The notes below the pieces were generated by a model, which did no database searches, had not been told where the DNA came from, and was given only the letters and a program-made list of their open reading frames with translations. A stretch of 41,532 nucleotides of DNA from Thermoguttaceae bacterium. Its GTDB lineage: Bacteria; Planctomycetota; Planctomycetia; Pirellulales; Thermoguttaceae. The position numbers and the translations under genes were made by a program. Each line of letters starts with the position of its first letter. Positions within the stretch are counted from its first letter, which is position 1. The stretch spans positions 1 through 41,532 of the forward strand of contig JAQVKF010000008.1 in assembly GCA_028694795.1 (NCBI GenBank), read 5' to 3'. Shown here piece by piece: positions 1 to 41,532 of the stretch.

Positions 1-602
1 GATTCCACCTCGCCGTCCGCTCGCATGAGTAGATGTTGGCAAAACGGCCAGGCGGTCTGACGGGGTAAACTGGAGGGCACTTCGAGTATTTGCCGATGGA
101 GCTTTTCAGCTATCGAACCGAATAGAAAACCGCCATCCGGAACGCCGACGAATTTTCGCGCGGAGTTAAACGCATCTACTTCCGCGGGCGGATGGCAGAA
201 AAATGCCATCGTGAGATCAGCGATCAGATTTTTTTGTTCTAGGGCCAAACGTTGTATCATTGCGTCTTTGAGTCCGAAATAATCGACATACAAAAACGCT
301 TCATCTGAAGCCAAATGGTCAAAGTGTCCCGTTGGAGCCAGCTGCATATCGAGCGGATACGTTTCGTATTCGATACTCAGGCGATCCAGTGTGTCGAAAA
401 CGATCGGACAAATATAGGCGGGCAACCAAATTTTGCGATATCGTCGATGTTGTAAAATGAACGACAATCCCGAACGTCCCAAATTGATCGGAAACGCGTA
501 AAAAAGTTTATCCGCACCATCCGTGGTCGGTGGGTATGGCAACTCACACTGTGAGGATAATTCGAATGGATGATATCCACCAATCGGATGTATATTTACC
601 AT
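1..602 (-). CDS. DegT/DnrJ/EryC1-like PLP-dependent protein, partial (C-terminus beyond window)
   Basis: Manual minus-strand translation from ATG at 602..600, open to position 1: MVNIHPIGGYHPFELSSQCELPYPPTTDGADKLFYAFPINLGRSGLSF...WLPAYICPIVFDTLDRLSIEYETYPLD...LYVDYFGLKDAMIQ...LIADLTMAFF...FNSARKFVGVPDGGFLF. The 'SxRKFxGxPDGG' segment resembles the PLP-lysine region of sugar aminotransferases. Start overlaps the stop of the upstream GNAT gene (ATGGTAA). Confidence 0.75.
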   Translation of the reverse strand, partial: MVNIHPIGGYHPFELSSQCELPYPPTTDGADKLFYAFPINLGRSGLSFILQHRRYRKIWLPAYICPIVFDTLDRLSIEYETYPLDMQLAPTGHFDHLASDEAFLYVDYFGLKDAMIQRLALEQKNLIADLTMAFFCHPPAEVDAFNSARKFVGVPDGGFLFGSIAEKLHRQILEVPSSLPRQTAWPFCQHLLMRADGEVE

Positions 603-1534
603 TTTTTTTCCATAAGGTATTTTTCTTCTGTTTCAGAAATGCGGTTAAAGCCAATATTTTGATAAAATCGGATCGCTCGCATATTCTGCCTAGACACTTC
701 TAAACACATGGATACAAACTTTTGTCGCCGGGTTTGTTCAAAGGCAATGCGCATTAACTCTTGCGCTACCCCACACCCTTGTACCTCCGGAAGTACACAG
801 ACAAAAGGAATATAAGCGTGTCGATGAACGGTATCATTGATATATGCGGCGATGAGACCAATAAGACGATTGTCACGATATGCCTCGAACGTCGTTCCAA
901 ATCGTCTCAATTTTTCCGCAAATTGGACGATATCTAAACGTTGACTTAGGCCTGGCGGTACCATAAGATCTTCGCATAGTGCCAAATAGGATTTTATGCC
1001 GTCAGTCGTACAACTATCGATTTGGTACGTGATTTCGTTCTGAAAATCAAGCCACATTTTTCGTAGCCGTCCGTTTGATTTCTGTTCAAATTCCTCTAAA
1101 AAAACGAAGCCCAACTTGCGATACACCCGAACGGCGGCGGTATTGGCCTCGTTGACGAAGAGAAAAATTGTGCGCAGTTGCAACGTTTCCTTCGCGTATT
1201 TCAGCATGAGTTGCGTGGCGAGCGTTCCATAACCACGTCCCCACACGCTGCGTTCTCCGATAAAAATATGGAATTCTGCCGCTCCGGCGTTCGTATCGAT
1301 ATCGCTCAGCTGGACGTTTCCGATATACTGATCATTCTCGGATAGGCAGATGGCGAATCGTTGGCAAGTGGCGTCGGTCAAGACGTGTCGAATCCAATCG
1401 CGTTCGATCTGTGGCGTAATGACACGATCCGGTCGTCCGCTGGTGTACTGCCAAACTTTTGGATCGTTCCGCCACTGCCACGAAATTTCAGCATCAGCTT
1501 CTCGAAGCGGACGAATATAAACTTCCTCCCTCAT
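596..1534 (-). CDS. Tandem GNAT N-acetyltransferase (two GNAT domains)
   Basis: 312-aa ORF. N-terminal half is RimJ/PseH-like (IRPLREADAEISWQWRNDPKV...GRGYGTLATQLMLKYA...LFVNEANTAAVRVYRKLGF). C-terminal half is a second GNAT (VLPEVQGCGVAQELMRIAFEQ...LEVSRQNMRAIRFYQNIGF). Confidence 0.88.
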   Translation of the reverse strand: MREEVYIRPLREADAEISWQWRNDPKVWQYTSGRPDRVITPQIERDWIRHVLTDATCQRFAICLSENDQYIGNVQLSDIDTNAGAAEFHIFIGERSVWGRGYGTLATQLMLKYAKETLQLRTIFLFVNEANTAAVRVYRKLGFVFLEEFEQKSNGRLRKMWLDFQNEITYQIDSCTTDGIKSYLALCEDLMVPPGLSQRLDIVQFAEKLRRFGTTFEAYRDNRLIGLIAAYINDTVHRHAYIPFVCVLPEVQGCGVAQELMRIAFEQTRRQKFVSMCLEVSRQNMRAIRFYQNIGFNRISETEEKYLMEKKW

Positions 1535-1540
1535 ACCATA

Positions 1541-2749
1541 TTACTCCTCGACGATGACTCGTACCATCTCGTCCATACGCGACATTTTATCGTGCATTTC
1601 GCTCATGGAACCAAATCGTAATGCCATGGTACCCAATGTACCTTGCGCACCAGTGAAAGCGAGCACCGATTCCCCTGGATGAACCATTTGCCAAAATTGC
1701 ACTAAATGTACACGCTGGATCTTTTCGTCCACTTCAATTTTTTTCAAAATACCTGGGCGAGAACTATGAACGACGTAATAGGCCCAAAAATCATTCGGTT
1801 CCGCCATGGTATAATCACTGCAATCTTCACCCATCGCGGAGCGAATGACAAATTCAGTCATATCGACACCCGTAGCGTACTGAAGCACTTGGGGAATCAT
1901 ATTTCCCCCATTTCGACACCCGATTTCCATCAAAATCGGATGATCCGACGCATCTAAACGCACTTCAAAATTGTACCCACAGTGCTGCATTTCCAAACAT
2001 GTAAGCAAACGTTGAATCTCGTCATGGATTGCTTGGTGCACCACTTGGGGTTTATCGTAAGGCCAACAACCTCCCGCGGGAACAAAAGGACTACCGCCAC
2101 CACGATTGAAAATGTGGCTTCCAAACGCTCGAAAAACCAAGTTGCCTGCCCACGAAATCCCATCACCTATCACTTGCGGTCCATGGTTTTCTACAAACTC
2201 TTCAATCACAATGCGTTTGCCGCGGGAGAATCCCAACGCATATTCCACCGCATGGAAAAGTTCGTCTACGGAATCTATTTTGGATACCCCCTTGCTACCA
2301 CTCGAATCAACGGGTTTTACCATCACCGGAAACACAAAGCGACCGATATCCTCACGTGCTTCCTCATAACAGCCGTAACCGCCGGATTGTGGGGTTTGGA
2401 AACCATGCCGAGCGAGATATTGACGAAATCGGTCTTTCGTCGAAAGAATCATCACCGAATCGTAAGGATTGCCCGGCAACCCGAGCTTTTCCGCAACATA
2501 AGCCGCCGTCGGAGCCGCCGGATCAGACGCATAACAAACAATGCCGTCTATTTTTAACGATTTCGCCAATTCTAATACGGCGTGCATGTCGGTCGTACTC
2601 ACGTTATAGTACGCATCGGCAAAACGATGGCCCGGATTATCGGGAAGATAATCACAAGTGATCGTGTAGTATCCCAATCGTTTCGCTGTTTGGACGGAGG
2701 GAACCTGAAAAAAGGAACCGCCAAGAAGAAGAATTTTTTTTGGTGTCAT
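1541..2749 (-). CDS. ATP-grasp domain-containing protein (carboxylate-amine ligase type)
   Basis: 402-aa ORF: KILLLGGSFFQVPSVQTAKRLGYYTITCDYLPDNPGHRFAD; FPVMVKPVDSSGSKGVSKIDS; FEVRLDASDHPILMEIGCRNGGNMIPQ, typical of CPSase/PurK-like ATP-grasp. Confidence 0.88.
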   Translation of the reverse strand: MTPKKILLLGGSFFQVPSVQTAKRLGYYTITCDYLPDNPGHRFADAYYNVSTTDMHAVLELAKSLKIDGIVCYASDPAAPTAAYVAEKLGLPGNPYDSVMILSTKDRFRQYLARHGFQTPQSGGYGCYEEAREDIGRFVFPVMVKPVDSSGSKGVSKIDSVDELFHAVEYALGFSRGKRIVIEEFVENHGPQVIGDGISWAGNLVFRAFGSHIFNRGGGSPFVPAGGCWPYDKPQVVHQAIHDEIQRLLTCLEMQHCGYNFEVRLDASDHPILMEIGCRNGGNMIPQVLQYATGVDMTEFVIRSAMGEDCSDYTMAEPNDFWAYYVVHSSRPGILKKIEVDEKIQRVHLVQFWQMVHPGESVLAFTGAQGTLGTMALRFGSMSEMHDKMSRMDEMVRVIVEE

Positions 2750-2758
2750 ATGATATTC

Positions 2759-4057
2759 CTAAGCCGACTTCTTCCATTCGTTGACATAGACCTTACGCTT
2801 GCCTGACGCCATCACAGGAATTTCATTCACATAAGAAATCTGAATTTCTGCATCCTCGCCCAAACACTGTTTGAGAACCGCACGTAACCTGCCTTCCTGC
2901 AAAAATTTTGACTTCACATTGAGATGCACTTCATAATTCTTTTGGGCCTTTTGAATCAATTGGTACTGAACGATCTCAGGAAATTCCCAAAGATAATTCG
3001 TAATCGTATGAGGCGACATAAAATCGCCCCGCGTATTGCAAATTAAATCCACTCGTCGGCCTTCTAACGTGGTCAGAACGCGTCTCGGTTTGCCCTGGAT
3101 GATTTTCGTTTCTAATGTTCCGATATCTCCCGTATCGTAACGCAGCAGCGGCATCGCGTGATTAAAAAGATCCGTAATCACAATTCGCCCTTGCGTACCA
3201 TCCGCCACCGGAACGTCTCGTTCCAAATCAAAAACCTCGAAATAGTAACTCGCCGTGTTCAGAACAAAAAAGTCTTCGTGGTCCAGTTGTTGTCCTAAAA
3301 TGCCCATTTCTTGGTTCGAATAACGAGAAAGAACTGGTGCCTTAAACACTCGTTGCAGTGCGTCACGAGCCGCTGGAGAAAGCGATTCAGATGCGGTGAT
3401 TACGGCACAAATATGCGGAAACGACTTCGATTCGTCACCTTTGGCAAGCATATATTTACCGAGTCGTTCATAAACGGAGGCGTAACCGAACAACATCGTT
3501 TTTTCACGATAGTGCTGAAAATCTTCACGTAGTGAATCCAAACGTGCGTCGCTGAGATCCGCCGCGTCAAGGAGTGTCATATTCATTCCCCACAGTTTCC
3601 ACGCCGGTTTACGCGTCGCGGAGGTTAATCCGCGAATAAACACAAGATGGTCACGAACTTTGAACCCTTCCGGGTGAAAAGCTAGAATTTCCGCCAAAAC
3701 GCGATAACGTTTGTTCATTTCCTGATAAACCGAAAATGGCGTACCAGTCGAGCCGCTCGTGCTCATTTTATGCAGTTTTTGATCCGCGTATTCCGGCGAC
3801 ATGAACTGATCCGGCTGAGACTTAATGATCATTTTGTTAATCACAGGAAGCTCTTCGAATCGTTGCGATCTGGTAGATTGATAGAAGGGCACCTGCCGCA
3901 TTGCGTATTGAAAAATCGACTTTCGATAACCGTCGACCACCGATTGCAGAGGCTCGCCACCGTTCAAAATACGCTCGATATCGGCTAAATTTTTACGAAC
4001 CGCTCCCCCGCGAAAACATGCGTCGTAAATCCAGTATCCTACTCGACGAATATTCAT
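2759..4057 (-). CDS. CapK / phenylacetate-CoA ligase-like adenylate-forming enzyme
   Basis: 432-aa ORF with STSGSTGTPFSVYQ (AMP-binding P-loop-like) and AMPLLRYDTGDIG motifs; next to polysaccharide genes. Confidence 0.82.
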   Translation of the reverse strand: MNIRRVGYWIYDACFRGGAVRKNLADIERILNGGEPLQSVVDGYRKSIFQYAMRQVPFYQSTRSQRFEELPVINKMIIKSQPDQFMSPEYADQKLHKMSTSGSTGTPFSVYQEMNKRYRVLAEILAFHPEGFKVRDHLVFIRGLTSATRKPAWKLWGMNMTLLDAADLSDARLDSLREDFQHYREKTMLFGYASVYERLGKYMLAKGDESKSFPHICAVITASESLSPAARDALQRVFKAPVLSRYSNQEMGILGQQLDHEDFFVLNTASYYFEVFDLERDVPVADGTQGRIVITDLFNHAMPLLRYDTGDIGTLETKIIQGKPRRVLTTLEGRRVDLICNTRGDFMSPHTITNYLWEFPEIVQYQLIQKAQKNYEVHLNVKSKFLQEGRLRAVLKQCLGEDAEIQISYVNEIPVMASGKRKVYVNEWKKSA

Positions 4058-4208
4058 GATATTCCTCTATTCCTCTTCTATGCAGTAGTTTTCAAAATCT
4101 GGGGAAACCTCTGCGAATCTATGGACAATAAAAACCTCGGAATTCCACTGCTTAAAAGTTCGATATACATCCATTTTCTTCCCCAACTTGATTTTTCCAT
4201 ATCCACGA

Positions 4209-5201
4209 CTACGAAAGGATGGGACTCATTCGTTTGATCATCTCATCGTCCTCTTTCAATCGTCCGTTAAAATAAATATGCTTTTGCAACCGATCAGGAG
4301 AAAAATCTTCTTCCAAGAGGAGCGAAGTATCCGGTTGAACAAGATACTTCCAACTCACAATCTTAACCGTATCTTTAGAAAATTCTACCGTAGGAATACC
4401 GATCTTTCGCACTGCGGACAAAGGCGTGTAATGGAAATTTCCATGCGCAAGCGTTGTCATACAAAAAATGAAATTACCTAATGAGTACATAATGGGACAT
4501 TCATCCCAGTATTCGTAGGATAATTGGATATGACACTGACCTCCGTAGACAAGCGACGCGCCGGCATTCACCATGCTTCGACCAAGAAAACGATGTTCCA
4601 ATGGAGGTTCAAAACTGATATCTCGATCTCCCCAATGGCAGCACACGATGACGTGATCTACGTTCCTTTTCCACTGACGAATATCTTGTAGTACCCTATC
4701 TGGTTCCAACACATTTACATGCAGTGGCGATTCATCCGGTAAACCGATATTTTCGATCACTTTTTTTTCAGGGCCGATATAATTGAGCAACGCGAAAGAA
4801 ATGCCTTCTTTTTCAAAAAGGAAGGGTGCCGCGGCTTCCTCCGAAGAAAATCCTACACCAAGACACCCTATGCTGTGTTTCTCAAAGAAAGCCAATGTGG
4901 CTTGGGCACCGGACAAATTTCCATCATAAATGTGGTTATTAGCCAAAGTAACTGCGGTCAAGTGAAACGAAAGTACGGACTGGGCGGCTAGTTCCGTCGT
5001 CAACAAAACGGCTCTTTTCTCCTTGCGAGGGTTGGTTTCCAAATCCCCAACGAGTGGGCATTCCCAGTTTCCAAAACGAAAATCATAATCACCCAATAAT
5101 GCGCTAATTTCACGATGATTCCTACGAACTGCCGGAATATTGGCTGGTGAACAATGGAAACCATCGTAACTGATATCACCGAAAAACTGTATCTTAACCA
5201 T
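4209..5201 (-). CDS. CapA-family (PGA_cap) protein
   Basis: MVKIQFFGDISYDG...LTAVTLANNHIYDGNLSGAQATLAFFEKHSIGCLGVGFSSEEAAAPF...VDHVIVCCHWGDR...GASLVYGGQCHIQLSYEYW...MYSLGNFIF. The track starts it at 5213; MVKIQFFGD at 5201 fits the family better. Confidence 0.88.
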   Translation of the reverse strand: MVKIQFFGDISYDGFHCSPANIPAVRRNHREISALLGDYDFRFGNWECPLVGDLETNPRKEKRAVLLTTELAAQSVLSFHLTAVTLANNHIYDGNLSGAQATLAFFEKHSIGCLGVGFSSEEAAAPFLFEKEGISFALLNYIGPEKKVIENIGLPDESPLHVNVLEPDRVLQDIRQWKRNVDHVIVCCHWGDRDISFEPPLEHRFLGRSMVNAGASLVYGGQCHIQLSYEYWDECPIMYSLGNFIFCMTTLAHGNFHYTPLSAVRKIGIPTVEFSKDTVKIVSWKYLVQPDTSLLLEEDFSPDRLQKHIYFNGRLKEDDEMIKRMSPILS

Positions 5202-5202
5202 T

Positions 5203-6384
5203 TTATTTCCCAATTACCAACTGACATACTTCGTCCATCACCGAGTCGGACAGATCAGGCCAAAGTGGCAGACTCAACACACGGCTCGACACATCGTGTG
5301 CCACGCTCAAACTACCCACACACCGAGATTCGCAAAAAACAGGCATATCACTCAGCAGCGGCCAAAAATAACGACGTGGAAAAATCTGACGTTCACGCAT
5401 CCGTTCGACCACCGTCTTCAGCCTCGATTCATCACGCAACAAAACCGCGAAATAACTGTAGTTATATTCCGAAGCGTCATACTTTTGGAACGTGATGTCC
5501 GGAATACGCGACAGAATTGAGGTATATCGCTCACAGCGCTCTCGACGTTTGCTCAAAATTTCTGGCATGTGAGCTAAATTCGCAAGGCCAACGGCCGCCG
5601 ACACTTCGGTCATTTTCGCATTCGTGCCGATCGCCGTCTGTGCTTGCGAACCATCCACATCCATGCCGAAAAAACGCAACTGACGCAAGCGGCTTCGGAG
5701 AGCCGCATCTTCCGCAAAACAGGCACCGCCTTCGACTGTATGGAACAGTTTGGTCGCGTGAAAACTAGTTGTCGAGCAATCGCCCCAAGAAAAAATCGAC
5801 CGACCTCCCGCGCAAACCCCAAAGGCGTGCGCAGCGTCGTAAATCAAGCGAATATCATGTCGTCGCGCGATCGCTTCCAAACGGACCAAATCGCATGGAC
5901 AACCAAATACGTGAACCGCGAGAATGGCGGAAGTTTGGGGCGTGATCGCCGCTTCGACCGCATCGGGATCGATATTCCATGTTTCCGGATCGATATCGAC
6001 GAAAACCGGTTGGCAGCCGACACGACGAATCGCTGTCGAGGTCGCCACGAACGTGAATGGTGTCGTAATCACTTCGCCATGAGCGTCTAACGCCTCCAAC
6101 GCTAATTCTAAGGCGATCGTACCGTTTAGCACCGTCACGGTTTGTGGAACGCCCAAATATCCAGATACTTGACGCTCTAATTCGAGAAGCAGCGGACCGT
6201 TATTCGTTAAATACGCTCGTTCCCAAACACCTTCTAAAAGTGAGGTCACTTCCGAAAGCGGCGGCATAAATGGCCGCGTTACATACACTGGTTGACGTGA
6301 TTCCACGTGACGAAATTCCCTTATGCTTGACGAGGTTGGGTTGAAAATAGACGAATGGAAACGTGGTCGAAGGCAATTTTCCAA
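5203..6384 (-). CDS. DegT/DnrJ/EryC1 aminotransferase
   Basis: RAYLTNNGPLLLELERQVSGYLGVPQTVTVLNGTIALELALEAL...VITTPFTFVATSTAIRRVGCQPVFVDIDPETWNIDPD...YDAAHAFGV...TTSFHATKLFHTVEGGA. Start uncertain; a GTG at 6306..6304 (VESRQPVYVTRPFMPP) is plausible. Confidence 0.9.
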   Translation of the reverse strand: MENCLRPRFHSSIFNPTSSSIREFRHVESRQPVYVTRPFMPPLSEVTSLLEGVWERAYLTNNGPLLLELERQVSGYLGVPQTVTVLNGTIALELALEALDAHGEVITTPFTFVATSTAIRRVGCQPVFVDIDPETWNIDPDAVEAAITPQTSAILAVHVFGCPCDLVRLEAIARRHDIRLIYDAAHAFGVCAGGRSIFSWGDCSTTSFHATKLFHTVEGGACFAEDAALRSRLRQLRFFGMDVDGSQAQTAIGTNAKMTEVSAAVGLANLAHMPEILSKRRERCERYTSILSRIPDITFQKYDASEYNYSYFAVLLRDESRLKTVVERMRERQIFPRRYFWPLLSDMPVFCESRCVGSLSVAHDVSSRVLSLPLWPDLSDSVMDEVCQLVIGK

Positions 6385-6519
6385 CCAAAAACACCTCTCG
6401 TAAAATCAAATTTCATGGGTATGATCGCCGCATATCCACGCTGGGCCAGTTCCTATCCGCCTTTTGGGAGGCTGTGCCTACGGTTAAACGACCTTGTAAA
6501 AACCATTCGTCGAGGTCAC

Positions 6520-7449
6520 TCAATCCAGGTGAGACTGCGTATAATCTTGAATCTGTTCTCGAATGTATTCGTAATACGCGCCTTTAGCGCCACGAACATG
6601 TTCCAAAACAGCTTCTGGCGAGATAAATCGCTGGACCATACCAATTTCTTCCAGACACGCCACCTTCAAGCCCTGGCGTTTTTCGACCGTTTCGATAAAG
6701 GTCGAGGCTTCCGACATGGAATCGGGCGTACCGGTATCCAACCATGCGATGCCACGGCCAAGTACCGCGCATTTTAACCGATTTTTCTCCAAATAGATAG
6801 CATTAAGCGACGTAATTTCCAGTTCTCCACGGGCGGAAGGCTGGACCTGTTTCGCATACTCACTCGCATGACTGTCATAAAAGTAAATACCAACAACCGC
6901 GTAGTTCGATTTCGGTTGAGCGGGTTTTTCTTCTAGGCTAAGTACATGCCCATTTTTGTCGAATTCGACGACGCCGAAACGATGTGGATCACGGACGCGG
7001 TACCCGAAAATGATGGCTCCGGAACCTGTCTCTTCCTTGCCAAAGGGTGGCGAGGCGTCTCCGGAAGAAACCTCTGCGGCGGCTTCTCGCAACAGCCGAA
7101 CCAGTCCCGCACCATAAAAAATATTGTCGCCCAAAATCAAACAGACGGGTGAACAAGCCAAAAATTCTTCGCCGATGATAAACGCTTGAGCCAAACCCTC
7201 TGGACGCGGTTGTTCTGCGTAGGTGATGGAAATCCCCCATTGTGAACCATCACCCAGCAGACGTTCGTACTGTGGTAGGTCTACCGGTGTCGAAATGAGC
7301 AAAATTTCACGAATTCCGGCGAGCATCAGGACGCTCAGCGGATAATAGATCATCGGCTTATCATAGATTGGCAAAAGTTGTTTACTGACCGCGAGAGTCA
7401 TGGGGTGGAGCCGTGTACCGCTACCACCGGCCAGAATAATACCTTTCAT
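6520..7449 (-). CDS. rfbA: Glucose-1-phosphate thymidylyltransferase
   Basis: [55 protein letters not shown]...[21 protein letters not shown]...[17 protein letters not shown]...[22 protein letters not shown]. Confidence 0.95.
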
Positions 7450-7580
7450 GCGATGTTCCTCATGGTCCTGTTTTTGTATAGCAAGTCGAATGGTCTTTAT
7501 TGAACCCGGTCCTTACCCATGGATGCTATTGCTAATACTCTACACTAACCGACCGCGCAGTAGCCGGGAGGGTAAACCAA

Positions 7581-7610
7581 GCGGCAGTACCAGCGACAGG
7601 TAAAAAGTTT
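7581..7610 (-). repeat. Dispersed intergenic repeat, copy A
   Basis: Reverse complement AAACTTTTTACCTGTCGCTGGTACTGCCGC matches copies B and C with few changes. Confidence 0.7.
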
Positions 7611-7767
7611 GCGCATTTCCGGGGAAAATGTCTTTCAGGACGTGTTCACATATAATCACATGGTAAAAACCATGGCCAAGAATGAAATAACCGTAATCGT
7701 GGCGGTCTGTATCGGTTGATATTGAAGTTTGTACGTCTAGTAAAAAGTTTTGGAAGGGTGTTTGAGG

Positions 7768-7791
7768 GGAAACTTTTTGTAAAAAGTTTCC
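7768..7791. repeat. Perfect inverted repeat (11-bp arms, 2-nt spacer)
   Basis: GGAAACTTTTT-GT-AAAAAGTTTCC; lies between inverted repeat copies A and B. Confidence 0.85.
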
Positions 7792-7862
7792 TTTCATTGG
7801 TTCTTCGTCCCAAAAAAGTTTGACAAAAAAGCATTTTGGCAGAAAATGCACAAACTTTTTTG

Positions 7863-7930
7863 AACTTTTTACCTGACACTGGTACAGCCGATCGCTCCGA
7901 TTAAGGTGGCAACTTGTGTGAACACGCCCC
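7863..7930 (+). repeat. Dispersed intergenic repeat, copy B
   Basis: TTTTTACCTGACACTGGTAC (7866-7885) and TTGTGTGAACACGCCC (7914-7929) both occur exactly in copy C at 12061-12169. Confidence 0.85.
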
Positions 7931-8191
7931 AATAAAACCTGTTCAAACGAGGAATCGCATATAGGGGGAAACGTTCGATTGCATGGTCGTTTGCCCGACA
8001 GAAGTCGGGTAAAAGTGTTTTTCCTCCAAACCTCTGCTCGACCAACGGGGATTGGACGAGCGACAATGGCCTAAAACTCTTTAATATACACACAAACCCC
8101 AACATCAATAAGCATGGGCATGCCGAACGACCGCTTGCGATCCGATGCTTTCGCTACTTAAATATACCACATTACGTGCTGTGATACACGA

Positions 8192-9223
8192 TCAATATGG
8201 AAGTGCCGTCTCACCGCCACCCATCGTGCCCGACGCGCCCCATACCCCGTACTTGCTTCCCCCCTTTGCCACCGTCGCGTTCGCACTGTCATCGCCCGCG
8301 TCAATGGTATTCGAAACAAATCGAGTACTTCCGTCGAACATGGAGACATTGACGCCACCAAAATGATAACTCGACGCGTTGATGAGAGGCCGGGTCGTTT
8401 CGTCACCCTGTGTGCAAGAAGCGGTATTCGGAGGCAAAATCGTCAAAAATCGCGTCCTGGTCATCCGAGCGTCGTACCATTTTGCGCTCAGCCACTCATG
8501 GTTCGCATGCGCAAGTGATTCGGGCATTTCAGATAAATTTTGGGCGCAATCGGCGGGAATAGCCTTGGATTCCGTTGCATTCCAGTCCGTGAAGACGCTC
8601 GCGTTTTGCCTTGGTTGCGCCATGGCCCTGCCCGTCGCAATCCGTGATTCCGCAAACGCTACGGTATTACTCGTCCCGTCAGTGACTTGAGCTATGCTTC
8701 CGTAAAACGGCTTGGACGCATCTGGAGTCGCGGCAAAAGAGTTCCTTGGTTTCCACTTCGGATCATTCCGGTCCGCATCGGAAAAAACTTCCACGCGATC
8801 GCCCGAACAGGCGTGATAGCTGATCGCCGTGGGTACCGCCTGAGCGGTTGCGTCACTCGGACATGTTAAGCGAAATGTACTGGATGACATCTCCGCGGGA
8901 TCCAGTTTGTCGATGGTGTCCAATTTGGACATTTTCGCCGTAATTTGCTCATAAGCCGCCTTCTGTTCTATGTACGGAAACAGTGGCAGAAACGCACTCT
9001 GACCCTGGACACCTACCCCCGCGGGAAATCGGTTGTTGGTATCATGGTAATTATGGCTCGCGAGAATCCATTGACGCAGCTGGTTCGCACACTGTGAACG
9101 TCGCGCGGCCTCACGTGCCGCTTGCACCGCCGGTAATAACAGAGCGATTAAAATCGCGATGAGCGCAATGGACATGGCCATATCGGCTCCGGAAAAACCT
9201 CGTCGTTTCCAAATACTTCTCAT
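8192..9223 (-). CDS. DUF1559-family (planctomycete prepilin-like) protein
   Basis: [69 protein letters not shown]...[13 protein letters not shown]...[23 protein letters not shown]. Track start is 9265; internal ATG at 9223 fits better. Confidence 0.92.
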
Positions 9224-9502
9224 GAGACATCTCCTTGAAAAAGTGTCTAACATATAGGAATCCATTTCGGTACCACGCCGGCTTCCAATATCCCTCGGAA
9301 GTTATCTATCTCATTTCGTTTGAAAATGTGACACATTCGAACTTGACCACAAGCGATTTTGTCGAAAAAATCTCGCATAAAAACGCAAAATCAAATGAAA
9401 TAGGCATTATTTTCTATGAAATTCCGCTTTCATTCCATCCTAACGGAAGGATCCGTTCCATAAAAGTCGCACTCGCGATTTCTCTGCTAGGATTTTTGGT
9501 TT

Positions 9503-10243
9503 TTATTCCTGAATGCTAAAACGGTATCCCGCGTCGCGCAGCGTCACGAGATATTTCGGTTCAGACGGGTTTTCTTCGATAATTTTGCGTAATCGCCGCA
9601 TAAATTGATCCGGGGCACGTGTGTTTAAATGTCCGGGTACTCCCCAGACACGTTCGAGCAGTTCACGCCGTGAGACGATCGTGTCCTCATGTTCGAGAAA
9701 GTAACGCAAGAGCTTCATTTCAAGCGGCGTCACACGTGTCACTACCGCATCACGCCGCACTTCTAGGTGTTCAAAATCAACCTGCACATTTCCAAAAGTG
9801 TAAATTGCCGGAATCGGTTTCAACTTCACCGCGGTGGTGTTGAAGGTCAATTCCGTTGGCCTTGTGTTATCGATTCGCCGCTGATACATTGCCAATAATG
9901 ACTTGACTCGAATCAAAAATTCATCCAGATCGAACGGTTTTTGGAGATACTGATCCGCTCCGACCTCGAAGCCACGTGTTCGATCTTCCGCGAGCGTCCT
10001 TGCACTGAGAATCATGATTGGCATAATCTGTTCCTGAGCGCGTAGGGCTTCACAAACGGCGTATCCGCTCATCCCTGGCAACATGAGATCAAGCACGACG
10101 AGATCGACTGGTTCGTGTTCAAGAAACTCGAGTGCCGCCACACCCTCGCCAAATGCGCTCACACGATACCCTTCCGCTTCCAGATTATATCGAAGCAGTT
10201 CCGCGATATTTTTTTCATCTTCGACAATCAGAATATGTTTCAT
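9503..10243 (-). CDS. OmpR/PhoB-family response regulator
   Basis: MKHILIVEDEKNIAELLRYNLEAEGYRV...VDLVVLDLMLPGMSGYAVCEALR...IMILSARTLAEDRTRGFEVGADQYLQKPFDLDEFLIRVKSLL plus C-terminal winged helix (RVTPLEMKLLRYFLEHEDTIVSRRELLERVWG). Track start 10255; MKHILIVEDE start at 10243. Confidence 0.94.
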   Translation of the reverse strand: MKHILIVEDEKNIAELLRYNLEAEGYRVSAFGEGVAALEFLEHEPVDLVVLDLMLPGMSGYAVCEALRAQEQIMPIMILSARTLAEDRTRGFEVGADQYLQKPFDLDEFLIRVKSLLAMYQRRIDNTRPTELTFNTTAVKLKPIPAIYTFGNVQVDFEHLEVRRDAVVTRVTPLEMKLLRYFLEHEDTIVSRRELLERVWGVPGHLNTRAPDQFMRRLRKIIEENPSEPKYLVTLRDAGYRFSIQE

Positions 10244-10719
10244 CACATGGTCCATAGGATCAAATTCTCAATATTTCCAATGATAATGGCCGGAATCGCA
10301 ACCAATCAGACGCAAGACCATCATAATTATTTTGCACACCATACCTTTCCCGGAAGTGGAGGTCGTCTCGCTATCCCAATTCGTCGCATGGAACGAGTAT
10401 CCCCACCACATGCAATGTCATACGTATTCTGAAAAGTCCGAAAAATGCCGCGACGTGGACCGCCATTTCATAGTATAACCCACCGTGACGGAAAAGAAAA
10501 CTTATTCCCCAACAGTTTGTCGATTCCGTGTAAAAATGTCCGCTATATTTAGCGAATGGAAGCGATTTTCTACATCAGAACGATGCGAGGAATAACCGAT
10601 ACTCTCTAGTGGCAAGCGTCCAAAGCTTCTCGACAATTTTGAAAAAAAAGATATAACAGAGGTTAGGAGCTTCGGTGCGTGTTTGGGATTGGATCAAATG
10701 TAGCGTATGGGAAAGTTGT

Positions 10720-12030
10720 ATGAGTTCATCGCAAGAAATCGTCATCACAGGCATAGGGATAGTTAGCCCCATTGGTTCAGATACCGAGACTTTTTACCAG
10801 TCGCTCCTGAATTTGCGTAGTGGAGTTCATGAATCGACGTTTCCCGGTTTATCGCAGGAGATTTCGTGGTTAATCGGAGGTCGAATTGTCGATTTTCGCC
10901 CGGAGAAGGTGGTTAAACCGCGTAAGAATCTTAAAGTGATGAGTCGTGACATCCAGCTGAGTGTGGTGGCGTCGATTCCAGCGATGCAGAGCGCGGGGTT
11001 AGCGACCAGTGATAGTCCAGGCCGTCCCGCCCCAGAACGGATTGGAGTTGTCTGTGGAGCCGATCTGATGGCGGTCAATCTGCAAGAACTTGCGCCTGCG
11101 TTTTACAAATGTATTGAAACTTGTGAAAACGATGACCTGCAGAATATTGATCTCGGTTGGTTTAATATTATGGAGGAATGGGGTTGTAAGGCGTTTCCCG
11201 AAATTTTTCCACTTTGGATGCTCAAATATCTTCCGAATATGCACGCTTGTCACATTGCCATCGCTCAGGACGCACGTGGTCCGAATAACTCGCTGACTTT
11301 GGGCGAATGTTCCTTTGCGGCGGTTTTGGACGAAGCTTCCTCGGTCATTCGACGGAATGCGGCCGATTTAATGATCGCTGGTTCCGTGGGCGATTATCTT
11401 CATCCGAACTGTATTTTACCACGTTATTCATTTCCATTATCCTCACGTCGTCCAGTGGAAACTGCGTGTCGTCCGTTCGATCGCGAGCGAGCGGGGGCGG
11501 TGCTGGGCGAAGGAGCCGGGATGTTCGTTTTAGAACGGCGTGATCGTGCGGAAACACGTGCAGCGAAAATTTTGGGGACGCTTGTCGGCGTTTCCAATGG
11601 GTTTGAATCGCGAGTCGATGGTCTGATAACGGGTCACGGTTTTCACGCGGTGATCCGTTCGCTTTTGGCGAAAACAGGGGTACGACCAGACGAAATTGCC
11701 CATGTTAACGCCAGTGCGATGGGGCTGCTGGAGGACGATCGCGCCGAAGCGAGGGCGATTCGAGAAACGTTGGGAGATGTTTGGGTAACGGCCCCGAAGA
11801 GTTTCTTTGGCGATCTCGGTGCGGGTGCCGGTTCGGTGGAATTGGCTGTGAGTCTGCTCGCATTACAGCGACGTGAGGTGCCGCCGACCTTAAATTATGA
11901 CACACCTGATCCGGAATGTCCCGTGCGAGTGGTGGGCAGTACGGCGATTCCGGAAGATCGGCCTTACGCCATTTCGCTCAATCATACCCATGCCGGCAAC
12001 GTCACCGCCATACTCATTCGTCGTGATTGA
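10720..12030 (+). CDS. Beta-ketoacyl-ACP synthase-like protein, predicted catalytically inactive
   Basis: MSSSQEIVITGIGIVSPIGSDTETFYQSLLNLRSGV (KAS N-terminus); GPNNSLTLGECSFAAVLDEASSVIRRNAADLMIAGS; REGAGAVLGEGAGMFVLE-type region; HVNASAMGLLEDDRAEARAIRETLG; APKSFFGDLGAGAGSVELAVSLLAL. Track start is 10675. Confidence 0.88.
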   Translation: MSSSQEIVITGIGIVSPIGSDTETFYQSLLNLRSGVHESTFPGLSQEISWLIGGRIVDFRPEKVVKPRKNLKVMSRDIQLSVVASIPAMQSAGLATSDSPGRPAPERIGVVCGADLMAVNLQELAPAFYKCIETCENDDLQNIDLGWFNIMEEWGCKAFPEIFPLWMLKYLPNMHACHIAIAQDARGPNNSLTLGECSFAAVLDEASSVIRRNAADLMIAGSVGDYLHPNCILPRYSFPLSSRRPVETACRPFDRERAGAVLGEGAGMFVLERRDRAETRAAKILGTLVGVSNGFESRVDGLITGHGFHAVIRSLLAKTGVRPDEIAHVNASAMGLLEDDRAEARAIRETLGDVWVTAPKSFFGDLGAGAGSVELAVSLLALQRREVPPTLNYDTPDPECPVRVVGSTAIPEDRPYAISLNHTHAGNVTAILIRRD

Positions 12031-12060
12031 CCGATTGGCTGGGTTCTCACCATATCGCCC

Positions 12061-12169
12061 TTTTTACCTGACACTGGTACTGCCGCGTCGCTGGTTGACC
12101 ATCCAATTCGTGGTCGGGCACTTCCAGATTGGGGCGGTAGCTTTACCTTGTGATTGTGTGAACACGCCC
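12061..12169 (+). repeat. Dispersed intergenic repeat, copy C (long form)
   Basis: Shares an exact 20-mer and an exact 16-mer with copy B, but with ~109 bp rather than ~64 bp between outer ends; abuts the stop codon of the 12169 minus CDS. Confidence 0.85.
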
Positions 12170-12711
12170 TAGTTGGCGGTGGCGACCGGGGCCCCCGTGG
12201 CAAATTTGGCCGTTGTCCAGACCCAAAGCGGTGAGCTAAAGACGGTATTGTTGGAGTGCAGTGCTTGGTTCCATGGCACCATATACGCAATAGAGAGTCC
12301 GGAATTGACCTCGGTTACGTAAACGATATCCATGGACGGTCGAACGTTTCCGCCGGTTTTATAAGCGTCAATGGAACCGGTGACCATGGTGAATTTGGGC
12401 GTTTTGGGAATTTCGGCCCCATGGACTTTCGCGGCGGCCAGCATATCGTCCGCGACGTTGGCGACCCAACGGCTCTGTACGGGCAGATTTCTTACACGTG
12501 CGGGGACAATCCCTTCGAGCAATCCGGTCGTGGTGTCGAAAAAGAAAAGTGCCTCGACCGCGCCGTCCATCCGTGCGGTACAGGTGATGACGCTTCCCGT
12601 ACGGTCCGTGGCGACCGCATGTAACGGCGAATCGGTCCAACGAACTAGCCCCATGACCAGTAATAATCCCGCAAGTCCGAGTGTGAGTGAAAGAATTTGA
12701 GTTTTTTTCAT
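12169..12711 (-). CDS. Hypothetical protein with N-terminal TM/signal anchor
   Basis: 180-aa ORF, MKKTQILSLTLGLAGLLLVMGLVRW..., codon-consistent, in a gap with no competing ORF. Confidence 0.7.
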   Translation of the reverse strand: MKKTQILSLTLGLAGLLLVMGLVRWTDSPLHAVATDRTGSVITCTARMDGAVEALFFFDTTTGLLEGIVPARVRNLPVQSRWVANVADDMLAAAKVHGAEIPKTPKFTMVTGSIDAYKTGGNVRPSMDIVYVTEVNSGLSIAYMVPWNQALHSNNTVFSSPLWVWTTAKFATGAPVATAN

Positions 12712-13168
12712 CGTATGAGCCCTTTTATAGGAGGACGAAAGTTTTTATACAGGTGAACTTTATCTCGTTGAATGGACGGTTTTACCCACGATTCATGGTC
12801 AAAAACGGGGTTGTCAAGATTCGCTCGGACCTGTTAAAGCCGATATTTGCACCAACTAACCCAAGATCAGTATATGAAAAAGCGGCTTTCGATTCCAGAG
12901 GAATTTTGACATTTTCTGTGTGGTGAAATGTTATTTCTTTAGAATTATCGATTGGGGGGCTTTGAAACGATTTCGCTGGCGGTTAGAATGGGGGGAATCT
13001 ATTTCGGTTGTGCGAGAAGATTCGTCTTTGCTCCATGGATCGTCTGCGTTCTGTCGGGCCGCGTGTCGAACTTTTCTCGCCGAAATAGATGGTGGATCGT
13101 CTGGATGAGTAGAGTATCCGTATCGGACACAATGAATACAATGGCTCTCGTAGGACTGGAGTTTTAAG

Positions 13169-13411
13169 ATGGGGTTTGGAAGTGGTTGGCATTGGATTAT
13201 CGTTCTTGTGATCGTTCTGTTGCTGTTCGGCAACCGTCTGCCCACGATGATGCGTTCGCTCGGTCAAGGCGTCACGGAATTCAAGAAGGGTATCGAGGGC
13301 GGTAAGAAAGAGGGCGAAGACGAAGAAGAGGACGAAGAAGAGGAAGAGGAAGTTGCCCCGAAGAAAAAGAAGAAGAAAAAAGTCGATGTGACGGAAAACG
13401 ATGAAGAGTAA
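13169..13411 (+). CDS. tatA: TatA/MttA-family twin-arginine translocase subunit
   Basis: [45 protein letters not shown] (TM + LFG + amphipathic helix), followed by an acidic then Lys-rich tail. Confidence 0.92.
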
Positions 13412-13461
13412 TCTTCGAATGGTTTGAAGGAAATTTAATCATATTGTTGCCGATGTTTTTC

Positions 13462-13499
13462 GAGGTCGCTTCTAGGGGAAACGTTTCTGAAGTGACCTC
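13462..13499. other. Extended hairpin in the tatA-tatA2 spacer
   Basis: GAGGTCGCTTC ... GAAGTGACCTC pair with one G:U; the loop contains GAAACGTTTC, itself a palindrome. Confidence 0.55.
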
Positions 13500-13623
13500 T
13501 TGGAGAGGCTCGGTGTTTGATTTTCCGATGGTTCGGTGGAGATTGCCGGTATTTTCGGCATTTTCCGCGGAATGTGTATGTTGCGAATATTTTTCGAAGA
13601 AAAGTCGAATCGAGGAAACCACT

Positions 13624-14184
13624 ATGCCACTTGCGCTTTTTGAATGGCTAAGCAATACCGAAGTGATTATTATCGGGATCATCGGGATTATGCTGTTCGG
13701 CAAAGATCTTCCGGAGATGATGCGCAAATTTGGCAAGAAAGTGACCGACATTAAACGTAATGTGGACGCGTTGCAAGGGGATCTGAAGTCGGCAGCGGGT
13801 TCGTTTCAGAACGAAGTCGGCGGCTCAATGCGTTCGGTCACCGATTCGATGCGTTCGCTCGACAACACGATTAAACAGGCGAGTGATTCCATGCAGGAGT
13901 CCGTGGATGGTACCACTCCCAAAAAAAAGAGATCCTCTTTCGCTAACGATTCCAATCGCGACGAACCCGTGACGAAAAAATTTGCTCCTCCAGAAGAAGA
14001 CGCTCTTGATGTCGTTGCGGATGCCGCAGAAGCTGCGAACGGAGGTGATAGCGAACCTCGTTCGGGTGGAGAGCATGGTGGAAATAGGGAGATTGAGAAT
14101 CTGGCGAATTTGGGAGATTCTGCGAAATGGACAGACTCTAAAACGACTGGTTCGAACGCTTCGACGGGATCGACTGATTCATGA
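13624..14184 (+). CDS. Second TatA/TatB-like protein with extended C-terminus
   Basis: Internal ATG 13624: MPLALFEWLSNTEVIIIGIIGIMLFGKDLPEMMRKFGKKVTDIKRNVDAL...; track start 13444 adds a 60-aa non-Tat leader. Confidence 0.88.
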   Translation: MPLALFEWLSNTEVIIIGIIGIMLFGKDLPEMMRKFGKKVTDIKRNVDALQGDLKSAAGSFQNEVGGSMRSVTDSMRSLDNTIKQASDSMQESVDGTTPKKKRSSFANDSNRDEPVTKKFAPPEEDALDVVADAAEAANGGDSEPRSGGEHGGNREIENLANLGDSAKWTDSKTTGSNASTGSTDS

Positions 14185-16028
14185 GGCGAGCGTTTTCGAT
14201 TGTTCTCGTGGGTTTCGTGATCTTCCGAATAGCGATACTATGGGTGGGAGCGGTGCAAGGTTTTGCATTTTCGGACGATCCGGACGCTTACCGCGCGCTA
14301 GCGGAGAATTTTCTCAATACTGGAACGTTTGGGAATGGCGAAATTCCAACGGCGTATCGTCCGCCGCTCTACCCGATGCTGCTCGTTCCCGCGGTTCAAT
14401 TAGGGCGTTTGTGTCAATCGGAGATGGTCTTTCGCCTATCAGTAGCAATGCTCCACTCGTTCCTCATACTGCTGACACTTGTGGCGACGTGGCGACTCGC
14501 GTGGCGGCTGTTTGCTCAACCGCAAAATGCGGATGATGGCGAAAATGTAAAAAATACGCTGCGAACAAAAGATTCACACAACACAAAAAATGTGTCGAGT
14601 ATCGCCGATGATGCGGTTGCTGTGCGTCCGCAGGCGGTTCGTTCGGGGTGGTGTGGTTGGTTGGCGGTGGCTGGCGTGGCGTTTGATCCGGTTCTCGTTC
14701 AGCAATCGACCCAGTTGATGACGGAAACAACGGCGGTTTTCTTTGCGGCGATTCTGTTGTTGCTCGGTAATCCGGTGATTGAATCGACGGACTCGAACGG
14801 TTGGATTCGCATTTCATGGTGGCGAGTTCCGCTGACGGGGCTGCTTTTCGGATTGGCCACGCTCTGTCGTCCCGCATTCCTGCCATTTTGCGGTGTGATG
14901 ACGCTGCTCTATCTGATTCCTATTTTGTGTAATCCTTTACTGCGCAAGACGTTATGCGAATGGAATCCACTATATCGTACCGCACGATCATATTCCCATA
15001 CGCACCAGGCTAGAAAAAAAACGCAAGCGACGCAAGATGCAATTTCTGCGATGAATTTATTGCGGACGATCTTGGCGTGGGGTGTTTTTGTTCTATGTGG
15101 ATTGTTAGTTTTGCTGGTGTGGGGAGGTCGTAATCGAATTTGTTTTGGGCATTCGATTTGGACGACGACGCACGGTGGTTATACGTTGTTGTTGGGGAAT
15201 AATCCCGATTTTTACGAGTGGTTGCGTCATGGCGACACGACGCAACCGTGGAATGCGGAGCGGCTTCAGCGGGAGATTGCCCGACGTAATCCGTACACAG
15301 CGGGAATTCCGCTTGGCATGCCCGATCCGTCCGGTCGGATTCGGACGCCGGAAAATCTGGCCATTCCTCAGCGGACAGCGATACAAAGATCCAAACCAGT
15401 GCCGGAACATATAACGACGGAAACTTCTGAATCGATACCCGTGGCTAAGTCCGATTCCTTTTCCACCTCGGCCCCTGATCGAGCTGCGGAGGAGACGACG
15501 TATCTCACGCATATGCCGAAAATTCGGGTTGAACAGGTGACAGGCGAGTTGGCGTTAGATGTTCAGTTGACGCGTTGGGCAAAACGGACAATTCGTGAGG
15601 ATCCACAAGGTTTTGGTCTGGCGATTGTGTGGCGATTGTCGCGTTTTTTGGGTATCAAATCGTTGGGGCCGCCAGTGGACTCGCCGCTACGTGCCGTATT
15701 AGGATGGGGAATCGCGGTTTACTATACGCTGGAGTGGGGGCTGATTGGGCTGGCAATCCTCGGTGTGTTTTATGATTGGTGGTGTCGTAAGGGGCGGCGT
15801 TCCGTGTGTGGTGTCAAAACGTTTGGAAGCGATTCTGAATCGGCGTTTGCGTGTTGGCTATCGGGTTGGATATTGATCGGCGTGACGGTATCGGTACACA
15901 CATTGTATTGGACTGATATGCGTATGCGAGCGGTTTTGGTGCCCATTCTCGTATTGCTGGCCGTGCGTGGCGTTTTATGCTCGTCGCGTTTTCGACCGAA
16001 GTGTCTCCAGTCTCAGGTCAGCTCATGA
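14181..16028 (+). CDS. Polytopic membrane glycosyltransferase-like protein (GT39/GT83-like)
   Basis: 615-aa ORF with many hydrophobic segments and an N-terminal 'FSDDPDAYRALAENFLNTGTFGNGEIPTAYRPPLYPMLL' region, as in ArnT/PMT-like GT-C enzymes. ATGA overlap with the upstream gene. Confidence 0.7.
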   Translation: MRRAFSIVLVGFVIFRIAILWVGAVQGFAFSDDPDAYRALAENFLNTGTFGNGEIPTAYRPPLYPMLLVPAVQLGRLCQSEMVFRLSVAMLHSFLILLTLVATWRLAWRLFAQPQNADDGENVKNTLRTKDSHNTKNVSSIADDAVAVRPQAVRSGWCGWLAVAGVAFDPVLVQQSTQLMTETTAVFFAAILLLLGNPVIESTDSNGWIRISWWRVPLTGLLFGLATLCRPAFLPFCGVMTLLYLIPILCNPLLRKTLCEWNPLYRTARSYSHTHQARKKTQATQDAISAMNLLRTILAWGVFVLCGLLVLLVWGGRNRICFGHSIWTTTHGGYTLLLGNNPDFYEWLRHGDTTQPWNAERLQREIARRNPYTAGIPLGMPDPSGRIRTPENLAIPQRTAIQRSKPVPEHITTETSESIPVAKSDSFSTSAPDRAAEETTYLTHMPKIRVEQVTGELALDVQLTRWAKRTIREDPQGFGLAIVWRLSRFLGIKSLGPPVDSPLRAVLGWGIAVYYTLEWGLIGLAILGVFYDWWCRKGRRSVCGVKTFGSDSESAFACWLSGWILIGVTVSVHTLYWTDMRMRAVLVPILVLLAVRGVLCSSRFRPKCLQSQVSS

Positions 16029-16063
16029 ATGGGGTGGGTTGGACCACGTGACGCGGTTACCAA

Positions 16064-16100
16064 TTTTGCCTGACATTGGCACTGTCAACGCCTAATAAAA
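16064..16100 (+). repeat. Dispersed intergenic repeat, copy D (short/degenerate)
   Basis: TTTTGCCTGACATTGGCACTG...AACGCCTAATAAAA compared with copy B TTTTTACCTGACACTGGTACAG...AACACGCCCCAATAAAA. Confidence 0.5.
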
Positions 16101-16222
16101 AAACTCCTGGCCCATTACACGGACAGTCGGGTTGGAATATTCGGGCGATATGCAACCTATTCGGTCCGTGAGGACCGAGAACAAAACAAAGATCCAACAT
16201 TCCCGCAGATATAGGCAAAAAT

Positions 16223-17374
16223 ATGCAACATCCAACATGGTCGTACCAGGACCGACGATTAAACGACAGAATCGAACGCAGCGAACGTCTGAATTTCGAA
16301 GAGAGCGAGCTTCTTTTCCAATCCGATTGTGATTTACATCGGCTGGGACAATGGGCAGATCACGTTAAAAAACGCTGGCACAGCGATACGGTCTACTATA
16401 ATCGAAATGTTCACCTGAATCCGACGAATATATGCCGTATTCGCTGCCCACTTTGTGCATTTAGCCGCGATCCACACGATCCAGACGCCTATCTCATGAC
16501 GCATGACGAGGCAGTGGCTCATGCGAGGCGACTGATTTATGGGGAGACCATCAGCGAAACCTTGGGTGCGACCGCGTCACGTTTCCCCCGCGCGACGGAG
16601 TTGCATATCGTGGGCGGAATCCATCCGGAACTGTCATATGGCTGGTATCGCGAGCTGATTCGACGATTGCACGAAAGCTGTCCGGAGGTGCTGATCAAGG
16701 CGTGGACAGCGGCAGAGATCTACTATTTTGCGCAGAGTATGCGGCAAACGATAGAGACGATTTTGCGAGATTTGCAATCGGTTGGCTTGACGATGCTTCC
16801 GGGTGGCGGCGCGGAGATTTTTGCACCCGCGATTCGCCAGCAAATTTCGCCGAATAAAATTGACGCCGATTGCTGGCTCGAAGTACATCGTGTGGCACAT
16901 CAATTGGGCATGAAGACAACGGCAACAATTCTTTTTGGGCATATAGAATCGGCAGCGGATCGTGTTGATCATCTTTTTCGATTACGCGCATTGCAAGACG
17001 AAACACATGGTTTTGTCGGGTTGGTACCGCTGGCGTTTCATCCGCATGGTACACGTTTGGCCGATCGGGTTGCCACACGCCCAGACGCGGCAGAATCGCT
17101 CCGGATGATTGCCGCCGCGCGACTGATTCTCGACAATGTACCGCATATAAAGGCGTATTGGATTTCGCTCGGTGTAGCGACCGCTCAGCTCGCATTGGGA
17201 TATGGAGCGGATGATCTCGACGGAACGGTTTGCGAGGAGAAAATCCATCACGACGCTGGTTCCACATCGCCTCAATCGCTAAGCGTCGCACAGATTGAAC
17301 GGCTCATTCGTGAAACGGGCGGCACCCCCTGTGAACGCAATTCTCGATATGAGAAAATCGGCGGTATCGGTTGA
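16223..17374 (+). CDS. mqnE: Aminodeoxyfutalosine synthase (radical SAM)
   Basis: NICRIRCPLCAF (CX3CX2C), LHIVGGIHPELSYGWYRELIR, IKAWTAAEIYYF, MLPGGGAEIFAPAIRQQISPNKIDADCWLEVHRVAHQLGMKTTATILFGHIES, LQDETHGFVGLVPLAFHP, IKAYWISLGVATAQLALGYGADDLDGTVCEEKIHHDAG. Confidence 0.92.
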   Translation: MQHPTWSYQDRRLNDRIERSERLNFEESELLFQSDCDLHRLGQWADHVKKRWHSDTVYYNRNVHLNPTNICRIRCPLCAFSRDPHDPDAYLMTHDEAVAHARRLIYGETISETLGATASRFPRATELHIVGGIHPELSYGWYRELIRRLHESCPEVLIKAWTAAEIYYFAQSMRQTIETILRDLQSVGLTMLPGGGAEIFAPAIRQQISPNKIDADCWLEVHRVAHQLGMKTTATILFGHIESAADRVDHLFRLRALQDETHGFVGLVPLAFHPHGTRLADRVATRPDAAESLRMIAAARLILDNVPHIKAYWISLGVATAQLALGYGADDLDGTVCEEKIHHDAGSTSPQSLSVAQIERLIRETGGTPCERNSRYEKIGGIG

Positions 17375-17470
17375 AAATCGTATTTACGCCCCTGCCGCTT
17401 AGGTGTAAAATTTTTTCATCGTCGGATGCGCAGTTCTACTGGTGACTTAAGCTGAGCGAGAATTGATGGG

Positions 17471-17500
17471 CCGGCACGAGTGACAGATAAAAAGTTTTGG
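17471..17500 (-). repeat. Dispersed intergenic repeat, copy E (degenerate)
   Basis: Reverse complement CCAAAACTTTTTATCTGTCACTCGTGCCGG compared with copy A AAACTTTTTACCTGTCGCTGGTACTGCCGC. Confidence 0.5.
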
Positions 17501-17548
17501 TTCGACGCACGATAATTAGACAAGGTATCAGAAGAGGAAACAAGACCG

Positions 17549-18895
17549 ATGAACAAGCAGAATTTGCCCGATCGTTACGCACCAAATACTCCATTTCATC
17601 CGGCGAGTTTTGCGGACTTTTTGCCCACTGAACAGCTTCGTCAGATTCAATCGCAACGTCTGCGACATACTGTGCGTCGCGCGTATGAACATGTTAGGTT
17701 TTACCGCGATCGAATGGATAAACGCGGGTTGACTCCGGAAGATATTCGTTCGGTCGAAGATATCAGTAAATTTTCGTTCACCGTCAAAAATGATCTGCGT
17801 GACACCTATCCGTTCGGTCTATTCGCCTCGCCCATGGAAGAGATTGTGCGTCTGCACGCTTCGAGCGGCACGACGGGCAAACCGATTGTCGTGGCTTACA
17901 CGCAACAGGATATCGAAGTGTGGAAAGAGGTGGTGAAACGCGCATTTTTAGCGTATGGTTTGCACCGTCGAGATATTATTCAGGTAGCGTACGGTTACGG
18001 GCTTTTTACAGGCGGTTTAGGAGCGCATTATGGAGCGGAAGCGTTGGGTGCGACGGTGATTCCGATTTCCGGCGGCAACACGGAGCGTCAAATCATGCTC
18101 ATGCGTGATTTTGGCGCGACGGCCATCTGTTGCACGCCGAGCTATTTCCTGCATCTGATTGGCCGAGCGGAAGAGATGGGGATTGATCTGCACGATCTTC
18201 CGATTCGCGCGGGAGCGTTCGGAGCGGAACCGTGGACCGACGAAATGCGGCAACGGATTGAAGAATCGAGTGGGATTAAGGCGTATAACATTTACGGGCT
18301 TTCAGAGATTATCGGTCCAGGCGTTGCGGCGGAATGCCACTGTCAGGAAGGGTTGCATATCTTCGAAGATCATTTTTATCCGGAAATTATCAATCCTGAT
18401 ACCGGTGAGGTGTTGCCAGATGGTACGCCTGGCGAATTGGTGCTAACGACGCTCTCGAAAGAGGCGATGCCAATGTTACGGTATCGTACCCGCGATCTGA
18501 CGATGATCATGACGGAACCATGTGCGTGTGGGCGAACGATACGGCGTATTCGACGCATTGTCGCTCGCAGTGACGACATGTTTATTATTCGCGGGGTTAA
18601 CGTTTTTCCATCGCAAATTGAGGCCGCGTTGCTCTCGATCAAAGAAGCGTTGCCGCATTATCAGATCGTTTTGACACGTGAAAAAGGACTCGACCAGATT
18701 GAAGTGCAGATTGAGGTATCGAGCGAGTCGGCCAATGACGACCGAGTGCGTGTTGTGGAAGATTTGCGAGATCGCATCGCCATGGCGATCAAAGAAACGA
18801 TCAATATCCGTGTCAAAGTGACGCTCAAACAGCCGAATACGCTGCCGCGTAGCGAGGGAAAGATCCAACGTGTCATTGATCAGCGACAACTGTAA
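17549..18895 (+). CDS. Phenylacetate-CoA ligase-family enzyme
   Basis: 448-aa [27 protein letters not shown]...[57 protein letters not shown]...[18 protein letters not shown]...[12 protein letters not shown]...[18 protein letters not shown]; typical PaaK family. Confidence 0.92.
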
Positions 18896-19036
18896 CGCTT
18901 CCGGTATCGGCTCACGAATCCTTACCTCAAGGTGTCGGACAAAGGCGTCCCGCCTTTTGGCGTGGACTCGTGGGTACTCGAGGATGAGATATGGAGATGA
19001 AGACTCCCGTGACATGGCGAAAGAGGTCCGAGAATA

Positions 19037-19534
19037 ATGGATTACAGCTTTGCGAAGAATGCACGTGAATGTTCTGTGACCCATCGCGTTTTCGCACCGG
19101 GTGAGGCGTTTTATTCGTTGCTGATTGAGGAGATGAATGGACGCTTTACCCGTCGCGACTATTCGGTCGAGGCGTGGAATGATCTGCAACGTGATCCGGA
19201 GTATCCCAAAATGGACGGAGTCGTCGGATTTTGGAAGTCGAAAATCCCCGATCTTTCTTCTAAACGACAACGTTGGGCACCGAATGAGATTTTGCTGCGT
19301 TACTTCGAGGAACTCGAAAATCGTCCCGATTGCGACGACACCCGTTACGTGTTAGCTTTGCTGCTTGTGCGACGTCGATTGCTCGTTTGCGATGATGAAC
19401 ATACGGAAGAAGACCGTTCATTTCTGACCTTGCATGATCCGAAACGCGACCTGAACTTCGAAGTGGAAGTGCTAACCCCTTCAACCGAACGTTATGACGC
19501 TATTCAACAACAGCTTGCTGAACTATTACAATAA
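19037..19534 (+). CDS. Hypothetical protein
   Basis: 165-aa ORF in correct spacing after the PaaK-like gene; MDYSFAKNARECSVTHRVFAPGEAFYSLLIEEMNG..., no recognised domain. Confidence 0.7.
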   Translation: MDYSFAKNARECSVTHRVFAPGEAFYSLLIEEMNGRFTRRDYSVEAWNDLQRDPEYPKMDGVVGFWKSKIPDLSSKRQRWAPNEILLRYFEELENRPDCDDTRYVLALLLVRRRLLVCDDEHTEEDRSFLTLHDPKRDLNFEVEVLTPSTERYDAIQQQLAELLQ

Positions 19535-19540
19535 CGTTTA

Positions 19541-19584
19541 ACAAAAAGAGCGGGGCAGGACGGAGAAGCTGTCCTAACCTCGCT
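19541..19584 (-). terminator. Rho-independent-like terminator for the minus-strand ATPase gene
   Basis: Minus strand: AGCGAGGTTAGGACAGCTTCTCCGTCCTGCCCCGCTCTTTTTG; interrupted stem followed by a T-run, between convergent genes. Confidence 0.65.
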
Positions 19585-19614
19585 CGTGCAGGTCACCTGA
19601 ATACGCTTAAAAGG

Positions 19615-20484
19615 TTATCGTGGAATGGTACTGGCCTGTGTTGCCGTGGAGCTGAACGTGGCGTCATCGGCGACCGATTGCACGAGTTCAGCGTTGAGAC
19701 GTTCGACTTCTTCCGCGAATCCGAGCAGTAGGGACATATCGGCGATCCGGTTGATGCGTCGTGGAATGCCGCCGCTCACACGGTGCAGCACTTCGACCGC
19801 TTCTTCATCAAACGGCGACTCGACCGCCCCGGCGATTTCCAGTCGATGGGCCACATATTGCCCGGTTTCTTCCATAGAAAACGGTGGCAACAGTGAGCGT
19901 CCGCAGAGGCGTTCTTCCACATGCGGCAAGCGATTTAACATGGGTAACAATCCGGGTTGACCGCTCAAGATGAGGAACAGCCCATGGTGTGTCTCGTTGT
20001 CACCGAAGTTCAACAACAGTCGCAAGGTTTCCAGTGCGGGCGGCGAGAGCCGATGGGCTTCTTCCAACACGAGGACGGTCTGAATTCCACGGTGTAGATT
20101 CTCCTGTAATTGTTGTTCGATCCGTCGAACACTCACACGCACTTCTGGCGTTGGCGTGAAGACCATATCGCTGCTGGTCGCCATTCCGGAGGCCCATGCG
20201 ACCCGCTCGGCGATCTCTGCCAACAGTTCTGGAACGGGCATTTCCGGAAAGAGAATGGGTATCCAGAGTCGCGTGTCTGAGACGAGCGATTGACGCAGAT
20301 GCCCCAGCAGTGTCGTTTTGCCGACGCCCGATGGTCCGCACAACACAATGCCGTGCTGTTGATGATCAATCGCGTAGTGCAGTTTCAAAATCGCTGCCGA
20401 AATTGCTTCTGTTGCACAAAAATATTTCGACGTATCACAGTCATCAAATGGGCGTTCTTGTAATTTCCAATATTGAGTATACAT
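19615..20484 (-). CDS. ExeA/GspA-family AAA ATPase
   Basis: MYTQYWKLQERPFDDCDTSKYFCATEAISAAILKLHYAIDHQQHGIVLCGPSGVGKTTLLGHLRQSL...VLVLEEAHRLSPPALETLRLLLNF...GIPRRINRIADMSLLLGFAE. Confidence 0.88.
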   Translation of the reverse strand: MYTQYWKLQERPFDDCDTSKYFCATEAISAAILKLHYAIDHQQHGIVLCGPSGVGKTTLLGHLRQSLVSDTRLWIPILFPEMPVPELLAEIAERVAWASGMATSSDMVFTPTPEVRVSVRRIEQQLQENLHRGIQTVLVLEEAHRLSPPALETLRLLLNFGDNETHHGLFLILSGQPGLLPMLNRLPHVEERLCGRSLLPPFSMEETGQYVAHRLEIAGAVESPFDEEAVEVLHRVSGGIPRRINRIADMSLLLGFAEEVERLNAELVQSVADDATFSSTATQASTIPR

Positions 20485-20766
20485 AGGTTTTTGCCTTTTC
20501 GTACCGATTCCACTTGAGTTGAATGCACTCGTGCGATTTTGGAAGGAATTGGAAGGAATACGGGTTGGGTTAAAAACGCGACGGATTGACCGCTAAGGGA
20601 CATTGACCGTTGGGGTGTCGCGAGCGATTTTCCATAAACAATCGCCACTGTAAACGCCCAGCCAACGCACCGTCACATTCGACAAAGGTTCGATTCCAAC
20701 GAGGACGTTGGAAATCATTCACGGTTTCGTGGCCGCCTGTTCCGAGACGCCCGTGGAGCATCCTAA

Positions 20767-22032
20767 CTAGGCCTGTCCGCAAAAATTATCGATCACAGCC
20801 ACCGTGATCAATCCACAGCGGTGTAACTCCTGTACGGCTTGAAGCGTCACGGCGTTGGAAACAGTTCCAGCGTCCCGCACGAGCAACACACAATCGAGCA
20901 TGTTTCGCATCCAAGCGAGTCGTGGCTGGATGGCCAAATGGCATCGTTCGCTCAGCGTTTGCGCTTTCGAGCGAGGTTCCGTGACGGCATCTTCCGATTT
21001 GGTCAGTCGTTCGCCGGAGAATGTGACAGGAGCCGTGTTAAAGGGCGGTTCGAGCAATACTCCGCAGTCGAGCAGCACGCAATCTCGGTCACCGCATAGT
21101 TGTTCGACCATCGCTTCCAATACGGAGGTCATCACGGCGGGATTTTGTGCCAATCCATGTGACGGCAACAGTTCCAGTTCGCTATCTGTGTTCTGAATTA
21201 ACCGTTTGGAAAGTTCAGCGGCGAGCGAACGTGGGTCCGAAAGCATTTGTATTCCGGTCTGAGTTTCCTGGATATACGCTTCATCCAGCGATTCGGCTTC
21301 TTCCTGCATCGTTTGCAAGGCGGTGGACAACCCGACACAACGGGAAACGCCGCCCGGAGCTTCACGATCCGCGTCAATGAGAACCGTTCGTACGCCACGT
21401 CCACCGAGGACTTTGGCAATCAAAGCGGCGAGCGACGTAACGCCCTGAAAGGGACGCAACGACGCGATACCGACGCTGACGGGACGTTGACGTGTCCACG
21501 TTTGAATCTGATCAGCGATCCGCGTCAACGATTCCGAGGCAACCGACTCAATGTACTGCAAATGTCGATCCCAATGGAACGTTTCCGACCGACTCGCACG
21601 AATCGGACACTCCGCAAACCGTGGCTCTCGCACCGGTAAAGTATTGATCGAAAACGACTCAACCGAAGGGAACACCGCATCGGTAGGCTCATCCGTGTAG
21701 ACGGATTCGACCGCGACGGGTTTTACCGATTTCGCAGGCCTCGTCACTTTCGCGGTGGAACCGACGAGTGATTCCACAATCGACTCGACCGTTGGAGCAG
21801 TCGGTGGTTCTGCCATGTGGAAGCAGGCTTCCGTCGTAGCCTCCGCTACAGCCGCATGGGCTACCGCTTCTGCCGCTACCGCGGTATTGGCCGCCATTGT
21901 GTTTACTGCCGCCGCGATATGATCGACCATTCCCTCCCCCATGGATTCCTCTGAGGTTTGGGCGGCGGATTCGGCTTTGGCTAACGTTCGCTGATATGCT
22001 CGCAATAATGCTTGATTGACTGTTCCACTCAT
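20767..22032 (-). CDS. ParA/MinD/BY-kinase-like P-loop protein with degenerate Walker A
   Basis: VGIASLRPFQGVTSLAALIAKVLGGRGVRTVLIDADREAPGGVSRCVGL...RDCVLLDCGVLLEPPF...MLDCVLLVRDAGTVSNAVTLQAVQELHRCGL; long N-terminal Ala/Glu-rich extension. Confidence 0.75.
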   Translation of the reverse strand: MSGTVNQALLRAYQRTLAKAESAAQTSEESMGEGMVDHIAAAVNTMAANTAVAAEAVAHAAVAEATTEACFHMAEPPTAPTVESIVESLVGSTAKVTRPAKSVKPVAVESVYTDEPTDAVFPSVESFSINTLPVREPRFAECPIRASRSETFHWDRHLQYIESVASESLTRIADQIQTWTRQRPVSVGIASLRPFQGVTSLAALIAKVLGGRGVRTVLIDADREAPGGVSRCVGLSTALQTMQEEAESLDEAYIQETQTGIQMLSDPRSLAAELSKRLIQNTDSELELLPSHGLAQNPAVMTSVLEAMVEQLCGDRDCVLLDCGVLLEPPFNTAPVTFSGERLTKSEDAVTEPRSKAQTLSERCHLAIQPRLAWMRNMLDCVLLVRDAGTVSNAVTLQAVQELHRCGLITVAVIDNFCGQA

Positions 22033-22262
22033 ATTTTCACCTTCACCGAATATGCGACGAAAACGGATGAGGATATCCTCGTGTTTATGGCCATTTTGAA
22101 CGGGATGGCCGTTCCATTGGATTTTGTGATTTCGTTTCCGCCATTGGTCACGAGATCGTTATCACGAAGTCTAAATCCATCTTAAGTCAAATTCATCTTG
22201 TTTCCGACCCAGTTCCACCCGGCTCGAACCCCTATCCGAGCCGATTCCAAGTCGACTACCGA

Positions 22263-23747
22263 TTACAAACTTGGGATGACGATTTCGCCATGTTCCGTAT
22301 TTGGATATGCTGGCGTGCTGTCGACCGTAGGCAGGGTTATTTCGACATATCCCGTGTCCGGATAATCCGGTGTTTCGATCGGTTTCAAGCTGTCCGCATC
22401 GTTCAAGCCATCCGTACTGGTCGGTTGGTCTGACGAAGCAATCGGCGGCTGAGTCGTATCCGAGATCGCCGGCAATGGCGGCAGATCGTTTTGTGGGACG
22501 GTCGCATCGGTTGGTTGAGCCGCTGGTCGAACTTGGGAAGCGTCCGCGGCGATGGCTACGCCATTAGGAAGGGGTAACATCGGTTCCGTCGAGGCCGTGT
22601 CCGTCGCGAATCGGTCCGTGGCGAGTGATTCTGCCGCGAATGGATCCGAGGTCCGCGGTTCCGCTATGAATCGCGAGTCGAATCGGCTAACTGGTTCCAC
22701 CGTATTGACAGGCGGAGTCATCGGGATTTCCAAACCGTTTTGAGCGATTTCTGGCGAGGAATCCGTTACCCCTGGTAAGGTTGTTTTTGGCGATGGTGTT
22801 CCCGGCACGTTCGTTTCAGGCAACCCCGCCTCTGGTAGCATGGGTAATCCTGTTTGTGCGATCGCATCCGTCATCGGCAGCGAAGCCGTTTGCGCGGCCG
22901 CACTGGGCGTGGACGAGGAGACGGTCGTTTGAGTCACATGATTGGTCGGCTGGGAAGCCGTTAGACTGGGTAACGTGACTGCCGAGCCAAAATCACTCAT
23001 CGGTTCTAGTTCCGTGAGATTGATCTTTGCCTCTGGTTGTCGCGGATTGAGTTTTTCTTTTTGCGCGTCCGAGTTGGCGATCTGTTGGCTCAAATCGCTG
23101 TGCGGTCCAATCGGTTCGGGAATCGTCTGCCGGATCGTGTGAATGACTCCCAACGCGACCACCAACATAGCGGCCACGCCCATCGGCACACGCCAATCAC
23201 GCCGGCGTCCGCGTGACGCCTCCGGAAGATTCCGAGACGCCACCACTTGCGGTCGGTTTTCCTCCCGTGATGCTCTCGAGGCGGAACCATGTGGCACGAA
23301 TTCTTCCATCCGACGTACGGACAATTTTTCCGAAGAGTCGGCGCATTCAGCAACTGCCGTATGGACCGCATCGGCGGTGTTTGATTCGGGAACCACACCC
23401 GGCACCGCCTGGACGGTGAAGACCGGAGTTCCCGGCAACACGAGCGGCTCAGAAGGCATCGTTTGGGCCCCCTCTGTCCATCGAGTTTCCGCATATCGTT
23501 CGGTAGAGCGATCCGACTTCTCGGCGTTGTCAAATGGAACGGAAACGTCCAGTGGGACATGGTCCGTTGGTCTTTTTTGACTATTTTTCGGCGGGAAATC
23601 TGCGGTATGAGAGCTTCCCATGGAACTGGTGACACGAGGAATGGTCGCGAGTACCACGAAGCCAAGATCCGGTGATGCCGCGGAATGGTTCATCGAAGCG
23701 AAACCGTCTTTTTGCATGGTCATATTCCTTACATTCCTTGTATCCAC
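22263..23747 (-). CDS. Single-pass membrane protein with Pro/Thr/Ser-rich extracytoplasmic region
   Basis: 494-aa ORF; TM near RDWRVPMGVAAMLVVALGVIHTI; low-complexity C-terminal half ending with two similar units. Start uncertain (downstream Met at 23720 possible). Confidence 0.7.
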   Translation of the reverse strand: MDTRNVRNMTMQKDGFASMNHSAASPDLGFVVLATIPRVTSSMGSSHTADFPPKNSQKRPTDHVPLDVSVPFDNAEKSDRSTERYAETRWTEGAQTMPSEPLVLPGTPVFTVQAVPGVVPESNTADAVHTAVAECADSSEKLSVRRMEEFVPHGSASRASREENRPQVVASRNLPEASRGRRRDWRVPMGVAAMLVVALGVIHTIRQTIPEPIGPHSDLSQQIANSDAQKEKLNPRQPEAKINLTELEPMSDFGSAVTLPSLTASQPTNHVTQTTVSSSTPSAAAQTASLPMTDAIAQTGLPMLPEAGLPETNVPGTPSPKTTLPGVTDSSPEIAQNGLEIPMTPPVNTVEPVSRFDSRFIAEPRTSDPFAAESLATDRFATDTASTEPMLPLPNGVAIAADASQVRPAAQPTDATVPQNDLPPLPAISDTTQPPIASSDQPTSTDGLNDADSLKPIETPDYPDTGYVEITLPTVDSTPAYPNTEHGEIVIPSL

Positions 23748-24680
23748 CTATTCCAATCGTGACGTGCACGCACCCCGACGACGAATACAGTGTCCATTCG
23801 TTTACGGAGTTCAATGGAATAAACGGTAAAATCATCGACATACGATGGGGTGGACACCTTGCGGCCGCATTCCAAATGGGACCGTTAGTGTCCATTCCAC
23901 TCGTTCTCTTTTTCGGTTTCCGACACCAATCCTGACGCATCCTTGCAAAGATTCGGTCACCTCTCAGAGACGAAATCTCCTCCGCACGGGAGCGATCATT
24001 GGTGGAACAGATTCTTTATCGGTTAGAATGATAACGAACTTGAGGTTTGTATTGTTTTTCATGATAAAATCAAATGGGTTGCTTTGGCTGTGTAGATAAA
24101 ATGATCAATCCAAAAACGTCCGATATTTGGAACGGAGGGGGATTTCGCGTAAAAAATTTTTGCCGGAGGTGTTTACGGAGGTTTCTTAGAAGTATATGAT
24201 AGGACAGAGGGGATTTTGCGCTCAATGGTCAGGGGTATCACGCGTCGATAAGTGATTCGTGATGGTCGTGGGACGTTTCCTAGGCATTGTGGGGGCAAAG
24301 GACGCCGCGAATCCGATTCCAAGAGCATAACGAGTCGCTCAACTTTTCTGCGAGCTTTTCGTTTGGAGATTCGCCCTCGTCGGTCGTCGATGGCCGGCCT
24401 TTGGGAAGCAGTATTTTCCGTATGTTTTGAAATTTGAACCAGTAAGGCAGAAACGTTGCAGGCGTTTGGGGCGTATCGGCAGGATTCGTCGGGCGTTCGA
24501 TCGGTTCGGCCGTGATATCCCTTGGGATATTCGTTTTTCGCGCATTCGAAGTTTGATCATCGTCCGTGTTTTTATGGAAGAGTTCCGGACGTTTTTCGGG
24601 ATTTCGAAGAAGCGAAACATCCATCGTGGGCCGTTTCTGTTTTGTGCATCACTTCAGGATCCAGGATAAAAGGACAGCGT

Positions 24681-26012
24681 ATGCCGATCTTCCAGTTCGA
24701 AGCCCGGGACGCAACCGGACAGGAAATCAAGAATACGATTGAGGCGGCAACCGAGGAGGAAGCTCACGCCACAATACGTCAAATGGGATATTTTGTGACG
24801 AAGATATCCGTCAAGAAATCTCGTTCGACGGCGGATAAAAAGAAGGCGGTCGGTCGCAAGAAGACCTTTGCGCTGGGAGGCATCAAATCGAAGGTATTGA
24901 CGACATTCACCCGCCAACTTTCGATTTTGCAGGACGCGGGTTTAACGATTCTGCGTAGTCTGCGTATTCTGGAGCAGCAATCGAAACCGGGGGCGTTAAA
25001 GAACGCTCTCATCGATATTTGTGACGACATTGAGGGTGGTTCGACATTGTCAGAGGCGATGGCGAAGCAGCCGAAGAATTTTAGTCGATTATTTGTGAAC
25101 ATGATCAAAGCGGGTGAAGCGGGTGGTGCGTTGGAGGTGATTCTTCAGCGACTCGCCGATTTTCAAGAGAGTTCGGAGTCGTTGAAGCGTAAGGTGAAGG
25201 GCGCGTTGATCTACCCGGTGTCGGTGGTGACCTTTGCGACGGGTATTTTGGTCTTCATTATGTGGAAGATCGTGCCGGAGTTTGAGAAAATTTTCTCGAA
25301 CTTTGGTTTGAAACTGCCCGCGATGACGTTGCTATTGACGAAGGGGTCTTTTTTCGTATTGAACTATTGGTTCTTGATACCGGGGATTCCGTTTTCGATC
25401 TGGTTATTTATCAAACTAGTTAGGAAATTTGCGCCGGGCAGGTATGGGTGGGATTTATTCCTGCTGAAGATGCCGATTTTCGGTCAATTGGTAGAAAAGA
25501 ACATTTGTGCGCGAACCATGCGAACGTTGGGTACGTTGGTAGCTTCTGGTGTGCCGATTTTGGAGGCGATGAACATTACGAAGGAGACGAGTAACAACGC
25601 CGTTTTTGAGTTAATGTATCAGAAGGTATTGGAGGCGATTCGGGAAGGTGAACCGATTGCGGGGCCGTTGAAGCAGCATTCGTATACATCGTTTCATCCG
25701 GTGGCGTTATTTTTCTGGTTCGCGTTTATCGGCGGTCCGATTGGTGCGTTGCTGTACATGACGAGAATGCGGGCACGCATTGTGGACGACATGGTGGTCA
25801 ACATGATCGACGTGGGTGAGGAGACGGGTGAGTTGGACAAGATGCTCTACAAAGTCGCTGATACTTACGATGAAGAGGTGGCGGTATTGACCGAAGGTTT
25901 GACGAAGTTGATGGAACCACTCATGATTATCGTTTTGGGTGGTATGGTTGGTTTCATTGTGATTGCGTTGTTCCTTCCGTTGGTGGACCTGATTCAGAAC
26001 CTGTCGAAGTAG
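24681..26012 (+). CDS. Type II secretion / type IV pilus inner-membrane protein GspF/PilC family
   Basis: MPIFQFEARDATGQEIKNTIEAATEEEAHATIRQMGYFVTKI...LTTFTRQLSILQDAGLTILRSLRILEQQSKPGALKNALIDICDDIEGGSTLSEAMAKQPKNFSRLFVNMIKAGEAGGALEVILQRLADFQE...MIDVGEETGELDKMLYKVADTYDEEV...LMEPLMIIVLGGMVGFIVIALFLPL. Track start 24522 adds a non-homologous leader. Confidence 0.94.
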   Translation: MPIFQFEARDATGQEIKNTIEAATEEEAHATIRQMGYFVTKISVKKSRSTADKKKAVGRKKTFALGGIKSKVLTTFTRQLSILQDAGLTILRSLRILEQQSKPGALKNALIDICDDIEGGSTLSEAMAKQPKNFSRLFVNMIKAGEAGGALEVILQRLADFQESSESLKRKVKGALIYPVSVVTFATGILVFIMWKIVPEFEKIFSNFGLKLPAMTLLLTKGSFFVLNYWFLIPGIPFSIWLFIKLVRKFAPGRYGWDLFLLKMPIFGQLVEKNICARTMRTLGTLVASGVPILEAMNITKETSNNAVFELMYQKVLEAIREGEPIAGPLKQHSYTSFHPVALFFWFAFIGGPIGALLYMTRMRARIVDDMVVNMIDVGEETGELDKMLYKVADTYDEEVAVLTEGLTKLMEPLMIIVLGGMVGFIVIALFLPLVDLIQNLSK

Positions 26013-26257
26013 TGGTACCTGTCGAAATAGCGGCGATATCGAGGATATCGGACAAAATAGAGGCTGATACGTCGTTATCGAGAATTGGGCTATCGAAGGA
26101 TTAGGGCAGAAGCCGATGTCGGCGTTATCGCGATGTCGAAGTGGCGGGTGATGGGGGAGTAACCGGTGAGGTGCCCCCCGTCGCGGAGCGTTGGCGTTCC
26201 ATCAGGACGATTCATTGTTTGGGATGGAAATGGATGTGAAGATCATTTGGCCATGGT

Positions 26258-26308
26258 ACTCATACTAATACGGCACTCATACTAATACGGCACTCATACT
26301 AATATTGA
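26258..26308 (+). repeat. Tandem 17-bp direct repeat, 3 units (third degenerate)
   Basis: ACTCATACTAATACGGC x2 then ACTCATACTAATATTGA, 16 bp upstream of the pseudopilin start. Confidence 0.9.
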
Positions 26309-26324
26309 TAAGTGAGAAGCAGAG

Positions 26325-27242
26325 ATGAATCATAATACGAAGGGACGCTCGGCGTTTACGCTGGTGGAGTTATTGGTGGTGATCACGATCATCGGGATGC
26401 TGGCGGCGTTGATATCGGTAGCGGCGTCGATGGCGATGGGTGCTGCGCGTCGCAGTGCGATTAAGATGGAAATGACGCAGCTTTCCGTGGCGTTGGAGAA
26501 TTACAAGACGAAGTATGGCGAATATCCGCCGGACGGAACGGACACGGCAGCGGTAATTCGCCATTTGCGCAAAGCGTTTCCAAAAATGATGGATCCACCG
26601 AAGATGGACGCGACGAACACCTATGTGTTGTTGCCGTTCAAGTGTGGTCGTGGAGCCCATTCCGCTTTTGATGAAGTCCCTGTCACACCGGCGACGGCGT
26701 TGGTTCTATTTTTAGGTGGTAATTTATCGAAGAATCCGTTGAATCCGCTTTCGACATCTGGTGATCGAGTGGATGCGTTTTACGAATTCAAAGAGGATCA
26801 GCTGATCGAAGTCGCAGGGGGACCGCAGTACTTTCCATCTGGTTTGGAGCGAGATGAGGTCGCGCCGTTTGTCTATTTCAAAGCGCGTTTGACGAACGAT
26901 GGTGGTGCGTATTTTAATCGTGATAGTAAAGGCAATGCGATTCCGCTTTGTTGGCCGTTGGATTTGACGACGACCCCGCCGGTGGGTTTTGCGGTACCAT
27001 ATGCCGACAGCACCAAAAGCGATCCTGATCCGGCGAACTTAGAGGGGTCGAAATGGCGGGAGGCGACGAAGTACCAGATTGTGACCGCCGGCTTGGATGG
27101 TTTGTTCAGTGATCCGACGTTAGCGGGTGGCGACGTGTCGGTACGTGGCAGTAAGACGACGAACTTCGGTTGGAGCGAGGCAGATTACGATAATCTGACG
27201 AACTTTGCGGAAGGTACGATAGGCGACGAGTTGGAACAGTAG
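26325..27242 (+). CDS. GspG-like pseudopilin
   Basis: GRSAFTLVELLVVITIIGMLAALISVAASMAMGAARRSAIKMEMTQLSVALENYKTKYGEYPPDG. Confidence 0.9.
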   Translation: MNHNTKGRSAFTLVELLVVITIIGMLAALISVAASMAMGAARRSAIKMEMTQLSVALENYKTKYGEYPPDGTDTAAVIRHLRKAFPKMMDPPKMDATNTYVLLPFKCGRGAHSAFDEVPVTPATALVLFLGGNLSKNPLNPLSTSGDRVDAFYEFKEDQLIEVAGGPQYFPSGLERDEVAPFVYFKARLTNDGGAYFNRDSKGNAIPLCWPLDLTTTPPVGFAVPYADSTKSDPDPANLEGSKWREATKYQIVTAGLDGLFSDPTLAGGDVSVRGSKTTNFGWSEADYDNLTNFAEGTIGDELEQ

Positions 27243-27530
27243 TGTGCAGCCGCTTCGGACAGCCTAGCGGTCGATCCAATCACCTAGGGTTGCCCGATAG
27301 AGTATCCATGGTAGAGAGATTCGAGTCCATGACAGGGCGGATGTGCGATGAGTGAACCTGGCGGCGGATGCGACGTGGGGAATGATTCACGAGCGGATTG
27401 TCGCTCGCCGCGAATGCTCTTCGGCTTGTTTTTGTCGATTGAGTGAACTGGACGTGTATAGAATAGGGGTGGAGAAAAAAGACATCTTTTCCTCGCCACC
27501 TTATCATCATAAGACAGAGGAGACCGTTTG

Positions 27531-28895
27531 ATGCGACGGGATCATCGAAAACCTACTATATTCACGACAGGCCGCATGGGATTGCTGGTGAGGCGATCCG
27601 ATTTTGGTTTTTGTCCGGGTATGACGCTGGTGGAATTACTGGTGGCGATAGCGATTCTGGCGATCTTAGCGTCGGTTGGAATGTTAGCGGTCGAAGGCGG
27701 TCGTGAGGCGGCGCGTCGAACGGCGACGCAAGCGACCGTCGTAAAAATTGGCGATATACTCACGCAGCGATATGAATCGTATCTGGAGCGTAAGTTGCCG
27801 TTATCGTCGAATCAGATCGACCAATTGGCGTTGAACGCGAACTTCTGGACGACCTATTGGGGGGGCTTGTCGAATACAGGTTATTGGAAGGTAAGCAGTG
27901 GCATTCCAAATGGTTTATCGTTGACAATTTCGACGTTGACACCGATGATGACACAGGGTTATTCGCTGACGCCGCAGAACATCAAGCAGTATGTGTTGAA
28001 TAACATTTCGCAAGATCCGGCGGTAAAACTTGCGGCGATCAACATGACGTTATCGAAGATGCGAGCGCTTGTGCGGTTGACGGTGATGCGGGATACGATT
28101 CGTCTAGAGATGCCGGAGAAGCCGGCGGATTTGTGGATGATGAATTCGGATGGAACCCGCACGAACCAGCGGAATAATCCGGTCTGGGCGAAGTATGGCG
28201 TTTCACAACTCACGACGCCGGCGATGGAGTATATGTGGTCGATGACCGATGTGAAGGATCTAAATCAAGCGGATATTCTTTATTTGGTGGTGATGCAATC
28301 GTCTCCGGACGTACTTACCCAATTTAGTGAATCGGAAGTGGATGATATTGGTTTTGCGGAGGATGGAACGCCGAATCCGAACGATTTGAAGGAGTTTGTG
28401 GATGCGTGGGGGTTGCCGATGATCTTTTTCCGTTGGGCACCGGGTTATTCGCTGTCGGAGATCCAGTCGAGCGCGTCAACGGAAAGCGGTTTGGATGGTG
28501 ATTGGAGTGCGATGACGGATGGCAAGATGCGGTCGATTGAAATCACGAATAAGGACGGAACGAAAACGTCTGTTCAGGTGGGTCCTTACGAGCAAGTTCG
28601 TTGGTTGTTACACGAAAACGACCCCGATCCGTTAGACGTTTCGAATATGGATCCCTATGCGTGGCGTACAGTTCCGATTGTGGTTTCGGCCGGTCCGGAC
28701 GGCGAATTTGGGATGTTTTTCGATCAGTTAGAGACGTGGACGAACCAGACGTTCATACTTCAGCAACCGGATTCAGGTGGCGATCAGACGCTTTTTGGTT
28801 CACCGATGATCAAAGAGGGTGGGCTATTCAAGCATAGTCTGGACCAAGTGAGCGATAACGTGACGAATCACCAGCTATCGGAGGTCCAGCAATGA
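27531..28895 (+). CDS. Large prepilin-like protein
   Basis: PGMTLVELLVAIAILAILASVGMLAVEGGREAARRTATQ; ATG 27531, directly preceded by a TTG the ORF caller used as start. Confidence 0.87.
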   Translation: MRRDHRKPTIFTTGRMGLLVRRSDFGFCPGMTLVELLVAIAILAILASVGMLAVEGGREAARRTATQATVVKIGDILTQRYESYLERKLPLSSNQIDQLALNANFWTTYWGGLSNTGYWKVSSGIPNGLSLTISTLTPMMTQGYSLTPQNIKQYVLNNISQDPAVKLAAINMTLSKMRALVRLTVMRDTIRLEMPEKPADLWMMNSDGTRTNQRNNPVWAKYGVSQLTTPAMEYMWSMTDVKDLNQADILYLVVMQSSPDVLTQFSESEVDDIGFAEDGTPNPNDLKEFVDAWGLPMIFFRWAPGYSLSEIQSSASTESGLDGDWSAMTDGKMRSIEITNKDGTKTSVQVGPYEQVRWLLHENDPDPLDVSNMDPYAWRTVPIVVSAGPDGEFGMFFDQLETWTNQTFILQQPDSGGDQTLFGSPMIKEGGLFKHSLDQVSDNVTNHQLSEVQQ

Positions 28896-30178
28896 TATGT
28901 CGAGTTTCGTTTAGTCGAGCGTGGCTCGGTTCGTTGGCGAGCAGCTGTCCGGTTCGTGATCGATGGTCGTTGTGTGGGAGGTTGGCGAGTGATCGTCGTG
29001 GAATGACGCTTGTGGAACTTCTGGTGGTGATCGCGATTTTGGCGGTGTTGGCTGGGTTCATGATACCGCGGATTCCTGGGATGGTGCAAGGTCAGCGGAC
29101 ACGTGAGGCGGCGCGAACGGTGAACGTGGGAATTAGCATGGCACGCGGTCGCGCGATGGAATTAAATCGTCCGTGTGGGGTACGAATCGAGAACAATAAT
29201 GGTCAGACGCTGCTTCGGATCGTGGAAACACGTAAAGGGTTTTCCGGTTATACGGAGAATGCGACAGGTACGGTGACGGTGGCGAGTGCGACGCAGTTGA
29301 CATTGAGTGTGAATGAGGATCTTTCGGGTGTTGCGTCAAAGGGCGACCGTCTGGTACTTGGAGGTCGTCGTCCGGAATTGGAACTACCGTCAGACCCCAC
29401 GTTTGACAGCGCAACGGGTTACAGTACGGTGACGGCAAACCTGATTGCGGATGGCAGCAGTAATACCCTTCCGTGGACGGTGGGATCTGTATTTACGACG
29501 AGTTATTTAGTCAAGCCGAATCCGGAGCAGCCGAAATTTTCGAGCGGCTCGCGTCGTCCGACGGTGCTTCCGGCACAGACAACGGTCGATTTGGGCTGGT
29601 CAGGTGAGGGACGATCGTGTTGGGACGGGGATCCCTTTCGTGTGAAGGATCCGACGAAAACGTTATCGGAGGGTGGCTATCTGGATGATAATGGTCGCCT
29701 AGTCAGTCCGGTACCGGATGCGGTGACGATTCTGTTTGAGCCGGATGGGGCAATCTCACGTGTGGTAAAGGAATATCCGCGTTACACCGAGGGCGTGACC
29801 GCAGCGGTGGTGGTGGACACGAAGAGTGCGGAGCCGAATCAGCCGATTTATCTTTTGGTAGGCCGTCCGGATCAAATTGATTCTGAGTTATCCATACCGG
29901 GAATTCAAGTGCTTTCGGATGCGAAAGAAGCCAAAACGAATGTGATTGATAAAACGAACCTAGCGGATTACGATTGTCTGTGGGTTTCGGTGAATCATCG
30001 CAGTGGTCGAACGGTGACGAGCAGCAATTTAGCGCAAGGGTACGACGCCCAAATGGTGTACGAGAAGGAAAGCAATTGTCCATCGGAAGCCAGTGCGAAG
30101 TTGGGCTATGTGATTGATCGTGCTTTGTATGAATCGCGAACGTTAGCCCGTAGTGGCGATAGTGTGAGTACACGATAG
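28892..30178 (+). CDS. Large prepilin-like protein (GspH-like)
   Basis: RRGMTLVELLVVIAILAVLAGFMIPRIPGMVQGQRTREAARTVNVGISMARGRAMELNRPCGVRI; 4-bp ATGA overlap with upstream gene. Confidence 0.87.
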   Translation: MICRVSFSRAWLGSLASSCPVRDRWSLCGRLASDRRGMTLVELLVVIAILAVLAGFMIPRIPGMVQGQRTREAARTVNVGISMARGRAMELNRPCGVRIENNNGQTLLRIVETRKGFSGYTENATGTVTVASATQLTLSVNEDLSGVASKGDRLVLGGRRPELELPSDPTFDSATGYSTVTANLIADGSSNTLPWTVGSVFTTSYLVKPNPEQPKFSSGSRRPTVLPAQTTVDLGWSGEGRSCWDGDPFRVKDPTKTLSEGGYLDDNGRLVSPVPDAVTILFEPDGAISRVVKEYPRYTEGVTAAVVVDTKSAEPNQPIYLLVGRPDQIDSELSIPGIQVLSDAKEAKTNVIDKTNLADYDCLWVSVNHRSGRTVTSSNLAQGYDAQMVYEKESNCPSEASAKLGYVIDRALYESRTLARSGDSVSTR

Positions 30179-30336
30179 TGCGATGACGGAGCGGTGTTGG
30201 CTGAGCCGGTTGGCGTGTGAGTGATGATCCGCGTGATCATGGAAGCGTTTGGGCAACGAAAGTGTGGTGGTCCACTGATTGTGGTGGACCGCCTGCGTGA
30301 GGGGTGAAACATAACGAGATCAGGAGTTTCTGGCTC

Positions 30337-31548
30337 ATGAATATACGAACATTCCATCGACGTAGCCGACACGGTTTTACCCTTTTGGAGGTGTTGACGG
30401 CGATATTTGTATTAACGTTTGGTCTTTTAGGGATCACGGCGATGATGCAGATTGGCGGTTATCGAGCGTGGCAGGCGACGCGACAAGCGAAGGCATCGTA
30501 TTTGGCAGAGCAGGCGTTTGCCGATTTGCAGGTACGAGGCACATTGAAGAACGCGGTGGAATCAGCGGGCGGTGTGTTGAATGGTCTGGAGGTTCGAGGT
30601 TTCGTGAATCGTTCGAGCATGGTTTACGATCCATTTGGCGAGCGAGCGGTGATAGACAAGAGCGATGTGCGTCGATTCTCGGTAGCATCGAATCCGGACG
30701 CGGCGTCGCCGAGGTTGTCGTCCTACTTTAGCGTTCCGACCAGTACGGGTTGGCGAGAAATGATTGCGGGCGATTACGGAACGGGGAATTTTTACGATCC
30801 GCTTCGTGTCCAACCGACGGTGTCACGGGATGATTTGGTGTGGAATGACAAGAACAGTGACCGTCGCCCGGTAGCGGAGTACTATACGGCGACATTGGAT
30901 TTGGAGCCGTTAGTGTCGGCGAATGGGACACTCAATGTCAACGCGGTGATCCAAGCGTCCGAAGGACGTTGGAGCTGGCTAGCGACGATTCAACCGTTGG
31001 GCGGTCGTGTGAACGTCGATATGAATGGCGATAACATCGTGGAAAATTTCGCGTATCGGACGAACACCTATGAGGTTTCAGTCGCGGTCTATGAAACTCG
31101 TTCGTTTGCGGCGGAACGTCAGTTTGATGTGGAGCACGACAGTACGACGGACAGCGGGATAAATGCGTTTACGGAAGCGATGTACCGCAAAAGTTTCCGA
31201 TTGAATCCTGTCGGGACGAGTGCTTCGGAGCGAGCGATTTTGAAGCCCGGTCACTGGGTGGCACTGGTTGGCAAACCGGTTCCTGGGATAAACACGTCCG
31301 TTGGCAATCAAGATTGGCGTGTCGTTTGGTTCCAGGTGGTGAGTTCGCAGCCGCTGGCCAATGCGATGTATGACGTTCAATTAGAAGGTCCAGATCTCGT
31401 AAGTTTGACGACGACATACAACGCGACGACGAAGAGTTATCAGCAACTGTATACACCGCAGATATTTTTGCCAACGAGTGACGTATATCTCATTACCGAT
31501 CCGGATATTGTGGGGGTGGTGACGCGAACGCTCCAGGTCACCGACTAA
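30337..31548 (+). CDS. Prepilin-like protein (GspI/PilV-like)
   Basis: MNIRTFHRRSRHGFTLLEVLTAIFVLTFGLLGITAMMQIGGYRAWQATRQAKASYLAEQAFADLQVRG; AGGAG upstream of ATG 30337. Track start is 30304. Confidence 0.87.
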   Translation: MNIRTFHRRSRHGFTLLEVLTAIFVLTFGLLGITAMMQIGGYRAWQATRQAKASYLAEQAFADLQVRGTLKNAVESAGGVLNGLEVRGFVNRSSMVYDPFGERAVIDKSDVRRFSVASNPDAASPRLSSYFSVPTSTGWREMIAGDYGTGNFYDPLRVQPTVSRDDLVWNDKNSDRRPVAEYYTATLDLEPLVSANGTLNVNAVIQASEGRWSWLATIQPLGGRVNVDMNGDNIVENFAYRTNTYEVSVAVYETRSFAAERQFDVEHDSTTDSGINAFTEAMYRKSFRLNPVGTSASERAILKPGHWVALVGKPVPGINTSVGNQDWRVVWFQVVSSQPLANAMYDVQLEGPDLVSLTTTYNATTKSYQQLYTPQIFLPTSDVYLITDPDIVGVVTRTLQVTD

Positions 31549-31813
31549 GGTGGCGATTTAGCAGGCGTAGTGGGTGGAATGACGGCTTTTCGGCGTGTTG
31601 GTTCGAAGGTGAATTTGAATTCGTGTGGTGTTTTTGGCATGAGAGAAGGGTGAAAGCTACTGGTTCAAGCTGTGTTCTTAGGGAGGTTTTAGCCTTGGGA
31701 CCGGTTTGGGCTTGTGAGTCCGTTGGTTCGTGTCCGTTTGCGTGTCGTATGTAGAGGCAGACAACGATCATTCTTTGAAGGAATGTGAAATAGACGAGAG
31801 AAGAGGTTCCGAG

Positions 31814-34800
31814 ATGACGACTATCCGCATGAACAAAAGAGTCCGTATGAGCCGTATTCGAGGCCGACGGGATCGTCGTGGCATGTTGTTGATGATAGTG
31901 TTAGGTCTTTTGGCGTTATTTGCGATGATTGGCGTATCGTTTGTGTTGATCACGTCCGATGCGGATCGCAGCGCGAAGGCGACCTTATCGGTGACGGAGA
32001 AGCGTCAATCCTCGACGGAGCTTTTGGGCGAGGCGGCGATGCGAGTGTTCCGCGGCACGAACGCCGGGGCGTGGGATGATCGTCCGATTGGAACGCACAA
32101 TCTGCTAACAGACATGTACGGTTCGCCATCTGCCAGCAATATGATCAATGCGAGCAATGAGGCGTTTCAGCTGCAAATCGTCCTAGGTACGGATGGTAAT
32201 TATCTTTTGAATGCGGATAGTTGGACGAATATTCTCGCCAAGTTGTATGTGGAAGAACAATCGCGTTTACAGACGATGGTGGTGAGTGGCGAACTTACGA
32301 GTACTCTGATGCAGCGATATCTTCAGGAGTACGAAGCGAATCTTCCATATCGTCTAATGAGCAGTTATTTAGGTCTTTCGAATGGCGATATCTATCAAGT
32401 GGTGAGCATGGCAGGTAATGCGCCATTACTGAGGGCGATTTATTTGATGCCGGAGACCCGCAAGGTTTTTAACGCTGGCAACGGCATGGCTTATGAGAAG
32501 CTGACCTATTCGCTTTATAAGCCGTTTGGCGGAACAGGTCTGACCCAGGTGACAGCGCCGTTTGCGTGGACGACGGATAAAGATGGCAAAGATACGAGTC
32601 AAGCGGTGGCCAAGACGGCGATTCCGTTCGAGATGTTGCCTAACATGCCCGTTTCGGCGTATGGTACGAACCGAGCGCAGGGCGGCGATTATAACGAAGA
32701 GTACGATTCTCCCGATATGCAAAACATGTTTTTGGCATACGCAGTAACGGATGATGGTACCCCGAACAAAGCACAGCGTGTGGTGTTACCGTCGTACTAT
32801 CGTCCCGACTTGCTGGCGTATTGGTATCGTCGCGCGATGATGGATACGGACGATGTGGGGAGTGGTTCGACGGTGAATTTTGTACCATTGTATTACGGGG
32901 CGGCTAAGACGTGGACAATGCAGGCGATTGATTGGAACACGATTTACGCTTGTGTGAGCGAGTTGGTTGGCAATAGTGCGCCGAATGTAGCCACAGGAAA
33001 CACGACGGACAAATGGGCTCAGCGTGTGTTGTGTTTGGAGCAGATCCGTGGCTATCACGTTGGTTCGCACACCGAGACGGAAAGTGTGGAATGGGCGCAT
33101 TTCTTCGCGGTACGTCGATTCGTGGAGTGGCTTTCATTCCGACCGGCGGATTCAACCTTTACGGGCAGCAATCCGAACTTTGGCCTCAAATATGTCGCCG
33201 CCGATGGTACATTCCAGACGGGGCCGTGGGATGTGGATAACGATGGCGACGGTACGCCGGACAGCGTTTGGGTGGATTTGGGGCTTCCGATGCAGATGGG
33301 TCCGGACGGTCGTCTGGTGCAGCCACTCGCGGCGGTGTTGTGTCTCGATATGGATGGTCGTTTGAATGTGAACGCGCACGGTCACGATATGCAACTTGTG
33401 TCTAACGTGATCAATCCTGGTGGCGGTCCGCTTGGTCGTGGTTTTGGTCCAGCGGAGATTGCGCTCGGTAATGTGGTGACGGCGAGCGGTTTAGATCGAC
33501 TTTTACATGGCGATACGACACAGGGAATCGAAGGACGGTTGGGTGAATGGGGTTCATCCATTACGCCGGTGCGCGGTGGAACGACGCTTGCGTACAATGG
33601 GGCTTACGTGTTGACGAATCAAAACGTACCGACGCCGGCGGATGGTTCTATGGCGTATTCGAACTTTGCGGCGTGGGGACAGTACTACCCGCAGATGTTG
33701 GCGACCGGTACGAAGAGTGGAGCAACAGTTTGGGACTTTTATTACGGCATGTTGCCGGACACGCTCGGTTCGCTTTACATTCAGACCGATGTGACAGGTC
33801 CGTATGGGGCGGTGCAGGGTGATATGGCGAGCAATTTTGGCTTAGCGGTCATGAGAAACAATCCCGCGGCGCTTTATGCGGCGAATACGAATTATTGGGT
33901 TGATTTGACGACGCCGAAACGAAATTCGTCCGGCGGCAAGGCTCAGATCGATAATCCGTTTACGCCTGCCGATTTGGAGCGTATTTTGCGGATGAGCGAC
34001 GCGGATCGCAGTACGCTCACGGCGCGGTTAACGACGCTTTTGAATAGCGGGGACAATAATGCGTTGTATCGTCAGATATTGACGACGGACAGTTATCACG
34101 TTCCGGCGACGCCAGCGGTGGAATTGCCACAGTATCAAGTGGAGGTCAGTGGAACGACGAGCACTTATACATCGAAGGAAGAACTGGATCTTCCGTCGCG
34201 TTACGGGAGTGTTACCGAGGCGTTGACGCGGTATTTGCGGATGATGGAAAGCCAAATGTCCGGAACAGGCGTTTATTCGGCGGCGGTGGACTCATATGAC
34301 AATACAGTGTCTGTGGATACGATGATTGCTGGCGAGTTTTACCAGGGGCTTCCAATCAATCCGAATCGTCGATTTACGGATGAGCAATACTTGCTGGATA
34401 ATCCCGGTACGGCGATTCCACCGGCGGACGCGATTACGGCGGGACGGACGGAACGTCAGGCGATGGCACGTCAGTTGTACGTGCTGGCAAAATATTTGAC
34501 ACGACACTGGAAGCTGAATATTGATGCAGTCGCTGATTTGGCGAAACTTCCTGGGTACAAAAAGATTGCCACGTTGAATGTTCCGGAAGGCAAAACGCGA
34601 GAGGATGCGTTAGTGTCGTTATGGCTAGCGCAGTGGGCGGTGAACGTAGTTGATTTCCGCGATCGTGATTCGGCGATGACTCTGTTCTGGTTCGATCCGT
34701 TTCCGGACGCGCAGACGGGTGGTTCGAGTGACCAGCTTGGTTGGACGAAAGATAAGGCGAATTTAATACTGGTTTTTGGATGTGAGCGACCGGACCTTTT

Positions 34801-37702
34801 GATTACGGAAACGCTGGCGACCCATGCGCGACGTACGGAAGATACGGCGGAAGATGCGACGGGTAAAATGACGACGTCGCAAAAGGATCCGGACGACGAT
34901 TTCGATCAGAAGCGTCGTCCGATTGGTTCGCTTTTTGTGGAGGTTTACAATCCATGGGGAGCGGGCGAGGCGGCTCCGTCGCCAGAGTTGCGACCATCGC
35001 AAGATTGGGCGAGTGCCGAAACGGATGTTCGGAGTGTGTCGCTCAATATGGTGAACGGGAATGGCGATCCGGTGTGGCGCATGGGTTTCCGAAAGGGGTT
35101 GCCGAATGACGAGGCGTTCGAGTTGGACGATCCACTGGAGTCGGGCAAGGAATTCGAGCGAACGTTGTACTTTGCGGAACCGAAGAGCGTGGTGACGGGT
35201 TCAACGACGGGAACTGATGGTGAGACCGTCGATACGCTTCGGTATATGGCGTCGAGTGCGGCGAATCAAGATTTGAATAGCAATAACATGTGGGTTCGTC
35301 CGGGCCAGGCGGTGGTGATTGGTCCTTACGATGCGGAGTGGAAAACTTGTACACCGCTTGCGAAGGGAAATAACACCTCCGATTGGTTTGACTGGGACGA
35401 GACTCGGTACATTGATCTGTATGACACGCAGCACGGGACGAAAAGTTTTTCGGTCTGGTACAACTACTTTGGTGATCGCAGTAAGGATGCGAGCAAGTTA
35501 TACGATCTGAATGGTCGTGACCCGTTCAACATGTCGAATGTGTTGCCGATCGCGGTGGATCGTGTGGATATGCGAGAAGCGAGTGCGACCAGTGCGAGTT
35601 GGAAGGTGACGGGTGGGGAAAATCCGCGTTTTAGCGTTTCTGAACCGATCCGCTCGGACGCAAGTTTTACCGATTACTACGGCGTAAAATGGGGGGCCGA
35701 TCCGCTTGGAACCGATTCGAACGATGATTATTATTATACGGCGGTTCTAAACGACCCAATCCAAAGCAGTAATGAGGAGATCCAGAAGAACGGTTTGGCC
35801 GGACAGCAGACTGCGAATTTGGAGATGCCGAAGGGCAGCTATAACGATCGTTTGGCGTATTTACAGCGATTAGCGGATCCGCGGTTACCGTATAATCCAA
35901 ATCCGAACGACACCGATTTGGCGTACAATCCGTACGTGACGATAGACAAGGCACCGATTGATTTGGTGACGTACAATGGTTGGAATCCAGGGAATGAGGG
36001 GGATGAGAGTAAGGAATTAATTCCGGATGGTTCGAAGCGTAAGATGGCCTCCGAGAATAAGGTCGTTTTCCGATCACGTGAGCGAGGTTATTTCCGGCAG
36101 AATGTGGACGACAACCAGAATATCCAGACCGATTTGTGGGCACAAGAGCCGATATTGGATCAGATTCAGTTAGGTCGTGAGGGTACCGATGCGGCGGGTC
36201 AAACGTTACGGAAGTTGACGGCGTTTACCGAGCAACAGTCGAGTCCGGTGGCGGAGGCGTTTGCGGATGGTTCTGGAGATGCGTTGTCTGGGATCGAGTT
36301 TACGCCGTATTTGTCCCACTCGTTAGGTGGGGCGAACCTCTGTTTTTGGGGTAAGACGAACGCTGGTGGTACGGTAGGTCAACCGACGATGCGTCCATTG
36401 GATTTGGCGACCGGTACGCTTGCCGTTCCGAGTAATGGTCCGTTTTCGGTTTTGGCGTGGAATAATTCGCCGTATAACAGTCGGATGGAGTTGATGCAAG
36501 TGCCGGTAACGAGCATGTCTCGGTTCCTCGCGGCCCCGATTTATCGGATCGAAGTGGATAATACGGGTAAGGTTACCAATGTGCCGAAGCTGTTAGAGCC
36601 GGGGTACTCGTTGGTGACGGTAGACGATGCGTCTGAATCGCCATTGGCGGTGACCGGTGATGAGCCTGAAGTTTGGCCATATGCGGGTTACGACAATGTG
36701 AAGTTGACGGGTGCGAATTCGGATGATCAAGGGGATGGGCGTTGGTATCCGCATTTGATGAACTTCTTCGATTCGTCGGCGACATATTTGGAGACGGCGG
36801 GTTCGGAGACGAAGCGAGTGGCTTATGCCTCGAATTTTGGCCAGATATTGGACTTTGTGGACACCCCATCAGCTTATACCGGTGCGTCGGCGTGGCGGCG
36901 TGAGCCAGGCAATGTCAATGTAAATACGATTCCGACAGTGGTGAATGGTGTGAATCGAGACTCGGCGGTCTGGCCCGCACTTGCCGGAACGAAAGCGGCG
37001 AGAGATTTTGAGGTGTTAGATCGTAGTCGTCAATACTTACCGGATGGGGGTAAATCGCATTGGTTGCTTTCGACCGATACGACGACTGGCATGCCGGCGT
37101 TGGCGTTTGACGGAACAACACCGACGATCTTCGCGAATCCTGTCCGTGCGATGTCCACGTTTGAGTCAGCGTTCAATGTGGACTATGATCCAAGTGTGGC
37201 TCCGACGGGTACCAAGGACGACGATTACCGGAATTGGTCGCCGAGCGTTTTGAACGCGGCGCAGCAGGCGAAAGGTGGTGCGGGGGCGGTGTATGTACAA
37301 CCGCAGCCGGCGTATGTGGGGTTATTGCGACCGAAATCAGGTCCAGACATGGGGACAGGCGAGAATGGAGCCGCGAGTCCGGTATTGGCGTATTATTCGG
37401 TGGGTGATTCCGATGTGACTCGTAACCCGCGTTTCCGTTACGAACAGTTGCAGCGTATGGCGAATCTGACGACAGATCGTTCGAGTGTGTACGCGGTCTG
37501 GGTAACGCTGGGTTACTTTGAGGTGACAGGGCAAAACTCCGGTAAACCGATGTTAGGCGAAGAGGTGGAGAGTTCCAACGGAATTCCGAATCGTCCGCGA
37601 GCGTTTTATATGTTCGACCGATCCGTTCCGACGGGCTATCAGCCCGGCTCGGACATTGGTACGGATCGTGCGGTGTTATTGCGTCGTGTGATTAACGAAT
37701 AG
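31814..37702 (+). CDS. Giant GspK-position pseudopilin-like protein (~1960 aa)
   Basis: MTTIRMNKRVRMSRIRGRRDRRGMLLMIVLGLLALFAMIGVSFVLITSDADRSAKATLSVTEKRQSS; long extracytoplasmic region; DVDNDGDGTPDSVW Ca-binding-like motif at about 33230-33271. Track start 31730; ATG 31814 has an AGAGG upstream. Confidence 0.85.
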   Translation: MTTIRMNKRVRMSRIRGRRDRRGMLLMIVLGLLALFAMIGVSFVLITSDADRSAKATLSVTEKRQSSTELLGEAAMRVFRGTNAGAWDDRPIGTHNLLTDMYGSPSASNMINASNEAFQLQIVLGTDGNYLLNADSWTNILAKLYVEEQSRLQTMVVSGELTSTLMQRYLQEYEANLPYRLMSSYLGLSNGDIYQVVSMAGNAPLLRAIYLMPETRKVFNAGNGMAYEKLTYSLYKPFGGTGLTQVTAPFAWTTDKDGKDTSQAVAKTAIPFEMLPNMPVSAYGTNRAQGGDYNEEYDSPDMQNMFLAYAVTDDGTPNKAQRVVLPSYYRPDLLAYWYRRAMMDTDDVGSGSTVNFVPLYYGAAKTWTMQAIDWNTIYACVSELVGNSAPNVATGNTTDKWAQRVLCLEQIRGYHVGSHTETESVEWAHFFAVRRFVEWLSFRPADSTFTGSNPNFGLKYVAADGTFQTGPWDVDNDGDGTPDSVWVDLGLPMQMGPDGRLVQPLAAVLCLDMDGRLNVNAHGHDMQLVSNVINPGGGPLGRGFGPAEIALGNVVTASGLDRLLHGDTTQGIEGRLGEWGSSITPVRGGTTLAYNGAYVLTNQNVPTPADGSMAYSNFAAWGQYYPQMLATGTKSGATVWDFYYGMLPDTLGSLYIQTDVTGPYGAVQGDMASNFGLAVMRNNPAALYAANTNYWVDLTTPKRNSSGGKAQIDNPFTPADLERILRMSDADRSTLTARLTTLLNSGDNNALYRQILTTDSYHVPATPAVELPQYQVEVSGTTSTYTSKEELDLPSRYGSVTEALTRYLRMMESQMSGTGVYSAAVDSYDNTVSVDTMIAGEFYQGLPINPNRRFTDEQYLLDNPGTAIPPADAITAGRTERQAMARQLYVLAKYLTRHWKLNIDAVADLAKLPGYKKIATLNVPEGKTREDALVSLWLAQWAVNVVDFRDRDSAMTLFWFDPFPDAQTGGSSDQLGWTKDKANLILVFGCERPDLLITETLATHARRTEDTAEDATGKMTTSQKDPDDDFDQKRRPIGSLFVEVYNPWGAGEAAPSPELRPSQDWASAETDVRSVSLNMVNGNGDPVWRMGFRKGLPNDEAFELDDPLESGKEFERTLYFAEPKSVVTGSTTGTDGETVDTLRYMASSAANQDLNSNNMWVRPGQAVVIGPYDAEWKTCTPLAKGNNTSDWFDWDETRYIDLYDTQHGTKSFSVWYNYFGDRSKDASKLYDLNGRDPFNMSNVLPIAVDRVDMREASATSASWKVTGGENPRFSVSEPIRSDASFTDYYGVKWGADPLGTDSNDDYYYTAVLNDPIQSSNEEIQKNGLAGQQTANLEMPKGSYNDRLAYLQRLADPRLPYNPNPNDTDLAYNPYVTIDKAPIDLVTYNGWNPGNEGDESKELIPDGSKRKMASENKVVFRSRERGYFRQNVDDNQNIQTDLWAQEPILDQIQLGREGTDAAGQTLRKLTAFTEQQSSPVAEAFADGSGDALSGIEFTPYLSHSLGGANLCFWGKTNAGGTVGQPTMRPLDLATGTLAVPSNGPFSVLAWNNSPYNSRMELMQVPVTSMSRFLAAPIYRIEVDNTGKVTNVPKLLEPGYSLVTVDDASESPLAVTGDEPEVWPYAGYDNVKLTGANSDDQGDGRWYPHLMNFFDSSATYLETAGSETKRVAYASNFGQILDFVDTPSAYTGASAWRREPGNVNVNTIPTVVNGVNRDSAVWPALAGTKAARDFEVLDRSRQYLPDGGKSHWLLSTDTTTGMPALAFDGTTPTIFANPVRAMSTFESAFNVDYDPSVAPTGTKDDDYRNWSPSVLNAAQQAKGGAGAVYVQPQPAYVGLLRPKSGPDMGTGENGAASPVLAYYSVGDSDVTRNPRFRYEQLQRMANLTTDRSSVYAVWVTLGYFEVTGQNSGKPMLGEEVESSNGIPNRPRAFYMFDRSVPTGYQPGSDIGTDRAVLLRRVINE

Positions 37703-37728
37703 TCGGTGGTCAACGGAGGGGTCATTAT

Positions 37729-37759
37729 CCAGCGTTGACGCATTGAAGTTGACGCTGGG
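37729..37759 (+). terminator. Weak hairpin between the giant gene and the GspJ-like gene
   Basis: CCAGCGT...ACGCTGG with T-rich GTTTATTTA downstream; may be an attenuator or partial terminator. Confidence 0.4.
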
Positions 37760-37923
37760 TTTATTTACGGCTGCGGGTTACGCATTGGCGTAAGAGTGTT
37801 TTCATGGAGTTTTAGGGTTCGCTTCATCCGAGTACATTTTTGTTCTTTTAGCCGATTACCAATCCAATTCGACGGTCCGTTTGGCGGTTCGTGAGGGTTG
37901 TAAAACGATAAGGGATTGAGTTT

Positions 37924-39435
37924 ATGAGACAGACACAACGATCCGGTTATACCTTGATAGAGCTTTTGCTTGCGATGGCGTTAGGATTAATGATTCTGGC
38001 GGCGGTGATTCAAATGTTCTCGGTGATGGGTAACACGATCAACAGTTCTCGTTCGTCTTTGGAGATGAACGAGGAGTTGTGTCGGACAACGGCTCTTTTG
38101 CGGAGTGATTTGGAAGGTTTGACGGTGGTCGCTGATCCGCCGCGAGCACCAGAGAACGGCGAGGGTTATCTGCAAATTATCGAAGGGCCGGTCGGGGTGG
38201 CGACGGATCCAACGACGGTTTCGTGGGACACGGACGGCGAGGTCGAGCGTCCGGACACGACGCTTGGTGACATCGACGACATTTTGTTGTTTACGAGTCG
38301 TAAGGAGCAGGGGTTCCGAGCGAAGAAAAATGATACCGTCCAGAAGTTTGACGCGGCGGAGGTCGCTTGGTTTGTTCGTGGCAACAAATTGTATCGCAAG
38401 GTGTTGGCGATTGATACTGATCCGACGATGAAGGCGGAGCCTGCGTCAAACGCGTTGAATTTTTTTCGCGATAATGATATATCGGTGAATATGGTCACCG
38501 ATTCGAGCGGCAACGTTTTTTACGAACGCAACACGCTTGCGTCGCTGACTCGTCCAGACTGTCGCTATGGGGCGTGTTGGGCGGGTGGCTTTGTGAACAA
38601 TGCGGCACCACCATCGTTTCCGGGCAGCCCCTATGGTTTATGGCATTTTGCATATCCACAGATGGCTGGTTCGAAAAGTGTTTGGACGGAGGGAAGTCTT
38701 CCAACGTTAGGTCTTCCGCTCGCGGCGGAGATTTATTATGGGGGGAAGACGAACGCCGGTCCGATCTGGAAGACGGTGACATCGGGTGATGTGGGCGCGA
38801 TGAACGGCAATTTTGATCCCTGGCGTAATCCGATGCCGTGGAATGGTGTGAATGTGAACGATAATGTGTTGATGATGGTCAACGGAGCGTTGGCGTCCGC
38901 GTACTCGAACAGTGATACCTTGAGTGACTATGTGGTGGATCGTAGCCGTGTGGGTGAGGATTTAGTGCTAACGAATGTGTTGAGTTTTGACGTGAAGGTA
39001 TGGGATCCAAACGCCCCAGTGCGTGGCGTGGAGGTAACGCTTCCGATCAATCCATCGCTTCGCGGTTGGGCTGCGAATACGAATCCGATAGGTTTGGGGG
39101 CGTATGTTGATTTGGGATATTTGCCAAGTGTGAAGACGGATACACTTCGTACCAATTTTTCGGATGTTCGTCTTCCGTCGCGGAACGATGCGGTGGCGGC
39201 TGTCTACAATGTGGATACTGCCATCACAGGGCGGCCGCGTATATATGATACGTGGGCAACGCACTACGAGGCGGAGTTGAATGCGGCGACAGGTTTAACG
39301 CCTGGCGGTGTATGGAAATGTTCGGCACCGTATATGAGCAAATTGCGCGGTATCCAGGTGACGTTGCGAGTGTTCGATCCGGATTCGCGTCAGATTCGTC
39401 AAGTGACGTTGGAGCATCGTTTGCGTACCAGCTGA
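37924..39435 (+). CDS. GspJ-like prepilin
   Basis: MRQTQRSGYTLIELLLAMALGLMILAAVIQMFSVMGNTINSSRSSLEMNEELCRTTALLRSDLEGLTV. Confidence 0.88.
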   Translation: MRQTQRSGYTLIELLLAMALGLMILAAVIQMFSVMGNTINSSRSSLEMNEELCRTTALLRSDLEGLTVVADPPRAPENGEGYLQIIEGPVGVATDPTTVSWDTDGEVERPDTTLGDIDDILLFTSRKEQGFRAKKNDTVQKFDAAEVAWFVRGNKLYRKVLAIDTDPTMKAEPASNALNFFRDNDISVNMVTDSSGNVFYERNTLASLTRPDCRYGACWAGGFVNNAAPPSFPGSPYGLWHFAYPQMAGSKSVWTEGSLPTLGLPLAAEIYYGGKTNAGPIWKTVTSGDVGAMNGNFDPWRNPMPWNGVNVNDNVLMMVNGALASAYSNSDTLSDYVVDRSRVGEDLVLTNVLSFDVKVWDPNAPVRGVEVTLPINPSLRGWAANTNPIGLGAYVDLGYLPSVKTDTLRTNFSDVRLPSRNDAVAAVYNVDTAITGRPRIYDTWATHYEAELNAATGLTPGGVWKCSAPYMSKLRGIQVTLRVFDPDSRQIRQVTLEHRLRTS

Positions 39436-39501
39436 GGTGGTGGGCGCAGGTTCGGTTATGGGTTGTACAGGGTAGCGCTGGATGGTCGTGGTTTTTGGGG
39501 G

Positions 39502-39531
39502 AACGGATGGGTGAAGGTCCATCCGTTTTTT
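39502..39531 (+). terminator. Rho-independent terminator closing the pseudopilin operon
   Basis: AACGGATGG-GTGAAGGT-CCATCCGTT followed by TTTT; perfect 9-bp stem. Confidence 0.88.
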
Positions 39532-39711
39532 GATGGGAAAAAGAGAAAAATCGAACCGTTATGAGTGGTGTTGAGGGGGTTAGGGAGAAAACCTTGAGAA
39601 TCTGAGCACAAGAGATATTGACCGCGATGGGTTGTGGGGATATGCTTTTTATACTTATTGCGGTTGTAGCTGAGTGGTTTTATACAAGAAACAAATGGAA
39701 GCTGTGTCGAT

Positions 39712-41532
39712 ATGAAAAGTGAAGTACGGAAGACGTTTTTCTTTGTAGGCGTGGCGTTTTTTGCGGCATTATTAGCGTGGTTGGTTCAGCCGAGGGACGA
39801 TTCGTTAGCCCAGCCGATCGACATGGTGGGTCAGCTGATAGTTTCCGAGCGAGGCGACAGCGCGTCGTTGCTGGACGCGACGGGGATGGAGATCGTTCGT
39901 TGGGACGAGGTGGATCAGAAGCCTTTTCGTTTTGTAGTCCAAGAGGATTCTGAGGGGAAGTGGGTCATTCCATCCCATTCGGACTATCCAGCGGATGCGA
40001 AGGAGCAATTTGGTAAGGCGTCATCGGCATTGACGGGGGTGAAGATATTGTCGGTCGCGAGTGATTCCCCGTCGGAGCACAAGGCGTTTGGTTTGTTGGA
40101 TCCCCTTTCGGGAGCAGTGCAGGGTGGCAAGGCAACTGCGGAGCAGATTGGTACACGGATTACGTTCCGCAACAAGTCCGGTCAACCAATTGTTGATTTG
40201 ATTGTCGGTCACGAAGACAAGGAGCAAGAAGGAACACGGTATGTGCGTTATGCGGATAAGGACACGATTTACCAGATCGAGTTGGATCTTTCGCAGTTTT
40301 CGACCTCGTTTAGCGATTGGATCGAGAAAGATTTATTGCAAGCGGATGGCATGCTAGGGTTGCGGAATGTCGCGATTGAGGATTACGTGATTGAAGGGGA
40401 TCGGAAGGTGAATCGGGGAGTGATCCTATTGGATTACGACGATCGGGCCGATCCGCGATGGCAATTAAAGGACGCGGTTCGTTACGAGGGCGGCAAGCCA
40501 CAACCGGTCTCGTTAGCGGCGGACGAGCAACTTTCGGTGAGTGTGCTGGATAATCTTCGAGCGGCGTTGGGCGAGTTAAGTATCGTGGATGTGCGCCGCA
40601 AATCGGATAGCGTTCGCAAATTGATCAATGCGGAACCGGTCTCGGAATCGGAACAGACGCAAATGCAGTTAGACATGGCGTCGTGTGGTTATTTTATTGC
40701 CGATCTTCCTGACGTTGGTCTTTCGTTAGTGGCGAATGAGGGATTGATCCAAGCGAGCCTGAGCGATGGAGTGGATTACGTTTTGCAGTTTGGAGCGTTG
40801 ACGAAGGCGGCGGGCGAGAATCTAGACGCGATGAAAAAGAGCGATGCGGCGGATCCCGCATCAAACGAAGCGCCGGCCTCGGAAGAGAAAAAGGTCGGGC
40901 AAAATCGTTTTCTGTTTGTTCGAGTGGGATTTAACCAGGAAACGATTAAGAAGCCGGAGTTGAAACCATTGCCGACAGCTCCGGAAGCTCCGGCGGCGGA
41001 TGCGGACGAAGCGGCCAAAACGGCATACAACGCAGCGTTGACGGCGTTCCAATCGGAGAAGGAGAAGATCGAATCGGAGAATGCGGCGAACCAGCAAGAA
41101 TATGACGATGCCATTGCCGCCGGTCAGGAGAAGGCGAAGCGGTTACAAGCGAGATTTGCGGATTGGTACTACGTCGTATCGGATGCCGAATTCCAGAAAA
41201 TCCATTTAACCTGGAATCAGGTGGTGGAAAAGAAATCGGCGAATCCGGAGGGAGCGGCGGCTGGATTGCCAGGCATGCCACCAATGCCGATGGAACGCAA
41301 ACCAGACCTTGATTCCAACGTGATGGATTTCGGCAAGATGATCGAGGCGGCGGAGGCGAAAGCAGCAGAACCCGCGGCAGAACCCACTCCAGCTCCAGAG
41401 ACCCCGGCGGCAGAACCCGCAGCAGAACCCACTCCAGTTCCAGAGACCCCAGCGACGGAACCCGTAGCAGAGCCCATTCCAGTTCCAGAGACCCCAGCGG
41501 CAGAACCTGCTCCAGCTCCAGAGACCCCGGCG
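39712..41532 (+). CDS. DUF4340-like protein, partial (C-terminus beyond window)
   Basis: Manual translation from ATG 39712, open to the window end: MKSEVRKTFFFVGVAFFAALLAWLVQPRDDSLAQPIDMVGQLIVSERGDSASLLDATGMEIVRWDEVDQKPFRFVVQEDSEGKWVIPSHSDYPADAKEQF...LLDP...ITFRNKSGQPIVDLIVG...RYVRYADKDTIYQIELDLSQFSTSFSDWIEKDLLQ. Not in the ORF track because no stop is reached. Confidence 0.82.
   Translation, partial: MKSEVRKTFFFVGVAFFAALLAWLVQPRDDSLAQPIDMVGQLIVSERGDSASLLDATGMEIVRWDEVDQKPFRFVVQEDSEGKWVIPSHSDYPADAKEQFGKASSALTGVKILSVASDSPSEHKAFGLLDPLSGAVQGGKATAEQIGTRITFRNKSGQPIVDLIVGHEDKEQEGTRYVRYADKDTIYQIELDLSQFSTSFSDWIEKDLLQADGMLGLRNVAIEDYVIEGDRKVNRGVILLDYDDRADPRWQLKDAVRYEGGKPQPVSLAADEQLSVSVLDNLRAALGELSIVDVRRKSDSVRKLINAEPVSESEQTQMQLDMASCGYFIADLPDVGLSLVANEGLIQASLSDGVDYVLQFGALTKAAGENLDAMKKSDAADPASNEAPASEEKKVGQNRFLFVRVGFNQETIKKPELKPLPTAPEAPAADADEAAKTAYNAALTAFQSEKEKIESENAANQQEYDDAIAAGQEKAKRLQARFADWYYVVSDAEFQKIHLTWNQVVEKKSANPEGAAAGLPGMPPMPMERKPDLDSNVMDFGKMIEAAEAKAAEPAAEPTPAPETPAAEPAAEPTPVPETPATEPVAEPIPVPETPAAEPAPAPETPA
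41365..41532 (+). repeat. 45-bp in-frame tandem repeat encoding AEPAAEPTPAPETPA-type units
   Basis: Units 41365-41409, 41410-41454, 41455-41499, and a shortened fourth unit to the window edge; Pro/Glu/Ala-rich. Confidence 0.9.

Follow-up and report, generated by a model that had tools for sequence, protein, structure and literature searches.

A run of seven co-directional genes on the forward strand (24681-39435), encoding the platform protein GspF/PilC, five prepilins that pass the Pfam N_methyl model and a giant protein of 1990 aa, is probably the pilin half of a split filament locus of the type IV pilus (T4P)/T2SS kind, capped by a single giant modular GspK (hereafter K). The locus was analyzed within a window of 41,532 nucleotides, the whole stretch of DNA under study, from the draft metagenome-assembled genome (89% complete) of a Thermoguttaceae bacterium. 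The safest label for the system is "hybrid type IV filament", because PilT and PilM are characteristic of T4P and the gene order G-H-I-J-K of T2SS. The enlarged pseudopilus proposed in an earlier note on this DNA is partly supported.

The first gene (24681..26012, +) encodes the inner-membrane platform protein GspF/PilC (Pfam T2SSF, 8.3e-58; NCBIfam GspF, 1.6e-105); its open reading frame opens with a TTG at 24522, and the family start fits the ATG at 24681. It is followed on the same strand by P2 (26325..27242), a GspG-like prepilin of 305 aa (N_methyl, 5.6e-6) whose position is conserved; P3 (27528..28895), an extra prepilin of 455 aa (6.5e-6); P4 (28892..30178), a GspH-like prepilin of 428 aa (1.6e-7), the start of which overlaps the stop of P3 by 4 bp; P5 (30304..31548), a GspI/PilV-like prepilin of 414 aa, or ~403 aa if begun at an inner ATG (6.9e-6); K (31730..37702), a GspK-like prepilin of 1990 aa, or ~1,960 aa if begun at inner ATGs, assigned by orthologue conservation and a profile chain to GspK; and J (P7; 37924..39435), a GspJ/PilW-like prepilin of 503 aa (3e-5). 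The minor-pilin family labels rest on matches that lie under the curated cut-offs and cover just the first ~50-80 residues: P2 to GspG (1.2e-10 across the first 70 aa), P4 to GspH (2.2e-8), P5 to PilV/GspI (PilV, 1.8e-7) and P7 to PilW/GspJ. Among the Pfam and NCBIfam matches, no canonical T2SS counterpart of P3 was identified; this gene is kept throughout the order and in class family f21, and was not detected in the synteny comparison at the f23 and f62 loci. An intrinsic terminator with a perfect 9-bp stem and an 8-nt loop followed by T6 (39502..39527, +) closes the locus, and a stem-loop of 13 pairs between K and J (37727..37760, +), found in a pattern scan whose count only slightly exceeded that of shuffled sequences, is a possible attenuator or terminator. 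The positions and sizes of the reading frames, the identity of GspF and the perfect terminator are as the earlier note had described them, as are the six prepilin-like N-termini, five of which exceed the N_methyl cut-off; the giant falls below it and has a GspK-type start.

The gene order is conserved among relatives, in which the operon reads PilT / PilB / GspF / G-like / extra pilin / H-like / I(PilV)-like / giant. Synteny was counted wherever 8.5 kb or more of upstream sequence was available, which applied to 32 loci: the order F-P2-P3-P4-P5-K is exact in 25, and PilB/PilT-type ATPases, the PilT-sized one mostly of 366-383 aa, lie just upstream in 29. P5 stands directly 5′ of K in most of the loci compared. 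This synteny, for which the earlier note had proposed a search, together with profile homology backs its assignment of the genes as F-G-x-H-I-K-J and its view of an enlarged minor-pilin set. The position of J is variable: it lies 3′ of K in the source locus and in L071, L088, L093, L118, L122, L124, L130 and L149, 5′ of K in L053, in class family f21 and in f23, and away from K in many other loci; f21 and f23 have the order ..H-I-J-K, which is that of the canonical T2SS. Loss of J from the latter relatives was rejected, as the J profile gave a strong match in 23/23 genomes tested, usually at a distance from K; J is therefore conserved but has moved. Because it is usually not beside K, one H-I-J-K complex is not proven by the operon alone.

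T2SSE, secretin, prepilin peptidase and PilM gave no match on the contig that carries the locus; a T2SSE-type ATPase, a secretin, a prepilin peptidase and PilM are all present on other contigs of the same genome. PilB (574 aa), PilT (376 aa) and PilB′ (569 aa) are encoded together on a separate contig, and the operon is therefore split rather than deprived of its machinery; missing machinery was accordingly rejected as an explanation. A single PilM is found on contig C142, and two secretin open reading frames encode 1362 and 1235 aa. The claim that GspE and GspD are absent from the window thus stands, and extends to T2SSE and secretin for the whole contig, but both are encoded elsewhere in the genome, as emerged from the search for gspE, gspD and pilD that the same note had suggested. 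A special assembly machine is not borne out, since PilB and PilT adjoin the locus upstream in most relatives and are merely relocated here, with the secretin, PilM and peptidase also encoded elsewhere.

The genome contains every component of a T4P that was sought (PilB, PilT, PilC, PilM, secretin and PilD) as well as GspE, GspF, secretin and prepilin peptidase of a T2SS; a T2SS would have no dedicated retraction ATPase, and PilT is found in the operon of relatives and beside PilB in this genome. It is possible, rather than probable, that the locus encodes a true T2SS pseudopilus, in which the giant would remain within the enlarged planctomycete periplasm, where its head would sort substrates or work as a piston that drives folded enzymes through an oversized secretin. 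The order G-H-I-J-K of outgroup loci, the resemblance of K to GspK and not to PilX, and the large secretins of this genome are consistent with such a pseudopilus, whereas the PilT-type ATPase of the conserved operon and the genomic PilM point to a T4P.

The giant begins with DRRG/MLLMIVLGLLALF (the slash marks the prepilin peptidase site), which combines this site with a hydrophobic helix (residues 51-75) and lacks Glu5; this residue is absent from canonical GspK too, and its absence keeps the giant below the Pfam N_methyl cut-off. The consensus N-terminus of 19 giant orthologues is RRG/VLLLVVL, and E. coli GspK, which starts with QRG/VALLIVLMLLALM, likewise has no Glu5. Alignment of the 19 orthologues revealed ~100 invariant columns between residues 51 and 1986, and the cleavage glycine G51 is invariant. 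Blocks along the protein include an EF-hand-like DVDNDGDG with LNVNAHG (residues 501-551), AQW..VDF (967-980), NSPYNSRMELMQVP (1578-1592), PGNVNVNT (1726-1733) and a C-terminal block, YAVWVTLGYFEV (1921-1990).

A single-sequence scan of genome contigs returned no match, but an alignment scan succeeded and found 240 stretches that encode the giant; among the 79 matches listed, the sources are Pirellulales, Thermoguttaceae and other Planctomycetota, with a few metagenome-assembled genomes that are generically named or likely mislabelled. Of 147 genomes from the same order, 130 contain the giant (117/128 of those of good quality), mostly as an open reading frame of 1,500-3,200 aa, and its size is not a product of chance or artefact, because the order as a whole retains full-length orthologues. 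The enlargement is thus order-wide, and further families of the class and phylum have homologues of 1,546-1,718 aa, so that the lineage-specific enlargement suggested earlier does not hold. The giant itself has no match in Pfam, NCBIfam or the PDB, and no lectin or adhesin domain known so far was recognized in it by profile searches.

Direct profile comparison of the giant with canonical GspK, the latter represented by 18 planctomycete sequences and that of E. coli, yielded four local matches, collinear between the two: the N-terminal helix (E 1.5e-4), DLDGRLNLNAHG, NRPF..ELMLVP and PGKVNLNT. Those other than the helix are each weak (E 0.019 for the C-terminal core). The K proteins of family f62 (862/947 aa), which occupy the same operon slot and adjoin an H (173-185 aa) and an I (234-241 aa) of canonical size, align with GspK in their C-terminal (2.2e-9) and N-terminal (1.6e-7) parts. 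They also align with the giant in two blocks, a C-terminal one with NVNT (5.6e-9) and one with DVDNDGDG/LNVNA (7.4e-9); one of these blocks reads DVDNNGDGVLDSQWID..RINVNVTG in the f62 protein and DVDNDGDGTPDSVWVD..RLNVNAHG in the giant. K proteins of 1,323-1,718 aa in turn match the giant over its full length (1.7e-65). As controls for these profile comparisons, a reversed GspK profile gave no match, and 30 column shuffles scored at most 16.7, compared with the real score of 77.4. The NCBIfam model T2SS_GspK (NF037980) matches the 947-aa and 862-aa proteins under its cut-off (3e-10 and 8e-7, respectively), and neither NF037980 nor PF03934 matched any of the 19 giants. PF03934 is a short domain whose phylum-wide matches comprise true GspK as well as helix-hairpin-helix proteins of other kinds, and these matches were therefore taken only after N-terminal filtering.

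This profile chain through syntenic intermediates identifies the giant, at the level of sequence, as an inflated GspK: it has the Glu5-less prepilin helix, a place after I/J in a pseudopilin operon and, via the 862/947-aa intermediates, a homologous C-terminal core from the INVNTA block onward, while remaining below the cut-off of the curated model. The sizes of K form a series of ~330, 900, 1,320, 1,600, 2,000 and 3,100 aa, and the extra sequence of the giant lies between the GspK core blocks, with ~400 residues before NVNA and ~1,000 between NVNA and ELMLVP. That the giant is instead an unrelated membrane-anchored protein, prepilin-like just at its N-terminus and merely carried in the operon, appears very unlikely; the silence of Pfam and NCBIfam and the weak direct similarity to GspK would fit such a protein, but the homology chain through 862-1,718-aa proteins in the same slot with its negative controls, the invariance of G51 and the position of the giant 3′ of I, which is fixed in most complete loci, all argue against it.

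Canonical GspK (XcpX; NF037980, PF03934) and the giant share the Glu5-less prepilin start, the collinear blocks FNLNA, N-P-EL-V and NVNT, and the last position in the order G-H-I-(J)-K. GspK too is a modular protein, its pilin sheet containing an inserted domain (PMC8179133), and it binds calcium (PMC6211770). The giant family differs in its length of ~1,600-3,200 aa, compared with ~300-400 aa for GspK, in escaping the curated models and in carrying extra conserved blocks without a known fold. Modular type IV pilins, such as PilB and PilC of S. sanguinis, CofB and ComZ, similarly join a pilin module to a large extra module presented by the filament, and the largest found in an InterPro survey, which required the N_methyl signature, has 860 aa (PMC8179133). 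Members of the planctomycete family exceed it in size by a factor of two to four and lack this signature, and their added mass lies between the core blocks rather than after the core.

A further comparison is offered by the Verru_Chthon cassette (TIGR02600, 02598, 02599 and 02596; proteins A-D), which belongs to bacteria of the PVC superphylum. It likewise consists of three prepilins and one large protein; P4 has a match to TIGR02596 (1.4e-9), and the 947-aa K aligns at its end with that of TIGR02600 (0.041), but all matches are far under the curated cut-offs and most cover the N-terminal pilin motif alone. TIGR02600 (protein A) matched none of the 19 giants, and no description of the giant-K family or its operon was found in the open-access literature.

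AlphaFold models of K residues 49-1000 and 940-1990 had mean pLDDT values of 49 and 55, respectively, and were reasonable just for the N-terminal helix, the sole well-modelled part of the first piece, and for parts of residues 950-1410. A Foldseek search with the better model returned no fold match, and with models of such low confidence no fold is therefore claimed for the giant head. A lamin-tail-domain insert, suggested by a Pfam LTD match (E 1e-4) in the 862-aa homologue, was rejected for the giant, where the profile alignment spans 8-9 residues; an hmmsearch with the candidate block found nothing in the PDB beyond marginal matches to disulfide isomerase.

In the proposed model, PilD would cleave the pilins, which PilB and GspF would polymerize into a thin filament, and H, I, J and K would form the initiating tip complex. 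The tip complex of the T2SS comprises GspI, J and K, with H below (PMC6211770). The globular part of K would have grown ~sixfold through insertions inside the pilin core and would cap the filament as a single ~215-kDa head, one per tip. A pilin-type subunit without Glu5 would be terminal, and because K lacks Glu5, no subunit would be expected to stack above it. The filament would be retracted via PilT, and the head would most likely bind an extracellular or periplasmic ligand (a substrate, polymer or surface). Such binding would probably involve calcium, which is suggested for K because the DxDxDG loops are conserved and GspK is known to bind calcium.

As for the job of the head, K may possibly be a tip adhesin, a modular pilin in the role of PilY1 that holds cells to surfaces or polymers. 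The added modules of modular pilins are usually adhesive (PMC8179133), and in P. limnophila and G. obscuriglobus, fibres that resemble pili bind dextran (PMC5394234); a PilY1 search was matchless in 98 genomes, but it was equally so in control genomes, so that absence is not shown, and the giant contains no recognizable lectin or adhesin domain. The piston and adhesin readings both fit the anatomy of the locus and differ in the final place of the head. The probabilities assigned to them overlap with that of the giant-capped hybrid filament, as both readings propose a function for one and the same giant tip protein.

The giant-capped filament locus is a candidate for the fibres at planctomycete crateriform structures, which in P. 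limnophila and G. obscuriglobus are pili-like and bind dextran, the route of uptake being speculative (PMC5394234). It seems unlikely, though conceivable, that this filament, being retractable, is the basis of these fibres and that its huge head captures polymers and draws them to an oversized secretin, to be taken up into the enlarged periplasm. If read correctly, giant K would surpass in size every modular pilin family of which a description was found. It is retained throughout an entire bacterial order but has no entry in Pfam or NCBIfam, and its intermediates trace a possible growth of a tip protein from 330 aa to more than 3,000 aa. For planctomycete biology, giant K offers a concrete gene candidate for both the fibres and macromolecule uptake, in a group for which genetic tools exist.

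Two minus-strand genes adjoin the filament locus in the window, encoding a weakly matching ParA/MinD/tyrosine-autokinase-like ATPase (20767-22032) and a Pro/Thr-rich protein with a single TM segment (22263-23747), and this pair is possibly an exopolysaccharide or positioning module. The plus-strand gene located 3′ of the terminator (39712-41532), which encodes a DUF4340 protein (match 1.2e-16) and is incomplete, as the contig ends inside it, looks to be separate from the filament locus.

Among the relatives, genes resembling that of the giant GspK-like prepilin K are paired in tandem in the related stretches L104 (1659 + 1573 aa), L137 and L145 (820 + 1566 and 850 + 1579 aa), and the insert of the 862-aa K homologue of L209 (9789-12377) contains a candidate lamin-tail domain at residues 362-437 (Pfam LTD, E 1e-4, under the cut-off). 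Proteins of 1,103-1,528 aa in other Planctomycetota (L211, L218 and L222) have a GspK-like N-terminal helix, as does K, but share a C-terminus (..LDD..LT.L..P..) different from that of K, and apparently represent a second giant prepilin-like architecture.

The window's genome (G000) harbors a second filament cluster in L076 (G000:C263:5000-18129; 7920-13130), in which three prepilin genes, whose products measure 189, 474 and at least 511 aa, come after that of a 400-aa GspF paralogue. Both of its secretin ORFs are oversized (1362 aa, L074 9524-13612; 1235 aa, L075 8587-12294), one of them containing five Secretin_N matches. PilM is usually ~350 aa, far below the size of the sole PilM of this genome, a 902-aa ORF (L225, G000:C142:12000-30645; region 8489-16153); the 811- and 763-aa ORFs that follow it in the same region may encode a PilN/PilO-like platform, and the platform may be enlarged as well.
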